Part shown: in pieces, positions 1 through 64,000 of the stretch
Numbering within the stretch: position 1 is the stretch's first letter
Layout: each line of letters opens with the position of its first letter
NCBI RefSeq assembly: GCF_016405985.1
Contig: NZ_JAEFCF010000024.1
Location: 1 to 64,000, forward strand
Length of the DNA stretch: 64,000 nucleotides
Direction of reading: 5' to 3'
Source of the DNA: Paracoccus sp. IB05
GTDB taxonomy: Bacteria > Pseudomonadota > Alphaproteobacteria > Rhodobacterales > Rhodobacteraceae
Translations under genes and position numbers: made by a program
The notes under the pieces: generated by a model
The model's database searches: none
Seen by the model: only the letters and a program-made list of their open reading frames with translations
What the model was told of the DNA's origin: nothing

Positions 1-21
1 ACTAACAGACTGGATTCGTGA

Positions 22-228
22 GGTGAATCCTACGCTGCATTTGCGCAACAAAGCCCCGAGGCAGCGACAGTAAGCGTTAACACGATAAGGAATATGGAAG
101 CGGCGCCTGCCGAGACAGTTAAGACGCGTTTCGACACACTCAACAAGGCCCGCACTGCCCTGGAACTTGCTGGTATAGAGTTCATTTCCGAAAACGGCGG
201 CGGAGTGGGCGTGAGGCTGCGTAAATGA
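22..228 (+). pseudogene. 3' remnant of an XRE/HTH-type regulator
   Basis: The frame is open from 22 (after a TGA at 19-21) to a TGA at 226-228. Its C-terminal half reads like the end of a small XRE-family regulator: a recognition-helix-like stretch VSVNTIRNMEA, then a helix with ALELAGIEFI and the ending ENGGGVGVRLRK that is typical of such proteins in alphaproteobacteria. The first HTH helices are missing or degenerate and no good start exists upstream. The only ATG is at 94, with AAGGA just 2 nt before it, which would give 44 aa without the full DNA-binding fold. The stop overlaps the next gene's start (ATGA). I read it as a decayed or truncated regulator; the gene may also be complete in a frame that a frameshift hides beyond the window edge. 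Confidence 0.5.
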
Positions 229-665
229 TGGAGTTACTATCCTTCTTTACAAAAATTTTCGAGCTTGGTGGAACACACCGGGCGAAAATTGATGAATGCC
301 GACAGAAGATTTCAGAGCTCAATTCTGAAATATGGATAATTATATCGCGCGTCAGAAACGAAACTAGCGAGGCGCTTGTAGATTTGAGCTTACGGGCATC
401 TGCCATTGACCCGGCGCTTCTACAGACCGAGGCATTCAGGCAGCTTAAAGAATATCGGGAGGCTGTTGATCAAGTTTTGTTCCAAACACAGGAACACCGG
501 CAGCATATGCTGGCCGCAACGGCGTCAGACTTGCAGTCCTGGCGAAAGCTCCATTCGATGATGATGCAAAGGAAATCGCTCGCCGTTCAGGGGCAGGAGT
601 GGACGGCGTCTTTGATTGCACAAATGAACGCGGTCCTAAAGCATGCCGCGAGCGCCAGAGATTAA
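225..665 (+). CDS. Hypothetical protein, 146 aa, helical
   Basis: I do not recognise this protein. It is soluble, with no signal peptide or membrane segment, and is rich in Glu, Gln, Arg, Leu and Ala. Segments such as KIDECRQKISELNSEIW and the Gln/His-rich stretch near residues 90-100 suggest long helices or a short coiled coil. Its start overlaps the HTH remnant by ATGA, so the two were probably co-transcribed, and a small regulator paired with an orphan helical protein is typical of accessory DNA. Codon use is clearly more AT-rich than in the rest of the window (for example ATA, AAA and TTT codons), which points to horizontal origin. A weak hairpin-like CGGG/CCCG pair follows the stop codon. 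No function is assigned. Confidence 0.6.
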   Translation: MMELLSFFTKIFELGGTHRAKIDECRQKISELNSEIWIIISRVRNETSEALVDLSLRASAIDPALLQTEAFRQLKEYREAVDQVLFQTQEHRQHMLAATASDLQSWRKLHSMMMQRKSLAVQGQEWTASLIAQMNAVLKHAASARD

Positions 666-720
666 GCTCTATAGAACGGGTAATGCCCGGCAATATAGAT
701 ACCGCCGCACACATCCTGCC

Positions 721-1713
721 CTATTCATCCGCCCAGTCGATGAAGGCCAGCGCGTCTTGCAGGGTTGCGCCCTCGATCCCGGCTTCCCGTGCCTGCGCCA
801 GCGCCGCCACCATGGTTGCCAGCGCGCGGGCCTTGCCGCCCGCATCATAGGCCTGCGTCGGGCGCGCAATGTCGATCAGGACACGCCCGCCGAGTTTGGC
901 ACTGGCTTCCTCGGCCATCAGCATGGCGATGGGTTGCAGGATCAGTTGCGCCAGATGCCGTTGCGCTTCGCGGACCATGGGGCCTGTCGTGGCGGGATAT
1001 TGCAGGCCGGGCAGCACTCCGAAGGCGGAAAACACCGCGCCCCTGGCCTCGGTCAGGAATTTATCCGCCATCGTCCTGGACAGATCGGGCGAGAGCTGAT
1101 CTTGGCTTTTGCCAAGCTGCGGGTGCATCCCTGCGCCAACCGCCTGCGCCACGCCCTCGACAACCTTGGTTGCGCCGCGCTTGCCGACGAAGGCAGAGCG
1201 CAAGCTGGCCATATCCTCGGCCGATCCTTCCGGCATGGGAACGATCTGTGACCCAAGCGGCGCATCGCGGAATACATCGCGGATCGCGGTTTCCAGCTCG
1301 GCCAGAAGCTGCGCCGAGAGCGAGGCCCGCCGCAGGGGTGCCGATCCGGCCCATGGGGTGTAAGCGTCAGACCCGATCCTGAAATGCAGAACCTCGCCCG
1401 CCAGCGCGATTTCAGACCGCCCGCCGCCCGCCTCGGAGATTTGCAGCCGGTATGAGTGCGGGTCGCCATCGCGCGTGGTCAAATCCCAATCGCTGGCCGG
1501 GATCAGCCGATCCCGGATCAGGAATACTGCCTCGCCCCGAAGGGCCAGAGAGCGGGCCGTCAGCGCCAGCGCGCGGCGGGTCAGCAGGGCGGTGCCGTTC
1601 ACATCGGCCAGCGCCAGGCCGCCTTCCCAGAGGGTGACACAGGACTGCACAGCCGAGGTCAATTCCCCGAGGCCCGCCGCGCCGCCAATATAGGACGCGC
1701 GGGCCTGCATCAC
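721..1713 (-). CDS. Phage portal protein, N-terminally truncated
   Basis: The 330-residue product resembles HK97-type portal proteins, which form the dodecameric DNA-entry ring of tailed-phage heads. It keeps the early segment LTSAVQSCVTLWEGGLALADV, a central portion with LHFRIGSDAYTPWAGSAPL followed by a long helix (SAQLLAELETAIRDVF), and the late QRHLAQLILQPIAMLMAEE helix. The reading frame stays open upstream to a TGA at 1795-1797 and the extra residues also look portal-like (RRGTGYAAQV before the ATG), but no ATG lies there; GTG 1714-1716 or ATG 1711-1713 are the only nearby starts. The usual N-terminal arm is therefore lost. No terminase, protease or capsid gene is adjacent, so it looks like an isolated prophage remnant. 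The family call is from recognition and was not searched. Confidence 0.65.
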   Translation of the reverse strand: MMQARASYIGGAAGLGELTSAVQSCVTLWEGGLALADVNGTALLTRRALALTARSLALRGEAVFLIRDRLIPASDWDLTTRDGDPHSYRLQISEAGGGRSEIALAGEVLHFRIGSDAYTPWAGSAPLRRASLSAQLLAELETAIRDVFRDAPLGSQIVPMPEGSAEDMASLRSAFVGKRGATKVVEGVAQAVGAGMHPQLGKSQDQLSPDLSRTMADKFLTEARGAVFSAFGVLPGLQYPATTGPMVREAQRHLAQLILQPIAMLMAEEASAKLGGRVLIDIARPTQAYDAGGKARALATMVAALAQAREAGIEGATLQDALAFIDWADE

Positions 1714-1889
1714 CTGCGCCGCGTAGCCGGTGCCGCGTCGGACAGGCTGATCTCCAATGGCGCCATCCTGCTCATTCCCATGCTTTCCCCTGCGTCATTT
1801 CATCTCACAGGGAACCAGACCCCTGCCTGCTGGTTTTCCCCGTGACAGCCGATGAACCCCATCGGATCGTCGTTTTCCCTGTTGGACTT

Positions 1890-1926
1890 GCGGGGCGCTC
1901 AGGGAATGGGGCGCCCCGCTTCTTTT
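1890..1926 (+). terminator. Terminator-like hairpin
   Basis: GCGGGGCGC at 1890-1898 pairs with GCGCCCCGC at 1911-1919, with a 12-nt loop, followed by TTCTTTT. The polarity is that of a plus-strand intrinsic terminator. No annotated plus-strand gene precedes it closely, so it may end an unrecognised transcript. Confidence 0.5.
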
Positions 1927-2267
1927 GCGCTGCATCGCTCCCCCTTGCCTGACGGGGGGCACGGGGCGCGTCAGAGATGCCGGGGACGTCGCGCTATGGG
2001 CGTGAATGGCGGGCAAGCACCTCACGCCGGCGACCAGCAGCAACCCGACCTGTGCTGCACTGACTGGCCCGGCATGGCTTTTCCTGCCCCGGCGGCGTCC
2101 CCTGTGGCATGTCACGCCGGGACGTCCCGGGCTGGCACCGCCTGCGACGGTTCAGATTTCAGACGGCAGCAATCACCAGGCCGGTGCCGTCAGACGGCCA
2201 CTGACTGAAAGCTCGTGGTGCAGCGCCGCCCCCTGCAAATGCTGTGCGCTGAGCGCCGCAGTCCCCC

Positions 2268-2291
2268 GGGCAGACGCACGGGCAGACGCAC
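2268..2291. repeat. Two tandem copies of a 12-bp unit
   Basis: GGGCAGACGCAC occurs twice head to tail (2268-2279 and 2280-2291), followed by a diverging GGGCGGATAAAATAAG. The unit lies in non-coding DNA about 285 bp upstream of the Roadblock gene. Confidence 0.7.
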
Positions 2292-2533
2292 GGGCGGATA
2301 AAATAAGTATCATGGTTTCGCCCCCTGCGGCCGGCCCGCGCAAAGCCTCAGACCCCGGGGAGATGCGATGCAACCCCGGGGCGACCCTGGGCTGTGCCAT
2401 TTCCCTCTGCCCCGGTTCCGCCATCTTTTCCGGAGGTTTCTGCCGTGAAAAACGGATGAAATCACCCCGAAATTCGGATAAAAAGGTCGATTACCTGCCG
2501 TTTTTTTGTCTGTTTCCGGGCTCAGATCCTGAG

Positions 2534-2567
2534 CGTTCACAACAAGTGAGCGTGTACCTTAAAAGGT
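2534..2567 (+). promoter_or_regulatory. Two dyads upstream of the Roadblock gene
   Basis: CGTTCAC-AACAA-GTGAGCG (2534-2552) is an imperfect inverted repeat with one mismatch. ACCTT-AA-AAGGT (2556-2567) is a perfect one that includes the likely ribosome-binding AAGG, 9 nt before the ATG at 2576. Either could be an operator; a regulatory role is inference. Confidence 0.35.
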
Positions 2568-2575
2568 TAAGAGCA

Positions 2576-2932
2576 ATGGCGACCAATATCTCGGCACTCA
2601 AAGACATTTCCGGTTTCATCGGCGGCTGCCTCGTAGACAGCGAAACCGGGCTGATGCTCGTTTCAGAAAAGAAATCGGCGAAATTCGACATCGACACGGC
2701 GGCTGCCGCCAATACCGAAGTCGTTCGCGCCAAACACCGGGCGATGCAGGCTCTGGGCCTCGACGACAGCATCGAGGATATTCTTGTGACGCTGGGTGAC
2801 CAGTTCCACCTGATCCGCCCGCTGGCCTCGAACCCGCTGGTATTCCTTTATGTGGCACTTGACCGCAGCACCGCCAATCTCGGCATGGCGCGGATCGCGG
2901 TCAAAGGCGTCGAAAACAAGATCAGGATCTGA
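2576..2932 (+). CDS. Roadblock/LC7-domain protein
   Basis: A 118-aa single-domain protein of the Roadblock/LC7 (MglB-like) fold, the longin-related dimer that in bacteria often modulates small Ras-like GTPases or acts as a scaffold. Supporting features are the opening helix and strand (LKDISGFIGGCLVDSETGLMLV), the central helix with RAKHRAMQALGLDDSIEDILVTL, and the closing strands with LVFLYVALDRSTANLGMARI. The start at ATG 2576 is preferred over longer upstream frames because AAGG lies 9 nt before it and the upstream extension has no protein-like character. It converges with the DUF1523 operon and is separated from it by a terminator hairpin. No MglA-like GTPase is in the window, so the partner is unknown; the neighbouring AAA+ operon is a possible but unproven one. 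Confidence 0.75.
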   Translation: MATNISALKDISGFIGGCLVDSETGLMLVSEKKSAKFDIDTAAAANTEVVRAKHRAMQALGLDDSIEDILVTLGDQFHLIRPLASNPLVFLYVALDRSTANLGMARIAVKGVENKIRI

Positions 2933-2954
2933 CAGAGACCACCCTCTGGCCTGG

Positions 2955-2980
2955 GGCCCGGCATCACGCCGGGCCTTTGT
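2955..2980 (+). terminator. Intrinsic terminator of the Roadblock gene
   Basis: GGCCCGGC (2955-2962) and GCCGGGCC (2968-2975) form a perfect 8-bp stem with a 5-nt loop, followed by TTTGT, 22 nt after the stop codon. Confidence 0.7.
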
Positions 2981-2988
2981 CTGGCCGG

Positions 2989-3044
2989 CCCCTGCCCGCA
3001 GACCCCTGCCCGCAGCCCCGTGCCGGCAGCCCCCTGTCCGTCAG
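2989..3044. repeat. Four tandem imperfect 14-bp copies
   Basis: The units are 2989-3002 (CCCCTGCCCGCAGA), 3003-3016 (CCCCTGCCCGCAGC), 3017-3030 (CCCGTGCCGGCAGC) and 3031-3044 (CCCCTGTCCGTCAG). The last copy runs across the stop codon of the minus-strand DUF1523 gene (3041-3043). Confidence 0.85.
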
Positions 3045-3712
3045 CGTTTCGGCTTTGACCTCCAGCTGTCGCGCCAGGCGCGCAGCCTGCCCCAGATGCC
3101 CTTTGCCCCCGCCCGCATGTCATCAACGCCGGCATCGACACGGTCTAACGCCTGTTCCGCCCTGACCATGGCCGGGTCGATCATCCTTTCGCGAAACTGC
3201 ATCCACATCCGGCGGAGCATGAACAGAAGGAAGGCCAGCACCAGAAGGATCACAATCGAGACCCAGGGGATCACGGTCACATCCGGGCCCGCCACCCGCT
3301 TTGCCGAAACGGCATTGGGGAAAATGGTAAAGAATTTGTTGCGCCAGCCGTAATGCGTCACCTCGACCCAGACCGGGTCGGCGGGGGTCGAGACCAGATC
3401 CTTTGCCCGCGTCTGCAGCCCGAAACTGTCGATCTTGAAATAGGGCGGCCAGCCCCAGCCGGTATCCTCGTTGCGATATTCCATCGGGCTGCCGCCCGGC
3501 GTCACGGCATTGATAAAGAACACATCGCGCGAGGTGGAGTTGGTCATACCGACCTCTGCCCGGCTCCAGAACAGGGAGTTTTCGCCAATATCGACGCGGC
3601 GGTTCTCGGTGCCAACGATGCGCACGATGTCATGTTGCGGCAAATTGTAATGCAGGAAGCTGCCCAGCAGAAGAATGACAGCCAGCCAGAGGGTCCATTT
3701 GACGTAACGCAT
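3041..3712 (-). CDS. DUF1523 family membrane protein
   Basis: 223 aa with the hallmark DUF1523 pattern: an N-terminal membrane helix (about 7-24), then LPQHDIVRIVGTENRR, a middle domain with YRNEDTGWGWPPYFKIDS and VTHYGWRN, and a second membrane helix (about 148-166) followed by a basic, charged cytoplasmic tail. The segment between the helices probably faces the periplasm. The molecular role of the family is unknown. It is the last gene of the minus-strand run, 4 nt after the small membrane gene 3717-3986, which makes joint translation likely. Start ATG 3712 fits the family's usual MRYVKW beginning. Its 3' end overlaps the 14-bp tandem repeat. Family assignment is by memory of the conserved motifs. 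Confidence 0.85.
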   Translation of the reverse strand: MRYVKWTLWLAVILLLGSFLHYNLPQHDIVRIVGTENRRVDIGENSLFWSRAEVGMTNSTSRDVFFINAVTPGGSPMEYRNEDTGWGWPPYFKIDSFGLQTRAKDLVSTPADPVWVEVTHYGWRNKFFTIFPNAVSAKRVAGPDVTVIPWVSIVILLVLAFLLFMLRRMWMQFRERMIDPAMVRAEQALDRVDAGVDDMRAGAKGIWGRLRAWRDSWRSKPKR

Positions 3713-3716
3713 AGGG

Positions 3717-3986
3717 TCAGAACCAGTTCACATAAAAGAAGATCGCGTTAAAGGCGACCATGGGCAGGATATAGATAAGCCATAAAAGCCGCCGTTTCAG
3801 CCCCCTTTCATAGGCCTGCATTCCGCGCTCGATAAAAGCGGCGCGGTCGCCTTCCAGCGCGCGCGCCTCCCAGTGCTTTTCAAGTTTTTCGCGCCGGACC
3901 GAGCGGGAATAGACGGATGCAAGAAAATAGGCGATCGTCAGGCCGATCAGCATGAAGAAAGCAAGTCTGATCCAGCCGATGATCAT
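3717..3986 (-). CDS. Small two-helix membrane protein
   Basis: 89 aa with a transmembrane helix near residues 5-24, a charged middle segment with many Arg, Glu and Lys (about 28-68), and a second hydrophobic helix near 69-87 that ends the protein (NAIFFYVNWF). Both ends probably sit on the same side, with the charged part cytoplasmic. I do not recognise a named family. It precedes the DUF1523 gene by 4 nt and follows the DUF6638-like gene after 115 bp without a gene, so it may be read from the same long transcript. A partner role for the DUF1523 protein is inferred from position only. Confidence 0.65.
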   Translation of the reverse strand: MIIGWIRLAFFMLIGLTIAYFLASVYSRSVRREKLEKHWEARALEGDRAAFIERGMQAYERGLKRRLLWLIYILPMVAFNAIFFYVNWF

Positions 3987-4101
3987 GCGGGTTCCCGGTC
4001 TCCGTTCTGCATCCTGCGCCTCTTTGTCTGGCCAGACGGCCCGGCCTCAGTGACATGGCGCGGCGCCCCTGTTCCGGAGACCTGCGCCTGGCCTGCCCGG
4101 G

Positions 4102-5520
4102 TCACCGTCTGGCGCCCCCTCCGGAGAGGGATTTGCCCCATGGCCCCGCCGAAATCCGGTTCCCCTGCATCCCCGCGACTTTCCCTGTTCCGGCCCGCGT
4201 CCCGGGTTTCATCTCGGGCCGCGCAAGCTCGTCCATTTTCGGCTCTGGTCCGAACAATGTCTCACGCGCGCCCTCCTTGTCGACCATATATTCGCGTGCG
4301 AGGAAATCGGCCACATATTGGCGCTTTACCTCGGACCAGCCGCGATATTCCTCATAAAACCGCTCTTTATGGGTGATGAAGAGCTGGCGGATATCCATCA
4401 CGGAAAGCTCTGAGAGAAGCATATTGACCAGGTCGCGATCCGGGCCGGGCCGGGCGCGGATCGTGTAGAAATAGGCCGCATGCTCGCTGGAAATCCGCGG
4501 CCATGGCCCGGCCTCTTCCACCCAGGACAGCATGGCGGCAAGGCCAAGGAATTCCTCGGGCAGCGCCTCACCCAGGCGGTAAGCCAGCTTGCGCAATTCG
4601 GTCCGCCGTGCCGCGCCGACCTCGATCCCCAGCTGATCGGCAACGCTGACCAGGATAAAATCCATCTTCTGCCGGAGGATCGCCCCTGCCCCGGCGCCGC
4701 CCGGCCCACCGCCCCTCGCCTGCACCACCGGTTCGACCAGCTGATTGCGTTTCAGCCAGTCGGCGATGTGATTGCGATGGCTGAAATCCATCACCTGCGC
4801 GATGGGCAGAGTGCCGAATTCCATCATCGGACGCCGGGTAATGGCCGCGGGAAACTTCTGCCCCTGGAAGATATAGATGCCGCCAAACAGGGCCGACCAG
4901 AAATCGGGCTGCTCAAAGGTCATCGCCGGCAGATTGATCGGCACCCGCGTCACATCGCCGGTGCGCGCGGCCAGAGCGATCATCTCTGCGATCAGCGCCT
5001 CGTCGCGCCAGCCGTCGGGCTCAGCCCGGAACCGCTCGATCAGGGTCGTGAGCTTTTCCGCATCGGCAACATGGCCGCCGATCGTATCGGCCTCGACCGT
5101 GACGCGGCGCATGCGGAACAATTGTTCGGGCTTTTCCACCGAAAAGACCGATCCCTGCAATTCACCTGCTACGACATCGCGGGCAGTAAGGGCAAAAAGC
5201 TGCGCCTCATTGGCCTCGATGAATTGCACAAGAATGCCGCGCGAGGTCGAGAAGCGGATATTCAGCAAAGGCGCAGATTTTTGCGCCGTGGTCAGCAGGA
5301 TGAATTGCCGGTTGGCGCCATTCGGGTTGAGATACCAGGGATCATTGAATTCATCGCCGATCTCGGGCGAGAATCCCGACAGATCGATATGAAAATCGGT
5401 CAGGCTGGTTTCACGCCCGATCAATGCCTTCAGCGCGCGGTTATAGCGGGCCACAAGCTGGGGCGAGGAAACCTCGATCAGGTTTCCATACATCAGCCCT
5501 TTTTCGATGAGGCGCTTCAT
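4102..5520 (-). CDS. Uncharacterised protein, probably DUF6638
   Basis: 472 aa, soluble, without signal peptide or membrane helix. It opens with MKRLIEKGLMYGN and contains FHIDLSGFSPEIGDEF, FILLTTAQKSAPLLNIRFSTSRG, FIEANEAQLFALTARD and, near the end, RQLFITHKERFYEEYRGW and a conserved DFLAREYMVDKEGARETLFGP. From memory this matches the family named DUF6638 in Rhodobacteraceae; no enzymatic motif is evident. The C-terminal about 45 residues (after LFGPEP) are Gly/Arg/Pro-rich and look poorly conserved. The start overlaps the stop of the preceding 116-aa gene by ATGA, so translation is coupled. Its constant company with an AAA+ ATPase suggests it works as a substrate, adaptor or partner of that enzyme, which is inference. 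Confidence 0.75.
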   Translation of the reverse strand: MKRLIEKGLMYGNLIEVSSPQLVARYNRALKALIGRETSLTDFHIDLSGFSPEIGDEFNDPWYLNPNGANRQFILLTTAQKSAPLLNIRFSTSRGILVQFIEANEAQLFALTARDVVAGELQGSVFSVEKPEQLFRMRRVTVEADTIGGHVADAEKLTTLIERFRAEPDGWRDEALIAEMIALAARTGDVTRVPINLPAMTFEQPDFWSALFGGIYIFQGQKFPAAITRRPMMEFGTLPIAQVMDFSHRNHIADWLKRNQLVEPVVQARGGGPGGAGAGAILRQKMDFILVSVADQLGIEVGAARRTELRKLAYRLGEALPEEFLGLAAMLSWVEEAGPWPRISSEHAAYFYTIRARPGPDRDLVNMLLSELSVMDIRQLFITHKERFYEEYRGWSEVKRQYVADFLAREYMVDKEGARETLFGPEPKMDELARPEMKPGTRAGTGKVAGMQGNRISAGPWGKSLSGGGARR

Positions 5521-5867
5521 GGTTGACGCCCCTCAGCCGGGCGTCTTCTGTTCGCAACCGTGCAGATGACGAGGCCGGAGATAATGCCAAGAACAATTCC
5601 GGAAACGATGGCTGGCCCGGCAATCCCCACCGGACCTTCCGGCCCGGAGCTGCCCATCGCAAACAGCATCAGCATGACAAAAAACCAGGCCGGAGCCGCT
5701 GCTATTGCCGCCATAAATACACCGAGAACATATCCCCCGACCCAAATCCGGCCTTGCATCCCGGGCAGAGCCCGCAAGACTATCCATGTCAAAGCCAGCC
5801 AGATCAGAGCGATGATCGCCCAGATCACCATGCTTTCGAATGCGCCGGAATAGGTCTGCCGCTCCAT
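5517..5867 (-). CDS. Small integral membrane protein
   Basis: 116 aa with three hydrophobic segments: about 12-30 (VIWAIIALIWLALTWIVL), 41-72 and 78-105, the last two rich in Gly and Ala, followed by a short basic tail. No family recognised. It is wedged between the AAA+ gene (its ATG shares the A of the upstream TGA: TGATG) and the DUF6638-like gene (ATGA overlap). It is therefore a fixed member of the operon and could anchor the complex in the inner membrane. Confidence 0.65.
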   Translation of the reverse strand: MERQTYSGAFESMVIWAIIALIWLALTWIVLRALPGMQGRIWVGGYVLGVFMAAIAAAPAWFFVMLMLFAMGSSGPEGPVGIAGPAIVSGIVLGIISGLVICTVANRRRPAEGRQP

Positions 5868-7798
5868 CAGCTCTTGCTCTCAAGATAACGCCGCTTTGCT
5901 TCTTCCTGGCGCGAGAAGTCGCGCATCATATTCTGCACCGCGACTTCATCCGAATTATCGGCATAGCGGAATTCGCTGTCGGCATAGCGGTTTATTTCCT
6001 GCACCACCATATCAACCGTGATCGGGGTCATAAGCTCCCGTATCATCTTCATCTTTTCGTCATAAGACCTGAAAAGGAAGCGGTCCGGCTCTTCCATCCA
6101 GTCATCCGGCAATTCGAAATCCATTGCCCGGACCTTGACGGCATCGGTGATGTTCTTGATCGCGCGACCGGTGAACCGCTCATCCGCCAACTGGATCGCC
6201 TTCAGATAGGCGCCGATCTTCGCAATCGTATCAAGCGGCCCCAATTTTGCGCCAACATCTTCCCAGACCTTCACCAGACCAGCCTCATGCGGGCGGGAAT
6301 GGCCCGCAAAACTGGCCTGCACCGCTTTTTTGATTTCCTGCGCCGCAAAAAGATCATGTTCGCCCAAAGGGATGGAGTGGTTTTTTCCCAGAAGCAGCGA
6401 CAGAATGTCGATATAGTCCTCACGCGTTTGCGGCCCATCGACCAGAAACCGCGCCCCCGCCCTTTGCCGCAGCGCGTCATCGACATTCTCCGGATAGTTC
6501 GAGAACATGCCAAAGGTGCAATTGCCGCGCACCACAGTTCCGGATCCGGCAAAGGCGCCCATGAAAACAGCGGTCACCTCCTGCTGCCCGGCGCTTGACT
6601 GCCGGTCGCCACGCTTCCCCGCGACCTGGTCAATATCGTCAATCGTGCCAAAGCCAATGGCCGACGGATCAAGAATAGTGTCGACAAAGGCCTTCGCATT
6701 CTGCCCGGATTTGCCCTGATAGGAGTCTATCTGGTCGATCGAGAAATTCTGATAGCGGAACGGATATCCCGCAACCTGACAGTAATCATTCAAAAGCCCC
6801 GCCATCATCTGGATCAGGGTGGTTTTCCCGGTGCCGGGCTTGCCATCCCCCATGAAGGTGAAAATAAACCCGCCCAGTTCCGCAAAGGGGTTCAACCGGC
6901 GCTCAAAATCATAGGCCATCAGCATCTTTGCAAGGCGCAGGCTCTGATATTTCGCGATATGATTGCCGACCACCTCATATGGCTTTTTAAACGCCATGGT
7001 GATCTGACCACCCTTTGCCGCCCGCGCAGGGCGGAAGCCGGCAATCAGCAACCCATCGGCTTCGACCTTCCAGGACCCGCCGGAATAGGCGGCAAGGCGC
7101 GGTGCCGTCTCGGCCCGGAGCGCCACTTTCTGCATCAATGCTTCGGCAAAGGCCGAAATCACCGCGACCAGCCGCTGATCGTCCGAGGCCAGAACGGCGA
7201 TGTCCTGATCCAGCTCCCAGAGCGCGCCCTGCAAGGCGAGCGGCGCATTGTCGCTCAGCACCTCTTCGACCTCGCCGAGTTCGACGGTCTGGCTGCCAAG
7301 ATGCGGCGCGATCAGAAATGCCGTCGCATTGGCGAATGTGTAAAGCACCGCAAGCGCTTCGGCCTGAAGCAATTCCCCAAATTCCGCGCGCCGCGCCTCG
7401 GGAAGCCGGCCTTCGAGATTGGCACGCTTCAGCTCCGCCAGGCCCGATTGCGCCGCAAAGGTCTCGCCCATCGCCAAAGCAACCGCCAAAGCCCGCCGGA
7501 GCGCATTCAGCGCCGCCGCCTGCCCCGGAGAGAGCAACCCATCCGAAAGCGCCTCGATCCGGTCAAGGATCCGCACGCCGCCTGGCCGCGCCGCCGGACG
7601 CGCCGCCATCCCCGGCACCGTCGAGCGAAACCGGGGCCGCGCCCCGATCCCGGGCGAGCGCTCGGCAAGCGGCGCCGCCTCCAGCGGCTTTGCCAGCCGT
7701 GGCGCGTGATCGAACCCGGAAACAAGCCCGAGCGCCGCCTCATACTGGCCCCGGATCGCCTCTTCTTTCAGTTCCATCGTATCGCGCGCAACCATCAC
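5867..7798 (-). CDS. AAA+ ATPase of an uncharacterised operon
   Basis: 643 aa. The AAA+ core lies roughly at 300-560: Walker A GKPGTGKTT at 319-327 (Lys325), Walker B ending in GTIDDID at 384-390, followed by a sensor-like region with FGMFSNYPENVDDALRQRAGARF that includes an Asn and candidate arginine-finger residues. The N-terminal about 290 residues are helical, alanine-rich and carry a flexible Pro/Arg-rich stretch near 50-75; they probably form a substrate or partner domain. The C-terminal part (MDFELPDDWMEEPDRFLF onward) is a helical lid plus extension. An AGGAAGG ribosome-binding site sits 3 nt before ATG 7798 and 6 nt before the next ATG at 7795, so either may be used. It is the enzymatic centre of the operon. 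The substrate is unknown; the sequence shows no DNA-binding or protease domain. Confidence 0.85.
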   Translation of the reverse strand: MMVARDTMELKEEAIRGQYEAALGLVSGFDHAPRLAKPLEAAPLAERSPGIGARPRFRSTVPGMAARPAARPGGVRILDRIEALSDGLLSPGQAAALNALRRALAVALAMGETFAAQSGLAELKRANLEGRLPEARRAEFGELLQAEALAVLYTFANATAFLIAPHLGSQTVELGEVEEVLSDNAPLALQGALWELDQDIAVLASDDQRLVAVISAFAEALMQKVALRAETAPRLAAYSGGSWKVEADGLLIAGFRPARAAKGGQITMAFKKPYEVVGNHIAKYQSLRLAKMLMAYDFERRLNPFAELGGFIFTFMGDGKPGTGKTTLIQMMAGLLNDYCQVAGYPFRYQNFSIDQIDSYQGKSGQNAKAFVDTILDPSAIGFGTIDDIDQVAGKRGDRQSSAGQQEVTAVFMGAFAGSGTVVRGNCTFGMFSNYPENVDDALRQRAGARFLVDGPQTREDYIDILSLLLGKNHSIPLGEHDLFAAQEIKKAVQASFAGHSRPHEAGLVKVWEDVGAKLGPLDTIAKIGAYLKAIQLADERFTGRAIKNITDAVKVRAMDFELPDDWMEEPDRFLFRSYDEKMKMIRELMTPITVDMVVQEINRYADSEFRYADNSDEVAVQNMMRDFSRQEEAKRRYLESKS

Positions 7799-7836
7799 TT
7801 ACCTTCCTGCCGGATCACCCGGCTTCAACCGCTCAT

Positions 7837-7941
7837 GCCTCCGGCGGGGATATTTAAGGACAGAAAATAGCAGCCTCATTTTCTGTCTCTAAATATCCCG
7901 GGGGAGCCCACGCCGCAGGCGTGGGCGGGGGCAGCGCCCCC
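7837..7941. repeat. Large inverted-repeat element with three hairpins
   Basis: Arms at 7847-7868 and 7878-7899 (GGGATATTTA...ACAGAAAAT and its complement) match over 22 bp with two mismatches and a 9-nt loop. It is bounded by GCCTCCGGCGGGGATATTT (7837-7855). Two more stems follow: CCCACGCC-GCA-GGCGTGGG (7907-7925) and GGGGGC-AGC-GCCCCC (7927-7941), the latter touching the stop codon of the gene ending at 7941. It fills the gap between two operon genes. The edge sequence recurs, inverted, at 60145-60163. Confidence 0.8.
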
Positions 7942-9065
7942 TAGCCCGGGATCAGCCTGCCCCCGGCGCCAACCACGAATTTCCGGATCCCGCGCAGGCC
8001 CGGCGGATCCTGTTCGACAAGCACCTGATAGGGCCGCTCCGGCAGCACGATCATCCGTTCAGTCGCCGTCGTCCCCGTATCGGCCCCGATCACCGGCGCG
8101 AGACGCCAGATCTGCCCGGGCCGCGTCGAGAACCAGCCGTCTTTCACCGGCTCCTCGCGATCCGAGACCAGATCTTCCAGCGTCCAGACCAGCGCCCAAT
8201 CCTCGCCTTCCGGGGCGCGCGCATCTTCCAGCACGTTCGAGATCGGGCCCGATTGCAGCGTGAAGCCCGAGGAATACATCGGCCCCAGCGTGATACGGCG
8301 CAGCCGTTTCGGACAGGCGTCCTCGAAATCCTTGTCAAAGCCGGTGGCCATGGTCACCAGCTTCAGCCCTCCCATGCTTTGCGCCAGCAGTTTTTGCCGG
8401 ATCCCGGGCCAGCGCAAGGCGTCCTCGGGCAGCGAGCGGCGACCGGTATCCTCCATCTCCAGCAGATAGACCACCGGCAGGTTCAGCCCGGAATCCCAGA
8501 CCGCCCAATGGATCAGATAGCGGCGGCGGTCGCCATTTTGCCCCAGCCATTGCGCCTCCGGGTCATTCCTCGCGTGAAACAATCCGCCCGCGCGGACCGC
8601 CTCATAGTAAAGCCGCTGGCTCAGCGCGAACTGGAGCTGCACCGGCACTTTGCGCTCGCCCAGAATGGTGCGGATCATGCGGTCGCGCAGCTCGTCTGCA
8701 GAGGCCATGCCCGAGAGATGACGTTCGGCCTGCTGGGCATCGACCGCCATCATCATCAGTTCCTGCACCACCGGAAAACCGCTTTCATGGCGGTCGATGG
8801 TCAGGCGTGGCGCGCCTTCGGCAAGGCCCGACATCAGGTATTTATGGCTCAGCGCGCTGAATGTGCCGATCACGCCGTTCAGATAGGCGGCCAGCACCCG
8901 TGTCTCGACCCGACTGAAGCGGCCTTCTTTCTCGAATTCCGCCGCGACCCTGGCCAGATAGCCGCCGATCCGGCCGAATTTCGTGAAATAGCGCCGCGCT
9001 TGGGCGGTATCGTAGATTTCGGCGTGATCGCTGACCAGCGCTTCTTTCACGCTGTTATCAGCCAT
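7941..9065 (-). CDS. Uncharacterised soluble protein, 374 aa
   Basis: I chose ATG 9065 (MADNSVKEALVSDHAEIYD) because GGAGG lies 5 nt upstream and it overlaps the preceding stop by only a few bases; an in-frame ATG at 9110 would add 15 residues and a larger overlap. The product has no membrane segment. Recognisable stretches are an N-terminal helical part with YFTKFGRIGGYLARVAAEF, a middle part with QRLYYEAVRAGGLFHARN, and a beta-rich C-terminal part with PERPYQVLVEQDPPG. I cannot name a family; proteins of this kind occur beside the same AAA+ gene in related bacteria as far as I recall. A structural or adaptor role in the operon's complex is only a guess. Confidence 0.7.
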   Translation of the reverse strand: MADNSVKEALVSDHAEIYDTAQARRYFTKFGRIGGYLARVAAEFEKEGRFSRVETRVLAAYLNGVIGTFSALSHKYLMSGLAEGAPRLTIDRHESGFPVVQELMMMAVDAQQAERHLSGMASADELRDRMIRTILGERKVPVQLQFALSQRLYYEAVRAGGLFHARNDPEAQWLGQNGDRRRYLIHWAVWDSGLNLPVVYLLEMEDTGRRSLPEDALRWPGIRQKLLAQSMGGLKLVTMATGFDKDFEDACPKRLRRITLGPMYSSGFTLQSGPISNVLEDARAPEGEDWALVWTLEDLVSDREEPVKDGWFSTRPGQIWRLAPVIGADTGTTATERMIVLPERPYQVLVEQDPPGLRGIRKFVVGAGGRLIPG

Positions 9066-9321
9066 CCGCGCCTCCATCCTCTCCCGCAGCTGGCCCCGAA
9101 ATATCGCCATCGCCGCCGCCCATCAGCACAACCAGCACCGCAACAAGCGCGAGAATACTGCCTGCCCCCAGCACAAAGAGGCCGCTTTCGCCGATATACC
9201 ATTCGGCCCGGGTCATATCGTAGTGGTCAAGCACCGCGCCCAGCCCGATCATGACGATCCCAAGCGCGATCAGGGCAAGTCCTGCCGGGAAGGCCCGACC
9301 TGGCAGCCGGCCCCCTCTCAT
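9058..9321 (-). CDS. Small two-helix membrane protein
   Basis: 87 aa with helices near residues 13-31 and 45-67 and an acidic, Gly/Asp-rich C-terminal tail (GGGDGDISGPAAGEDGGADG), which probably lies in the cytoplasm. The start ATG overlaps the coiled-coil gene's stop (ATGA at 9318-9321) and its own stop lies within the next gene's first codons, so it is translationally locked between the two. No family recognised. Confidence 0.65.
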   Translation of the reverse strand: MRGGRLPGRAFPAGLALIALGIVMIGLGAVLDHYDMTRAEWYIGESGLFVLGAGSILALVAVLVVLMGGGDGDISGPAAGEDGGADG

Positions 9322-10430
9322 CCCCCGTAACTGCTTTTGTCGTGTTTCTCGACAATAGCGGCAAAGCGGCGGGCGAAACGTTCATCCGCCCTGGCTTTTT
9401 CCTCGAGGATCTTACGAGCGAAGACCATATTGCCCTCATGCGCCTCGAGCATATCGGCCATTTTCGCATTGGTGGCCGAGCCGATCGCCGCCATGGCCGC
9501 CTGGGCCTCCTGGTCGGTCTTGACCCCGATCTCGTTGATCCGGTGTGCGACATCCTGCTGTTGTGCGGTTTTCAGGGACGAGGTCAGCGCGTCATACAGC
9601 ACCACGCGCTGGCGGGTATCGGTTTGCAGCTTGTTGATCAGCACCAGCTGGGTTGCGGCCTGGTTGGTCAGACTGTCGACCCAGGTCTTGCCCTTTTCGA
9701 TATAGCGCTCGAGCGTCTGGCTGCGGGCAAGCTTGACCTGTTCATCCTGGATCAGCGCATTGTGTTTCGCGTTCAGCCCGGCAAGCTCGGTCTCAAGCCG
9801 GGTCCGCGCCGCCGCATCCATCTCGACCGAGATGCGGTTCTCCAGCTCGATCAGGCCCGGGTCCATTGCGGCCACCTCACGGCGCACCGCTTCAAGGTCT
9901 GCCACAGTCGTTTCGCGATCGGTCAGGGTCGCGGAAAGATTGGTCTCGACCCTCGCCTTCTGCCCGTTCAGAAGCTCCAGCTGGCCTTGCAGCAGCTTTA
10001 CGATCACATCCGATTTCGAGATCAGATCCTGCAGCTTGTCATCGATGGTGGCCGAGCGCAGCCGCTCCTGGCGCAGGCTTTCCGATTTCCCCGAGGAAAA
10101 GATGCCGACAAAGCTTTCCCAGCCGGTCTTGGTCCGCATCTCGTCGAAATCTTTCGAGAATGCGGCGGTCACATCGTCAAGCCCCATGATCAGCTCGGCG
10201 ATATTGGCGTTCATCACATCGGTATGTTTGTGGACATCTTCCAGCGTGGCATTTTCCACATCGATCTCGATGCCCTGATCGGCCTTGGTCCGCGCGCTTT
10301 CAATCACCGATGTGATCGCGGTGATCTTGTCCTGGGCCGCCCGGACCTGTTTTTCACTCTCAAGGATCTGAGCTTCAAAATTCGACAATCTGCCCTCCAT
10401 CAAACAACCGGACCACTCTGCCCCTGACAT
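9318..10430 (-). CDS. Coiled-coil protein, first gene of the operon
   Basis: 370 aa, almost entirely helical, with heptad-like runs through about 12-60, 150-245 and 260-300. Examples are ISKSDVIVKLLQGQLELLNG and IELENRISVEMDAAARTRLE. No signal peptide or membrane helix. GAGG about 7 nt upstream supports ATG 10430; a start at 10400 lacks such a site. The layout of two long antiparallel helix bundles is faintly like TelA/XpaC-associated proteins, but I cannot support that assignment. As first gene of eight in a run that encodes an AAA+ ATPase and several small membrane proteins, it could be the filamentous or scaffold component. Upstream is a 408-bp divergent region shared with the LysR gene. 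Confidence 0.7.
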   Translation of the reverse strand: MSGAEWSGCLMEGRLSNFEAQILESEKQVRAAQDKITAITSVIESARTKADQGIEIDVENATLEDVHKHTDVMNANIAELIMGLDDVTAAFSKDFDEMRTKTGWESFVGIFSSGKSESLRQERLRSATIDDKLQDLISKSDVIVKLLQGQLELLNGQKARVETNLSATLTDRETTVADLEAVRREVAAMDPGLIELENRISVEMDAAARTRLETELAGLNAKHNALIQDEQVKLARSQTLERYIEKGKTWVDSLTNQAATQLVLINKLQTDTRQRVVLYDALTSSLKTAQQQDVAHRINEIGVKTDQEAQAAMAAIGSATNAKMADMLEAHEGNMVFARKILEEKARADERFARRFAAIVEKHDKSSYGG

Positions 10431-10838
10431 TGGAGCCTCGCGCGGATGCTACGCGTATGGACCAGGTTGCGGAAGCAGAAAACAAGTAAGACAAGCCAGC
10501 TTTCGCGCGCCTGTGACAGGTCGGAATTCCCCACCTGCCCGACATAGAGAGCTCGGGCACTGGCCTTCCACTAGTCTTGGCTTTCCACGGGCATTGGCAT
10601 TCGCGCGGTGCTTGCGCAGGGCGGCCGGCAGGACGCGTTTCTTGCCGGACCTGCTGTGCCATTTGGTCAGGATCGGTCCGCCGTGGCGCATGACCACCGG
10701 CGCGGCCTTGCGTTTTGGCGATGTTCAGGGTTCTGTATGAAGCGGCGTGTGACGGGGCAAGTGCAGGTCTGCGGACAGACCACAACCCAGCAACCACATG
10801 AAAAAATCAGCAAATAAGAATAGTGGCCGGAAACCGGA
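10431..10838. promoter_or_regulatory. Divergent control region: AAA+ operon and lysR
   Basis: 408 bp between two divergent genes with no credible coding frame. The part next to lysR is AT-richer and holds GGTCTG-CGGA-CAGACC (10766-10781), an inverted repeat, and CCGG-AAA-CCGG just before the lysR start. Promoters for both directions should lie here, but no convincing -35/-10 pair was identified. Confidence 0.45.
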
Positions 10839-11726
10839 ATGATCGACAAGCTGCAGATGTTCATCGCATTGGCGAAAGAACGGCATTTCGGGCGCGCGGC
10901 CGAGGCTTGTGGCGTCACCCAGCCCTCGCTGTCTTCTGCGATCCGCCAGCTGGAAGAGACGCTCGGGGTGCAGCTTGTGCATCGCGGTTCGCGCTTTCAG
11001 GGGCTGACGCCCGAAGGCAAACGCGTGCTGGAACGCGCGGTGCAGATCGTCGGCGATGTGCGCGCTTTGCGCGATGAGATGCGGGTGGTGCGCTCTGGCC
11101 TTTCGGGGCATCTGCGGATCGGGGTGATCCCGACGGCCCTGCCGATGGTGGCAGAACTGACCCGCCCCTTTCTCACCCGCCATCCCAATGTCACCCTTTC
11201 GGTGCTGTCCAGAACATCGACCGAGATCCTGACCGGGATCGAAAGCCTCGATCTCGACGCCGGCATCACCTATCTCGACAATGAGCCGCTGGGGCGCGTG
11301 ACCCAGGCGCCGCTTTACCCGGAATTCTACCGCTTCATCTGCGCGCCCGGGTCGGAAATGGCGGGGCGCGACCGCATCTCCTGGTCCGAAGCCGCGACAC
11401 AGCCGCTTTGCCTGCTGACCCAGGACATGCAAAACCGCCGCATTGTCGACCAGAATCTCGCCGCGGCGGGGGGGCTGCGCACGCCAGGCGTTGAAAGCAA
11501 TTCCTCGATCGTGCTGGTGAGCCATGTCTTGACCGGCAACTGGTGCTCCATCGTCTCGAAACGGCTGGCCGATATCTTTGCCGGCGGCGGCCAGATCGTC
11601 ACTGTGCCGCTGGTCGAGCCCGAGGTCGAACATATGGTCGGCCTGATCTGCGCGCGGCGCGATCCACAAACGCCCGTCATCGCAGCGCTGATTGACGAGG
11701 CGCAGAAGTACCGTTCGCGGCGCTGA
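10839..11726 (+). CDS. LysR-type regulator upstream of fds
   Basis: 295 aa. Residues 1-60 form the winged HTH with the usual KERHFGRAAEACGVTQPSLSSAIRQLE; residues about 90-290 form the periplasmic-binding-protein-like effector domain (GHLRIGVIPTALPMVAELT). It is co-oriented with and 128 bp upstream of fdsG, an arrangement in which LysR proteins usually activate the adjacent formate dehydrogenase genes in response to formate or a related signal; the signal here is inferred. Dyads with LysR-like spacing lie in the intervening gap. Start ATG 10839 is within the CCGG-AAA-CCGG dyad region and fits the family's N-terminus. Gene name fdsR is used for such neighbours but I leave it blank. Confidence 0.88.
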   Translation: MIDKLQMFIALAKERHFGRAAEACGVTQPSLSSAIRQLEETLGVQLVHRGSRFQGLTPEGKRVLERAVQIVGDVRALRDEMRVVRSGLSGHLRIGVIPTALPMVAELTRPFLTRHPNVTLSVLSRTSTEILTGIESLDLDAGITYLDNEPLGRVTQAPLYPEFYRFICAPGSEMAGRDRISWSEAATQPLCLLTQDMQNRRIVDQNLAAAGGLRTPGVESNSSIVLVSHVLTGNWCSIVSKRLADIFAGGGQIVTVPLVEPEVEHMVGLICARRDPQTPVIAALIDEAQKYRSRR

Positions 11727-11748
11727 CATCCGAAAAGCGAAACCAACC

Positions 11749-11816
11749 AAATCCCTCGGGATTTGATAGAAAAATCCTATCGTATAACGGGCAATATGAA
11801 TTGATTGACCTATCAT
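11749..11816 (+). promoter_or_regulatory. Candidate LysR operator and promoter of fds
   Basis: Within the 128-bp lysR-fdsG gap are AAATCCC-TC-GGGATTT (11749-11764, a perfect dyad that may also end the lysR transcript), GATAG-N7-CTATC (11765-11781), a TATAAC -10-like box (11783-11788) and TGAT-N6-ATCA (11802-11815). The 17-bp GATAG dyad has T-N11-A type geometry and abuts the -10-like box, as expected for a LysR-activated promoter with a poor -35. Confidence 0.5.
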
Positions 11817-11854
11817 AAGGGTTACAAATCAACGGGCCAGCGAAAGGCCCGCAT

Positions 11855-12322
11855 ATGCTTGATTCTGTAGACATCGCCGCCCGTGTAGAAGAGATCCTCG
11901 CCGCCCATTCGGGCACCGAGGGCGCGCTTTTGCCCATTCTGCATTCGGTGCAGGAAAGCTTTGGTTACGTGCCGGAGGAGGTGCTGCCGCAGATCGCGCA
12001 GCATCAGAATATCTCCAAGGCCGAAGCCTATGGAGTGATGACATTCTATCATGATTTCAGGGCGAAACCCGCCGGAACCCATGTGCTGAAACTGTGTCGT
12101 GCCGAAAGCTGCCAGACCATGGGTGCGGACCGTGTGGCGGCCCATGCGAAAGAGACGCTGGGCCTCGACTGGCATGAGACGACACCCGACGGAAAGATCA
12201 CGCTGGAGCCGATCTTCTGCCTTGGCCTTTGTGCCTGCGGCCCGTCGGCGCTGGTCGACGGCAAAGTGGTTGGCCGCCTGACCGAGGCGAAACTTGACGC
12301 TATCGTGAAGGGTATGCGCTGA
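11855..12322 (+). CDS. fdsG: NAD-formate dehydrogenase gamma subunit
   Basis: 155 aa, NuoE-like thioredoxin-fold subunit that holds one [2Fe-2S] cluster and completes the electron path to FMN in FdsB. The four expected cysteines are seen in the CRAESCQ and CLGLCACGP motifs (the second pair in IFCLGLCACGPSALVDG). The N-terminal helical part (ILHSVQESFGYVPEEVL) is as in NuoE/HoxE proteins. Length is normal. It begins the fds operon, with fdsB starting in the overlap TGATG. The product acts in the cytoplasm as part of the soluble FdsABGD complex. Regulation is probably through the LysR protein upstream. Confidence 0.95.
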   Translation: MLDSVDIAARVEEILAAHSGTEGALLPILHSVQESFGYVPEEVLPQIAQHQNISKAEAYGVMTFYHDFRAKPAGTHVLKLCRAESCQTMGADRVAAHAKETLGLDWHETTPDGKITLEPIFCLGLCACGPSALVDGKVVGRLTEAKLDAIVKGMR

Positions 12323-13857
12323 TGAGGATCTGGATCCCCCGCGACGCAAGCGCAAAGGCGCTTGGTGCTGAAGAGGTTGTAACGGCTGTGAAGGCCGAGG
12401 CAGCGCGCCGTGGTGTTGAGGTGACGATCACCCGCAACGGCTCGCGCGGCATGGTCTGGCTGGAGCCGCTGGTCGAGGTGGAAACGCCTGAAGGCCGCGT
12501 GGCCTTTGGCCCGATGACGCCGGAAGACGTGGCGCAGATCTTTGATGGCGGTGAACTGGCGCTTGGCCTCACCGAAGACCTGCCCTGGCTCAGGGCCCAG
12601 ACCCGGCTGACCTTCGCCCGCTGCGGCATCATCGATCCGGTTTCGCTGGATGAATATCGGGCCCATGGCGGCCTCAAAGGCCTGACCCGGGCGCTGGCAA
12701 TGACCGGCGCCGAAGTTGTTCAGGAAGTGCTGAATTCCGGCCTGCGTGGCCGGGGCGGCGCGGGCTTCCCCACCGGCATCAAATGGAAGACCGTCCATGA
12801 TGCGCCCATAAAACCGGAACTGGGCGAGAAGAAATACATCGTCACCAATGCCGACGAAGGCGACTCGGGCACCTTCGCCGACCGCATGATCATGGAAGGC
12901 GACCCCTTCACCCTGATCGAAGGCATGATCATCGCCGGGATCGCAGTCGGCGCCACCAAGGGCTTCATCTATTCCCGCTCGGAATATCCGGACGCCAATG
13001 AGGTGATGGCGGCGGCGATCGCAGTGGGCCGCGTTGAGGGGCTTCTCGGGCAGAACGTGCTCGGCTCGGGCAAAGTGTTTGAGCTGGAACTGCGCGTCGG
13101 CGCCGGCGCCTATGTCTGCGGCGAAGAGACGGCTCTGCTGAACAGCCTTGAAGGCAAGCGCGGCACCGTGCGCGCCAAGCCGCCGCTGCCGGCGCTGCAA
13201 GGGTTCATGGGCCGCCCGACGGTGGTGAACAACGTCATTTCGCTGGCCTCGGTGCCGGTGATCCTGGCGGAAGGCGCCGAGCATTATGCCAGTTTCGGCA
13301 TCGGCCGCTCGAAAGGCACGATCCCGCTGCAGATCGCGGGCAATGTGAAACATGGCGGCCTCTTTGAGATCGCCTTTGGTCTGACGCTTGACAGGATCGT
13401 CAATGAGATCGGCGGCGGCACGGCGTCCGGTCGCCCGGTCAAGGCGGTGCAGGTCGGCGGGCCGCTGGGCGCCTGGATCCCGGTCAGCCAGTTTGACACG
13501 CCTTTCGGCTATGAGGAATATGCCGGCCAGAATGCGCTGATCGGCCATGCAGGTCTGACGGTTGCCGATGACACCGCCGATATGATGGCGATGGCGCGGT
13601 TCGCGATGGAATTCTGCGCGATTGAAAGCTGTGGCAAATGCACGCCCTGCCGGATCGGCGCGGTGCGTGGCGTCGAGACGCTTGACCGTATCGCGCGCGG
13701 TGACACAGCGGCGATCCCGCTGCTGACGGATCTGTGCGAGACGATGAAATCCGGCTCGCTCTGCGCGCTTGGCGGCTTCACCCCCTACCCCGTGATGTCG
13801 GCCCTGACGCATTTCCCGGATGATTTCACGGGCGCCGCCCGCGAGGCCGCCGAATGA
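12322..13857 (+). CDS. fdsB: NAD-formate dehydrogenase beta subunit
   Basis: 511 aa, NuoF-like flavoprotein fused to an N-terminal thioredoxin-like domain (about 1-110). FMN/NADH site RGRGGAGFPTG is at 142-152; NADEGDSGTFADR and the Gly-rich GAGAYVCGEETALLNSLEG follow; the [4Fe-4S] ligands are in ESCGKCTPCRIG plus a later SLCALGG. It passes electrons from the Fe-S chain of FdsA to FMN and then NAD+. Overlaps fdsG by one base and the DUF4287 gene by ATGA. Length is typical of FdsB. Confidence 0.96.
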   Translation: MRIWIPRDASAKALGAEEVVTAVKAEAARRGVEVTITRNGSRGMVWLEPLVEVETPEGRVAFGPMTPEDVAQIFDGGELALGLTEDLPWLRAQTRLTFARCGIIDPVSLDEYRAHGGLKGLTRALAMTGAEVVQEVLNSGLRGRGGAGFPTGIKWKTVHDAPIKPELGEKKYIVTNADEGDSGTFADRMIMEGDPFTLIEGMIIAGIAVGATKGFIYSRSEYPDANEVMAAAIAVGRVEGLLGQNVLGSGKVFELELRVGAGAYVCGEETALLNSLEGKRGTVRAKPPLPALQGFMGRPTVVNNVISLASVPVILAEGAEHYASFGIGRSKGTIPLQIAGNVKHGGLFEIAFGLTLDRIVNEIGGGTASGRPVKAVQVGGPLGAWIPVSQFDTPFGYEEYAGQNALIGHAGLTVADDTADMMAMARFAMEFCAIESCGKCTPCRIGAVRGVETLDRIARGDTAAIPLLTDLCETMKSGSLCALGGFTPYPVMSALTHFPDDFTGAAREAAE

Positions 13858-14078
13858 ACACCGCCCCGATCAGCGGACAGGTTAAGGGGCCCGCCTCTTA
13901 CTTTCCCTCGATCGAGGCGAAATATGGCCAGCCAGTGCAACATTGGCTGGACCTTATTGCGACACAAACCGGCCAGCCCCATATGAAGATTGTCGGTTGG
14001 CTGAAAGAAACCCACGGTCTTGGCCACGGCCACGCCAATGCGCTTGTTGCTCATGCGCTGAGCCAGAAGGACATATGA
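13854..14078 (+). CDS. DUF4287 small protein within fds operon
   Basis: 74 aa. The pattern KGPASYFPSIEAKYG, then HWLDLI, HMKIVGWLKETHGLGHGHANALV is that of the DUF4287 family, small helical proteins of unknown function that usually stand alone. Its ATG overlaps the fdsB stop (ATGA) and its stop (TGA, 14076-14078) is one base before the fdsA ATG at 14080, so it is translated within the operon. Formate dehydrogenase operons are normally G-B-A-C-D without it. Whether it helps the enzyme, or is a passenger, cannot be told from sequence. Confidence 0.85.
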   Translation: MNTAPISGQVKGPASYFPSIEAKYGQPVQHWLDLIATQTGQPHMKIVGWLKETHGLGHGHANALVAHALSQKDI

Positions 14079-14079
14079 G

Positions 14080-16989
14080 ATGAAAGATTTCATCATCCCC
14101 GCCCCGATGTTCTCCGACCGCGACATGGGCACGCCCGCGTCGAAGTCGAAGACGCAAGTGACGCTGGAAATCGACGGCTTTGAGGTCACCGTGCCCGAGG
14201 GCACCTCGATCATGCGCGCCGCCGCCGAGCTTGGCATCACCGTGCCGAAGCTTTGTGCGACCGACAGCATTGATGCTTTCGGATCCTGCCGGCTTTGTCT
14301 GGTCGAGATCGAGGGCCGCAACGGCACCCCCGCCTCCTGCACCACGCCGGTCGCGCCCGGGATCAGGGTCAAGACCCAGACCGGCAAGCTGAAGCAGCTG
14401 CGCAAAGGCGTGATGGAGCTTTACATCTCCGACCACCCGCTGGACTGTCTGACCTGCGGCGCCAATGGCGATTGCGAGCTTCAGGATATGGCCGGTGCCG
14501 TTGGCCTGCGCGATGTGCGCTATGAGGCGGAAGCCAATCACTTCCTTGCGAAAAACACCTCGGGCGAAGCCAATATCGACTGGCTGCCGAAGGACGACTC
14601 GAACCCCTATTTCTCTTATGATCCGTCGAAATGCATCGTCTGCAACCGTTGCGTTCGTGCCTGCGAAGAAGTTCAGGGCACTTTCGCGCTGACCATTGAA
14701 GGCCGTGGCTTTGAGAGCCGCATCCATGCCGGCGTCAAGGATGACAGCTTCCTCGCCTCGGATTGCGTCTCCTGCGGCGCCTGCGTCCAGGCCTGCCCGA
14801 CGGCAACCCTGATTGAGAAATCGGTGCTCGAGATCGGTACGCCGGATAAGTCTGTCGTCACCACCTGCGCCTATTGCGGCGTCGGCTGCCAGTTCAAGGC
14901 CGAGATGCGCGGCGACGAGCTGGTGCGTATGGTGCCCTATAAGCATGGCAAGGCGAACCGCGGCCATTCCTGCGTCAAGGGTCGTTTCGCTTACGGCTAT
15001 GCCAGCCATAAGGACCGGATCCTCAATCCGATGATCCGCGACAGCATCAACGATCCCTGGCAGGAAGTGTCCTGGACCGAAGCGATGGATTTCGCGGCCT
15101 CGCGCATGAAGGCGATCCAGGAGAAATATGGCCGTCAGTCGGTCGGCGTGATCACCTCCTCGCGCTGCACCAATGAGGAAACCTACCTCGTTCAGAAACT
15201 GACCCGCGCCGTCTTCCAGAACAACAACACCGATACCTGCGCCCGTGTCTGCCATTCGCCGACCGGCTATGGGCTCGGCCAGACCTTCGGCACCTCGGCC
15301 GGCACCCAGGATTTCGACTCGGTCGAAGCGGCTGACGTGATCCTGGTGATCGGCGCCAACCCGCATTCCGGCCACCCGGTCTTTGCCAGCCGGATGAAAA
15401 AGCGCCTGCGTAAAGGGGCAAAGCTGATCGTCGTCGACCCGCGTCGTACGGAATCGGTCGAAGGCCCGCATTACCGCGCCAAACATCACCTCGCGCTGAA
15501 GCCCGGCACCAACGTGGCCGTGGTCACCGCGCTGGCACATGTGATCGTGACCGAGGGTCTTTACAACGAAGAGTTCATCCGCACCCGCTGCGACTGGGAT
15601 GAATTCCAGGACTATATGGAATTCGTCGCCGACCCGCGTCATTCGCCCGAGGCGATCGAGATGCTGACCGGCGTTCCGGCCGCAGAAGTGCGCGGCGCGG
15701 CCCGTCTCTACGCCACCGGCGGCAATGCGGCGATTTACTATGGCCTCGGCGTGACCGAGCACAGCCAGGGCTCGACCACCGTCATCGGCATCGCAAACCT
15801 CGCGATGCTGACCGGAAATATCGGCCGCCCCGGCGTTGGCGTGAACCCGCTGCGCGGGCAGAACAACGTGCAAGGCAGCTGCGATATGGGGTCCTTCCCG
15901 CATGAACTGCCGGGCTATCGCCACGTCAAGAACCCGGAAGTCCGCGCGATCTATGAGACGCTCTGGGATGTGAAGATCGACCCGGAACCCGGCCTCAGGA
16001 TCCCGAACATGCTGGACGCGGCGGTCGAGGGCACCTTTAAAGGCCTCTATTGCCAGGGCGAAGACATCCTGCAATCCGACCCGGACACCCATCACGTCGC
16101 CTCGGGCCTTGCTGCGATGGAATGCGTCATTGTCCATGACCTCTTCCTGAACGAGACCGCGAATTACGCGCATGTCTTCTTCCCGGGGTCGTCCTTCCTG
16201 GAAAAAGACGGCACCTTCACCAATGCCGAGCGCCGCATCAATATGGTCCGCAAGGTGATGGCCCCGAAACAGGGCTATGCCGACTGGGAAATCACCCAGA
16301 TGTTCGCGAACCGCATGCTGGAAGACCAGGGCCGGGCAAAATGGGGCTACACCCACCCTGCCCAGATCATGGAAGAGATCGCCATGACCACGCCGTCTTT
16401 CGCCGGTGTGAGCTATGAGAAGATCGAGACCATGGGCTCGGTGCAATGGCCGGTGAACGATAAGGCACCGGAAGGCACGCCGCTGGTCCATGTCGACGGT
16501 TTCGTGCGCGGCAAGGGCAAGTTCATCCGCACCGAATATGTCGCGACCGATGAAAAGACCGGGCCGAAATTCCCGCTCTTGCTGACCACCGGCCGCATCC
16601 TCAGCCAGTATAACGTCGGCGCTCAGACACGGCGCACCGACAACACCGCCTGGCACCCCGAGGATCTGCTGGAAATCCACCCGCATGACGCCGAGAACCG
16701 CGGCATCCGCAACGGGGACTGGGTGCGGCTTGCATCGCGCGCCGGTGTGACCTCGCTCAGGGCCGACATCACCGACAAGGTCTCGCCGGGCGTGGTCTAT
16801 ACCACCTTCCACCATCCCGACACCCAGGCTAACGTCATCACCACCGATTTCTCGGACTGGGCGACCAACTGCCCGGAATATAAGGTGACAGCGGTGCAGG
16901 TCAGCCCCTCGAACGGGCCATCGGACTGGCAGGAAGAGTATAACGCTCAGGCGACCCTGTCGCGCCGCATCCTGCCCGCTGCGGAGTAA
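14080..16989 (+). CDS. fdsA: NAD-formate dehydrogenase catalytic subunit
   Basis: 969 aa. Order of domains: N-terminal NuoG-like [2Fe-2S] ferredoxin domain (CRLCLVEIEG), His/Cys [4Fe-4S] segment (ISDHPLDCLTCGANGDCELQ), two further 4Fe-4S motifs (CIVCNRCVRAC and CVSCGACVQACP), then the [4Fe-4S]-binding start of the molybdopterin fold (CAYCGVGCQF) and the bis-MGD domains. The active-site pair is Cys391-His392 in ARVCHSPTGYG, the Mo-ligand cysteine and partner histidine of formate dehydrogenases. The C-terminal cofactor domain contains LLTTGRILSQYNVG. It oxidises formate to CO2. Start ATG 14080 follows the DUF4287 stop by one base. Cytoplasmic complex with FdsB, FdsG and FdsD. Confidence 0.97.
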   Translation: MKDFIIPAPMFSDRDMGTPASKSKTQVTLEIDGFEVTVPEGTSIMRAAAELGITVPKLCATDSIDAFGSCRLCLVEIEGRNGTPASCTTPVAPGIRVKTQTGKLKQLRKGVMELYISDHPLDCLTCGANGDCELQDMAGAVGLRDVRYEAEANHFLAKNTSGEANIDWLPKDDSNPYFSYDPSKCIVCNRCVRACEEVQGTFALTIEGRGFESRIHAGVKDDSFLASDCVSCGACVQACPTATLIEKSVLEIGTPDKSVVTTCAYCGVGCQFKAEMRGDELVRMVPYKHGKANRGHSCVKGRFAYGYASHKDRILNPMIRDSINDPWQEVSWTEAMDFAASRMKAIQEKYGRQSVGVITSSRCTNEETYLVQKLTRAVFQNNNTDTCARVCHSPTGYGLGQTFGTSAGTQDFDSVEAADVILVIGANPHSGHPVFASRMKKRLRKGAKLIVVDPRRTESVEGPHYRAKHHLALKPGTNVAVVTALAHVIVTEGLYNEEFIRTRCDWDEFQDYMEFVADPRHSPEAIEMLTGVPAAEVRGAARLYATGGNAAIYYGLGVTEHSQGSTTVIGIANLAMLTGNIGRPGVGVNPLRGQNNVQGSCDMGSFPHELPGYRHVKNPEVRAIYETLWDVKIDPEPGLRIPNMLDAAVEGTFKGLYCQGEDILQSDPDTHHVASGLAAMECVIVHDLFLNETANYAHVFFPGSSFLEKDGTFTNAERRINMVRKVMAPKQGYADWEITQMFANRMLEDQGRAKWGYTHPAQIMEEIAMTTPSFAGVSYEKIETMGSVQWPVNDKAPEGTPLVHVDGFVRGKGKFIRTEYVATDEKTGPKFPLLLTTGRILSQYNVGAQTRRTDNTAWHPEDLLEIHPHDAENRGIRNGDWVRLASRAGVTSLRADITDKVSPGVVYTTFHHPDTQANVITTDFSDWATNCPEYKVTAVQVSPSNGPSDWQEEYNAQATLSRRILPAAE

Positions 16990-17002
16990 GGCGGAGGCTG
17001 AA

Positions 17003-17821
17003 ATGACCATGGGTGCAAAGCCCGTTCCGCGCCTCTTCTTCGGGGCGCGGGATGGCACGGAAACAATCGAACAGGGCAATCGCACCCTGCCGCAGGAATT
17101 TGCGGTGGCCTTGTCTTTCAATGGCACCACCCAGGCGGTGATGATGGCGACCCCTGCGGATCTGGTTGATTTCGCTTATGGTTTCGCGCTGACCGAAGGT
17201 ATTGCCCGCCCGCATGAGGTCGAAGAAATCACCGTGGTCGAAGGCGAGCGCGGCATTGACGTGCAGTCCTGGCTGGTGCCTGAGGCCGAGGCGCGGCTGG
17301 CCAAACGCCGCCGCACCATGGCCGGCCCGGTCGGCTGCGGGCTCTGCGGTATCGACAGTATCAACGAGGCGCTGCGTGAACTGCCGCCCGTAGCGCCCTC
17401 CCCTTTCCGCATGACCCCGGCTGAGGTGCGCGAGGCCATCGCCGCCCTGCCCGCGCATCAGCCGCTGCATGACGTGACGCGCGCCGCCCATTGCGCCGCT
17501 TACTGGGTGCCGGGCGGGCTTTTCGCGGCGCGCGAAGATGTCGGGCGGCATAATGCGCTCGACAAACTCGCGGGTCATCTGATCCGCCACGATCATCCCG
17601 AAGGCGCGGTCGTCCTGACCAGCCGCGTCTCGACCGATATGGTGCAGAAGGTCGCGGCCATCGGCGCCGGGATGCTGATCGCGGTCTCGGCCCCGACTGC
17701 TGACGCCGTGGCGCTGGCCGACCATCTCGGCATTACCGTAATCGCGCTCACCCGCCCGGAGCGGTTCGAGCTTTTCACCCATTCTGACCGCATCGTGACG
17801 GAGCAATCCCATGCAAACTGA
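17003..17821 (+). CDS. fdsC: FdhD-type sulfurtransferase (FdsC)
   Basis: 272 aa FdhD-family protein, the chaperone that delivers sulfur to the bis-MGD cofactor before insertion into formate dehydrogenase. The expected CxxC is at Cys112 and Cys115 (VGCGLCGID); also present are the conserved DFAYGFALTEGI and REDVGRHNALDKL stretches. It starts 13 nt after fdsA and overlaps fdsD by 11 nt. In the fds operons of purple bacteria this gene is called fdsC; the family name is FdhD. Confidence 0.94.
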   Translation: MTMGAKPVPRLFFGARDGTETIEQGNRTLPQEFAVALSFNGTTQAVMMATPADLVDFAYGFALTEGIARPHEVEEITVVEGERGIDVQSWLVPEAEARLAKRRRTMAGPVGCGLCGIDSINEALRELPPVAPSPFRMTPAEVREAIAALPAHQPLHDVTRAAHCAAYWVPGGLFAAREDVGRHNALDKLAGHLIRHDHPEGAVVLTSRVSTDMVQKVAAIGAGMLIAVSAPTADAVALADHLGITVIALTRPERFELFTHSDRIVTEQSHAN

Positions 17822-18044
17822 CGGCATCAACCCGAAAATCTCGCGCATGGCAAACCAGATCGCCATGTTCATGGAGAGCAAACCCGAGGCCGAAGGCATC
17901 GAGGGTCTTTCCAGCCATATCAACGACTTCTGGGAACCCCGGATGCGCCGCCAGTTCTTTCAGCTGATCGATGCCGGCGGCGAGGGCCTGCGCCCGCTGG
18001 TGATCAAGGCCTCTGAAAAGATCCGCCGCCCCGATCCGGCCTGA
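17811..18044 (+). CDS. fdsD: Formate dehydrogenase delta subunit
   Basis: 77 aa FdsD-family protein, a small helical subunit needed for a stable and active FdsABG complex in related species. Diagnostic segments are RMANQIAMFME and GIEGLSSHINDFWEPRMRRQF. It ends the fds operon and converges on the PPTase gene with only 6 bp between stops. Confidence 0.92.
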   Translation: MQTDGINPKISRMANQIAMFMESKPEAEGIEGLSSHINDFWEPRMRRQFFQLIDAGGEGLRPLVIKASEKIRRPDPA

Positions 18045-18050
18045 CCCTGC

Positions 18051-18728
18051 TCAGGCGGTGGCCCGGGTCGCGATCCAGGCCACTGCCAGCACATGCCCGG
18101 CACATAGGGTGATGCGCCCTTCGATCCCGGCACCGCTTTCAAAAGGCGCAACCGCCGCGAGAAATCGCGCCCGGAACACCGCGCCTGTGATGGTCACAGC
18201 CAGCATCTCGGGCCCAAAAAGCCGGCGCGTCAGCGGATATTGCGCCTTATAAGCCGCCTCCTTTGCACAAAATACCAGCAACCCCGGATCACCCTCTGCA
18301 ACGACCTGGTCCTGCGGCCCCCGCACCAGCGCCGCAACAGCGGGGTCCAGCGGGCGCAAGGGTTCCAGATCCAGGCCGAGACCGGCGAGACCGGTCGAGA
18401 CCGCCGCGATACAGGCCAGATCCGAATGGCTGATCGAACCCGCAAGGCCAACAGGCCAGACCGGCGCCCGGTCCGGCGCCTTTGGCACTGCAACCGGCCG
18501 CAGCCCTGCCGCCACCATTGCAAGACGCGCCGCATACCGCCCGGCGGAAAATTCCGCCAGGCGCCTCGGAACCATGCCTTTGCCCTCCTCACCCGGCCAT
18601 AGCGGCCATGTGCGGCGCGGGTCGGCAGAGGCGGTACAACACCCCGCCGGCAACAATTCTGCCGCCCGCGCCGCCAGGGTCTCGCCCGGATCAGGCCTCC
18701 CTAGGTCAGGCATCCCCGGATCAGGCAT
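18051..18728 (-). CDS. 4'-Phosphopantetheinyl transferase
   Basis: 225 aa, Sfp/EntD-type PPTase that converts apo carrier proteins to holo form with CoA. Motifs: GSISHS (97-102), GLGLDLE with the Mg-binding Asp120 and Glu122, and CAKEAAYK with Lys156-Glu157 and Lys161. The start at ATG 18728 overlaps the NRPS end by 8 nt, matching operon structure; a much longer Arg-rich frame further upstream is only the overlap with the NRPS reading frame. Residues 1-20 are Pro/Gly/Asp rich. It serves the PCP (NRPS Ser1478) and ACP (PKS Ser1824) of this cluster and is the last gene in it. Confidence 0.9.
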
Positions 18729-21700
18729 CCAGGCCCCGACGCGCCAGCCGCATCGCCCGGCGCCGCGCCATAGTCTCGTCAAGCCCGGTCGCAAGCGCCA
18801 CCGGAGCGGGCGAAACCTGAACCGGAGCCACCGGCGCCGCCGCGGCAGAAGCGGGCGCAAAAACCGGCGCCCGCACCGGCATAACCGCAGTAAGTGCACT
18901 GCCCGAGATATGCGCAACCAAAGCGTCGAGCACCGGGAAGCGGAAGATATCGGTGATCGAGACCTTCACCTGCGGCAGGCGCTCGCGGATCTCGCGATGG
19001 GTCTGAACCGCCAGCAGCGAATGGCCGCCAAGCGCGAAGAAATTGTCCTTCGGCCCGACCCGCGCCACCCCCAGCACCCGCGCCCAGATCTTTGCGATCT
19101 CAGTGCCGATCGCCGGGTCATCCCCAGAACCGTTCGTGGGGCCGTTCGCGGGGCCAGTCGCGGGATCAAGGGCGCGATCCCCCACGCCCTGCTCCAGGCC
19201 GGGCTGCGACGGCGCGACAGCAGACGCCGCCACAGGCGCCAGGGCCTCCGGCGCTGCTGGCCCGTCCCCGGGCAAGAAGCGCAGCGGCGCCGGCAGCGCC
19301 TTACGGTCCACCTTGCGGTTCGGTGTCAGCGGGAAGCGCTCCAGCGCAACATAATGCACAGGCCTCATATGCTCCGGCAGCTCCCGCGCCAGCGCCATCC
19401 GCAATTCCGCCTCACCCGCGCCGCCGCCGATATAGGCCACCAGCCGCAGATCGCCCGGCTGATCTTCCCGCACCATCACCACCGCCTGGGTCACCCCCGG
19501 CTGCGCCTCAAGCACCGCCTCGATTTCCCCCAGCTCGATCCGGTAGCCGCGCAGCTTCACCTGGGCGTCGGCCCGTCCGATATAATCGACCCGCCCATCC
19601 GGGCGCAGCCGGACGAGGTCTCCGGTCTGGTACATCCGCCCCGCCCCGCCTGCTCCAGAATGGAAGGGGTTTTCGACAAAGCGCTCTGCCGTCAGGTCCG
19701 GGCGCTGCCAATAGCCCCGGGTCACGCCCTCGCCGCCGATCCAGAGCTCACCCTCGACGCCTGGCGGCACGGGCCGGCGCGCGCCATCCAGCACATAAAG
19801 CTGCTGGTTCGCAAGCGGCGTCCCGATATTGACCACCGGCTCCGGCGCAAGAACCTCCTCCACCGAAGACCAGATCGTCGTTTCCGTCGGGCCATACATG
19901 TTCAGAAGCCGCCCAACCCCGGCCGCCTTCACCTCCGCTGCCAGCGCGCCCGGCAAGGCCTCACCGCCAACCATCATCGTCCGGATACCCGCAAGCGCGC
20001 GGCGGCTTTCATCATCCATCAGGATCATCCGCGCCATCGACGGCGTGCATTGCAGATGCGTGACATCATGGCGATGGATCTGCGCCGCGATCGAGAAATC
20101 ATCCGGCGCCGGCCCGCCCTGATTGGCCAGCCGCACAACCTCTGCCAAAGGCTTCAGCCCCTCCAGCACCACCTCCGGCGCGATGCCGTAATCGACAAGG
20201 CATGCCACCTCGCCCACGCCAATCGCCTTCAGCGCCTCCACCCGGTCCAGCGCATCCTCGATGGTGCCGAAAAGCCCCGAATCCTCGAAATAGCGCTGGA
20301 AAGCGAAATCGAGGATCGCGTCATTCTCTTCTGCCGACAAAGCCGCAAGGTCGATATCCATCGGAGTGGCCGCGCCCGCCGGTTTTTTGAAGGCCGGGAA
20401 GGCCCAGGCATATTGCTTCACCAGAGCCGCCGCCGAGGCGAGATAGAATTTCATCGGCGCCTCGGCGACAGCCCGCGCCTCCTCCCGCGTGGCCGCGATA
20501 TAGGAATGCAGCATCAGCGTGACGGTGAATGCAGCCGGATCATGGCCGGCCTCGCGCAGCGCGCCATGATAAAGCGCAATCTTTTCCGCAACTTCGGAAA
20601 TCGACTGGCCCAGAAGATGGGTCAGCACATTGGCCCCGGCGCGGCCCGCCTCGGCCCAGGTTTCCGGGTTGCCGGCGGTCGTCACCCAGACCGGCAGCTC
20701 TGCAGACACCGGGCGCGGCTGGGTCTTTACCGTAAATGTCGTGCCATCCGCTTTGGGGAAATCCACCCCTTCGCCGCGCCACAGCGCCCGCACATCCCTG
20801 ATCGCCTGGAACATCGCCGCCTTGTTATGCGGCGGCGCATTTTCCGGGCGCAACACGAAATCATCCGGGTGCCAGCCCGAGGCAAAGGCGAGCCCCGCCC
20901 GCCCTGCGGTCAGATTGTCGATCACCGCCCATTCCTCGGCGATCCGGGCGGGATGATGCAGCGGCGCCACCACCGACCCCGCCCTGACCCCGATAGTCGA
21001 GGTCACCGCCGCCACCGCCGCGCCGGTCACGCTCGGGTTCGGATAGGGGCCGCCAAAGGCGTGGAAATGCCGCTCCGGCGTCCAGACCGCGACAAAGCCA
21101 TTCTGATCGGCAAAGCGCGCGCCATCCAGCAAAAGCTGGTATTTCTTCGGCCCCGGCCCGTCATCATTGCCCCAGTAATACAGCGAGAAATCCATCGCTC
21201 TCGCCGAAGTGATCCGCGCCCCCGAAACCAGCGCCCGGTTCTCATCCGAGGAAATCACCACCTTAAAGCCGCGCGCCAGCGTCCAGAACAGCTCCAGCAC
21301 CGAGATGTCGAAAGACAGCGAGGTCACCGCGAGCCAGACCCCTGGCTCAGGCCCGATCCGGTGATCCATACCGGTGAAGAAATTCGCGACATTCCTGTGC
21401 TCGACCTGCACCCCTTTGGGCCGCCCGGTCGAACCCGAGGTATAGATCATATAGGCGACATCTTCGGGCCGCGCGCCGCTCACCGGATTGGTTCCGGGGG
21501 CCAGGGCAAGGCGCGGGTCCTGGTCCAGCACCAGCCTCTCCACGCCTGCGGGCAGACCCGCCGCCAGATCCGATTGCGTCACGATCACCGGGGCGCCGCT
21601 GTCTTCCGCGAACAAAGCCAGCCGCTCGGCCGGATAGGCCGGGTCCATCGGCACATAGGCGCCGCCCGCTTTCAGGATCGCCAGCGCGCCTGCCACCAGA

Positions 21701-23451
21701 TCGACGCTGCGCCGGGTGGACAGCCCAACCAGCACGCCGGGTCCGACCCCCATCTCGCGCAGCACATGTGCCGCCCGATTGGCCCGGGCATTCAGCGCGG
21801 CATAGCTGAGCTCCTCGCCTTCAAAGGCCAGCGCCGGCGCATCGGGTGTCCGCGCCACCTGGGCCTCAAAAGCCGTGTGAACCATGACGGCGCGGTCATG
21901 CTCCACCGCCGTCCGGTTGAAATCCTTGATCACAAGGTCATATTCCGCAGGCGTCAGCGCCGGCAGATCCGCCAGACGCAGATCTTTGGCGGCTGTAACC
22001 GCCCGTGCAACCTCCCCCGCCAGCCAGTCGATCCGCAATGCCAGCGCCTGCGCCGCCACCTCGTCCAGACGCGCCGCATCCCAGAGCACTGCCTCCGGCG
22101 TCAGCACCAGCCCGGCCCCCTGGACCGGCTCTGCCTCAGACAGTGCGACCGGAGGCACCGCCACGCTCATAAGCGCCGCATCCCGCGCCATCAGATCCAG
22201 CGGCCAGCCCGTCGCCGGGCGTGCCAGTGCCGCCTCAACCGACGCCAGCGCCGCCATCACCGTCTCACCGGCTGCCTCGCCCCCCGCGCGCAAAGGCTCC
22301 CAGGCCGCGATATATCCGGCACGGCCTTTCGCCGCCCTCGCGAAATCGCCGGCGGTGGTTCCGGTTGCGCGGAGGCCGGCCAGCGCAAGCGCCCCCAGCC
22401 CGTGCCGCCGCCCGAACGGAATCCGGCGCCAGTCAGCCATGCCGCCTTGTTCCGCCCGCAACACCATCGGAGACACCACCGGCAGGGCAACCGGATGCAG
22501 CGCCAGAAGCGCCGCCCGGAGCCGCGCCTCCTGCGGCACAAGCGCTGCAAGCTCCGCCGTCAGCTCCTCCGCCTCAGCCGCAGCCAACAGAGGCAAGGCA
22601 GCCGCCGTCACCGCCTCAGCCGACACCGCCCGGCCCGAGACCTGGCAGCACAGCCGGTCGAGCCGCACCGCCCCCGCGCCGCAGGCCACCACCAGCCCCT
22701 CCGGCCCGGCATCAAGCACCGCGCCCGGCACGCCATCGCCCGCCGCCAGTTCAGCCGCACCGACATTCAGAACCTCAGACCCGGTGTCGATTTTCGCCGT
22801 TGTCAGCGGATTCCAGTAGCGCCCGTGATCAAGGCCACGGACCAGACGCACCACTTCGGCCGCAGGCCGCGTGAAATCGATCCGCCCCATCGCCGCCGGC
22901 CGATCCGCGCCGCGATGCATCACACCGTCCCCCACACTTTGCGCGCGCGGCACCGCGCCACGTTCCAGCGCCGCCATCACCTCGGGGAAACTGTCGAGCC
23001 CTGCCTCGAAACAGCGTGTGTTCAGCGTCAGTGCCGTCTCATCGGCGTCGAGGTCAAACCGGCGCTCCGCAAAGATGCGCCCCTGATCAATCCCGCCCTC
23101 GATCAGATGCCAGGTCACGCCATGCCGCGTCTCACCCGCAAGGATCGCCCAGACCGGCGCATTCAGCCCGGCATGTTCCGGCAAGGGCCCGTCATGGAAA
23201 TTCACCGCACCTTTTGACGCCTGCCCCAGCACTTCGGGCGGCAACAGCCGCAGATTGGCGACCGAGAGAATCCAGTCCGCCTCCGGTAAATCGCCCGGAT
23301 CGCAAAGCATCAGCCCTGCCCCCCGCGCCCAGTCCCGGACCTGCCCCGCCTCACTGACCACCGCGACGATCCGATGCCCGCGCGCCAGCCAGAGCGCGCC
23401 ACATTCGCGCGTCAGCGTCTCATTGCCGATCAGGATGGCGGTCAGGCTCAT
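18721..23451 (-). CDS. NRPS: formyltransferase-A(monooxygenase)-PCP
   Basis: 1576 aa. Residues 1-200 are a formyltransferase domain with the triad Asn84, His86 and Asp122, aligned with the methionyl-tRNA formyltransferase motif. 200-280 is a linker; 280-505 looks like the C-terminal half of a condensation domain with no HHxxxDG. The A domain starts at about 520 with A3 [11 protein letters not shown] (670-680), then is interrupted at about 750-1105 by a luciferase-like FMN monooxygenase (TIGR04020, MupA/Atu3671 type), and resumes with [11 protein letters not shown] (1184-1194), A7 [12 protein letters not shown], and the [12 protein letters not shown]10 Lys (Lys1384). A PCP with Ser1478 (LGGHSLL) follows; no TE or complete C domain. 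The function inferred is a loading module that formylates and oxidises an unknown amino acid for the neighbouring PKS. The substrate cannot be read from the interrupted specificity region. Gap to the GT2 gene is 3 nt. Confidence 0.9.
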
Positions 23452-23454
23452 ATC

Positions 23455-24477
23455 TCAGGTCTCTTTCCGGGAATGGTCGGTCACGGGCTCCGGGCTCATG
23501 CCAAAGCCACGACGAATATCATGTAGAATCAAATCGCGGAGGTAATGTGGCGGATCGATGCGGTCACGCCTGCGCTGCACCAGTAGCCGCGCCCGCCAGA
23601 TCACACCGCCAAGGGCCGCCAGAACCGTCGCCGCCGCCGCATAGCCGCGCCCATGGTTTTTGGCGAAATAATGCAGCCGCGAATCCAGCCAGAAACCGGG
23701 AATCCGCTGCCATTTCCCCATCCCGGTCGAGACCGAACCGATATGCGCCACCCGGCTTTCGGGCACATAATCGGTCGGAAAACCGGCCCGGGCGGCGCGC
23801 AGGCAAAGATCGGTTTCCTCGTAATACAGGAAGAACCGCTCATCAAAGAGACCGATCCGGTCCAGCACATCCATCCGCATCATCAGGCTGGCGCCGGCCA
23901 GCCAGTCGACCCGCGTCACCCGGTCCGGCAGCGGCATCGCAACCATGCTGTCTTTCATCGCCCGCGAAACCATCCCCAGCCGGATATGGCGTTCAAAATC
24001 ATTCAGCGCGGTCGGATAGCGAAAGGCGGTGTGGTGCGGGGTGCCATCCTCGCCGTGAATATAGCTGCCGGCAAAGCCGGTTGCAGGTGTCCGCTCCAGA
24101 TGGTCCAGCAACACCCGGATCGCATCCGGCGCCGGAAAAGCGTCCGAATTCAGCACATAGGCGTAATCCGGTCGTGATCCGCCCGCAAACCCCGCCGCAA
24201 ACCCCTCCGGCAGGCCCGCCCGGATACCAACGTTATTCCCGGCACCAAAGCCGCCATTGCGCCCCGATTGCAGCACCCGGACCGGGGTTTGCGCGCGGTC
24301 CCAGCCGCGCGCCGTGACCCCCGCCTGCATGATCTCGAAGGACCCATCGCCGGAATCATTATCGACAATGGTGATCGCACCCGCGATTCCCCGCATCGCG
24401 ACCAGCGCCGCCTCGACCGAGCGCAGCGTCATCTCCGGCGAGCGCCAGTTGAGAATGATGGTGAGAACCTTTGCCAT
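23455..24477 (-). CDS. GT2 glycosyltransferase in the NRPS-PKS cluster
   Basis: 340 aa. A GT-A fold with the family-2 nucleotide-sugar site DNDSGDGS, then GGFGAGNN and LNSDAFPAPDA (Asp of the metal-binding triplet), and the acceptor-site motif DERFFLYYEETDLCLR. Two weakly hydrophobic stretches near the C-terminus may associate with the membrane. The pattern is close to rhamnosyl transferases of the WbbL type. It sits with 3-nt gaps between the PKS and the NRPS, so it is co-expressed with the assembly line and may glycosylate its product; dTDP-L-rhamnose genes lie about 15 kb away. It could also work on the adjacent EPS locus. Confidence 0.85.
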   Translation of the reverse strand: MAKVLTIILNWRSPEMTLRSVEAALVAMRGIAGAITIVDNDSGDGSFEIMQAGVTARGWDRAQTPVRVLQSGRNGGFGAGNNVGIRAGLPEGFAAGFAGGSRPDYAYVLNSDAFPAPDAIRVLLDHLERTPATGFAGSYIHGEDGTPHHTAFRYPTALNDFERHIRLGMVSRAMKDSMVAMPLPDRVTRVDWLAGASLMMRMDVLDRIGLFDERFFLYYEETDLCLRAARAGFPTDYVPESRVAHIGSVSTGMGKWQRIPGFWLDSRLHYFAKNHGRGYAAAATVLAALGGVIWRARLLVQRRRDRIDPPHYLRDLILHDIRRGFGMSPEPVTDHSRKET

Positions 24478-24480
24478 CGC

Positions 24481-27400
24481 CTATTCCGCCGCCGTCGCCA
24501 CTGTGTCGTCCTGCGCCTCAGCCTCAGCCTCGGCCAGCAGCGCCTTCAGCGCCGCCGCCAGCACACGCACATTCGGCTCCAGCACCATCGAATCATGATC
24601 TCCCGGCACTTCGATCACCCGCAGCTTCGGGGCGAAACGGGTCAGATCATTGTCTTCGAACACATATTCCTTCGCCGCCGAGACCCATTTCCCGCCCGAG
24701 ACCTGCCAGTGCCGATCCAGCTCTGGCCGGAACAGCACCGTCGCGCCGTTGCGCGGGCTCATCTGATAGCGCGGCAGCGCGGCGCGGAACGCCGCCTCGA
24801 TGGCGCTGTTATGGAAGCCCTCTTCCTCAACCGGGGCGCCTGCACGTTTGCGCCGCTCCCAGTCGAGCCGGTTCTTCGCCCATTCCGCCAGATAGCCGGG
24901 CCCCTTGCGCTGCAATTCCGCGAGCTTGATCAGCGCCTTGTCGCGGCGGCTGAGGCCGGGGCGCATCGGCAAAGGCGTATCCAGGAGCACCAGCTGCGCC
25001 ACCTCTTCCCCCTCAGCCTCCAGCTGGCGCGCCATTTCCCAGGCGATCAGCCCGCCGCCCGAGAAACCGCCCAGCAGGTAGGGCCCCGACGGCTGCACCT
25101 GACGGATCTCGGCGATGTAATCGCGCGCAGCCTCGGTGAAATCATCATGCGGCTGATCCTCGCCGTAAAGACCCCGGGCCTGGAGGCCGTAAAACGGCCG
25201 GTCCCGCCCTTCAAGCTGCGCCAGATGGCGCAGGTTCAGCACATTGCCGAACATGCCGGACACCAGGAAGAAGGGCGTCTTCGCGCCCGGTGCCGTGCCG
25301 GACTTCCCCGCCTCGGGCGTCATCGGCACCAGATGGGTGAAGCGGCGCGGCTGTTTCACGGCCTTCCCCGCCGGCACCTGCCCTGCATCCGCGCCCCCGC
25401 TCGCAACCAGGCTCTCACCGGTGATCCCCGCCGCCTCGCGGATCAGGCCCGCACAGGCCGCCACGGTCGGCGCCTCAAAGAGAACCGAGATCGGAAAATC
25501 AACCGCCCAGGTCTTTTTCACCATCGCGAAAAGCCGGACCGCGATCAGGCTATGCCCGCCGAGATCGAAGAAATTATCCTCGACCCCCACCTGCGAAACC
25601 CCGAGCAGATCCTGCCAGAAGCCGGTCAGGCTGCGCTCGATATCATCTCGCGGCGCGATGTAATCCGTGTCGAGATCGGGGCGTTCAAAGCTCTGCCCCG
25701 ATTTGCGCGCCTCAGTGACGGCCGCAGTCTGGCGCACCAGCGCCGGCAGATCCAGCGAAGACACAAGGATCTGTGACAGCCCCGTATTCAGCGCGCGGCC
25801 GAAGACCCGGGCCCCCTCTTCCGGGCGGATGCCCTGGCGGAACGCCATCATCAGCCGCTCTTCCGCCGGTGACAGCGCCCGTGCGGGGCCACCCTCGGGC
25901 GCCTCCAGCAGGCGCGGATCAGGGGCCGGAAAGGACAAAGCCGCATCCAGCCGGCGGATGGTAAAGCCGGTGATCTCAACCAGCACCCGGCCCTCCGGTG
26001 TGGCAAGCGTGATGTCAAACACGGCGGTCGGCCGGTCAGCGCGGTTCTCGCCCGCAGTGCAGATATGGCTGACGAGGTCAGCGCTCAGCGGCGCAAGGAC
26101 CCGCACCGATCCGTAAGACAGCGGCACCCAGAGCCGGTCAGGCTGATACCCCGCGATCAGATCCATCGCCCAGCCGGTGGCCAGATCCATGAGCGCCGGA
26201 TGCAAAAGCCAGCCCCCCCCCGGCCCGCCCGCAACCGGCTCGCCTCCAACCGGATCGCCCGCGAACACCTCCCGCCGGAAGGCCTCCGGCAGCGACAGCC
26301 GCGCCAGCCCTTCCCCCGCGCCATAAGCGCGCGAACGCAACACCCGCCAGCGCGGGCCAAAGGCCAGATGTGCCTCCTGCGGGCTGGGAAGCCAGCCTTC
26401 TGCCTCCCCCTCCTGCGGCTGGCCCATCTCGGGCGCGCGAAGCCGCGCCGCGATCCCGCCGGGGTCGATCCCCGGCGGGATCGCGGCCTGTTCTCCGGTC
26501 AGCGCAAGCAGCCGCGCCGTGGCATGGGTGGCCCAGCCCTCCCGGCCTCCCGCCCGCATCAGCGTCTGCACCTCGAAATCATAGCCTTCCTCGCTGCGGC
26601 TCAGCCGCACCCGCAGGGGTCGCATCTCGCTTTCCGCGAGATCAAGCGCCGCAAAGAAGGTCAGATCACGGATCCCGAACCCGGCGCCAGTCCCCGGCGC
26701 CCCGACGGTCCCCTCCTGCAAGGCCCAGGCCTCGGCCGCCAGTTCCAGATAGCCGGTCCCCGGCAGCAAGGCCTGACCCTCGCGGGTGCGATGGCCCTCG
26801 AAGATCCACTGCTGACAGGACAGATCACCGGTAAAGATCCGGTTGCCCGCAACGTCAAACCCGGCCGCCGTCAGCATCGGCTGGCGCACCGGCACCGGCG
26901 GCGCCGCCTCGCGCCCCATCCGGTCCGCGAGACTCTCGGCCGCCATGCCGACGCCCTGCCAGATCCCCCAGTCGAGCGCGACCACACGCGTAGCCCCCCC
27001 GGCCCGCGCCTCGGCAAAGGCGTTCAGATATTCATTCACCGCCACATAATCGACCTGCCCCGCCGGCCCCGTCACCGTCGAAGTCGAGGAAAACAGCACC
27101 AGAAGCTTCAGCCTCCCGTCCGGGAACAGCCGGTCAATCACCCCGGTCCCATGCAGCTTCGGCGCGAACACCTCTTCCACACTGCCCGGATCCTTGCCAA
27201 GGATCGGCCCATCCGCCACCATCCCCGCCGCATGGATCACCGCATCCACCGGACCCATACGCGCGACCGCAGCCTCAACCACCGCCTGCATCTCGAACAG
27301 ATTGGCCACATCGGCCCGGGCCAGCGCGATCCCGCCGCCGCTCTCACGCGCCAGCGCCTCGAGCCGCTCCACCGCCATAATCCGCCGCGATACCGCATCT

Positions 27401-30400
27401 TCGGGCGCATGGGCCCGCAGCCAGGCCGCGCGCGCAGCCCCTTCCGGCAGGCGCGACCGCGCAATCAGCGTGACTTTCGCTGCGCGCGCGCGAATCAGAT
27501 CTTCGGCCAGCGTCAGCCCGATCCCGCCGAATCCGCCGGTGATCAGCACATGCGCACCCAAAGGCAGCTCGAACCCCGCCTCGGGCAAAGGCGCCGGACG
27601 CAGCCCTTCGGCGTAGCGCCGCGCGCCACGCAGGGCGGCCACACCACCCTCAGGGGTGAGCGCCTCTTCGATCACCGCGCCAATCAGCGTGTCGGGCAGG
27701 CTTTCGCCGCGCCGCAAGACCGGCAGCTCCAGATCCAGCTGCGCCAGCGCAACGCCTGGCAATTCCTTGCCCGCCACCAGCACCGGCCCGCGCAACAGGG
27801 CCTTTTCCGGCCAGCGCAGCACAGAGCCTTTCGCTGCCACCGCGCCATTCGTCAGGAAGGTGACCTTCACCCCCTGAGCAAGGTTTTCGCCCGCCATGGC
27901 CTGCAACAGGAACAAGGCCGACCAGAATCCCTGTTCGATCAGCCTTTGCGCGAAACTCGAGCCGGGTCGAAAGCTCTCGTCTTTCGTCACCAGCCAGCCA
28001 TGCAGCACCTTTGAGGGTGCAATCCCCCGCCCCGCCAGTTCACGGATCAGGGCTTCATACCCTTCCAGCCCGCGCTCGGGCGCAAGGCTGTAGCGATCCT
28101 CGCCGAGGGCGCGGAAACTGTCCCCCGGATGCACCAGGATCACCCGATGCCCCGCCGCGCGCAGCCGATCTGCCGCCAACGCACAAAGCCCGGCCTCATC
28201 AGCAAAGACCAGCCAGCTTGCAGGTGCCGCCTCGCCCAGATCATCAATGTCAAAGCCTGCCGGCGAAGGGGTCCAGTGCCGTTTCCAGCCCCAGCCGGTC
28301 AGGTCTTCCACCCGCGCGGGCAGCTCTGTCGCCAGCGGCGCGGCCTCGCCCGGCGCGATAAAAAACGGTTTGCGCTGAAAGGCATAGGAGGGCAGCGGCA
28401 CGCGCTGGCGCAGACGCCCGCCCCAGATCTGGCCCCAGTCCACCGCGACGCCGCAAGCCCAGAGCCGCGCGACAGACCCAATAAGCCAGGCATCATCGGC
28501 GATCTTCTGTTCGGGGTGACGCAAGGCCGGCACCACCTGACCCGGCCCGACCCCATTGGCCCCCGCAAGCGAAGAAAGCGCGCGGCCCGGCCCCATTTCC
28601 ATATAGACCCGGCCCGACACCGCGGTCAGTTCCGCCAGCCCGGCCTGGAAGTTCACCGTATTTCTCAGATGCGCGACCCAATAATCCGGGTCCGTCGCCT
28701 CGGCATCCGTCAGCACCTTGCCCGAGCGGTTCGAGATGATCGGGATCTGCGGCGCAGAGAGGCGAATGCTGCGCAGGTAATCGCCAAAGGCGGGCAGGAT
28801 CGGTGCGAGCATCCGGCTGTGCGCGGCGATATTGATCGCAATCTGCTGCGTCTCGACCTCATCTGCGGCCAGCCGTGCAGCCAGCGCATCCAGCGCCGCA
28901 TCCGGGCCCGAGACCACGCAAAGCCCCGGCGCATTGACCGAAGCCATATCAAGATCATCGGCCCAGTAGCGCGCCAGATCCGCCTCGGGCAGCGGCACCG
29001 AAAGCATGCCGCCGGGCGCCACCGTGTCAAACAGCCGGCCGCGCAACAGGACCAGCCCGATGCAATCCTCGAATGACATCACACCGGCCAAAGCAGCCGC
29101 CGTATTCTCGCCCATCGAATGACCGATCATCGCGGCGGGGGTGACGCCCCAGCTTTCATAAAGCCTCGCCAGCGCATATTCGGTGATCATGATCAGCGGC
29201 AGCTGTACCGAGGGCTTTTTCAGCGCCTGATCCGCCGCAACCTCGGCGCCCTTTTCGGGCAGCCAGAGCGCGCGGATATCGTAATCCAGCTGCGGCTCAA
29301 GCACCGCAAGGCCCCGGTCCATCCAGTCTTTGAAAACCGGCTCAGTCTCGTAAAGATCGCGCGCCATGCCGGCAAATTGCGCGCCGCCGCCGGGGAACAT
29401 GAAGACGACTTCGGGATTGTCGCCCAGATGGTCATGATTGAAGACAAGGCGCGGATTGGCGCCCTCCAGCAGGCCCGCCGCCTCTGTGTGGCTTGCCGCG
29501 ACAATCACCCGGCGTTTCTCAAAGGCACGGCGGCCCTCTTTCAGCGTGAAAGCCACATCGGCCAGCTTCTGGTCGGGATGCGCGCGCAGATGCGCGGCGA
29601 GCCGGGCCGCCTGGCCGTCAAGCGCGGCTTTTGAACGCGCCGAGATCACCAGCGGCTGGAACGGCCAGTCGCTGTCTTCCGATGTGGCGCGCAAAGGCGC
29701 CTCTTCCAGCACGGCATGGGCATTGGTGCCGCCGACGCCCAGACTGTTGACGCCCGCGCGCAAGACCGGAGCCTCCCAGGGGGTCAGCCGGTCATTGACG
29801 CGGAAAGGTGATGTCTCGAAATCAATCGAGGGATTCGGTGCCTCATAGCCAAGGCTCGGCGGCAATTCGCGGTGATGCAGCGAGAGCGCGACCTTGATCA
29901 GGCTCGCCACCCCGGCGGCAGTGTCGAGATGGCCGATATTGGTTTTCACCGAACCAATGCGGCAATGGCCGACCGCATCCGTGGTCTCGCGGAAGGCCCC
30001 GGTCAGTGCCGCGACCTCGATCGGGTCGCCGAGATAGGTCCCGGTGCCATGGCATTCGATATAGGTAACGCTATCGGCAGTGACGCCCGCCAGGGCCTGA
30101 GCCTCGGCAATACAGGCCGATTGCCCATCGACCGAAGGCGCAAGATAGCCCGCCTTGGCCGCGCCGTCATTGTTGATCGCAGTGCCCTTCAGGATGGCCC
30201 AGATATGATCGCCATCGCGGATCGCATCGACCGCGCGGCGCAAGACCACACAGCCCGCGCCCGAGCCGAAGACCGTGCCCTGCGCGCGGTGGTCAAAGGC
30301 GTGGCAGTGCCCGTCCGGCGACAGGATCTCGCCCTCCTGGAACAGATAGCCCCGCGCATGGGGCAATTCGATGGTGACGCCGCCCGCCAGCGCCATATCG

Positions 30401-31020
30401 CATTCGCCGTTCAAGAGCGCCTGCGAGGCGTAATGGATCGCCACCAGCGAGGTTGAACAGGCGGTCTGCACATTGACCGAAGGGCCTTTGAGATCAAGGA
30501 TATGGCTCGCGCGGGTGGCGAGGAAATCCTTGTCATTGCCGGTATGGCGCAGAAGGAACATGCCGGTCTCTTCAACGAGATCCGGGTTCGAGCAGAGGTT
30601 GAAATAGAAATAGGACCCCATGCCGCAGCCGGCCCAGACCCCGATGGCGCCGGGGAATTTCTCCGGTGGATGGCCGGCATTTTCCAGCGCCTCCCAGGCG
30701 ACCTCAAGAAACTGGCGATGCTGCGGATCAAGGATCGCGGCCTCTTTCGGGGAAAACCCGAAGAAGTCGGCGTCAAAGGTCTCGAACCCATCGAGCACGG
30801 CGGCGGCTGGCACGTAATTCGGCCGCGCCATCTTTGTTGCACTCTCGCCCGCAGCCAGCAGTTCCTCGCGCGACAGCACCCGGATCGATTCCACGCCGCC
30901 GCGCAGATTGTCCCAAAAGGCGGAAATATCACCCGCGCCCGGCAAATGCGCGGCCATGCCGACAATCGCAATGTCGGTCGCGGCCACACCTGGGGGTCTG
31001 CGCGTCATATCATCCATCAC
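24481..31020 (-). CDS. Type I PKS: KS-AT-KR-DH-ACP-TE
   Basis: 2179 aa. KS about 13-435 with Cys188 (TACST), His324 (ECHGTGT) and His364 (NIGH). AT about 535-830 with GHSMG Ser635 and the AAHS motif, which does not clearly say malonyl or methylmalonyl. KR region with TGGFGGIG at 1161-1168 and Tyr1325. DH about 1395-1690: His1410 in H-x4-G-x4-PG and Asp1612 in HPALMDLAT without the usual downstream Gln. ACP about 1790-1865 with Ser1824 (LGGHSL). TE about 1910-2170 with GFSGG Ser1987 and His2142. One chain-extension round is encoded; the TE at the end releases the product. No ER domain. Start ATG 31020 (or 31017) precedes a 250-bp control region. Confidence 0.92.
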   Translation of the reverse strand: MMDDMTRRPPGVAATDIAIVGMAAHLPGAGDISAFWDNLRGGVESIRVLSREELLAAGESATKMARPNYVPAAAVLDGFETFDADFFGFSPKEAAILDPQHRQFLEVAWEALENAGHPPEKFPGAIGVWAGCGMGSYFYFNLCSNPDLVEETGMFLLRHTGNDKDFLATRASHILDLKGPSVNVQTACSTSLVAIHYASQALLNGECDMALAGGVTIELPHARGYLFQEGEILSPDGHCHAFDHRAQGTVFGSGAGCVVLRRAVDAIRDGDHIWAILKGTAINNDGAAKAGYLAPSVDGQSACIAEAQALAGVTADSVTYIECHGTGTYLGDPIEVAALTGAFRETTDAVGHCRIGSVKTNIGHLDTAAGVASLIKVALSLHHRELPPSLGYEAPNPSIDFETSPFRVNDRLTPWEAPVLRAGVNSLGVGGTNAHAVLEEAPLRATSEDSDWPFQPLVISARSKAALDGQAARLAAHLRAHPDQKLADVAFTLKEGRRAFEKRRVIVAASHTEAAGLLEGANPRLVFNHDHLGDNPEVVFMFPGGGAQFAGMARDLYETEPVFKDWMDRGLAVLEPQLDYDIRALWLPEKGAEVAADQALKKPSVQLPLIMITEYALARLYESWGVTPAAMIGHSMGENTAAALAGVMSFEDCIGLVLLRGRLFDTVAPGGMLSVPLPEADLARYWADDLDMASVNAPGLCVVSGPDAALDALAARLAADEVETQQIAINIAAHSRMLAPILPAFGDYLRSIRLSAPQIPIISNRSGKVLTDAEATDPDYWVAHLRNTVNFQAGLAELTAVSGRVYMEMGPGRALSSLAGANGVGPGQVVPALRHPEQKIADDAWLIGSVARLWACGVAVDWGQIWGGRLRQRVPLPSYAFQRKPFFIAPGEAAPLATELPARVEDLTGWGWKRHWTPSPAGFDIDDLGEAAPASWLVFADEAGLCALAADRLRAAGHRVILVHPGDSFRALGEDRYSLAPERGLEGYEALIRELAGRGIAPSKVLHGWLVTKDESFRPGSSFAQRLIEQGFWSALFLLQAMAGENLAQGVKVTFLTNGAVAAKGSVLRWPEKALLRGPVLVAGKELPGVALAQLDLELPVLRRGESLPDTLIGAVIEEALTPEGGVAALRGARRYAEGLRPAPLPEAGFELPLGAHVLITGGFGGIGLTLAEDLIRARAAKVTLIARSRLPEGAARAAWLRAHAPEDAVSRRIMAVERLEALARESGGGIALARADVANLFEMQAVVEAAVARMGPVDAVIHAAGMVADGPILGKDPGSVEEVFAPKLHGTGVIDRLFPDGRLKLLVLFSSTSTVTGPAGQVDYVAVNEYLNAFAEARAGGATRVVALDWGIWQGVGMAAESLADRMGREAAPPVPVRQPMLTAAGFDVAGNRIFTGDLSCQQWIFEGHRTREGQALLPGTGYLELAAEAWALQEGTVGAPGTGAGFGIRDLTFFAALDLAESEMRPLRVRLSRSEEGYDFEVQTLMRAGGREGWATHATARLLALTGEQAAIPPGIDPGGIAARLRAPEMGQPQEGEAEGWLPSPQEAHLAFGPRWRVLRSRAYGAGEGLARLSLPEAFRREVFAGDPVGGEPVAGGPGGGWLLHPALMDLATGWAMDLIAGYQPDRLWVPLSYGSVRVLAPLSADLVSHICTAGENRADRPTAVFDITLATPEGRVLVEITGFTIRRLDAALSFPAPDPRLLEAPEGGPARALSPAEERLMMAFRQGIRPEEGARVFGRALNTGLSQILVSSLDLPALVRQTAAVTEARKSGQSFERPDLDTDYIAPRDDIERSLTGFWQDLLGVSQVGVEDNFFDLGGHSLIAVRLFAMVKKTWAVDFPISVLFEAPTVAACAGLIREAAGITGESLVASGGADAGQVPAGKAVKQPRRFTHLVPMTPEAGKSGTAPGAKTPFFLVSGMFGNVLNLRHLAQLEGRDRPFYGLQARGLYGEDQPHDDFTEAARDYIAEIRQVQPSGPYLLGGFSGGGLIAWEMARQLEAEGEEVAQLVLLDTPLPMRPGLSRRDKALIKLAELQRKGPGYLAEWAKNRLDWERRKRAGAPVEEEGFHNSAIEAAFRAALPRYQMSPRNGATVLFRPELDRHWQVSGGKWVSAAKEYVFEDNDLTRFAPKLRVIEVPGDHDSMVLEPNVRVLAAALKALLAEAEAEAQDDTVATAAE

Positions 31021-31273
31021 TTCGGTTCAGTGGCTCAGGGGATCCGGGGTGGAACAGAAGCGCTCCGGCCCTGACAGACAGCCCCCTGCCAGTCTGTTGA
31101 TTATCCGCGTTAATCTAGCTCAATTTAAGGCAAACTCATACCCTGCGCGCGGCTGTGACCAGTTCTTATCCCGCAGGGCAACAATGCCATAAGCCCGCCG
31201 CATTAATGCCACATTTGCGCCGCATTTGGCGCAGGCCCGGCCGGGTTTCATACAGTCTGATGGCCAGGCCTGC
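31021..31273 (-). promoter_or_regulatory. Probable promoter region of the PKS operon
   Basis: 253 bp without a gene between the PKS start and the upstream polymerase gene's stop. An AT-rich patch at 31098-31136 contains GATTA-N7-TAATC (31099-31115), a dyad with the same 17-bp frame as the one before fdsG, and a GATAAT -10-like box (31100-31105 on the minus strand) with only a weak -35 (TTAAAT 17 nt before). Confidence 0.4.
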
Positions 31274-32671
31274 TCAGATAAGGGTGCGGCGGGGCTGGTT
31301 TCGCTGCAAATCTGCAAGCGAGGCCTCGCGCAGGGCCCGCAAAGCCTCGGCCTGACCAAGGATCGCGCCCGCCATCAGCCAGCTCAGCGGCGTCAGTGTC
31401 GCATTGGGCAAAAGATCAACTAGATTCAGCCCGAGGATCAGCGCCACCCCCGCCGCCGGCAGGCCCACCGATCCGGGTTTCAGCCGCGCCTCGCGCGCAA
31501 GGAGCCACAAAGGCAGGCACAAGAGCCCGAATTGCACGAGATAGCCGACCCAGCCGAATGCCCCGATCCGGATGATCCAGGCGCCATCCGCCACCGTCTC
31601 GACGATGCCGGTCGCCGGATCATAGAGGAAGCCGCGCCCATAGCCGCCCCAGCCAAAAAGGGGGCGCTCGGCGGCGCGGGCCAGCAGCAGATCCTCATTC
31701 ATCAGCCGATAGCCAAAGCTCTGGGCGCGGTCCTCGCTCAGATCGCCGGCAAAGCTGGAAATATAGTCAACCGGCACCAGATGGGCGCCGCGCAAAAGCG
31801 GATAGAGGATCACCACCACCGCCAGCAGCCCGACAACCCCAAGGATCTGGCGCGGGGTCGCAAGAAAGACCAGCGGCGCGGCGGCCAGCGCATAGGCGAT
31901 GGGGCCAAAGCTCTTGCACAGAATCAGAAGCGCGCAGGTCAGCAGGAAGACCGGCAGCTGCCAGACCCGCGCCGGCGCCGGGCCCAGCCGCAGCTGCATC
32001 CCCGCCGCAATCAGGCAGGAGAGCACGAAAAACGCCACCCAAAGCCCATGCGGCATAAAGACAAAGGGCCGCCAGCCGCCAAACCGCACCGCCTGGGACA
32101 TGTCATGCTGGAAATAGCCATAGACCCAGATATGCAGCTGCGGCGACATCACCGTCTCGATCAGGATCGGCCCGGTGTAAAGCAGCGCCGCGATCGTCAG
32201 CGCCATCAGAAGGTCGCGCATCGCCTCAGGCGTGGCCAGATCGCGCCGCGCAAGGAACAGCGGGAGCAGATACATCGCCTCGGTGCCCGTGATGGCGATG
32301 GAATCATAGATCCGCATGCCCTGGATCTCGCGGCCATGGCCAAGGAAAATCGGGTCTGTGTTCAGAAGGGCGGTAAAGACGGGCGAGATCAGAAAACCCG
32401 CGACCAGAACCCTGACCATCCTATTGCCGGTGAAAACCGGCAGGCTCCTGCCCAGCATCAGCCAGGAGATCACCGCCGCCGCCAGTGCCGGCAGCATGTG
32501 TTTATCGGGGTCCGGCAGCATCGGCAGGTCGATCTTCGCCAGCTCTGGCAAAAACATATAGCCGGCCAGAACCGACCAGATCAGCGCCCGGCCCGGCCCC
32601 ATCCGGTTGTAGAAAACCCAGACCACGAAGGGCCAGATCAAAAGCGCCAGCAGGGCGATCGTCGATGACAT
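31274..32671 (-). CDS. O-antigen polymerase/ligase-like membrane protein
   Basis: 465 aa, about ten hydrophobic helices across the length, beginning at about 5-20. A long polar loop near 285-330 includes RGAHLVPVDYISSFAGDLSEDRAQSFG, followed by GWGGYGRGF. The topology is like Wzy polymerases or O-antigen ligases. It would polymerise repeat units in the periplasmic face of the inner membrane. It is on the minus strand ahead of the PKS and divergent from the WecG-like gene. No signature residue separates polymerase from ligase, so the sub-type remains open. Confidence 0.7.
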   Translation of the reverse strand: MSSTIALLALLIWPFVVWVFYNRMGPGRALIWSVLAGYMFLPELAKIDLPMLPDPDKHMLPALAAAVISWLMLGRSLPVFTGNRMVRVLVAGFLISPVFTALLNTDPIFLGHGREIQGMRIYDSIAITGTEAMYLLPLFLARRDLATPEAMRDLLMALTIAALLYTGPILIETVMSPQLHIWVYGYFQHDMSQAVRFGGWRPFVFMPHGLWVAFFVLSCLIAAGMQLRLGPAPARVWQLPVFLLTCALLILCKSFGPIAYALAAAPLVFLATPRQILGVVGLLAVVVILYPLLRGAHLVPVDYISSFAGDLSEDRAQSFGYRLMNEDLLLARAAERPLFGWGGYGRGFLYDPATGIVETVADGAWIIRIGAFGWVGYLVQFGLLCLPLWLLAREARLKPGSVGLPAAGVALILGLNLVDLLPNATLTPLSWLMAGAILGQAEALRALREASLADLQRNQPRRTLI

Positions 32672-32886
32672 CCGGCCGGGATCCGTTCTGCTCTGGCATG
32701 GCTGGGGTGGTGATTTCGGCCCCTACCCTAGCATATGCGGCGCCCGGAGGCGAGGCCGGCCCCTGGCGCAAGGCCCGCCCGGGCTGCGGCGCAACGGGAA
32801 ACAGAGAGTTGCCGTCAGAGATCTGTCGCCTCTGGCCCGGGCGGGCGTTACACTGCGCAGAGCCCGCCTTTTTCAGGACCAGCCTC

Positions 32887-33639
32887 TTGCAGTTTACCAT
32901 CCGTGACACCCGTATCGAGGTGACCCATGCCAGCCGCACCGCGCTCCTGAGCGATGTGGCAAATCTGATGCGCCGGGGCGAAGGCTTTGCGCTGGCCACG
33001 ATCAATCTCGACCACCTGGTCAAGCTGCGCCGCGACGCCGCCTTTCTTGGCGCCTATGCGCGCCAGGATATGGTGGTGGCCGATGGCAATCCGATCGTCT
33101 GGCTGTCAGGGCTCGCGAAAAAGCCGGTCGATCTTATGCCGGGGTCGGACCTTGTGCTGCCGCTGTGCCGCCTGGCGGCCGAGGCCGGACTGCCGGTCTC
33201 GATGCTGGGCGCGACCGAAGCCGCGCTGGAAGGCGCGAGCGCGCATCTCGCGCGGGAAATCCCCGGTTATCAAAAAGGGCTGCTGATTGCACCGCCGATG
33301 GGGTTTGACCCCGAAGGCCAGGCGGCCCGCGCGGCGCTGGAGGACCTGAACGCGCTTGGGCCCGGCCTGTGCCTGATCGCGCTTGGCGCCCCCAAACAGG
33401 AGCGCTTTGCCGCCCTTGGCCGCAGTCTCGCGCCCCGGATGGGCTTTGCCTCGGTTGGTGCGGGGGTGGAGTTTCTCTCGGGCGATCAGGCCCGCGCGCC
33501 GGAATGGGTACGGAAGATCGCGATGGAATGGGCCTGGCGGGCCCTGTCTTCGCCGCGCCGGCTGGTGCCGCGCTATGCCGCCTGTTTCGCGATCCTGCCG
33601 GGCGAGGTCAGGAAAGCCTGGCGGCTGCGCGCGCAATAG
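32887..33639 (+). CDS. WecG/TagA/CpsF family glycosyltransferase
   Basis: 250 aa, GT26 fold. Diagnostic segments: FALATINLDHLVKLRRDAAF, VADGNPIVWLSGL (Asp of the substrate site), SDLVLPLC, MLGATEAALEGA and IALGAPKQERFA. The family transfers an N-acetylmannosaminuronic acid- or N-acetylmannosamine-type sugar, or other hexoses, to a lipid carrier. I start at TTG 32887, since AGGA lies 8 nt upstream and longer frames would run into the divergent polymerase gene. Codes for the second sugar step of the EPS repeat unit by inference. Converges with the next glycosyltransferase, stop to stop. Confidence 0.85.
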   Translation: MQFTIRDTRIEVTHASRTALLSDVANLMRRGEGFALATINLDHLVKLRRDAAFLGAYARQDMVVADGNPIVWLSGLAKKPVDLMPGSDLVLPLCRLAAEAGLPVSMLGATEAALEGASAHLAREIPGYQKGLLIAPPMGFDPEGQAARAALEDLNALGPGLCLIALGAPKQERFAALGRSLAPRMGFASVGAGVEFLSGDQARAPEWVRKIAMEWAWRALSSPRRLVPRYAACFAILPGEVRKAWRLRAQ

Positions 33640-34674
33640 CTACTTATATTCGATCAGCCCGCGTTTGCGACCGCGCGCAAGGTCGCGCAGATAGCCAATC
33701 ACGCCCAGAGCCTCGGGAAACTTGCCCAATACGGTGAAAATGGCGGCTTCGGCACCGAGGCGCCCCTCGCGGCGCCAGGCCCAGGCCAGCCGGAGCATCT
33801 GCAAGGGCCAGATCAGCGCCATGAGCCAGAATGCCGGGTGGATCAGCCCGGCAAGACCCACCACAAGCGGCAGTATCGCGCCCCAGAAAAGTGCGCGCGC
33901 CGTCTCGCGCCGCCAGTGGCGGTCGGGCCCGCGCCCATGCAGGGCCGCGCCTTCGGCAAAGGCGTAACCGGCCCGTTTTGTGCGCCGCCACCATTGCGAC
34001 ACCTGCGTCATCGCCGCGTCATGCAGGGTCATCCCGGCCTCGATCCGCCAGATATGCCCGCCCGCCCGGCGCAGCCGCTGGCACAGCTCCGGCTCTTCGC
34101 CCGCGATCAGATCCTCGCGGAAGCCGCGCACCGACTGGAAATCCCGCAGCCGCATCAGTGCATCCCCGCCGCAGGCCAGCGCCTCGCCGACAGGCGTGTT
34201 CCATTCGCGGTCACAGAGCCGGTTATAGACCGAGGTCTCCGGGTGCCGCTCGCGTCTGCGGCCACAGATCACCACAGCCCCGGGATGGTCGCGAAAGCCC
34301 TGCAGCCCGCGTGCCACCCACCCCGGCACCACCTCGCAATCGCCATCGACGAACTGGACGTAATCGGGCTCTGCGCCCTCTACAACCAGAGCAAGCACAC
34401 CGGCATTGCGCGCCCGCGCCGCTGTGAAGGGGCGCGAAAGGTCAAGCCCGACCACAATCGCCCCCGCCCCCCGCGCCAGCGCCTGCGAACCATCGGTCGA
34501 GCCGCTGTCGACATAGACCAGCCGCCGCACCTGGCCTTTGAGCGAAGCAAGACAGGCGGCAAGCCGGCCCCCCTCATTGCGGCCGATCACCACGGCATCA
34601 ACGACCGGCCCGGGCCGGGCAGACGGATCCCGTCGCGCGGGGATATGAGGAGCATCGGCTGTCATGGCCATCAC
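33640..34674 (-). CDS. GT2 glycosyltransferase with membrane tail
   Basis: 344 aa. An N-terminal GT2 domain with VDAVVIGRNEGGRL, VYVDSGSTDGS (nucleotide site), AARARNAG and FVDGDCEV (DGD metal triplet); then a Cys/Asp-rich part with GGDALMRLRDF and EPELCQRLRRAGG; two membrane helices about 265-300 anchor the enzyme. Similar to family-2 enzymes that add sugars to EPS repeats at the cytoplasmic membrane face. The first ATG at 34674 is used; ATG 34671 and 34665 follow closely. Its gene end meets wecG-like gene end. Confidence 0.8.
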   Translation of the reverse strand: MMAMTADAPHIPARRDPSARPGPVVDAVVIGRNEGGRLAACLASLKGQVRRLVYVDSGSTDGSQALARGAGAIVVGLDLSRPFTAARARNAGVLALVVEGAEPDYVQFVDGDCEVVPGWVARGLQGFRDHPGAVVICGRRRERHPETSVYNRLCDREWNTPVGEALACGGDALMRLRDFQSVRGFREDLIAGEEPELCQRLRRAGGHIWRIEAGMTLHDAAMTQVSQWWRRTKRAGYAFAEGAALHGRGPDRHWRRETARALFWGAILPLVVGLAGLIHPAFWLMALIWPLQMLRLAWAWRREGRLGAEAAIFTVLGKFPEALGVIGYLRDLARGRKRGLIEYK

Positions 34675-35015
34675 GCCTAAGCCCGCCCGGTTTCAGAGTC
34701 AAAGCCCTGTGCAGAGACCGCGACCGCACCTGCCCCGGCCCGAGCGGCAACGGCGTCCCCGCTGCGCCGCCGCGCGGCCGGTAAAGTGGCTGAGATCACG
34801 GCCATTTCCCCCGCGCCGGGGTTTCATTTTTACCCTCCATCTGTTAGGAATGCTCTTCTGGGCGGGGGCCCGGACCCCAGGCTGCATCCTTCAGGCCAGA
34901 CCGGCCCCGGAGGAGATCTCGCAACTGGGACCGGCATCGCGCCTGCCATCCGGCAGGGGATATTAATTCCGGGTCGCAGTCTTGCTGCCGCCCTTCTGTC
35001 GGAACCGGATTACAA
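34675..35015. other. Intergenic, divergent GT2 and BY-kinase genes
   Basis: 341 bp between two divergent EPS genes without a credible coding frame. Promoters for both directions are expected. Sequence is GC-rich until about 34920; a moderately AT-richer stretch (TTTTTACCC near 34830) may be part of a promoter. No dyad strong enough to name. Confidence 0.35.
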
Positions 35016-36005
35016 ATGAGCCGCCACAATATACATGGCCCTTTCGGTTCAAAACCCCTGGATATGGGATTTCCCCTGATGGGCGCAGAAGATGACAACC
35101 AGGATCGCAAAGCCGGGGCCGCCGCGCGTGGCACTGCTGTCTCCCTGTTCAAACCCGGCCATCCGCGCATCAATCTGCCCATCGCGCTTGACCAGCGCAC
35201 CGGGCGCGAGATCTCTATCTCGCCCGCAGTCTTTGCCAGCCCGAACCCGTCGAAAGTCTGGGAATCAATCGGAGAAATCCATGTCGATGCCGCCCGGCTG
35301 ATCAGAAACGGTTTGTTCCTGAAACCGGAACATCACCAGATCACCCGCTATTTCGACATGCTGCGCACCCGCATCGCCCAGGCGATGACCAAGGAAGGCA
35401 TGAGCCGGCTCGCCATCACCTCGCCGCGCGCCGGCTGTGGCAAGAGCTATGTCGCCGCCAATCTCGCGCTGTCGCTGGGCCGGCTGCCCTCGTGCCGGAC
35501 GGTGCTGATGGATCTCGATCTGCGCCAGCCGCGCCTCGCAAGCCTGTTTGCACAAACCCCGTCGCCCCAGCTGCAGGAATTCCTCCAGGGCGAGCAGCCG
35601 CTTGAGGGCCAGTTCCGCCGCATCGGCCCGAACCTTGCGCTGGCGCTGAACAGCGAGCCTGTCGCCCGCCCGGCCGAGACGCTGCAGGATCCGCAGACCA
35701 CCGCCGCGCTGCAATCGGCAAGCGATTTGCTGCAGCCCGATATCCAGCTTTTCGATACGCCGCCTGCGCTGGAATATGACGATATGATTGCGCTGAGCGG
35801 CCAGGTCGATGCGGTGCTTCTGGTGGTGGATGGCACCCGTACCACCGCCGCCGATATCACCGCCTGCGAACGGATGTTCGAGGGCCGCGTGCCGCTGCTC
35901 GCGGTGGTGCTGAACCGGGCACAGGATCGCGGGCTGCTGGCGGGCCAGGGCCTTGCCGACCGCCTGTTCGGGGGCGCAATCAGCCGCTGGTTCGGGCGCG
36001 GCTGA
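35016..36005 (+). CDS. BY-kinase-like ATPase of EPS synthesis
   Basis: 329 aa, MinD/BY-kinase fold (CpsD/CapB-like). Walker A SPRAGCGKSY with Lys143, Walker A' LMDLDLRQP and Walker B QLFDTPP; a later VLLVVDGTRTT strand is typical. These proteins act in the cytoplasm with the Wzz-like partner (next gene, 12 bp downstream) to control chain length and export. There is no tyrosine-rich C-terminal tail (the end is GGAISRWFGRG), and the N-terminal 100 residues are poorly conserved. It may therefore not autophosphorylate on a Tyr cluster. Start ATG 35016 used; ATG 35064 is also possible. Confidence 0.82.
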   Translation: MSRHNIHGPFGSKPLDMGFPLMGAEDDNQDRKAGAAARGTAVSLFKPGHPRINLPIALDQRTGREISISPAVFASPNPSKVWESIGEIHVDAARLIRNGLFLKPEHHQITRYFDMLRTRIAQAMTKEGMSRLAITSPRAGCGKSYVAANLALSLGRLPSCRTVLMDLDLRQPRLASLFAQTPSPQLQEFLQGEQPLEGQFRRIGPNLALALNSEPVARPAETLQDPQTTAALQSASDLLQPDIQLFDTPPALEYDDMIALSGQVDAVLLVVDGTRTTAADITACERMFEGRVPLLAVVLNRAQDRGLLAGQGLADRLFGGAISRWFGRG

Positions 36006-36017
36006 GGAACGATCACA

Positions 36018-37274
36018 ATGGGACATCTGCGCAATATCGAAGATCTTCTGGGCTTTCTGCTGCGGCGCGGCTGGATGATCGCGCTTTGCGCGCTGATCGC
36101 GGTCGTGCTGGCCGCGCTTTACGCCAAGGGCCGCCCCGACAATTATACCGCCTGGGCCTCGATCGAAATCCAGACCGCTCAGGTCCGGGTGCCGGTCGCA
36201 GGACAGCCGGCCGAGGCCGCTCAGGCCTCCGGCTCGGCGCAGCTGGTGCAATCGCTGCAACACCGGCTGACGACGCGGCAGAACCTGGTCGCGATCATTG
36301 AACGGCACGGGCTGTTCAGCGACCTGCCCGCGATGTCGACCGAGGCGAAAGTGACCGCCCTGCGCGCGGCGATCCGCTTTGACACGGTCGAGGTTTCGGG
36401 CGACCCCGCCTATGGCCAGCCGACCCAGGTCTCGGCGGTGGTGATCAGCACGACCTTCGGCGATGCCGATAATGCGGCGCGGATCGCCAATGATCTGGCG
36501 CAAAGCGTGGTGGATCTCTCTGCTTCGGGCCAGCTGGCGCGGGCACGCGAAAGCTACACCTTCCATTCCGACCGGCTGGCGGTTCTGAACACCGAGATCC
36601 AGGCGCAGGAGGCGAAGATCATCTCCTGGCGCAATGCAAATGCCGAAATGCTGCCGCCGGTATCGGCGACGCGGCGCGAAGAACTGACCACCATCGAGAC
36701 CGATCTGCGCGGGCTCGACCGCGATCTGCTGCTGGTCGATGAGGAGCGCCGCCGCATCTCGGCGCGCGAGACGCTGCGCCCGACCGACCGGCAGCGGCTG
36801 CGCGAACTGGATGACCAGACCACGCTGATCGCGGGGCAGCAAGCGGCGCTGAAAACCCGCGCCGCCGGCATCGAAGCCGGGCTCACGGGCGTTGCGGTGG
36901 CGGAGCGCGGTCTCGCGGATCTCGAGCGGGACCTTGGTCAGATCCAGCGCAATTTCGACCAGGCCTCGGATGCGCTGGCCGAAGCCGATTCTCAGGTGCG
37001 GCTGGCCGAACGCCAGCAGGGCGAACGTTTCGGCATTCTCGACCGCGCCATCACGCCCGAACATCCCGATGGCCCCCGCCGCAAGATGTTCGTGGCGGCG
37101 GGGGCGATTGCGGGGCTGCTCGGCGGGCTGATCCTTGCCTTCCTGCTGGACCTGCTGAGGCCGGTGATCCGCACGTCGGCGCAGATGGAACGCGAACTCG
37201 GTCTGCGCCCGATCATTGCCTTGCCGGACATCCACCCTAGCGGCCATCACAAGCGGGCCAGCGCATCCGGGTGA
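36018..37274 (+). CDS. Wzz/GumC-like chain-length determinant
   Basis: 418 aa. Membrane helices near 17-36 and 352-376 flank a long periplasmic coiled-coil region (about 60-340) with repeated heptads of Ala/Glu/Arg; the N-terminal part has the Wzz-type pattern NIEDLLGFLLRRGW. The C-terminal cytoplasmic end is about 40 residues. Polysaccharide co-polymerase, likely to set EPS length together with the adjacent ATPase and the Wzy-type enzyme. It starts 12 bp after the ATPase gene. Confidence 0.88.
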   Translation: MGHLRNIEDLLGFLLRRGWMIALCALIAVVLAALYAKGRPDNYTAWASIEIQTAQVRVPVAGQPAEAAQASGSAQLVQSLQHRLTTRQNLVAIIERHGLFSDLPAMSTEAKVTALRAAIRFDTVEVSGDPAYGQPTQVSAVVISTTFGDADNAARIANDLAQSVVDLSASGQLARARESYTFHSDRLAVLNTEIQAQEAKIISWRNANAEMLPPVSATRREELTTIETDLRGLDRDLLLVDEERRRISARETLRPTDRQRLRELDDQTTLIAGQQAALKTRAAGIEAGLTGVAVAERGLADLERDLGQIQRNFDQASDALAEADSQVRLAERQQGERFGILDRAITPEHPDGPRRKMFVAAGAIAGLLGGLILAFLLDLLRPVIRTSAQMERELGLRPIIALPDIHPSGHHKRASASG

Positions 37275-37638
37275 GGACGACCTGCAACGACGACAAGGCA
37301 ACTCCGCCCCGCCGGTTACACCGGCGCTTTGTGTCGCGGGGGGTTTGGGTCGCAGATATATCTGAGCGCAGCGCGAGCCGGCCACGCGGCTGGCCGCGCT
37401 TTTGCACCTCGCGGCACAGAACCGGACATCTCCTTCGCCTCTCGGCATAGCCCTGACCAGGCTCCGGAGCGTCAATGTCAGGACGCCGACCATGGAAATG
37501 CCACTTGTCCGGGAGGTCCACCGAACTTGCAGCTTCGGCCTTCAGAACCGGTCTGTTCCGGCCCCATGAGATTGACCGCGCTATGGTCTTAATCTGAGGC
37601 AGCTGCACCTGCGGTTCACGCGACCGGCAGCAGGCGAT
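37275..37638. other. Intergenic stretch, possible element remnant
   Basis: 364 bp without a recognisable gene between the Wzz-like gene and the hairpin at 37639. Short open frames on both strands lack codon bias and family resemblance. The base composition and scattered dyads might be the end of a decayed insertion element, but I cannot identify terminal repeats. Confidence 0.3.
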
Positions 37639-37666
37639 TTTTTACGGGGCGAACGCCCCGTAAAAA
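37639..37666. repeat. Perfect 12-bp palindrome with 4-nt loop
   Basis: TTTTTACGGGGC-GAAC-GCCCCGTAAAAA. The U-run comes before and the A-run after the stem in either direction, so it is not a standard intrinsic terminator; it lies 12 nt past the stop codon of the ExoY-like gene (37679). Confidence 0.75.
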
Positions 37667-37678
37667 GGCATCCGTGTG

Positions 37679-38389
37679 TCAGCAGCCGGTGCCGCGCAGA
37701 ACCACGCTCACAGTCCGCGCCAGAATGCCAAGGTCAGTCACCAGCGAAAGCTGTTCCTCATAGACCGCATCATATTCCGCCCGCGCCTCAAAGGTCGTGC
37801 GGTTGCGGCCGGCGGTCTGCCAGTAGCCGGTCACCCCCGGGCGCAGCGCATAATAGGCGGTGCCGGGATAGAGCTCGCGCTGGTTCAGCATCATCGGCCT
37901 TGGGCCGACAAGGCTCATATTGCCGATGAAGACATTCCAGAGCTGCGGCAGTTCATCCAGCGACGAGCGACGCAGGAAATGGCCGAACCGGGTGACGCGC
38001 GGGTCGTTGCGCAGCTTTTGGGTGCTGTCCCATTCTGCGCGCGCCGCAGGATTGACCGCAAGCCAGGCCTCCAGCCGCTCATCCGCATCGACCACCATCG
38101 AGCGCAGCTTCCACATCCGGAACGAACGCCCGCCTTTGCCGATCCGCATCTGGCTGTAGAAGGGGCTGCCGCCATCGCGCGCCACAAGGATCGCCAGCAC
38201 GACAATCACCGGCACAATAATCGGCACCGCCGCCAGAATGGCGAACAGATCCAGCGCCCGTTTGAAAGCGCGGCGATAGACGCCGCCACGGGCGGGCAGG
38301 TTCAACACCGGCTCGCCTTTGTCAGAAACTTTCCGCAACAATGGCGCCGCGCCCGCTGCCCCGGCGGTTTTTGCTGAAATGATTGACAT
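37679..38389 (-). CDS. ExoY/WbaP-type initiating sugar transferase
   Basis: 236 aa bacterial sugar transferase, which puts the first sugar-1-phosphate (often galactose or glucose) on undecaprenyl phosphate. An N-terminal helix about 47-67 and the cytoplasmic catalytic part with GKGGRSFRMWKLRSMVVDADE, RFGHFLRRSSLDELPQLWNVF, and SLVGPRPMML and RPGVTGYWQTAGRNRTTFE motifs. The lack of the long multi-helix N-terminus means the ExoY/short form. It is the expected starter for repeat-unit assembly in this locus. The upstream region (38390-38861) has spaced direct repeats. Confidence 0.92.
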   Translation of the reverse strand: MSIISAKTAGAAGAAPLLRKVSDKGEPVLNLPARGGVYRRAFKRALDLFAILAAVPIIVPVIVVLAILVARDGGSPFYSQMRIGKGGRSFRMWKLRSMVVDADERLEAWLAVNPAARAEWDSTQKLRNDPRVTRFGHFLRRSSLDELPQLWNVFIGNMSLVGPRPMMLNQRELYPGTAYYALRPGVTGYWQTAGRNRTTFEARAEYDAVYEEQLSLVTDLGILARTVSVVLRGTGC

Positions 38390-38861
38390 TGTCAGCGTTC
38401 GATCAACAAATTTGGCAAACGAGGCACAGCACAGAACCCCCGGGTGACGATTTTCACCGTCGCCACATCAAAATTTGGCAGAACTTCAAACCACATCTTC
38501 AGCACCCGGTCAGAATGCCCCCAAGGACCATTTTACCCGATGCGGAAGGGGCGCGAAAAGCATGATCGCCATGCGTTCACCACAATTCCGACGCAATTCA
38601 AAGAATTTTTGCCAGATCCAGGGGATCAGCTCCTGGCTTCGGGCCGAAAATGCCATGATCTGGCCCGGAATGGCCCCGCGAAGGACACAAAGACCCAGGC
38701 GCAGCGCGGCGCGATTCGGGCCCGCCTGCCACCGCAATGCTTGCAGGCATTCAGCAAGGCGCGCGAAAACTCCCGAAATATTGTTTCGTATTCTACTACA
38801 ATCCGCAAGATCTGGCCGTTATCCCTGTGGCAGCAGACGGATCGGATCCCCGCGCGATTTG
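38390..38861. promoter_or_regulatory. ExoY upstream region with spaced repeats
   Basis: 472 bp with no supported gene. AAATTTGGCA occurs at 38408-38417 and again at 38471-38480, 63 bp apart (about six turns of the helix), in direct orientation. The first lies within TTTGGCAAA, a short dyad. Both are upstream of the minus-strand ExoY-like gene (start 38389). Regulatory role inferred. Confidence 0.4.
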
Positions 38862-39050
38862 TCAGGCGCCGCTGGCGTCCGGTTCTTCCTCCCAGCGGCC
38901 TGCACGTAAAAAAACCAGCGCCATCAGAGAGGTAGCCCCTGCCCCGGCATAGAAGAGCAGCCAGGCCAGAGGCGGGTGTCCCGCCAGGACCGACAGGCCG
39001 AGCGCGAGGCCAGAAACCAGAACCGAGACCGAGAGATATCCTGCTATCAT
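38862..39050 (-). CDS. Small membrane protein, 62 aa
   Basis: Starts at ATG 39050 (MIAGYLSVSVLVSGL), with GGGGA a few bases upstream; a longer 99-codon frame begins at 39161 with a Cys/Arg-rich segment that does not look like protein. The product has two hydrophobic helices (about 4-22 and 25-46) and an acidic end (WEEEPDASGA). No family recognised. It lies alone between the ExoY gene's control region and rmlA. Confidence 0.5.
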   Translation of the reverse strand: MIAGYLSVSVLVSGLALGLSVLAGHPPLAWLLFYAGAGATSLMALVFLRAGRWEEEPDASGA

Positions 39051-39244
39051 ATGTCCCCGCTGCTTACATTTCCTGCAACGCGGCATGTCCCGACCTGGGG
39101 CCGCGGTTATTGTCCCCCAGAACAGCGCAGTGTCAGGGGTTTTACAAGGATTGCCGCGCAACAGGTTAACAATGACCTAATGTTGCGCAGAAAAAACACA
39201 GGACCGGCCGATCGGCTGCCCGGGACCTTAATCGGAGGGGGACT

Positions 39245-40129
39245 TCAGTCGGCGGGCAGCTCTGACAGATAGCGGCCATAATCGTTCTTGCCGAAGAGTT
39301 TGGCCCGCGCGGCCAGTTGCGCCGCGTCGATCCAGCCCTGGCGGAAGGCGATTTCATCGGGCGAGCCCACTTGCAGACCCTGCCGCAGCGTCAGCGTGCG
39401 CACGAAATTCCCCGCATCGAGCAGGCTGCCATGGGTGCCGGTGTCAAGCCAGGCATAGCCGCGCCCCATCCGCTCGACCCGTAGCGTGCCCTCGGCCCGG
39501 TAGATCTCCAGCAGATCCGCAATCTCCAGCTCGCCGCGCGCGGATGGCTTCACCCGCGCCGCAAGTTCCGATGCCCGACCGTCGAGGAAATACAGCCCGG
39601 TCACCGCGAAATTCGACGGCGGATTGGCCGGTTTTTCGATGATCGCCCGCACATTGCCGTCGCGGTCGAAATCCACCACGCCGTAGCGTTCCGGGTCAGA
39701 GACGTGATAGCCGAACACCGTACCGCCGGCCTCGCGCGCAGATGCCGCCGCCAGCACTTCCGGCAGGCCGTGGCCGAAAAAGATATTGTCACCCAGCACC
39801 ATCGCCGAAGGCGCGCCACCGAGGAAGTCTTCGGCCAGCAGATAGGCCTGAGCCAGGCCATCGGGCGAAGGCTGGGTGATCCAGGTCAGCGACAGCCCCC
39901 ATTGACTGCCATCGCCCATCAGCCGCTGGAACTGCGTCTGGTCCTCCGGCGTGGTGATGATCGCGATCTCACGGATGCCGCCCAGCATCAGCACCGAGAG
40001 CGGATAATAGATCATCGGCTTGTCATAAAGCGGCAGCAGCTGCTTTGAGACGCCCATGGTGATCGGATAGAGCCGCGTGCCCGAACCGCCCGCCAGAATG
40101 ATACCCTTGCGTTTCACGGCCTGTGTCAT
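39245..40129 (-). CDS. rmlA: Glucose-1-phosphate thymidylyltransferase
   Basis: 294 aa. First step of dTDP-L-rhamnose synthesis: dTTP plus glucose-1-phosphate to dTDP-glucose. Signature GGSGTRLYPITMGVSKQLLP begins the Rossmann-like domain; other RmlA segments: YYPLSVLMLGGIREIAII, LGDNIFFGHG (metal-binding Asp), GYAWLDTGTHGSLLDAGNFV. Length is normal. It is the last of four overlapping genes rmlC-rmlB-rmlD-rmlA; its ATG overlaps the rmlD stop by 4 nt. Confidence 0.96.
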   Translation of the reverse strand: MTQAVKRKGIILAGGSGTRLYPITMGVSKQLLPLYDKPMIYYPLSVLMLGGIREIAIITTPEDQTQFQRLMGDGSQWGLSLTWITQPSPDGLAQAYLLAEDFLGGAPSAMVLGDNIFFGHGLPEVLAAASAREAGGTVFGYHVSDPERYGVVDFDRDGNVRAIIEKPANPPSNFAVTGLYFLDGRASELAARVKPSARGELEIADLLEIYRAEGTLRVERMGRGYAWLDTGTHGSLLDAGNFVRTLTLRQGLQVGSPDEIAFRQGWIDAAQLAARAKLFGKNDYGRYLSELPAD

Positions 40130-40980
40130 ACTGCCAGCTCCTTCAGAACCTCATCAAGCCCGGCCCGCCAGTCGGGGCGCGGGATGCCGAATGCCGCCTC
40201 CAGCGCCGAACAGTCCAGCCGCGAATTCAGCGGCCGCTGCGCCGGGGTCGGGTAATCGCGGGTCGGGATGCCTTCGATGCGGCAGGACAGACCGGCACGG
40301 GTCATGATCTCGCGTGCGAAATCCGCCCAGCTCGCATCTGGCATGCCGGAAAAATGATGCGTGCCGCCCGGGGCACCCGCCTTCATCGCCAAAGCTGCCG
40401 TCAAAAGCGCATCAGCAATCGCTGCCGCAGGGGTCGGGCCGCCATGCTGATCGGCCACGACCTTCAGCAGGTCACGCTCACGGCCCAGCCGCAGCATGGT
40501 CTTCACGAAATTCGCACCATGGGCCGAGAACACCCAGGAGGTGCGCAGGATCAGATGCTGGCCGCCGGCGGCGCGCACGCCCTCCTCACCTTTCAGCTTT
40601 GAGCGACCATAGGCGCCGAGCGGTGCGACCGGATCTTCGGGGCGGAAGGGACGGTCACCCTGGCCCGAAAAGACGTAATCGGTCGAGATATGCAGAAAGG
40701 GGATCTGCGCTTTCGCGCAGGCTTCGGCCATTGCGGTGGGCGCGTCCCCATTGACCACGCTCGCCAGCGCCTCCTCGCTTTCGGCCTTGTCGACCGCGGT
40801 CCAGGCCGCGGCATTGATCACCGCCTCGGTCCGCCCGTCGGCAATCGCGGCCGCGCAAGAGGCCGGATCCGCGAGATCCGCGTGATCGCGGCCCAGGAAC
40901 ACCGCCTGAACCCCCGCCGGCAGGCGGCGCTGCAATTCCGTCGCGACCTGGCCGGTTTTTCCGAAAACGAGCAGCTTCAT
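40126..40980 (-). CDS. rmlD: dTDP-4-dehydrorhamnose reductase
   Basis: 284 aa short-chain dehydrogenase that makes dTDP-L-rhamnose with NAD(P)H in the last step of the pathway. Rossmann motif [40 protein letters not shown] and the catalytic YGRSK (YxxxK). ATG overlaps rmlB stop by 4 nt. Confidence 0.95.
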
Positions 40981-42026
40981 GCCTTAACCCCCAGCCGCTC
41001 GCCCACGCCCTGCCGCGCCAGCAGCGGCTGCCACCAGGCCTCATTGGCGAGATACCAGTCGACGGTGCGCTCCAGCCCCTCTTCGACGGTGACCGAGGGC
41101 CGCCAGCCAAGTTCCTCGCGAATGCGGGAGGGATCAATGGCATAACGCGCATCATGGCCGGGGCGATCGGTCACGAAAGTGATCTGATCGCTGTAAGACC
41201 CCGCCCCTTTCGGGCGTTTGCGGTCAAGGATGGCGCAAAGCGTCTGCACCAGTTCCAGATTGGTGCGCTCATTCTCGCCGCCGATATTATAGCTGCGGTT
41301 CAGCTGGCCTTTCTCGACAACCAGCAGCAGCGCATCGGCGTGATCCTCGACATAGAGCCAGTCGCGGATATTCGAGCCATCGCCATAGATCGGCAGCGGT
41401 TTGCCGGCCAAAGCGTTCAGGATGATCACCGGGATCAGCTTTTCCGGGAAATGGAACGGGCCGTAATTGTTCGAGCAATTGGTCAGTACCACCGGCAGGC
41501 CGTAAGTCTCGGCCCAGGCGCGCACCAGATGATCCGAGGCCGCTTTCGATGCCGAATAGGGCGAGCGCGGATCATAGGCGGTCTCTTCGGTGAATTTCAC
41601 CGCAGGATCGCGCGGCAGCGAGCCGAAGACTTCATCGGTCGAAATATGGTGAAACCGGAAAGACGCAGGCTTGCCGGCGCGCGTCCACCAGGCCCGCGCG
41701 GCCTCGAGCATGTTATAGGTGCCGGTGATATTCGTTTCGACGAAATCCCCCGGCCCGTCGATCGAGCGGTCAACATGGCTTTCCGCCGCCAGATGCATCA
41801 CCGCATCGGGCTGATGCGCGTCGAAAATCCGGTCAAGCGCCGCCCGGTCCCTTATATCGGCCTGTTCAAAGGCATAAAGCGGGCTGTTGCCGACCGAGGC
41901 GACATTTTCCAGGCAGGCCGCATAGGTCAGCGCATCGACATTCACGATGCTGTGCCCGCGCGAGACCGCCAGCCGCACCACGGCGGATCCGATGAACCCC
42001 GCGCCTCCGGTCACGAGAAGCTTCAT
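40977..42026 (-). CDS. rmlB: dTDP-glucose 4,6-dehydratase
   Basis: 349 aa. Rossmann motif [13 protein letters not shown], conserved [21 protein letters not shown], catalytic [12 protein letters not shown] (Tyr-x-x-x-Lys), and the [14 protein letters not shown] motif of RmlB. Converts dTDP-glucose to the 4-keto-6-deoxy intermediate using bound NAD. Same operon, 4-nt overlaps with rmlC and rmlD. Confidence 0.96.
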
Positions 42027-42592
42027 GCTTTCACCTCATAGCGGAAGGGGCGGCCCGCATCTTTCAACAGCGGCGCGGCCTGGTCTTTGTCTGACAAAAC
42101 CGGCGGCGCGCCGTCGAGGCCCCAGTCAATCCCGATCTCCGGATCATCCCAGCGGACGGCGCCGTCGCAGTCGGGCGCGTAGAAATCGGAACATTTATAT
42201 TGCACCTCGACATCCGGGGTCAGGGTGACAAAGCCATGCAAAAAGCCCTGCGGGATCAGGAGCTGGCGCCCGTTTTCCGCCGACAGCTCTTCGGCAACCC
42301 ATTGGCCAAAGCGGGGCGAGCCTTCGCGGAAATCCACCGCCACATCAAGGATCGCGCCGCGGGTGCAGCGCACCAGCTTGTCCTGGGCATGGGGGGAGGA
42401 CTGGTAATGCAGCCCGCGCAAAGTGCCTTTGGCGGCGGAAAAGGAATGGTTGTCCTGCACCCAGTCAATATCGATCCCGGCCTCTTTCATCCGAAGCGCA
42501 TTGAATGTCTCGGTGAACCAGCCCCGCGCATCGCCAAAACGGCGCGGCGTCAGCAGGAGGACTTCGGGAAGGGCGGTGGCTTCGGTCTGCAT
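42023..42592 (-). CDS. rmlC: dTDP-4-dehydrorhamnose 3,5-epimerase
   Basis: 189 aa from ATG 42592, which fits the family; an open frame continues to 42745 but the extra 51 residues match nothing of RmlC. Cupin-fold epimerase. Conserved: [18 protein letters not shown] (catalytic His), [44 protein letters not shown]. First gene of the rml operon; upstream lies a triple direct repeat. Confidence 0.94.
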
Positions 42593-42610
42593 CTGGCTGG
42601 TCTTCCTCAG

Positions 42611-42660
42611 GGGTCGCAATCGGGTCGGGTCGCAATCAGGTCCGGGTCGCAATCGGGCGT
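42611..42660. repeat. Three direct repeats of a ~17-bp unit upstream of rmlC
   Basis: GGGTCGCAATCGGGTC (42611-42626), GGGTCGCAATCAGGTCC (42627-42643), GGGTCGCAATCGGGCGT (42644-42660). The common core GGGTCGCAATC occurs three times, spaced 16-17 bp, 19 bp before the rmlC start codon. Confidence 0.8.
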
Positions 42661-42754
42661 CGTCATCAACGGGCATTGCCCCTTCATAAGCCCCGCGCCG
42701 CCTGTCACAAGTGCCGCAGCTTTCGGGGCGCGGAAAAGCCCGCATCCGTCATAT

Positions 42755-44098
42755 CTATCCAAATAATGTCAGCAATTCGTCACGCCCGGACCAGCAAAGT
42801 GTAATTATCAGCACCAGAGCCAGCGCGGCGGCCGTCAGATCATGGCGCGGATCCCAGGCCTTGTGACGCCGCGCCAGCCGGATCAGAAACGGATGTGCCA
42901 GCGCCAGCGCCAGCCCCTGGCCCAGAAGGGCACCGCCAAGCCCGCCCCAGCCTGCGCCGATGATCAGCGCCGTGGTCTGCAACGCCGCCCTTATCGCCTG
43001 GACGAAGAAAAAGCCCCGCCCGTCTCCGGCCGCCAGCGCTGCCTGGTCATAGGTCAGCCCGATCAGCATCGGCATCTGCGCCATCGCCACCGCCGCGATG
43101 ATCACGCCCACATCCTGGTAGCGCGCATCGTATAAAACGCCCGCGATCAGGTCGCCGCCCGCCGCCATGGCGCCCATCACCAAAAGCATCGGGATCGTCA
43201 GGCCAAAGCGCAAATGACGCAGTTTGCGCGCGCCCGCCGGATCGGCATGGGGGCCCAGCTCGCGGTAGATCGGGATCATGATCCGCGTCACCACCAGCCC
43301 CGCCAGCAGCACCGGGAAGGAGGCGAGGAAAAAGCCGATATTATAGTGCCCGAGATCGGCCATGCTGAGCCAGGATCCCAGCACCGCCTTATCGCCCTGG
43401 GTCAGCAGGAAGCCGGCGGCCGTCGAGGCAAGGATCCATTTCCCCAAATGCACCAGTTCGCGCGCGGCATCGGGCTCCCAGCGGAAACGGTTGGCGGGCC
43501 CGGGCAGGAAGACCGAAGTGAGGCACAGTTTCAGCAGCACCTGCGCCACCGCCCCCACCACCAGCGCCCAAATCGAGCCGGTGATCCAGGCGAAAACCAC
43601 CATCACCACGATGCCGCCGATCTGCGCGGCGAGATCAAGAAGCGTCACCCGCACCAGAAGCAGATGTCGGTTTGCCGTGTCGATCCGCGTCGGGTTGAAG
43701 CCGCCGATCAGCAGCGTCAGCCCCGCGACCGGCACCATAAGCGCAAGCTCCGGCACGCCGTAAAACCAGGCGGCGGGCCAGGCGACAAGGCAGGTCAGCA
43801 CCCAGAGCCCCGCGCCGCGAAACACATTCAGCGTCCAGGCGGTGTTCAGGAAATCCGGGTCATCGCCGCGCGCAGAACGCGAAATGGCCGGGCCGATGCC
43901 GACATCGGAAAACATCTGCAGGCCGACCAGCACAACCATGACCAGCGCCATGACCCCGAAGGCCTCGGGATATAAAAGCCGCGTCAGAACCAGGTTCGAC
44001 AACAGCCGGGCGAATTGCGCGAAAACGTAAGACCCCGCGACAAAGGCCCCGCCGCCAAGCGCTCGCCGGAAAAGGCTCTTGCCTCCGGTCAGTTCCAT
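42755..44098 (-). CDS. Flippase of the polysaccharide transport family
   Basis: 447 aa, about twelve hydrophobic helices across the sequence. The N-terminal motif GGGAFVAGSYVFAQFARLLSNLVLTRLLYP and the internal layout are those of MATE/MVF-superfamily Wzx-type flippases (polysaccharide transport). Likely to translocate the lipid-linked repeat unit across the inner membrane, fitting the Wzy-type polymerase and Wzz-like protein in the locus. It is divergent from the GT4 gene, with a 182-bp gap between start codons. Confidence 0.82.
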   Translation of the reverse strand: MELTGGKSLFRRALGGGAFVAGSYVFAQFARLLSNLVLTRLLYPEAFGVMALVMVVLVGLQMFSDVGIGPAISRSARGDDPDFLNTAWTLNVFRGAGLWVLTCLVAWPAAWFYGVPELALMVPVAGLTLLIGGFNPTRIDTANRHLLLVRVTLLDLAAQIGGIVVMVVFAWITGSIWALVVGAVAQVLLKLCLTSVFLPGPANRFRWEPDAARELVHLGKWILASTAAGFLLTQGDKAVLGSWLSMADLGHYNIGFFLASFPVLLAGLVVTRIMIPIYRELGPHADPAGARKLRHLRFGLTIPMLLVMGAMAAGGDLIAGVLYDARYQDVGVIIAAVAMAQMPMLIGLTYDQAALAAGDGRGFFFVQAIRAALQTTALIIGAGWGGLGGALLGQGLALALAHPFLIRLARRHKAWDPRHDLTAAALALVLIITLCWSGRDELLTLFG

Positions 44099-44280
44099 GA
44101 TCTGCCCTTTTCTGCCCTGCCCCGCTCGGTCATCCGGTCGGTCACACCGTCGGCAGGGTCGCCATCAGTGCCCCTGTGCAACGCTTTGCCACCTTCCCTT
44201 TGGCCCGGGCGCTTTACGCTTGCAAGCGGCACGGCCGCACCCGATCCTGGCCTTTGCTGCCGCTGCCATGAATTCGGATC

Positions 44281-45543
44281 ATGAAACTCGCCTATCTGGT
44301 CAACAGCTATCCGCTGCCCTCGCAGACCTTCATCCGCCGCGAGATTCACGCGCTGGAGCGGATGGGCTGGCAGGTGCATCGTTTCGCCATGCGCTCGGAA
44401 CGGGCGGGTCTGGTCGAGGCCGCCGATATCGCCGAAGACAGCCGCACCGAACATCTGCTGGAACACGGGCTGTTGCGCCTGATCCGCAGCGCCCTGCCCT
44501 TCGCCCTGCGCCGTCCGGGCGCGGCCTGGCGCAGCCTCAGACTGGCGCTGAAATGCGGCGTCAATGGTGCCGGCGGCGCGCCCGGAACCGGCGGCAGGCT
44601 GCGTCACCTGGTCTACTGGATCGAAGGGGCCGAGGTCGCACGGCGCTGCCATCTGGCCCGTCTGCCGCATATCCACGCGCATTTCGGCACCAATTCCACC
44701 ACGGTCGCCATGCTGGCGGCGGAAATCGGCGGTCTGGGTTTCTCCTTCACCACGCATGGGCCCGAAGAATTCGACGCCCCCCGCGCCCATAATCTCGGTG
44801 AGAAAACCGCGCGCGCCGATTTCTCGGTGGCGATTTCCTCCTTCGGGCGCGCGCAGCTCTGCCGCTGGGCCGGCGTGCAGGACTGGCCAACGATCGAGGT
44901 CGTGCATTGCGGCATCGAGACCTGGCGCTTCCCCGAGCCCGCGCCGATGCGCGATACCGGACCGCGCCGGCTTGTGGCCATCGGCCGCATGTCGGAACAA
45001 AAGGGCTTTCCGCTGCTGATCGAGGCAATGGCGCAGGTGAAGACCGATCTGCCCGATCTGCGCCTGACCCTGATCGGCGAGGGCGAGCTGCGCCCGATGA
45101 TCGAATCGCAGATCCGCGCGGCGGGGCTTGAGGATCGCATCACCCTGACCGGCTGGCTGGATGAGGCCGGGGTCCGCGATGAACTCGCGCGCGCCCATGC
45201 GCTGGTGTTGCCCTCTTTCGCCGAGGGCCTGCCGATGGTGCTGATGGAGGCTTTCGCCGCCGGGCGCCCCGCGATTGCCAGCGCCATTGCCGGCATTCCG
45301 GAACTGGTCACGCCCGGCACCGGCTGGCTGGTGCCCGCAGGCGATGCCGATGCGCTGGCAGATGCGATGCGCGGCTTTGCCGCTGTGCCGGTCGGGGTTC
45401 TGGCCCGGATGGGGCGCGAGGCGCGGGCCGATGTCTTTGCCCGCCATGACATCAATATCGAGGCCGGAAAGCTCGCCCGCCATTTCCGCGCCGCGATGCG
45501 TCTGCCGGCGGAAGGGCCGGATCCGGTCAGCGACCACGGGTGA
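44281..45543 (+). CDS. GT4 glycosyltransferase (WcaL-like)
   Basis: 420 aa GT-B fold. N-terminal MKLAYLVNSYPLPSQTFIRREIHALE and HAHFGTNSTTVAMLAAEIG; C-terminal donor domain with VAIGRMSEQKGFPLLIEA and the EX7E-type segment LVLPSFAEGLPMVLMEAFAAG. Resembles colanic-acid type WcaL enzymes. One step of EPS repeat synthesis. Convergent with the next GT2 gene, 17-bp overlap of the ends. Confidence 0.88.
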   Translation: MKLAYLVNSYPLPSQTFIRREIHALERMGWQVHRFAMRSERAGLVEAADIAEDSRTEHLLEHGLLRLIRSALPFALRRPGAAWRSLRLALKCGVNGAGGAPGTGGRLRHLVYWIEGAEVARRCHLARLPHIHAHFGTNSTTVAMLAAEIGGLGFSFTTHGPEEFDAPRAHNLGEKTARADFSVAISSFGRAQLCRWAGVQDWPTIEVVHCGIETWRFPEPAPMRDTGPRRLVAIGRMSEQKGFPLLIEAMAQVKTDLPDLRLTLIGEGELRPMIESQIRAAGLEDRITLTGWLDEAGVRDELARAHALVLPSFAEGLPMVLMEAFAAGRPAIASAIAGIPELVTPGTGWLVPAGDADALADAMRGFAAVPVGVLARMGREARADVFARHDINIEAGKLARHFRAAMRLPAEGPDPVSDHG

Positions 45544-46360
45544 ATTCCGCCCCGCCCTGCCTGCGCCGCACCGCCAGAGCAACCGCCGCATAGGCCGCGA
45601 AGCCCAGCGGATCGCGCGCCGCAAGTCGTATCAGCCCGCCCGCGCCTAAGGAGGCCTTGCCCTCGCGTTCCAGAATGCCGGGAAAGGTCGCGGCAAGCTC
45701 ACGCACGCCAAGATCCTGACGGCGGCGCACCCTGACCAGGGCAGCAAAGCCTTCGACCATCGGCCAGGCATAGGGCGCGGCGATCTGCACCCGCTCCTCA
45801 GGTTCGAAACGCAGCCGCACGAAAGTGTCATCCGAGATCAGCCGGGGAAATTCGCCCCATCGCGCGCGGCCCTCCGGGTTGGTGGCGTAAAGCCCGTAGC
45901 CCGGCGCAGTGCTTTGCGCGAAAGGCAGCTGCTGCCAGAACCGCGCATAGGCGCGGGTAAACCAGGATTTCGCCCGCGGGATCTGCGGCGTGGCCCCGGC
46001 ATAAAGCGCGCGAGGGCCGGCCAGCGCCGCCACCAGCCCCGCCATCACCCCCGGCGACACCAGGCAATCGGCATCAAGCCAGGCGAGAACGCGGCCCCGC
46101 GCCACCGCCCCGCCCGCATTCAGTGCGCCGGGTTTCGAGCCCTCGGCGAGATCAAGCACGGTCATCTCCCACCCCGCCGGCACCGGAACTGCCCGGGCGA
46201 TCTCGGCTGTGCGGTCGCGGCAGCCATTGGCAACCACGATCACCTCAGCGCCGCCTGGCACAGGATCTGAGGCAAAGACCGCCGCGAGGCAGGGGCCGAT
46301 CCAGGCCGCCTCATTCGAGGCCGGGATGATGACGCTGAGTGCAGGCGGCGGGTTCAGCAT
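45527..46360 (-). CDS. GT2 glycosyltransferase
   Basis: 277 aa. Motifs LSVIIPASNEAAWIGPCL, VIVVANGCRDRTAEIA, KPGALNAG and LAWLDADCLV (DAD metal triplet), then WPMVEGFAALVR. A C-terminal hydrophobic stretch may bind the membrane. Overlaps the glycosidase-like gene by 7 nt (ATG within its stop region) and thus is translated with it; the two genes belong to one minus-strand run with the SGNH gene. Confidence 0.85.
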   Translation of the reverse strand: MLNPPPALSVIIPASNEAAWIGPCLAAVFASDPVPGGAEVIVVANGCRDRTAEIARAVPVPAGWEMTVLDLAEGSKPGALNAGGAVARGRVLAWLDADCLVSPGVMAGLVAALAGPRALYAGATPQIPRAKSWFTRAYARFWQQLPFAQSTAPGYGLYATNPEGRARWGEFPRLISDDTFVRLRFEPEERVQIAAPYAWPMVEGFAALVRVRRRQDLGVRELAATFPGILEREGKASLGAGGLIRLAARDPLGFAAYAAVALAVRRRQGGAEFTRGR

Positions 46361-48057
46361 GCGCCACAGGCCCGCATCAGCGCCCGCCAGCGCGGATTGT
46401 CATCCGAGAGATGCCTGAGCGCGCCCCAGCTGCCATGCCGCCCCGGGGTCGCCACAAAGCCGTAATGGGTGAAAGGCGCATCACTCAGCTCCGCCCAGGA
46501 GGCGAGCAGGTCCTCATAAAGCACGCCCATTCCGTCCGAATAGTTCAGCGCGGTGAAAAACGCGGTGACCTCGGCGTCATCGGCGACCGGGCCGATCCCG
46601 GTCACATGGGTGCCGCCCTCATACATCACCAGCCGCAGCCCGTGTTTTTTTGCAATTTCAGCCTGATAGGGCCAGATCACTCCGGTCAGATGCGCCAGGG
46701 TATCATCGGGCTTCCCCGAGACAGAACCATCGCGCAATTCCGCAACGGCGCGCCCGATTGCCTGATCGAGCCCGTATTTCTCACCCCAGGCCTCCAGCGA
46801 CCGGCCCTCAAGCCCCAGCCCCGCGGCTTGATCCTTTGCAGCCGCCTTGCTCTCGCCAAGCCAGGCGCGGATCATCGGCAGCCGATCCTCATGGCCCAGC
46901 GCGCCCGAGAAATAGCCGGTTACCGCCCAGGCATCAAAGCTGGTCACAGGTGCGGGCCGTCCCTCATCCGTCACCTGCTTTGGCGCAAGGAGATGCTCTT
47001 CCAGCCCCAGCCAGCCGGTCTGGGTCGACAGGACCCGCACCAGCCGCGCCGGATCGGCGATTTCCTCCGCCCAGATCGCCATGACCTCGGCCGCGCGCAG
47101 CGCGTAAAAGGCGAGCCAGCCGCCATCCCCGCCCCAGCGGGCCCTGGCCTGCTGATCCGCCCAGACGGCCTGGGAAAACTGCCAGTTCCAGACCTCGTTG
47201 GAATATTCCACCCATGCCACGCGGCCCGGCGCCAGACCTGTCGCCACAATCTGCGCCATCTCGGCCACCAGCGCGTCTGACGCCATATGCGGCAGCGTGA
47301 TCCAGGGATCGGCCCCCAGCCGGTTCGCAAGCTCCACCACGACCTCAACCGGCACGCCGCGCCGCGTCCAGGTGTAATCCCCGGGCCGGGGTCGGTCTTC
47401 GGGCGTGATCAGCGGCGAATCGTTGGTCTGCAGCCAGTCCATGAACCGCAAAAGCCCGATGCCTTTAAGGCGCGCGAGGAAATCGGGATTGAAGACCTCG
47501 CCCGCCGCCATGAGCGCCTCACGGTCTTCGCGCAGGACGCGGATCTCACGGATCGGATCGGCGGGATCGCTGGCGGTGATCCGCAGATCGACAAGACCCG
47601 GCCCGGGCGTATAATCAAAGCTGATCCGGCGGCCATCCCGGCGCGGATTGCGCGCCAGACCGCCAACCGCGACATCACCGGTGCCGCTCCAAGTCACCAG
47701 ATAGCGGCCGGCCAGATCGCGCGCATCAGAAGGCATATCGGTCAAAAGCACGGTGCCGATGGCGTCGAGCCCCTCCGGGATATGCTTCGGCCAGCCGTGA
47801 TCGCCCAGCACGCCCGCCGCTGCCAGCGCGTCATGGTCCAGGCCGCCCCATTGCCCCGGCAGATGCCCGATCCAGTCACGCGCCGATTTCATCACATCAA
47901 GGAAGGGCTGCTCCGGCGACCAGTCGCGCCCGCCCAATAGCCCCATGCCGAGGCGCTGCGCCCTCGCCTCTGCCCAGGCGGCGCCGGGCAGCAGCGGCAC
48001 AGCCATCGCACCCGCAACGGTTTTGCCAAAAGCCCGGCGGGTCAGCGCCACCCTCAC
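46354..48057 (-). CDS. Secreted glycosidase-like protein (Tat signal)
   Basis: 567 aa starting at GTG 48057 (overlap GTGA with the SGNH gene). The N-terminus TRRAFGKTVAGAMAVPLLPGAAWA is a Tat signal with the twin Arg, cleaved near residue 29. The mature part has TIM-barrel-like features with VEYSNEVWNWQFSQAVWADQ (a Glu in YSNE) and PWITLPHMA, YEGGTHVTG near the end (a second Glu). This resembles (trans)glycosidase or cellulase-superfamily proteins. Could hydrolyse or remodel the EPS in the periplasm; the assignment to a GH family is not clear. Confidence 0.6.
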   Translation of the reverse strand: MRVALTRRAFGKTVAGAMAVPLLPGAAWAEARAQRLGMGLLGGRDWSPEQPFLDVMKSARDWIGHLPGQWGGLDHDALAAAGVLGDHGWPKHIPEGLDAIGTVLLTDMPSDARDLAGRYLVTWSGTGDVAVGGLARNPRRDGRRISFDYTPGPGLVDLRITASDPADPIREIRVLREDREALMAAGEVFNPDFLARLKGIGLLRFMDWLQTNDSPLITPEDRPRPGDYTWTRRGVPVEVVVELANRLGADPWITLPHMASDALVAEMAQIVATGLAPGRVAWVEYSNEVWNWQFSQAVWADQQARARWGGDGGWLAFYALRAAEVMAIWAEEIADPARLVRVLSTQTGWLGLEEHLLAPKQVTDEGRPAPVTSFDAWAVTGYFSGALGHEDRLPMIRAWLGESKAAAKDQAAGLGLEGRSLEAWGEKYGLDQAIGRAVAELRDGSVSGKPDDTLAHLTGVIWPYQAEIAKKHGLRLVMYEGGTHVTGIGPVADDAEVTAFFTALNYSDGMGVLYEDLLASWAELSDAPFTHYGFVATPGRHGSWGALRHLSDDNPRWRALMRACGAC

Positions 48058-49034
48058 GGCACCGACCTTTGCACGACACCGCTTGGCGGATAGGCGGTCA
48101 CGACATCCCAGGCGATTTCCTGCATCCGCCTTGCCGCCACCGGATCAATATTGATGCGGCCACCATCGGCGCGGGCGACGTCTGCGGGCAACCCCAGCGG
48201 CGAGCGGCCATAGATTACTGCATAATGCGTCACTGCCATCAGCCAGGCGCCGGTATCGTTGAAATGGATGTCATCGCTCAGGAAATCCTCGACACCGCGA
48301 AGCCCGGGCAGCTCGCCCGCCTCAGCCGCGCGCACCGCCGCTGCCATCACCTGGCCGCCGGGGATGACATGGATCGTGCCGACGCCCTCCGCCGCCATGG
48401 CCGGGCGGAGCAGCGCGCCCTCCCACAAGGCGGGCAGGTCCTGGCCGATCCGCCCCAGCCAGTCGCCGGGGTCATTCGAGGTATCGTTCAGCGAATGCCA
48501 GGTCTCGTAAAGATAGACCCGCGCATCGGGGCGCGCCTTGCGGATCTCAGCCGCCCAGAAGGCCAGCGCGCCCGGCGCATCATGCCAGCGGATCGCATCT
48601 TCCAGCGCCACCATCTCGGTCAGCACCACCACCGGATAGTCACCGCTGGCCAAGGCCTCCCCCACCGGACGAAAGGCGGGTGTCGCGTTTTCCTCTGCCA
48701 TTCCCGCGACTTCGCCCTTGCGATGCGCGTTCAGGCTTGCCCCCCAGCCGAGCTGGCTGTTCCAGTCATGCCCGGCGAAGCCCGCGAGAATCGCCGGCAT
48801 ATCGCGCCCGGTCAGCGAATGACCCAGATGGTAGACCGCAACCGGCCCGGCCGGGGGTGGCAGCGGAACCTCATAACGGGCGGCAAATTCCTCCTGCGAC
48901 AATTCGCGCCCCAGCGCCGCGCCGGGCAGCACCAATGGCAGGCTCAGCACCGCACCCAGAAGAACGACGCAGGCCAGAATGGCGCCCGCCAGCAGAAGAA
49001 TCGGCTTTTTCACAGCTTGTTCCCTGGCTGCCAC
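48054..49034 (-). CDS. Exported SGNH-hydrolase-like protein
   Basis: 326 aa with an N-terminal anchor or signal helix (about 11-36). Then a possible SGNH block I as GHSLTGRDM (Ser in HSL), a WHSLNDTSNDPG stretch, and SDDIHFNDTGAW (Asp-x-x-His). Block order is as in sugar O-acyl hydrolases, although block I is GHS and not GDS. A role in removing or moving acetyl groups on the polymer is inferred from its place in the EPS locus. Start choice (49034) is uncertain; the first Met is followed by Lys-rich residues. Confidence 0.6.
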   Translation of the reverse strand: MAAREQAVKKPILLLAGAILACVVLLGAVLSLPLVLPGAALGRELSQEEFAARYEVPLPPPAGPVAVYHLGHSLTGRDMPAILAGFAGHDWNSQLGWGASLNAHRKGEVAGMAEENATPAFRPVGEALASGDYPVVVLTEMVALEDAIRWHDAPGALAFWAAEIRKARPDARVYLYETWHSLNDTSNDPGDWLGRIGQDLPALWEGALLRPAMAAEGVGTIHVIPGGQVMAAAVRAAEAGELPGLRGVEDFLSDDIHFNDTGAWLMAVTHYAVIYGRSPLGLPADVARADGGRINIDPVAARRMQEIAWDVVTAYPPSGVVQRSVP

Positions 49035-49279
49035 AGAAGGATCACCGGATGATTTTGCCCTTAATTCTTCGCAGTTACCACAGCGGGGCAGAAAAAGCTG
49101 CGTTTCCAGCCTGAAAACGATGCGAATACCGGCCCCTGCCCGCCACCTCGCCGCGTGATGCCGGCAGTTTCACGCGCCCGCCCGCCGACAGTCCGGTGAC
49201 ATTCCGTCAGGCTGTGGCTATTCTCCACGCCGCCTCCGGGGGACAATCGGAGGGCGTATGGCAGGAAGGGCAGAACCGG

Positions 49280-51040
49280 GTGACACGCGCCAGTGACCGC
49301 GTCAGTGAGATGGGCTTCGAGGCGCCGGGCCGGCGTGAGCGGCTGGCAAATCGCTATGCCGCCTGGGCCGCGCGCCATGCCAAACCGGCCGAAGGCTTTT
49401 CGCTGCGCCCCGAGCCGCGCTCCATCGGGCTTTATGCGCGCGGCAAGCAGATCATGGCCGGGAATATCGTGCTTGCCGGCCATCTGGTCGAGACCGGGGA
49501 CGCAACTGCCGAAGCCGAGATCTGGGATCTGACCGCGCCCGACCCCGCCTTTACCGATGAGGCGCATGGCTTCACCTGGCTTGATGATCTGGCCGCACTT
49601 GGCACATCGCGGGCGCGCGACCGGGCCCGTGCCTGGACCTGGAGCTGGATCCGGCGATTCGGCGATGGCACCCGACCGGGCTGGACCCCGGCGCTGACCG
49701 GCAGGCGGCTGATCCGCTGGATCCATCATTCCGACTTCCTGCTCGAGGGCGAAGCCCCTTCAGACCGCGCCCGATTCTTCGCCTCTCTGGCGCGGCAGGC
49801 GGGGTTTCTGGCGCGCCGCGCGGCGTCGGCCCGGCCTGGCCTTGCCCGGATCGAGGCGCTGACCGGCCTGATCTACACCCATCTCTCGCTGGAGGAAGAG
49901 GCGCCAAAACTTGGCCAGGCGCTGACCGCACTGGCGAAGGAATGCGACGAGCGCATCGACCGCAGCGGCGCGATCAACAGCCGCAACCCAGAAGAATTGC
50001 TGGAGATTTTCACCCTGCTCGGCTGGGCGGTGCAAAGCCTCTCGGATACGGGGCACACGGTTCCGGCGGCGCTTTCGGCGACCCTGGACCGGGTCGCGCC
50101 CTGTCTGCGCGCGCTGCGCCATTCCGATGGCGGGCTGGCGCGCTTCCATTCCGGCGGCACCGGGCCTGAGGGGCGGCTTGACCAGGCACTCGCCGCCTCA
50201 CGGGCGCTGCCAGCGGCGGGGCATGTTACTCTGGCGATGGGCTATGCACGGCTCTCTGCCGCCCGCACCACCGTCATTCTTGATGTCGCGGACCCGCCCG
50301 GCGGGGCTGCGGCGCTACATGCACATGCCTCGACCGCCGCGTTTGAGCTGAGTTCCGGTCGGCGTCCGCTGATCGTCAATTGCGGCCCGGGTCAGAGCGC
50401 CGGGCCGGAATGGCGGCTCGCGGCACGGGCGACGCAGTCGCATTCGGCCCTGTCACTGACCGGGTTTTCCTCATCCCGCTTTGGCGCCTCGACCAGCCAT
50501 CTGAGCGAGAGCGCCCATGTATCGGACCTGCATTTCGCCGGGTCTGACGGCGCTTTCGTCCGGCTCAGCCATGATGGCTGGCAGGCGGGTCACGGGCTGA
50601 TTGCCACCCGCGAGCTGCATCTCTCGCCTGACGGGCGGCGGCTGAGCGGCACGGATCTTCTGTCCTCGACCACACCGGAAGCCCGCGCGCAGTTCGACCG
50701 GATGGTCGAACGCTCGCCACTCGGGGGGCTGCCCTTCACCATCCGCTTCCATCTGCATCCCGATGTCGATGCCTCGCTGGATATGGGCGGGGCGGCGGTG
50801 TCGATGCAGCTGCGCTCTGGCGAGATCTGGGTTTTCCGTCATGACAGCGGCGCCGATCTGTCGCTGGAGCCCTCGGCCTGGCTCGAACGTGGCCGGCTTG
50901 CGCCGCGCCATGCACAACAGATCGTGTTGATGGGCTTTGCCCAGCACTATGACAACCGTATCGGCTGGACGCTTGCGAAAGCCCAGGATACTCCGCTCGC
51001 GATCCGCGATCTGGACCGGGATGACCCGGTTCCCATCTGA
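49280..51040 (+). CDS. Heparinase II/III family protein
   Basis: 586 aa from GTG 49280, which has AGGAAGGG 9 nt before it; ATG 49310 or an upstream ATG at 49196 are alternatives. Sequence features of the family: WIRRFGDG/TGRRLIRWIHH, IEALTGLIYTHLSLEEE, RNPEELLEIFTLL and HSDGGLARFHSGG, then a C-terminal beta part with LIVNCGPGQSAGPEWRLAAR and THLS. There is no clear signal peptide. The family lyses uronate-containing polymers or acts in cell-wall/EPS turnover. It directly precedes purH, a neighbour relation I recall from other Rhodobacteraceae. Confidence 0.85.
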   Translation: MTRASDRVSEMGFEAPGRRERLANRYAAWAARHAKPAEGFSLRPEPRSIGLYARGKQIMAGNIVLAGHLVETGDATAEAEIWDLTAPDPAFTDEAHGFTWLDDLAALGTSRARDRARAWTWSWIRRFGDGTRPGWTPALTGRRLIRWIHHSDFLLEGEAPSDRARFFASLARQAGFLARRAASARPGLARIEALTGLIYTHLSLEEEAPKLGQALTALAKECDERIDRSGAINSRNPEELLEIFTLLGWAVQSLSDTGHTVPAALSATLDRVAPCLRALRHSDGGLARFHSGGTGPEGRLDQALAASRALPAAGHVTLAMGYARLSAARTTVILDVADPPGGAAALHAHASTAAFELSSGRRPLIVNCGPGQSAGPEWRLAARATQSHSALSLTGFSSSRFGASTSHLSESAHVSDLHFAGSDGAFVRLSHDGWQAGHGLIATRELHLSPDGRRLSGTDLLSSTTPEARAQFDRMVERSPLGGLPFTIRFHLHPDVDASLDMGGAAVSMQLRSGEIWVFRHDSGADLSLEPSAWLERGRLAPRHAQQIVLMGFAQHYDNRIGWTLAKAQDTPLAIRDLDRDDPVPI

Positions 51041-51061
51041 ATTCCCCGTCAGAGAGGCCCC

Positions 51062-52675
51062 ATGTCGATTTCCGCGCCCCGCTCCGCCGCCCCTGCGACA
51101 CCCGTCCGCCCGCGCCGCGCCCTTTTGTCGGTATCGGACAAGACCGGGCTGATCGGGTTCGCGCGCGCGCTGCACGGCCACGGGGTTGAACTGCTCTCGA
51201 CCGGCGGCACAGCCAAGGCGCTGCGCGAGGCGGATCTGCCGGTGAAAGACGTGGCCGAAATCACCGGCTTCCCCGAGATGATGGATGGTCGCGTCAAGAC
51301 GCTGCATCCGATGGTGCATGGCGGGCTGCTGGCTTTGCGCGACAATAAAGATCATGTCGCGGCGATGGAGGATCACGGGATCGGCGCAATCGATATCCTG
51401 GTCGTGAACCTCTACCCGTTTGAAGAGACAGTGGCGAAGGGTGCCGATTATGCCACCGCAGTCGAGAATATCGACATTGGCGGCCCGGCGATGATCCGGG
51501 CGGCGGCCAAGAACCACGCCTTTGTCGCGGTGGTGACCGATACCGAAGACTATGCCGGCGTGATTGCAGAAATCGAACAGAATGGCGGCACGAGCTATGC
51601 CTTCCGTCAGCGGCTCGCCCTGACCGCTTATGCCCGCACTGCGGCCTATGACACTGCCGTGTCGACCTGGATGGCGGCGGCGATTGCGGAACCCGCGCCG
51701 CGTTACCGCGCCATGGCCGGAAAACTTGCACAAACCCTGCGTTATGGCGAGAATCCGCACCAGAAAGCGGCCTTCTACCTGGACGGATCGAACAGGCCCG
51801 GCGTGGCCACCGCAAAACAGTGGCAGGGCAAGGAACTCAGCTACAATAATATCAACGACACCGATGCCGCGTTCGAGCTGGTGGCAGAGTTTGCGGGCCA
51901 GGGCCCGGCGGTTGCCATTATCAAACATGCGAACCCCTGCGGCGTCGGCAAAGGCTCTTCGCTGCTCGAAGCTTACCAGCGCGCCTATAGCTGCGACACC
52001 ACCTCGGCTTTCGGCGGCATTGTCGCGCTGAACCAGGAGCTGGACGCCGCCACCGCCGAAGAGATCGTGAAGATCTTCACCGAAGTCGTCATTGCGCCTT
52101 CGGCCAGCGATGCGGCGAAGGCGGTTTTCGCGGCGAAAAAGAACCTCCGCCTGCTGACCACCGGCGCGCTGCCGGATGCGTCGCAAGGTGCGCTCTCGTT
52201 CCGCCAGGTCGCGGGCGGTTTCCTTGTCCAGGATTCGGATGTCGACACCATCACGCTATCTGATCTGAAAGTGGTGACGAAACGCGCCCCTTCGGGCCAG
52301 GAGCTGGAAGACCTGTTCTTCGCCTGGAAAGTCGCGAAACATGTCAAATCAAACGCCATCGTCTATGTGAAAGACGGGGCGACGGTCGGCATCGGCGCGG
52401 GCCAGATGAGCCGCGTCGACAGCACCATGATCGGCGCGAGGAAAGCCGGCGAGATCGCCGGGGCCCTTGGGCTGAGCGAAAGCCCGGCGGTTGGTTCGGT
52501 CGCCGCCTCGGACGCCTTCTTCCCCTTTGCCGACGGGATCGAAGTTCTGGCGGGCAATGGTGTGAAAGCCGTGATCCAGCCCGGTGGCTCGATGAAAGAT
52601 GCCGATGTGATCGAAGCCGCAGACCGGCTTGGCCTTGCCATGGTCTTCACCGGCCAGCGCCATTTCCGGCACTGA
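51062..52675 (+). CDS. purH: AICAR formyltransferase/IMP cyclohydrolase
   Basis: 537 aa bifunctional PurH, last two steps of IMP synthesis. IMP cyclohydrolase domain about 20-210 ([43 protein letters not shown]); AICAR transformylase domain about 215-537 with [24 protein letters not shown], and Lys-His in IIKHANPCG. Length normal. 21 bp after the heparinase gene; lspA starts immediately after the stop. Confidence 0.97.
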
Positions 52676-52676
52676 C

Positions 52677-53171
52677 ATGCGCGCAGCCTGGCTTTCCGCC
52701 CTCATCACCTTCGGCCTCGACCAGGCGTCCAAACTGGCGGTGGTCCAGGGCCTTGATCTGATCAACCGGGGCGAGATCGACGTCTGGCCCCCGTTCCTCG
52801 TCTTCCGTATGGCCTGGAATCGCGGCATCAATTTCGGCCTCTTTGCCGGGGATGCCGAGGCAGTGCGGTGGGGAATCGTTCTGGTCTCGCTGGTGATCTC
52901 AGTCTGGGTCTGGATCTGGGTGCGGCGCTCGCGCCCCGGCCCCCTTGCGCAGATTTCCGCCGGTCTGCTGGTCGGTGGTGCGCTTGGCAATGTGATCGAC
53001 CGGATCTGGTACGGCGCGGTGGCGGATTTCCTCAATACCTCCTGCTGCGGATTCGAGAATCCCTATGCGTTCAACGTCGCCGATATCGCAATCTTTGCCG
53101 GGGCCTTTGGCCTGGTGCTCTTTACCGGCAGGCCGGCTGCGGGCAGGAAATCGGGGGCAAAAAAGGGCTGA
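52677..53171 (+). CDS. lspA: Lipoprotein signal peptidase
   Basis: 164 aa aspartic peptidase in the inner membrane that removes signal peptides of prolipoproteins. Four hydrophobic helices; catalytic Asp residues in GNVIDRIWYGAVADFL and FNVADIAIFAG. Start ATG 52677 is one base after the purH stop. The tail after the last helix (GRPAAGRKSGAKKG) is basic. Confidence 0.95.
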   Translation: MRAAWLSALITFGLDQASKLAVVQGLDLINRGEIDVWPPFLVFRMAWNRGINFGLFAGDAEAVRWGIVLVSLVISVWVWIWVRRSRPGPLAQISAGLLVGGALGNVIDRIWYGAVADFLNTSCCGFENPYAFNVADIAIFAGAFGLVLFTGRPAAGRKSGAKKG

Positions 53172-53286
53172 GCCGGATTTCTGACGGTGCCGGGCCGGCG
53201 CCCTGGCCGAAAGACCCCGTGACGCGACCAATCCCATAGGCTAAGAGACTTCAAAGGCCGAAGGGCAGCATAAGACGGAAAGACGA

Positions 53287-53901
53287 ATGCCGGGGAACAG
53301 GATGCAGGCAAGATCGGGCGCAAGGTCGGGCAAGGGCATGATCGCGCTGACGATTGCGCTGGTGCTGTCCGGATGTGCCGCCGACAAGGGCGATTCAACC
53401 GATCTGATGCGGCTGCGTTCGAAAGACGGGCCGGATGAATTCGCGGTCCTGCCGCCGAAGGCGCTGGAAATGCCCGGAAGCCTCAGGGATCTGCCCGCGC
53501 CGACGCCGGGCGGCGGCAACCGCACCGATCAGCGCCCGCTTGATGATGCTGTGGTGGCGCTTGGCGGCAAGCCCGGCGCCTCGGGTGGCATCCCCGCCGC
53601 CGATGCCGCGCTTTATGCCCATGCCGCGCGCAATGGCACCCAGGCCGATATCCGCAGCCAGCTGGCCTCGGAAGATCTGCAATGGCGCCGCGACAACAAG
53701 GGCCGCATTCTTGAGCGCATGTTCAGCGTCAACACCTATTACCGCGCCTATAAAGACCAGTCGCTCAATCAGTATCGTGAACTGGAATACTGGCGTTCTC
53801 GCGGTCTTTTGACCCCATCTGCTCCGCCGGAAGGCTATGACAAGCAGAAGGAAGAAAAGGAACGCCAGAAGAAGAAGCGCGGCGGCCTCCAGCTGTTCTG
53901 A
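53287..53901 (+). CDS. DUF3035 family lipoprotein
   Basis: 204 aa. A signal peptide with lipobox LSGC (Cys30) directs it to the membrane as a lipoprotein; LspA is the preceding gene. The post-signal part has the DUF3035 signature PDEFAVLPPKALEMPGSLRDLPAPTPG, then helical and a Lys-rich C-terminus (QKEEKERQKKKRGG). Function unknown. GGAAAG precedes ATG 53287; the M at 53302 or 53338 is a possible alternative. Confidence 0.85.
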   Translation: MPGNRMQARSGARSGKGMIALTIALVLSGCAADKGDSTDLMRLRSKDGPDEFAVLPPKALEMPGSLRDLPAPTPGGGNRTDQRPLDDAVVALGGKPGASGGIPAADAALYAHAARNGTQADIRSQLASEDLQWRRDNKGRILERMFSVNTYYRAYKDQSLNQYRELEYWRSRGLLTPSAPPEGYDKQKEEKERQKKKRGGLQLF

Positions 53902-54013
53902 TGTCAGGGATGCGTCCTTAACCCGTATCCCGATCCTCAGCCGCCAGGAGCCCGTTCAACCTGCCCCCAGCCGGGCAGCGCCCGGAACACAGCGGAAACC
54001 CATCGGAGGACGG

Positions 54014-55498
54014 ATGCGTCTTGTGACCCGACTTGCCCGCAAAGCCAGGGGGAAAACCCGCGGCTTTGCGAGGATCATGCCTGCTTTGCCGCTGCTTGCG
54101 GCATTTTCTGCCTTTGCCGCCCAGGCCGAGACGGTTTCGGCCTTCCGGCTGGAAAACGGCCTTGATGTGGTGGTGATCGAGGATCACCGTGCCCCGGTCG
54201 TCGTCCAGATGATCTGGTATCGCGCCGGCGCCGCCGATGAGCCTGCGGGCAAATCCGGCATCGCGCATTTTCTGGAACATCTGATGTTCAAGGGCACCGA
54301 CAAAGTGCCCGCCGGCCAGTTCTCGGCCACGGTCGAGGCGCATGGCGGCGATGACAATGCCTTCACCTCCTGGGATTACACCGCCTATTTCCAGCGCATT
54401 GCCGCTGATAAGCTGGAAATGGTGATGGAGATGGAGGCCGACCGGATGCGGGGGCTGAAGCTCGACCCCGCCGTGGTGCTGACCGAACGCCAGGTGATCC
54501 TTGAGGAACGGGCACAGCGCACCGATTCCGATCCGGGCGCGCTTCTGGGCGAACAGATGCGGGCGGCCCTGTTCATGAACCACCGCTACGGCGTTCCGAT
54601 CATTGGCTGGCGCCATGAAATTGCCGACCTGACCCGCGAGGATGCGCTGGCCTGGTATGAGCAATATTACGCCCCGAACAATGCGACGCTGATCATCGCG
54701 GGCGATGTGACCCCCGATCAGGTGAAGGATCTGGCCGAGAAATATTACGGCCCCATTGCGCCCTCGGAAGGCATAAAGCCGCGTATCCGCCCGCAAGAGC
54801 CGCCGCACCTGGCGGAACGCCGGCTGACCTATGCCGATGAGCGGGTCTCTGACCCCTATGTCTACCGCTCTTACCTGGCGCCGGAACGCAATCCCGGCGA
54901 TCAGAAGACCGCAGCCGCCTTGTCGATCCTGGCCGAGCTCCTCGGCGGCAATGGCCAGACGGCGATCCTGCCGCGCGCGCTGCAGTTCGATGCCCAGGTC
55001 GCGGTCTGGTCTTCGGCCTTTTACGATGGCACCGCGCTCGATGACGCGACTTTCGGGCTTTATGTTGTGCCGGCGCCCGGGGTGAGCCTTGGCGAGGCCG
55101 AGGCGGCGATGGATGAGGTTCTGGCGAAATTCCTTCAGGAAGGCCCCGATCCGGAGGCGTTTGACCGGATCAAGACCCAGATCCGCGCCTCGGACATCTA
55201 TGCCAAAGACGATGCGATGGGGCTGGCAAAGCTTTACGGCGAGGAGCTTTCGGTCGGCCTCGGGCTTGAGGATATCCAAAGCTATACGGCGGTGCTGGAT
55301 GAGGTGACCATCGCGGATGTGATGCAGGCCGCGCACCAGGTGCTGAACCGCAACAATGCGGTGACCGGCTGGCTGGAGCGCCCGCTGGAAGCGTCGCCGG
55401 AAGTGTCGCCGGAACAGGCGCCGGAACAATCCGCCGCCCCGGCTGAGGCAGCCCCCCGGACGGAACCGGCCACAAGTGAAACGGAGGCCGCAGAATGA
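54014..55498 (+). CDS. M16 zinc peptidase, active subunit
   Basis: 494 aa from ATG 54014, with GGAGG 4 nt upstream. Signal peptide to about Ala38 (AAFSAFAAQA). Catalytic HFLEH motif: His85, Glu88, His89 in GIAHFLEHLMFKG, with downstream Glu in the RQVILEERAQ helix. Residues 430-494 are Pro/Glu/Ala-rich linker. Forms the pair with the following M16 gene, with which it overlaps by ATGA. Such pairs in alphaproteobacteria act as heterodimers in the periplasm. Confidence 0.92.
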   Translation: MRLVTRLARKARGKTRGFARIMPALPLLAAFSAFAAQAETVSAFRLENGLDVVVIEDHRAPVVVQMIWYRAGAADEPAGKSGIAHFLEHLMFKGTDKVPAGQFSATVEAHGGDDNAFTSWDYTAYFQRIAADKLEMVMEMEADRMRGLKLDPAVVLTERQVILEERAQRTDSDPGALLGEQMRAALFMNHRYGVPIIGWRHEIADLTREDALAWYEQYYAPNNATLIIAGDVTPDQVKDLAEKYYGPIAPSEGIKPRIRPQEPPHLAERRLTYADERVSDPYVYRSYLAPERNPGDQKTAAALSILAELLGGNGQTAILPRALQFDAQVAVWSSAFYDGTALDDATFGLYVVPAPGVSLGEAEAAMDEVLAKFLQEGPDPEAFDRIKTQIRASDIYAKDDAMGLAKLYGEELSVGLGLEDIQSYTAVLDEVTIADVMQAAHQVLNRNNAVTGWLERPLEASPEVSPEQAPEQSAAPAEAAPRTEPATSETEAAE

Positions 55499-56808
55499 TG
55501 TTTCGTGCTCTGGTCGCAGCTGTTGCGATCCTTATCCCGGGTCTCGCCTGCGCCGATATTCCGATCAAAGAGGTGAAAAGCCCCGGCGGGCTGACCGCCT
55601 GGCTGGTTGAAGATCACAATATCCCCTTCACCGCGCTGGAGATCCGCTTTCGCGGCGGCACTTCGCTGGATGACCCGGCCAGACGCGGCGCGATTTACCT
55701 GATGTCGGGGCTGATCGAGGAAGGGGCCGGCGATCTCGACAGCAAGGGCTTTGCCGAGGCGCGAGACAGCCTTGCGGCCTCGTTTTCCTTCGCGGCCTCG
55801 ACCGATACTTTTTCGGTCTCGGCCCGGTTTCTGAGCGAGAACCGCGATGAGGCGGTGGATCTGCTGGCTCTGGCGCTGAACAGGCCGCGCTTTGATGAAG
55901 ATGCGGTGGTCAGGGTGCGCGAACAGGTGCTCTCGGGGCTGCGTTCCGAATTGCGCGATCCTTCGGCGATTGCCTCGCAGACCTTTGATCAGCTGGCTTA
56001 TGGCGAGCATCCCTATGGCAGCACCGGGCGCGGCACGCTTGCATCGGTTGCGGCCCTGAGCCGCGCCGATATCGTCGAGGCCTGGAAGACCGCTCTTGCG
56101 CGTGAGAATGTCTATATCTCGGCCGCAGGTGACATCACCACCGAAGAGCTGGGGCTGATCATCGACCGCGTGCTGGGCGGTCTGCCGGAAACCGGCGCCC
56201 CCCTGCCCGGGGCCGCCCCCTGGCTGCTGCCACCGGGGGTGAGCGTGATCGACTTCCCCTCGCCGCAATCGGTGGTGGTGTTTGGCCAGTCGGGGATTTC
56301 GCAGAAGGACCCGGATTTCTTTGCGGCCTTCGTCCTGAATGAGGTGATGGGCGGCGGGCGGTTTTCGGCCCGGCTGATGACCGAGGTGCGCGACAAGCGC
56401 GGGTTGACCTATGGGATCGGGACCTATCTTGTCGGGATGGATCATTCGGACAGCTATCTCGGGCAGTTCCAGGCCTCGAATGACAAGGTCGCCGAGGCGA
56501 TCAGCGTGATCCGCGCGCAATGGGCAAAGATCGCGACCGAAGGGATCAGCGAGAAAGAGCTGACGGATGCGAAGACCTATCTGACCGGCGCCTATCCGTT
56601 GCGCTTTGACGGCAATGCGCCGATTGCCTCGATCCTTGTGGGCATGCAGATGCAGGGGATGCCGATTGACTATCCGAACACCCGTAATGCGAAGGTCGAT
56701 GCGGTCACGATGGCGGATGTGAAACGGGTGGCGGCACGGCTTTATCAGCCCGAGGCCCTGCGTTTCGTGGTGGTGGGCCAGCCGGTGGATGTGACGCCGT
56801 CGCCGTGA
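55495..56808 (+). CDS. M16 peptidase-like, inactive partner
   Basis: 437 aa with a signal peptide (about 1-20; cut after CADIP). It has the M16 fold, but the region that should hold HxxEH reads YLMSGLIEEG, so the zinc ligands are missing. The conserved Arg/Tyr region (MTEVRDKRGLTYGIG) used for substrate binding in the partner subunit is present. It likely complements the catalytic subunit in trans. Overlaps the preceding gene by ATGA. Confidence 0.9.
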   Translation: MMFRALVAAVAILIPGLACADIPIKEVKSPGGLTAWLVEDHNIPFTALEIRFRGGTSLDDPARRGAIYLMSGLIEEGAGDLDSKGFAEARDSLAASFSFAASTDTFSVSARFLSENRDEAVDLLALALNRPRFDEDAVVRVREQVLSGLRSELRDPSAIASQTFDQLAYGEHPYGSTGRGTLASVAALSRADIVEAWKTALARENVYISAAGDITTEELGLIIDRVLGGLPETGAPLPGAAPWLLPPGVSVIDFPSPQSVVVFGQSGISQKDPDFFAAFVLNEVMGGGRFSARLMTEVRDKRGLTYGIGTYLVGMDHSDSYLGQFQASNDKVAEAISVIRAQWAKIATEGISEKELTDAKTYLTGAYPLRFDGNAPIASILVGMQMQGMPIDYPNTRNAKVDAVTMADVKRVAARLYQPEALRFVVVGQPVDVTPSP

Positions 56809-56851
56809 CGCGCGGCTCAGCGCCTGACAGACCGTTGTTTTCCTGAACAAA

Positions 56852-56876
56852 GCAGGGGAGGGCAACCCTCCCCTGC
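56852..56876 (+). terminator. GC-rich hairpin after the M16 pair
   Basis: GCAGGGGAGGG (56852-56862) and CCCTCCCCTGC (56866-56876) form an 11-bp stem with a CAA loop. It follows the M16 stop by 43 bp and lacks a U-run, so it may be a terminator or an RNA-stabilising stem. Confidence 0.5.
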
Positions 56877-56980
56877 CCCCACCCCGCCGCGCGCGGGGGG
56901 ATCTGTGCGGAGAGACCGGCAGGCCGGGCGGGCTCTGGCGGGCCTTTCGCGACTCGCCATCCGCTGCTAGATATTGCGGC

Positions 56981-58891
56981 ATGAGCCAGTTCGCCCCCAA
57001 CCTCTCGCAAGAAGCCGCGCGTCCTGTGATCCGTCAGCTGGACGAGGCCGCGATCAACCGCATTGCCGCTGGTGAAGTGGTGGAACGGCCCGCATCCGCC
57101 GTGAAAGAGCTGGTCGAAAACGCACTGGATGCCGGCGCGACGCGGATTCGCGTCGAATATACCGATGGCGGCAAGACGCTGATCCGGGTCAGCGATGATG
57201 GCTGCGGCATGGCGCCCGGGGATCTGCCGCTGGCGCTGAGCCGCCATGCCACCTCGAAAATCGACGGCAGTGATCTGCTGAACATCCGGTCCTTCGGGTT
57301 TCGCGGCGAGGCGCTGCCCTCCTTAGGCGCCGTCGGGCGGCTGGCGATCACCTCGCGCGCGGCGGGGTTTGATGCTGCCCTGATCACCTGCACCGGCGGG
57401 CGGCTTGACGGGCCGCGCCCGGCCGCGCTGACCTCGGGCACCGTGGTCGAGCTGCGCGATCTGTTCCATGCAACGCCCGCGCGGCTGAAATTCATGCGTT
57501 CAGACCGGGCCGAGGCCCAGGCGATCCATGAAGTGATCAAACGCCTCGCCATGGCCGAGCCGGCAGTGGGCTTTACCCTCTCCGAGGTGACCGCCGATGG
57601 GCCAAGGGTGATCCTGCGGCTCGATCCTGAACAGGGCGATCTGTTTGACGCGCTCCAGGGGCGGCTGACGCGGATCATCGGGGCGGATTTCACCGCCAAT
57701 GCCATGGCGATTGATTCCAGCCGTGATGGTCTCGCTTTGCTGGGCTATGCCGCGCTGCCGACCTATTCGCGCGGCTCTTCCACCCAGCAATATCTCTTCG
57801 TCAATGGCCGCCCGGTGAATGACCGCCTGCTGCTCGGTGCGCTGCGGGCCGCCTATTTCGACGTGTTGTCGCGCGACCGCCATCCGGCGGCGGTGCTGAA
57901 TCTGATTGTCGATCCCGAACGGGTCGACGTGAATGTGCATCCGGCGAAATCCGAAGTACGGTTTCGCGAACCCGATGCCGCGCGCGCGCTGATCATCACC
58001 GCGATCCGGACGGCCCTGACCGGAGCGGGCCACCGCGCCTCGACCACGGTGGGGGCCGAGACGATCGGGGCGTTCCGGCCGGGCCAGAGCCTGGCGCCCC
58101 AGCCGATGCGGCCGACATATGCGCATGACCTGCCGCACCGTCCTGCACAAAGCACCCTCGCCCAGGCCTTTGCCTTCCAGGCCCCCCACCTCCAGGCTGC
58201 GGTGCCCGCCTCCGGCTTCGCCGAAGCCCCCCAGGCCAACATGGGCGCGGGACTGGCCGGGACGCTGACGCAGGAACAGGATCAGGCGGGCGTCGGGGCC
58301 GCGCCACAGCACTTCCCCCTCGGGGCCGCCCGCGCCCAGTTGCATGAGAACTGGATCATCGCCCAGACCCCGGACGGCATCGTCATCGTTGACCAGCATG
58401 CCGCGCATGAACGCCTCGTCTATGAACGGCTGAAGGCGCAGATGGCCAGCCGCGAGATCCCGCGCCAGGTGCTGCTGATCCCGGAAATCATCACCCTCTC
58501 GCCCCCGGATGCGAGCCTGATCCTCTCGGCGGCGGAAAGCCTCGCCGGGGCGGGCCTTGTGATCGAGCCCTTTGGCGGCTCGGCAATCTCGGTGACCGAG
58601 ACCCCGGCGATCCTTGGCGAGGTCAATGCGGCCGCGCTGATCCGCGACATTCTCGACGAGCTGGCGGATCAGGGCGACAGCCAGCTGACGCGCGCGAAAA
58701 TCGATGCGGTGCTGTCGCGCATGGCCTGCCATGGCTCGGTCCGCTCTGGCCGGCAGATGCGCCCGGAAGAGATGAACGCGCTCTTGCGCGAGATGGAGGT
58801 CACGCCGAATTCCGGTCAGTGCAATCATGGCCGCCCCACCTGGGTCGAGCTGAAGCTCCATGATATCGAACGGCTTTTCGGGCGCCGATGA
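56981..58891 (+). CDS. mutL: DNA mismatch repair protein MutL
   Basis: 636 aa. N-terminal GHKL ATPase (about 1-330): AAGEVVERPASAVKELVENALDAG, DDGCGM, GFRGEALPSL. Linker about 335-450, rich in Pro and Ala. C-terminal dimerisation/endonuclease domain with DQHAAHERLVYE starting at Asp471, the DQHAx2Ex4E motif of nicking MutL proteins, and QCNHGRPT (Cys614) near the end. Bacteria with this form have no MutH. It overlaps rmuC by ATGA. Confidence 0.97.
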   Translation: MSQFAPNLSQEAARPVIRQLDEAAINRIAAGEVVERPASAVKELVENALDAGATRIRVEYTDGGKTLIRVSDDGCGMAPGDLPLALSRHATSKIDGSDLLNIRSFGFRGEALPSLGAVGRLAITSRAAGFDAALITCTGGRLDGPRPAALTSGTVVELRDLFHATPARLKFMRSDRAEAQAIHEVIKRLAMAEPAVGFTLSEVTADGPRVILRLDPEQGDLFDALQGRLTRIIGADFTANAMAIDSSRDGLALLGYAALPTYSRGSSTQQYLFVNGRPVNDRLLLGALRAAYFDVLSRDRHPAAVLNLIVDPERVDVNVHPAKSEVRFREPDAARALIITAIRTALTGAGHRASTTVGAETIGAFRPGQSLAPQPMRPTYAHDLPHRPAQSTLAQAFAFQAPHLQAAVPASGFAEAPQANMGAGLAGTLTQEQDQAGVGAAPQHFPLGAARAQLHENWIIAQTPDGIVIVDQHAAHERLVYERLKAQMASREIPRQVLLIPEIITLSPPDASLILSAAESLAGAGLVIEPFGGSAISVTETPAILGEVNAAALIRDILDELADQGDSQLTRAKIDAVLSRMACHGSVRSGRQMRPEEMNALLREMEVTPNSGQCNHGRPTWVELKLHDIERLFGRR

Positions 58892-60060
58892 TCACGGTTT
58901 TCGGCCAGAGCTATGCCTGGAATGCACCTGAGATCCTGATCATCGGGGCGGCGGGCGTTACCCTCATCGCGCTGCTGATCCTGATCCTGCGCGCGGCCAA
59001 TCGCGCGGGCAATTCCGCGCAGCCCGTGATGAACGAGATCGCCTGGATGAGCCACCGCGTCCAGGCGCTGTCAGAGGGGCAGGAGCGGCTCTCGGGCGGG
59101 CTGAGCCATGTGTCCGAGGCGCAGGCGGCCAGCCAGGTCTCGATGCTGAAGCTGATGGAAGCCCGCCTCGCCGATGTGCAGCGCCAGATGACCGAGGCGC
59201 TGCATGGCTCATCGACCCGCACGGCGCGATCTTTGGGCGAATTGCACCAGCGGCTGGAAACCATCGACAAAGCCCAGGAAAATATCGAGAATCTTTCGGG
59301 CAACATCCTGTCTTTGCAGGACATTCTGGCCAATAAGCAAACACGCGGCGCCTTTGGCGAGATCCAGCTGCATGACATCGTCTCGAAGGCGCTGCCCGCC
59401 GACAGCTATACGATGCAGGCGACACTTTCGAATGGCCGCCGCGCGGATTGCCTCGTGCATCTGCCAAAGCCCCCCGGCCCCATCGTGATCGATGCGAAAT
59501 TCCCGCTGGAATCCTACGAGGCGCTGCGCCGCGCCGACACCCCGCGCCAGAGCCATGAGGCCGCACAGCTGTTGCGTCAGGCGTTGCGCGCCCATATCCG
59601 CGCCATCTCGGAGCGCTATATCCTCGAGGGCGAAACTGCCGATGGCGCGCTGATGTTCCTGCCCTCGGAAGCGGTATATGCCGAGTTGCATGCGAATTTC
59701 CCCGAGCTGGTGCGCGAGGGATTTGCCGCCCGGGTCTGGATCGTCTCTCCGACCACCTGCATGGCGACGCTGAACACCATGCGCGCAGTGCTGAAAGACG
59801 CAAGAATGCGCGAACAGGCCGGCGCCATCCGCAAGGAGCTCTCGCTTTTGTCGCAGGATGTGGATCGGCTTGGCGCGCGGGTCGTCAATCTTGACCGCCA
59901 TTTCCAGATGGCGGCGCGGGATATCGAAGAGATCCGCATCTCCTCGGACAAGGCCGGCAAACGGGCGCGCCGCCTGGATAATTTCGACTTCGAGGAGCTG
60001 GCGCCGGATGCGGCCGTAACCGCGCCTGCCTTGCCGGTCGGGGATGCCGGGCAGAGCTGA
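58888..60060 (+). CDS. rmuC: DNA recombination protein RmuC
   Basis: 390 aa. An N-terminal membrane helix (about 10-32), a coiled-coil region (about 45-140) and the RmuC nuclease-fold domain with GAFGEIQLHDIVSKALP, VIDAKFPLESYEALR (Asp/Lys of the nuclease-like core), MFLPSEAVYAELHANF. The family limits DNA inversions and is linked to recombination. Overlaps mutL by 4 nt and probably shares its transcript. Confidence 0.92.
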   Translation: MITVFGQSYAWNAPEILIIGAAGVTLIALLILILRAANRAGNSAQPVMNEIAWMSHRVQALSEGQERLSGGLSHVSEAQAASQVSMLKLMEARLADVQRQMTEALHGSSTRTARSLGELHQRLETIDKAQENIENLSGNILSLQDILANKQTRGAFGEIQLHDIVSKALPADSYTMQATLSNGRRADCLVHLPKPPGPIVIDAKFPLESYEALRRADTPRQSHEAAQLLRQALRAHIRAISERYILEGETADGALMFLPSEAVYAELHANFPELVREGFAARVWIVSPTTCMATLNTMRAVLKDARMREQAGAIRKELSLLSQDVDRLGARVVNLDRHFQMAARDIEEIRISSDKAGKRARRLDNFDFEELAPDAAVTAPALPVGDAGQS

Positions 60061-60098
60061 GCCGGCGGAAATGAGCCATCCGCCGCGTCGCAGAAGAT

Positions 60099-60163
60099 GA
60101 GTATTTGGATCAAGAGGAAAGGCCGCTCATATTCCCCCTGGCACAAATACTCCCGCCGGAGGC
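60099..60163. repeat. Inverted-repeat element after rmuC
   Basis: GAGTATTTG (60099-60107) and CAAATACTC (60144-60152) form a perfect 9-bp dyad. The outer edge AAATACTCCCGCCGGAGGC (60145-60163) matches, in inverted orientation, 17 of 19 bases of the edge of the element at 7837-7855. It is likely a member of a small family of intergenic repeats; it may act as a transcript end. Confidence 0.65.
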
Positions 60164-60263
60164 GAAGGTTGCCAGAAATGTCACGCCGGAGCAGTCACGT
60201 GGCAAGGAGCGCGTCCCTCGCCCCTGTTGCAGCCCGGATCTCCATGATAGCGGTTATGGCATC

Positions 60264-61151
60264 ATGAGCGCCCCCCAGAACACCCGACTCGGTATCCTGT
60301 TGATGATCGCCACCTCGGCGATTTTTGCCATACAGGATGGATTGTCGCGCCATCTCGGCGAGTCGGTGAACATCTATATGGTGGTGATGATCCGCTTCTG
60401 GTTCATGACCGTCTTCGTGCTGGCGCTGGCGGCGCGCAGCCCGGGCGGGCTGAAAGCGGCGGCAAAGAGCCGTTATCCCCTGTTGCAGATCCTGCGCGGC
60501 TTTCTGCTGGTGGCAGAAATCTGCGTCATGGTTGTGGCCTTTATCAGACTGGGCCTGATCGAGACCCATGCGGTTTTCGTGGTCTATCCGCTGCTGGTGA
60601 CACTGTTTTCAGGGCCCATCCTTGGCGAAAAGGTCGGCTGGCGGCGCTGGCTGGCGGTGCTGGTCGGTTTTATCGGTGTGATTATCATCCTCAACCCGGG
60701 CGGCGGCGTTTTCACCCCCTGGGCGCTTTTGCCGCTTTCGGCTGCGGCCATGTTTGCGCTTTACGGGCTTTTGACCCGCTATGTGGCGCGCGAAGACAGC
60801 GCCTCGACCAGTTTCTTCTGGACCGGGATCTCGGGGGCCGTTTTCATCACGCCGTTTGGCCTGATGCACTGGCAGAACATGTCCGGCTTTGACTGGGGTC
60901 TGATGGCCATTCTGTGCTGCACTGCCGTGCTGGGGCATTGGCTGCTGATCAAGGCCTATGACGTGGCCGAGGCCTCGGATATCCAGCCCTTCGCCTATTT
61001 CCAGCTGCCGTTTGTGTCATTCCTCGGGCTGGTTTTCCTCAATGAGAATCTGCGCATCAATGTGGTGATCGGGGCGGTGATCGTGGTGGCGGCCGGGCTT
61101 TTTACGCTCTGGCGGCAGCGGGTTCGCGCAAGGCACAACAAAGCTCTGTGA
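60264..61151 (+). CDS. EamA/DMT-family transporter
   Basis: 295 aa, about ten membrane helices in two EamA repeats. Start ATG 60264 (MSAPQNTRLGILLMIATS) gives a normal N-terminus; a longer frame from 60105 adds a Pro/Arg-rich leader that overlaps the repeat element and is not protein-like. The first repeat opens with TRLGILLMIATSAIFAIQDGLSRHLG; the second starts near WALLPLSAAAMFALYGLLTRY. Inner-membrane carrier of unknown substrate, of the RhaT/EamA class. Confidence 0.85.
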   Translation: MSAPQNTRLGILLMIATSAIFAIQDGLSRHLGESVNIYMVVMIRFWFMTVFVLALAARSPGGLKAAAKSRYPLLQILRGFLLVAEICVMVVAFIRLGLIETHAVFVVYPLLVTLFSGPILGEKVGWRRWLAVLVGFIGVIIILNPGGGVFTPWALLPLSAAAMFALYGLLTRYVAREDSASTSFFWTGISGAVFITPFGLMHWQNMSGFDWGLMAILCCTAVLGHWLLIKAYDVAEASDIQPFAYFQLPFVSFLGLVFLNENLRINVVIGAVIVVAAGLFTLWRQRVRARHNKAL

Positions 61152-61247
61152 CAGAGGCCCCGGCGGGCGGGAATGGCGGCTTTCTGCGGTTGCCCTGCCC
61201 CCGGGCCGCGCGTAAAACTTGGCCCGTTACTGCCTGAGAGGTCGCGC

Positions 61248-62783
61248 ATGTCTGTTCCCAAACCCGTCGTTTTATGTATCCTCGACGGATGGGGGATCGG
61301 GCCGGATCCGGCGACCTCGGCCCCGGCCCAGGCCCATATTCCGACCTTTCGCAGCCTTATGGCCACGCGGCCCAGTTCCACCCTTGTGACCTTTGGCCCC
61401 GATGTCGGGCTGCCGAGCGGGCAGATGGGAAATTCCGAGGTCGGCCATACCAATATCGGCGCGGGCCGCGTGGTGGCGATGGATCTGGGACAGATCGACC
61501 TGGCCATCGAGACCGGCTCTTTCGGCGCTGAACCGGCGCTCAGGCAGTTCATTGCGGCGCTTGAGGCCTCTGGCGGCACCGCGCATCTGGCGGGGCTTTG
61601 CTCGCCCGGCGGTGTCCATGCCCATCAGGCGCATCTGATCGAGGCCGCGAAGATCATCGCAGCGGAAGGCGTCAGGGTCGTGATCCATGCGATCACCGAC
61701 GGGCGCGATGTGGCGCCCTCTTCCGCCGCGAGCCAGATTGCTGAGATCGAGGCCGCGCTGCCGCCTTCGGTGAAGATCGTCACCGTCACCGGGCGCTATT
61801 TCGCGATGGACCGCGACAATCGCTGGGAGCGTGTGCAGACCGCCTATGAGGCGATGGTGCATGGCAAGGGTGTGGCGGGGACAAGCGCCGGTCAGGCGAT
61901 TGCCCAGGCCTATGCTGCGGGCGTCACCGATGAATTTATCCCCGCGACCGTGATCGGCGATTACCAGGGGATGAAAGACGGCGACGGGCTCTTTTTCCTG
62001 AACTTCCGCGCCGACCGCGCGCGAGAGATCCTCGCCGCCATCGGCCAGCCGGATTTCGACGGCTTTGACCCCGGCGCGCGCCCGCAGCTGGTCGCCCGTC
62101 TCGGCATGGTCGATTATTCCGAGGCCCATAACCACTATATGACCACGATGTTTCCCAAACAGGATATCGTGAACACGCTGGGCGAATGGGTGGCGAAACA
62201 GGGCAAGACCCAGTTCCGCCTCGCGGAAACCGAGAAATATCCGCATGTGACCTTCTTCCTCAATGGGGGCCGCGAAGAGCCCTTCCCCGGCGAAGACCGT
62301 TTCATGCCGCAATCGCCGAAAGTGGCGACCTATGATCTGCAACCCGAGATGTCGGCGCCGGAGGTGACTGCGAAATTCGTCGAAGCCATTGAAAAAGGCT
62401 ATGACCTGATCGTGGTGAATTACGCCAATCCCGATATGGTCGGCCATACCGGCAAGATCGAGGCCGCGATAAAGGCCTGCGAGGCGGTAGATCAGGGCCT
62501 GACGGCGGCCCTTGCCGCGCTGGAAAAGGCCGGTGGCGCCATGGTGATCTGTGCCGATCACGGCAATTGCGATGTGATGACTGATCCGGTCACCCATCAG
62601 CCCCATACTGCCCATACGCTGAACCCGGTACCGGTGATCCTGGTCGGCGGGCCAACCGGCATTCAGGGCGGTGCGCATCTGCGGGCGGGCGGACGGCTGG
62701 CGGATCTCGCGCCGACGCTGCTGGATCTGATGGGGCTGGAAAAACCGGCCGAGATGACCGGCGAAAGCCTGATCCTGCGATGA
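61248..62783 (+). CDS. gpmI: 2,3-bisphosphoglycerate-independent phosphoglycerate mutase
   Basis: 511 aa from ATG 61248, with GAGAGG 7 nt upstream. Mn-dependent alkaline-phosphatase-fold enzyme that converts 3- to 2-phosphoglycerate. First metal site ILDGWG (Asp13/14 region), phosphoserine site GQMGNSEVGH with Ser63, and the later DGRDVAPSSA, NFRADRAREI and CADHGNCDVM (metal His/Asp). Cytoplasmic glycolysis and gluconeogenesis. Stop overlaps the next gene by ATGA. Confidence 0.97.
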   Translation: MSVPKPVVLCILDGWGIGPDPATSAPAQAHIPTFRSLMATRPSSTLVTFGPDVGLPSGQMGNSEVGHTNIGAGRVVAMDLGQIDLAIETGSFGAEPALRQFIAALEASGGTAHLAGLCSPGGVHAHQAHLIEAAKIIAAEGVRVVIHAITDGRDVAPSSAASQIAEIEAALPPSVKIVTVTGRYFAMDRDNRWERVQTAYEAMVHGKGVAGTSAGQAIAQAYAAGVTDEFIPATVIGDYQGMKDGDGLFFLNFRADRAREILAAIGQPDFDGFDPGARPQLVARLGMVDYSEAHNHYMTTMFPKQDIVNTLGEWVAKQGKTQFRLAETEKYPHVTFFLNGGREEPFPGEDRFMPQSPKVATYDLQPEMSAPEVTAKFVEAIEKGYDLIVVNYANPDMVGHTGKIEAAIKACEAVDQGLTAALAALEKAGGAMVICADHGNCDVMTDPVTHQPHTAHTLNPVPVILVGGPTGIQGGAHLRAGGRLADLAPTLLDLMGLEKPAEMTGESLILR

Positions 62784-64000
62784 CGTCCGCGCGCGGCTCT
62801 TTTGTCTCAGGCGGTCTCGTGCTCGCGCTGATGCTGGCGCCGGCGATGACCCGCGCCCAGGAGGCAGAGCCGGACGAGACGGCAGCCGCGCTGCCGGTGG
62901 CAGAGCCTGCGGTGACGACCGATGCCGGGCTGACGGTTTCCGACCAGGCGGCGCGCGCCTCTGGCCAGCTGCGCGACGCGGTGGCGGCAATGGAGGCGGC
63001 GACCACGGGCCGCACCCAGGTGGCGGCGCTGACCCAGACCGTGCGCGCCTATGAGGAAGGCCTCGCCGCGCTGCGCGAAGCCCTGCGTCAGGCGGAACTG
63101 CGCGAGGAAGTGCTGAAACTGCGTTTCAACGCCAGGCGCGACCGCGTGGGGCAGCTGGTCTCGGCGCTGGCGCAGATGGAACAGAACCGCGGGCCCCTGT
63201 TGCTGATCCACCCGGCAGGGCCGCTTGGCACTGCCCGCTCGGGCATGCTGGTGGCCGAAGTCACGCCGCTGATCCAGGCCGAGGCCGATCAGCTGCGCCG
63301 CGAACTTCAGGAACTGGCCGATCTCAGGGCGCTGCAGGTCTCGGCCGGGCAGCATCTGACCGACGGGCTCGCCTCGGCCCAGGCGGCACGTACCGCGCTG
63401 TCAAAGGCAATCTCGGCGCGCACCGATCTGCCCAAACGCTTCACCGACGATCCGGTGATCCTGCGCGCTTTGCTGGAAAGCGCCGATACGCTGGACAGTT
63501 TCGCCGCCGGGCTGATCGAGACCTCGACCGATGGCGCGGCACCGCGCCCCTTTGTCACCGCGATGGGCGTCTTGCCTTTGCCGGTGGTGGGCAGCCTGAT
63601 CCGGCGCCCCGATGAGGCCGATGGCGCCGGCGTGCGCCGCCCCGGCATGACGCTTGCCACAAGGCCCCGCGCGCTGGTCACCGCCCCCTGGCCCGGCACC
63701 ATCCGCTATCTCGGGCCGCTGCTCGACTACGGAAATGTGATCATCCTCGAGCTCGGTGACGGCTATCTTCTGGTTCTGGGCGGGCTCGGGACGGTTTATG
63801 GCGAAGTGGGCGAAGTTGTCGCAACCGGCGCGCCGCTTGGCCTGATGGGCGGCAGTGACGGCAGCGGATCCGCGCCGGAACCCACCGAACAGGCGCCGCT
63901 TGCGCCGAACGGATCGAAAAGCGGGGCTGGTGCAGAAGCCACGGAAACGCTTTACTTGGAACTGAGAATGGGGGCCACTGCGGTCGATCCGACCGAATGG
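62780..64000 (+). CDS. EnvC-like murein hydrolase activator (partial)
   Basis: Starts at ATG 62780, overlapping gpmI, and runs past the window end (last seen residues VDPTEW). Signal peptide to about residue 26 (APAMTRA), then a coiled coil (about 55-220), linker and a C-terminal LytM/M23 fold (about 300 on). The LytM part reads GNVIILELGDGYLLVLGGL and TLYLELR, where active M23 enzymes have His residues, so zinc binding is lost as in EnvC. It should act in the periplasm to switch on cell-division amidases. gpmI upstream of this gene is a common alphaproteobacterial pair. Confidence 0.85.
   Translation, partial: MTSARGSFVSGGLVLALMLAPAMTRAQEAEPDETAAALPVAEPAVTTDAGLTVSDQAARASGQLRDAVAAMEAATTGRTQVAALTQTVRAYEEGLAALREALRQAELREEVLKLRFNARRDRVGQLVSALAQMEQNRGPLLLIHPAGPLGTARSGMLVAEVTPLIQAEADQLRRELQELADLRALQVSAGQHLTDGLASAQAARTALSKAISARTDLPKRFTDDPVILRALLESADTLDSFAAGLIETSTDGAAPRPFVTAMGVLPLPVVGSLIRRPDEADGAGVRRPGMTLATRPRALVTAPWPGTIRYLGPLLDYGNVIILELGDGYLLVLGGLGTVYGEVGEVVATGAPLGLMGGSDGSGSAPEPTEQAPLAPNGSKSGAGAEATETLYLELRMGATAVDPTEW

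Follow-up and report, generated by a model that had tools for sequence, protein, structure and literature searches.

In Paracoccus sp. IB05, an operon encoding a PKS, a GT2 glycosyltransferase, an NRPS and a 4'-phosphopantetheinyl transferase (PPTase) lies within a larger exopolysaccharide (EPS) locus. The locus spans about 18.1-49.0 kb (to about 49034) of the window, the 64,000 nt stretch analysed here (contig NZ_JAEFCF010000024.1, positions 1-64,000, forward strand). Related operons are set in EPS loci across genera and orders, often within the same gene string, and we therefore propose, with a probability of about 0.55, that the operon serves as a functional part of the EPS locus by supplying the polysaccharide with a small acyl building block or decoration. 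Its product is probably a polymer decoration rather than a free drug-like molecule. The proposal was reached in silico from gene content, domain order, conserved catalytic residues, a glycine-type code and the EPS linkage, from which we infer all of the chemistry, as well as the acceptor and how the unit is attached to EPS.

Small assembly lines of the NRPS-PKS kind usually make antibiotics or siderophores, and an earlier note on this DNA had taken the operon for a self-contained minimal secondary-metabolite cluster. That description gives way to an operon that sits inside EPS loci in many genera and several orders. If the product is part of the EPS, a common set of biofilm genes is being wrongly classed by genome-mining tools as a secondary-metabolite cluster, and modular assembly-line chemistry would here, unusually, serve a structural polymer.

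The operon and the surrounding EPS genes

Domains were called with Pfam/NCBIfam profiles on the translated ORFs of the window. The four genes form one minus-strand operon in the order PKS, GT2, NRPS and PPTase, as the earlier note had described with exact coordinates, and are 3 bp apart or overlap; the profile matches also bear out the domain content assigned there to all four proteins.

24481..31020, minus: type I PKS module KS-AT-KR-DH-ACP-TE, 2179 aa (Pfam/NCBIfam domains)
23455..24477, minus: GT2 glycosyltransferase, 340 aa (Glyco_tranf_2_3, E 2.2e-11)
18721..23451, minus: one-module NRPS, 1576 aa, with formyltransferase, half condensation domain, A domain with inserted monooxygenase, and PCP
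22582..23451, minus: formyltransferase domain, NRPS residues 1-~282 (Formyl_trans_N/C matches)
21910..22605, minus: C-terminal half of a condensation domain, NRPS residues ~283-510 (profile and fold search)
within 18721..23451, minus: A domain, NRPS residues 528-739 and ~1115-1389 (AMP-binding, split by Bac_luciferase/TIGR04020)
20131..21195, minus: luciferase-like monooxygenase (MOx/LLM), NRPS residues 755-1105 (TIGR04020), inserted between A4 and A5
within 18721..23451, minus: PCP, NRPS residues 1451-1515 (PP-binding)
18051..18728, minus: Sfp-type PPTase (4PPT_N, E 1e-19)

The PPTase ORF as listed begins with a TTG at 18917; the ATG at 18728, which overlaps the NRPS stop by 8 bp, is the likelier start. 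Across the window we found no Rfam match at the gathering threshold and no tRNA.

The initiating sugar transferase, flippase, chain-length protein and glycosyltransferases beside the operon are those expected of a Wzx/Wzy-type EPS locus.

31274..32671, minus: Wzy/O-antigen-ligase-like membrane protein, upstream of the PKS (Wzy_C, E 1.5e-4, below the Pfam cut-off)
32485..33639, plus: WecG/TagA/CpsF glycosyltransferase (PF03808, E 2.8e-38)
33640..34674, minus: GT2 glycosyltransferase (PF00535, E 3.7e-14)
35016..36005, plus: CpsD-like ATPase (ParA, E 3e-5, just below the Pfam cut-off)
36018..37274, plus: Wzz-like chain-length protein (PF02706, E 2.3e-8)
37679..38389, minus: initiating sugar transferase (PF02397, E 3.3e-58)
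39245..42745, minus: dTDP-rhamnose genes rmlA, rmlD, rmlB and rmlC (NTP_transferase, RmlD_sub_bind, GDP_Man_Dehyd, dTDP_sugar_isom)
42755..44098, minus: Wzx-type flippase (Polysacc_synt_3, PF13440, E 6.9e-46)
44281..45543, plus: GT4 glycosyltransferase (Glyco_trans_1_4, E 1.4e-35)
45527..46360, minus: GT2 glycosyltransferase (PF00535, E 6.5e-19)
48054..49034, minus: SGNH-like hydrolase candidate (GHSL...DDIH; 41% identity to the Ruegeria gene that follows the PPTase)

The Wzy-like protein is homologous to three proteins of relatives, two of which are weakly matched by Wzy_C and the third not. The first part of the ORF at 32485..33639 is probably untranslated. The name CpsD follows from the position of the gene before Wzz and from CpsD/CapB annotations in relatives. 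For the protein at 48054..49034, which has no Pfam match, an SGNH-like fold is suggested tentatively by its motifs and by a DUF4886 match (E 0.011) of the Ruegeria homologue. Among the window ORFs scanned, which were a part of all ORFs, there was no export-protein (Wza) family; polysaccharide export genes are annotated in the Aminobacter and Shinella loci.

A formate dehydrogenase operon (LysR, fdsG, B, A, fdhD, fdsD-like) meets the NRPS-PKS operon head-on. We considered a formate link to the formyltransferase and rejected it: FdsA occurs in just 7 of the 80 related loci, and these 7 fall in the clade of 12 sequences to which the window belongs; the formate dehydrogenase operon is therefore a lineage neighbour.

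Domain organization of the NRPS and PKS

The formyltransferase domain of the NRPS carries the Asn-His-Asp triad that forms the active site of such domains (N84, H86, D122). None of the three varies among the 75 sequences chosen for a complete N-terminus, namely the window and 74 of the 80 related loci; Asn and Asp are kept in just 60-95% of the set of 31 NRPSs, which includes rows where the formyltransferase is split off or separate. Fmt and ArnA are the nearest solved folds, ArnA, WbkC and FdtF are among the fold matches, and LgrA is also matched by sequence (best E 5.6e-9). Since sugar N-formyltransferases serve polysaccharides, we weighed whether the domain is a stray enzyme of that kind. 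At least 74 of 80 loci, however, encode it as part of the NRPS, and in Deinococcus and P. marcusii it is encoded next to the NRPS, split off or as a gene of its own. We therefore place it on the assembly line, where it would N-formylate the PCP-bound amino acid; a sugar-modifying role instead is still conceivable.

Downstream of the formyltransferase, we recognized the C-terminal half of a condensation domain that the earlier note had not described; the half with HHxxxDG is missing. Pfam gave nothing for residues 283-514 of the window protein and one weak Condensation match among 75 members. A profile of this region (A3) matches the C domains of McyB (1.1e-8), Txo2 and PvdL. An AF2 model (pLDDT 94.2) was searched with Foldseek, and each of the 50 matches listed is to a C or C-like domain of an NRPS (best E 1.3e-5, TM 0.58). 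Glycine A-MOx modules of the myxothiazol/melithiazol type are expected to have a full upstream condensation domain; the window NRPS has the C-terminal half alone.

The positions of A4 (FDISVLE, residues 714-720), the monooxygenase and the A5-side motifs (from residue 1125) place the insertion between A4 and A5. The inserted domain scores 469 bits against TIGR04020, the profile for MupA/Atu3671 luciferase-like monooxygenases (curated cut-off 244.45), so that the comparison with Atu3671 and mupirocin drawn earlier holds at the level of this domain. Its closest solved structure is PuwE (6ket, E 1.5e-101).

The A-domain code of the window NRPS is DILQMGMIW, and 31 of 31 NRPSs conform to DILQ[MLFYCA]GM[IV]W, the fifth position varying and the eighth differing once. 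According to the accessible part of PMC12283262, four glycine A-MOx domains share DILQLGMIWK. By this likeness the A domain is predicted to activate glycine, as in the alpha-hydroxylating A-MOx modules of myxothiazol and melithiazol.

The PKS is a reducing type I module (KS, AT, KR, PS-DH, PP-binding and Thioesterase by Pfam/NCBIfam) in which the KR precedes the DH, an unusual domain order, and active-site residues are present in all six domains. Across the 31 NRPSs and 32 PKSs compared, conservation reaches 95% or more for most catalytic residues; for the PKSs these are KS Cys/His/His, AT GHSMGE, KR S/Y, DH H and D, ACP Ser and TE S/D/H.

Conservation of the operon and its EPS neighbourhood

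Of the 295 genomes sampled from the family, 109 contain relatives, with marine roseobacters among the named ones, and probable members have been published as uncharacterised NRPS genes. At a strict E<=1e-250, a whole-class set of 240 genomes centred on one family yielded three, the window's own and two of its family. Among 51 NRPS loci in 50 genomes, the PKS is on the same strand throughout, directly upstream in 50 and directly downstream in one. A gene-sized gap of about 1 kb for the GT2 separates PKS and NRPS in 46 of the 51; in the other five the gap upstream of the NRPS is absent, the PKS lying on the other side in one of them. A homologue of the operon GT2 was found in 72 of 80 related loci, and three of the eight without a match are on short contigs.

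The linkage of the operon to EPS genes is well supported. A PF02397 sugar transferase lies within 30 kb of 22 of the 51 NRPS loci, compared with 2.2 expected. From the 29 loci without one, 20 were fetched, and all 20 contain two or more other EPS genes; none of 20 control stretches taken from these genomes contains any of them. Among related loci of at least 24 kb, at least one EPS gene is present in the flanks (roughly 10 kb either side) in 60 of 61, and at least two in 58. In 51 of 66 loci, the PKS is preceded on its own strand by an EPS-type gene that ends no more than 400 bp away, and in 48 of these 51 that gene is a flippase or Wzy-like gene; Wzy-like genes precede the PKS in 24 of the 66. 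Similarly, an EPS-type gene starts within 400 bp after the PPTase in 45 of 70 loci (Wzz in 21, SGNH-like in 22). The NRPS-PKS operon thus often shares a gene string with flippase, Wzy-like and Wzz genes. All of these EPS-gene counts except that of PF02397 use a reference set built from the neighbourhoods of this NRPS family, and the PF02397 count is therefore the only one independent of those neighbourhoods.

The link extends to Hydrogenophaga, three Hyphomicrobiales (Hyphomicrobium, Devosia and Aureimonas) and a Myxococcales MAG, and to annotated Aminobacter, Shinella and Deinococcus plasmids. A general hotspot for biosynthetic gene clusters was considered as an explanation. Since no condensation domain was found at E<=1e-20 in 43 of the 50 genomes, the EPS linkage does not simply reflect such a hotspot; the other seven genomes (the window's included) hold nine matches, one of which (G126:C6:230219) adjoins the NRPS locus.

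These neighbourhoods also bear on the possibility that the operon makes a free small molecule (a signal, an antimicrobial or a metallophore) whose production is regulated together with biofilm and EPS formation but which stays outside the polymer. The PKS ends in a TE of the kind that normally releases free products, and a more distant relative on an Aliiroseovarius plasmid (L027, 43% identity) has nos genes and a larger NRPS/PKS as neighbours, and its annotated surroundings list no EPS genes. In Shinella and Aminobacter, both Hyphomicrobiales, the annotation shows type I secretion or TolC genes close to the cluster, and PMC9769649, in the part accessible, leaves an antimicrobial role of roseobacter LLM-type NRPSs open. 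Against a free product, EPS genes adjoin 60 of the 61 long loci, often in the same gene string, and the PLSDB tables, themselves incomplete, list no drug-type ABC/MFS exporter within 10 kb of five annotated Rhodobacterales EPS-clade plasmid loci. We regard a free molecule as unlikely, though the strongest of the alternatives.

Proposed pathway

More tentatively, at somewhat less than even odds, we suggest that a dedicated NRPS-PKS line is a stock part of EPS synthesis in many Rhodobacterales and some other bacteria, and places an N-formylamino hydroxylated C4 acyl (or butenolide-like) group, built from glycine and malonate, in or on the polymer. In the pathway that belongs to our main proposal, the PPTase would activate the carrier proteins and the A domain would load glycine onto the PCP, where the formyltransferase domain would N-formylate it and the inserted FMN monooxygenase would hydroxylate its alpha carbon. 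The KS would then accept the N-formyl-hydroxyglycyl unit and add one malonate, KR and DH would reduce and then dehydrate the extended unit, and the TE would free it or pass it to an acceptor. The expected product is a 4-formamido-4-hydroxy-butenoyl-type unit, which the GT2 of the operon, together with EPS glycosyltransferases encoded nearby, may link to a sugar; the acylated sugar would exit the cell by the flippase/Wzy-type EPS route. The order given in the earlier note, in which a formylated amino acid is loaded and oxidised, extended once by the PKS and released by the TE, fits this domain anatomy, and the code narrows its amino acid to glycine. We found no description of an N-formylamino C4 acyl class of polysaccharide building block, and no paper tying this NRPS-PKS to EPS, in the open-access PMC literature searched.

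Several observations count against an EPS decoration. No gene of the operon is an obvious acyl-to-sugar transferase, and the ordinary type I TE of the PKS could release a free acid. The GT2 gap is absent in 5 of 51 loci and the GT2 unmatched in 8 of 80; L027 lies outside EPS genes, and secretion or TolC genes lie near the Shinella and Aminobacter clusters. In addition, the SGNH-like gene of the window is apart from the PPTase, unlike that of Ruegeria.

A second alternative, which we consider improbable, differs in the chemistry: the monooxygenase would cleave the alpha-hydroxyglycyl unit to a glyoxyl thioester, which the PKS would extend, and the EPS substituent would be an aldehyde or oxidised form instead of a formamide. 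The A4/A5 insertion and near-identical glycine code are those of cleaving modules in the accessible parts of PMC10204066, PMC11342130 and PMC12283262, and the cleavage of alpha-hydroxylated glycine known from myxothiazol and melithiazol would here yield formamide and a glyoxyl thioester. However, the formyltransferase catalytic residues are kept in all 75 full-N-terminus sequences, Deinococcus and P. marcusii retain the enzyme as a gene of its own next to the NRPS, and a formyl group shed at once as formamide would be wasteful.

It is very improbable that the line makes a primer, anchor or lipid-like terminus from which the polysaccharide would start or by which it would be attached, the operon GT2 adding the first sugar: the GT2 lies inside the operon in most loci and Wzy/ligase-like genes adjoin it, but the PF02397 initiating transferase in the window and near 22 of 51 loci means that the polyprenyl start is often already supplied, the GT2 is absent from a few loci, and one PKS module gives a chain too short for a membrane anchor. 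Its precedent would be Sinorhizobium RkpA, a PKS/FAS-like protein in K-antigen (capsule) synthesis, which likewise serves a surface polysaccharide and is not known to have an NRPS module, formyltransferase or monooxygenase.

Comparison with known systems

MtaG and MelG are the A-MOx glycine module genes of myxothiazol and melithiazol. Like solanimycin SolF, these systems have a glycine-activating A domain with an inserted monooxygenase, as does the window NRPS. In the accessible text of PMC10204066, the MOx of myxothiazol and melithiazol lies between A4 and A5, as here, and carries out alpha-hydroxylation, whereas the introduction of PMC12283262 puts MOx inserts between A8 and A9. Hydroxylation with cleavage by such modules is also described in PMC11342130, in the part available. 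In those A-MOx lines the hydroxylated glycine is attached to a growing chain, which it terminates in the case of myxothiazol and melithiazol (PMC10204066, PMC11342130, as far as accessible); in contrast, the window module, with its formyltransferase and half C domain, apparently opens the line and would hand its product to a PKS.

The formylating initiation module LgrA of linear gramicidin has the order formyltransferase, A, PCP, and the window NRPS likewise has an N-terminal formyltransferase, then A and PCP. It differs in that its formyltransferase is closer to Fmt/ArnA, keeps the Formyl_trans_C part and precedes a half C domain and a monooxygenase-bearing A domain. Fabrubactin FbnE/Atu3671, compared by subfamily only, and PuwE have monooxygenases of the same subfamily, TIGR04020, in other assembly lines; the accessible part of PMC12971057 credits FbnE with the alpha-hydroxycarboxylates of fabrubactin, a siderophore.

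Probable roseobacter relatives appear in the open literature, as far as accessible, only as uncharacterised NRPS/PKS genes. SSE37_17955, ISM_16730 and Inhi_1972/Inhi_1974, given as NRPS-like LLM genes or as PKS and NRPS in excerpts of PMC9769649 and PMC4062626, probably belong to the same family, matched by description only; those excerpts do not tie them to EPS. In Phaeobacter inhibens T5, the PKS and NRPS (Inhi_1972/Inhi_1974) are two locus tags apart, whereas the tags given there for strain DSM 17395 are not adjacent.

The PKS-NRPS operon lies at the end of an exopolysaccharide locus

The earlier note had described the PKS-GT2-NRPS-PPTase operon as a minimal NRPS-PKS cluster with a formyltransferase and a luciferase-like oxygenase. 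Its coordinates proved exact when the ORFs were re-checked, and the operon and its surroundings are arranged as follows.

10839-18050, opposite strand, left of the operon and converging on the PPTase: LysR regulator and formate dehydrogenase operon (fdsG, B, A, fdhD, fdsD-like)
Ending at 18051, minus strand: PPTase
23451-18721, minus strand: NRPS, 1576 aa
24477-23455, minus strand: GT2, 340 aa
31020-24481, minus strand: PKS, 2179 aa
About 250 bp right of the PKS, same strand as the PKS: Wzy/O-antigen-ligase-like gene
Right of the Wzy-like gene: WecG, GT2, CpsD-like ATPase, Wzz, PF02397 sugar transferase, rmlA/D/B/C, flippase, GT4, GT2
Right end of the locus: unnamed protein, then an SGNH-like candidate ending at 49034

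Since exopolysaccharide (EPS) genes extend rightward and the formate dehydrogenase operon leftward, the four operon genes are the end of an EPS locus. FdsA was found at seven of the best 80 related loci (among at least 580 relatives), all seven within the window's 12-sequence clade. The unnamed protein near the right end of the EPS locus (46354-48057, 567 aa) has an apparent twin-arginine-type signal, went unmatched in Pfam even at E 10, and looks like a putative secreted glycoside hydrolase.

Module organization and proposed chemistry

The four genes are separated by 3-bp gaps or overlap. Pfam and NCBIfam assigned KS, AT, KR, DH (PKS_DH_N and PS-DH), PP-binding and thioesterase (TE) domains to the PKS, with KR preceding DH, and Formyl_trans_N/C, an AMP-binding domain interrupted by a luciferase-like monooxygenase (MOx; TIGR04020, 469 bits against a cut-off of 244) and a PP-binding domain to the NRPS. 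Most active-site residues were conserved in at least 95% of the 31 NRPSs and 32 PKSs aligned. Conservation of Asn and Asp in the formyltransferase was 60-95% in the NRPS alignment, which includes rows with a split or separate formyltransferase; among domains chosen for a complete N-terminus (from the window and from 74 of the best 80 loci), N84, H86 and D122 were invariant (75/75). The operon and the module reading of the earlier note are both confirmed.

For NRPS residues ~283-510, Pfam gave no match in the window's own protein. A profile built from 75 relatives over this region matched condensation domains in their C-terminal part (McyB, 1.1e-8; Txo2, 6.4e-6; Txo1, 1.5e-5; PvdL, 1.5e-4). Its AlphaFold model (pLDDT 94.2) gave 50 listed Foldseek matches, all NRPS condensation or condensation-like domains, eight of them at E≤0.001; Txo1 matched at E 1.3e-5 with a TM of 0.58 on the query. 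On these profile and model matches, the NRPS module reads as formyltransferase, half condensation domain, A(MOx), PCP. In a model of residues 1-535 (pLDDT 94.4), the formyltransferase part matched Fmt and ArnA.

The A-domain code, DILQMGMIW, varied among 31 sequences at the fifth position alone, plus the eighth in one. An A-domain survey reports DILQLGMIWK as common to four glycine-activating, MOx-bearing A domains (PMC12283262). The MOx of myxothiazol and melithiazol is reported to sit between A4 and A5, as in the window NRPS, and to hydroxylate the glycine alpha carbon before the amide is cleaved off; in solanimycin the hydroxyglycine is retained (PMC10204066, PMC11342130). The solved structure nearest to the MOx domain was PuwE (6ket; E 1.5e-101). 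From the code, these precedents and the likeness to PuwE, we infer that N-formylglycine could be formed on the NRPS and alpha-hydroxylated, and that the unit would then be extended by one malonate, ketoreduced and dehydrated on the PKS, and released or transferred by the TE.

The EPS association extends to related loci

A scan of genome contigs confirmed at least 580 NRPS relatives, of which the best 80 loci were analysed. The closest of these was from Pseudogemmobacter bohemicus (91% over the A/MOx region). The PKS was present at 77/80 loci, the GT2 at 72/80 and the PPTase at 70/80; the three loci lacking the PKS lie on short contigs. Of the 61 loci of at least 24 kb, 60 had at least one EPS gene in flanks of ~10 kb and 58 at least two; the exception (L122) carries UbiA-, GtrA- and FAD-oxidoreductase-like genes instead. 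Such genes, with an SDR gene, also adjoin another NRPS locus (L069:26317-30231); at both loci they resemble a polyprenyl-phosphate arabinose pathway. Within the same best 80, 51/66 loci had a same-strand EPS gene whose end lay no more than 400 bp before the PKS (a flippase in 24, a Wzy-like gene in 24, another type in 3), and at 45/70 an EPS or SGNH-like gene started within 400 bp past the PPTase. Members of this set that show the link include Hydrogenophaga (Betaproteobacteria), Hyphomicrobium, Devosia, Aureimonas and a Myxococcales MAG. Annotated plasmids of Ruegeria, Parasedimentitalea, Paracoccus, Aminobacter, Shinella and Deinococcus show it as well; the records of the Methylobacterium (L026), Neorhizobium and Rhizobium BG6 relatives are without gene annotation.

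A tree of 93 A/MOx sequences, effectively unrooted, sets Deinococcus, Methylobacterium and Aliiroseovarius M344 apart from the other 90 (SH-aLRT 100), two of these three being long branches. In Deinococcus actinosclerus (L028:14723-16699) the formyltransferase is a separate gene ahead of the NRPS, with a FemAB/GNAT-like gene before it, and in Paracoccus marcusii CP157 (L072:17995-22586) two overlapping annotated genes encode the formyltransferase and the MOx-bearing A-domain part.

Within Rhodobacteraceae, where one genome per genus was searched, NRPS relatives (E≤1e-100) occurred in 109 of 295; a strict class-level search (E≤1e-250) of a genome set centred on this family found 3/240, the window's own included, all within the family and none outside it. 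Positions were compared for 51 NRPS loci in 50 of the 109 genomes. The PKS adjoined the NRPS on the same strand at all 51, directly upstream at 50 and ~1.2 kb downstream at one. That one (C47:21546-33453) belongs to a genome (G126) with two copies, one with the PKS/NRPS order reversed and the other (C6:230219-244094) with a condensation domain immediately following its NRPS. A gene-sized gap fit for a GT2 separated PKS and NRPS at 46/51 loci, and the gap was below 200 bp in four. In another genome (G222:C60:134906-141223), the PKS is listed with one in-frame TGA.

A PF02397 transferase lay within 30 kb of the NRPS at 22/51 loci, where 2.2 would be expected given how many each genome carries and how large the genome is; the binomial value computed for this excess treats the genomes as independent. 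Of the 29 remaining loci, 20 were fetched (~31 kb of flank per locus, less in two), and all 20 had two to nine other EPS genes. Twenty control stretches, each of 20 kb and drawn from these genomes, had none of those genes, their only matches being some to SDR and type I secretion proteins. Because the EPS reference proteins came from neighbourhoods of the same NRPS family, these counts and those for the best 80 loci partly measure synteny. The PF02397 count is independent of those references.

Weighing the role of the operon

Given the EPS neighbours in the window and its relatives, we replace the earlier reading of a self-contained cluster: the operon likely belongs to the EPS locus as a module. 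Whether its acyl unit is covalently built into or onto the EPS stands at about even odds. Against this picture, the PKS terminates in an ordinary TE, the operon shows no evident sugar-directed acyltransferase, the GT2 is absent from some related loci, and secretion genes accompany two relatives (TolC next to the PKS in Aminobacter, type I genes near it in Shinella); the strict class-level search also reached no genome outside the family. A further result against it is the divergent Aliiroseovarius M344 relative (L027:14007-27746), which adjoins nitrous-oxide-reductase genes with no EPS genes listed; the larger, 9.2-kb NRPS/PKS gene that follows may be a true secondary-metabolite line.

The possibility that these loci are simply hotspots of biosynthetic genes was rejected, as 43/50 genomes had no condensation domain at E≤1e-20, and only one of the nine matches in the other seven adjoins the NRPS locus. 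Among annotated Rhodobacterales plasmids, the five loci belonging to the EPS clade list no drug-type exporter within 10 kb, their gene tables being incomplete.

Searches of the open-access literature yielded no paper evidently linking such an NRPS-PKS cluster to EPS, subscription papers being outside the search. FbnE of fabrubactin is said to make alpha-hydroxycarboxylates (PMC12971057). One paper terms the NRPS-like luciferase-like monooxygenase genes SSE37_17955 and ISM_16730 uncharacterised (PMC9769649), and another gives a PKS, Inhi_1972, and an NRPS, Inhi_1974, in Phaeobacter inhibens (PMC4062626); all are probably members of the window's NRPS-PKS group.
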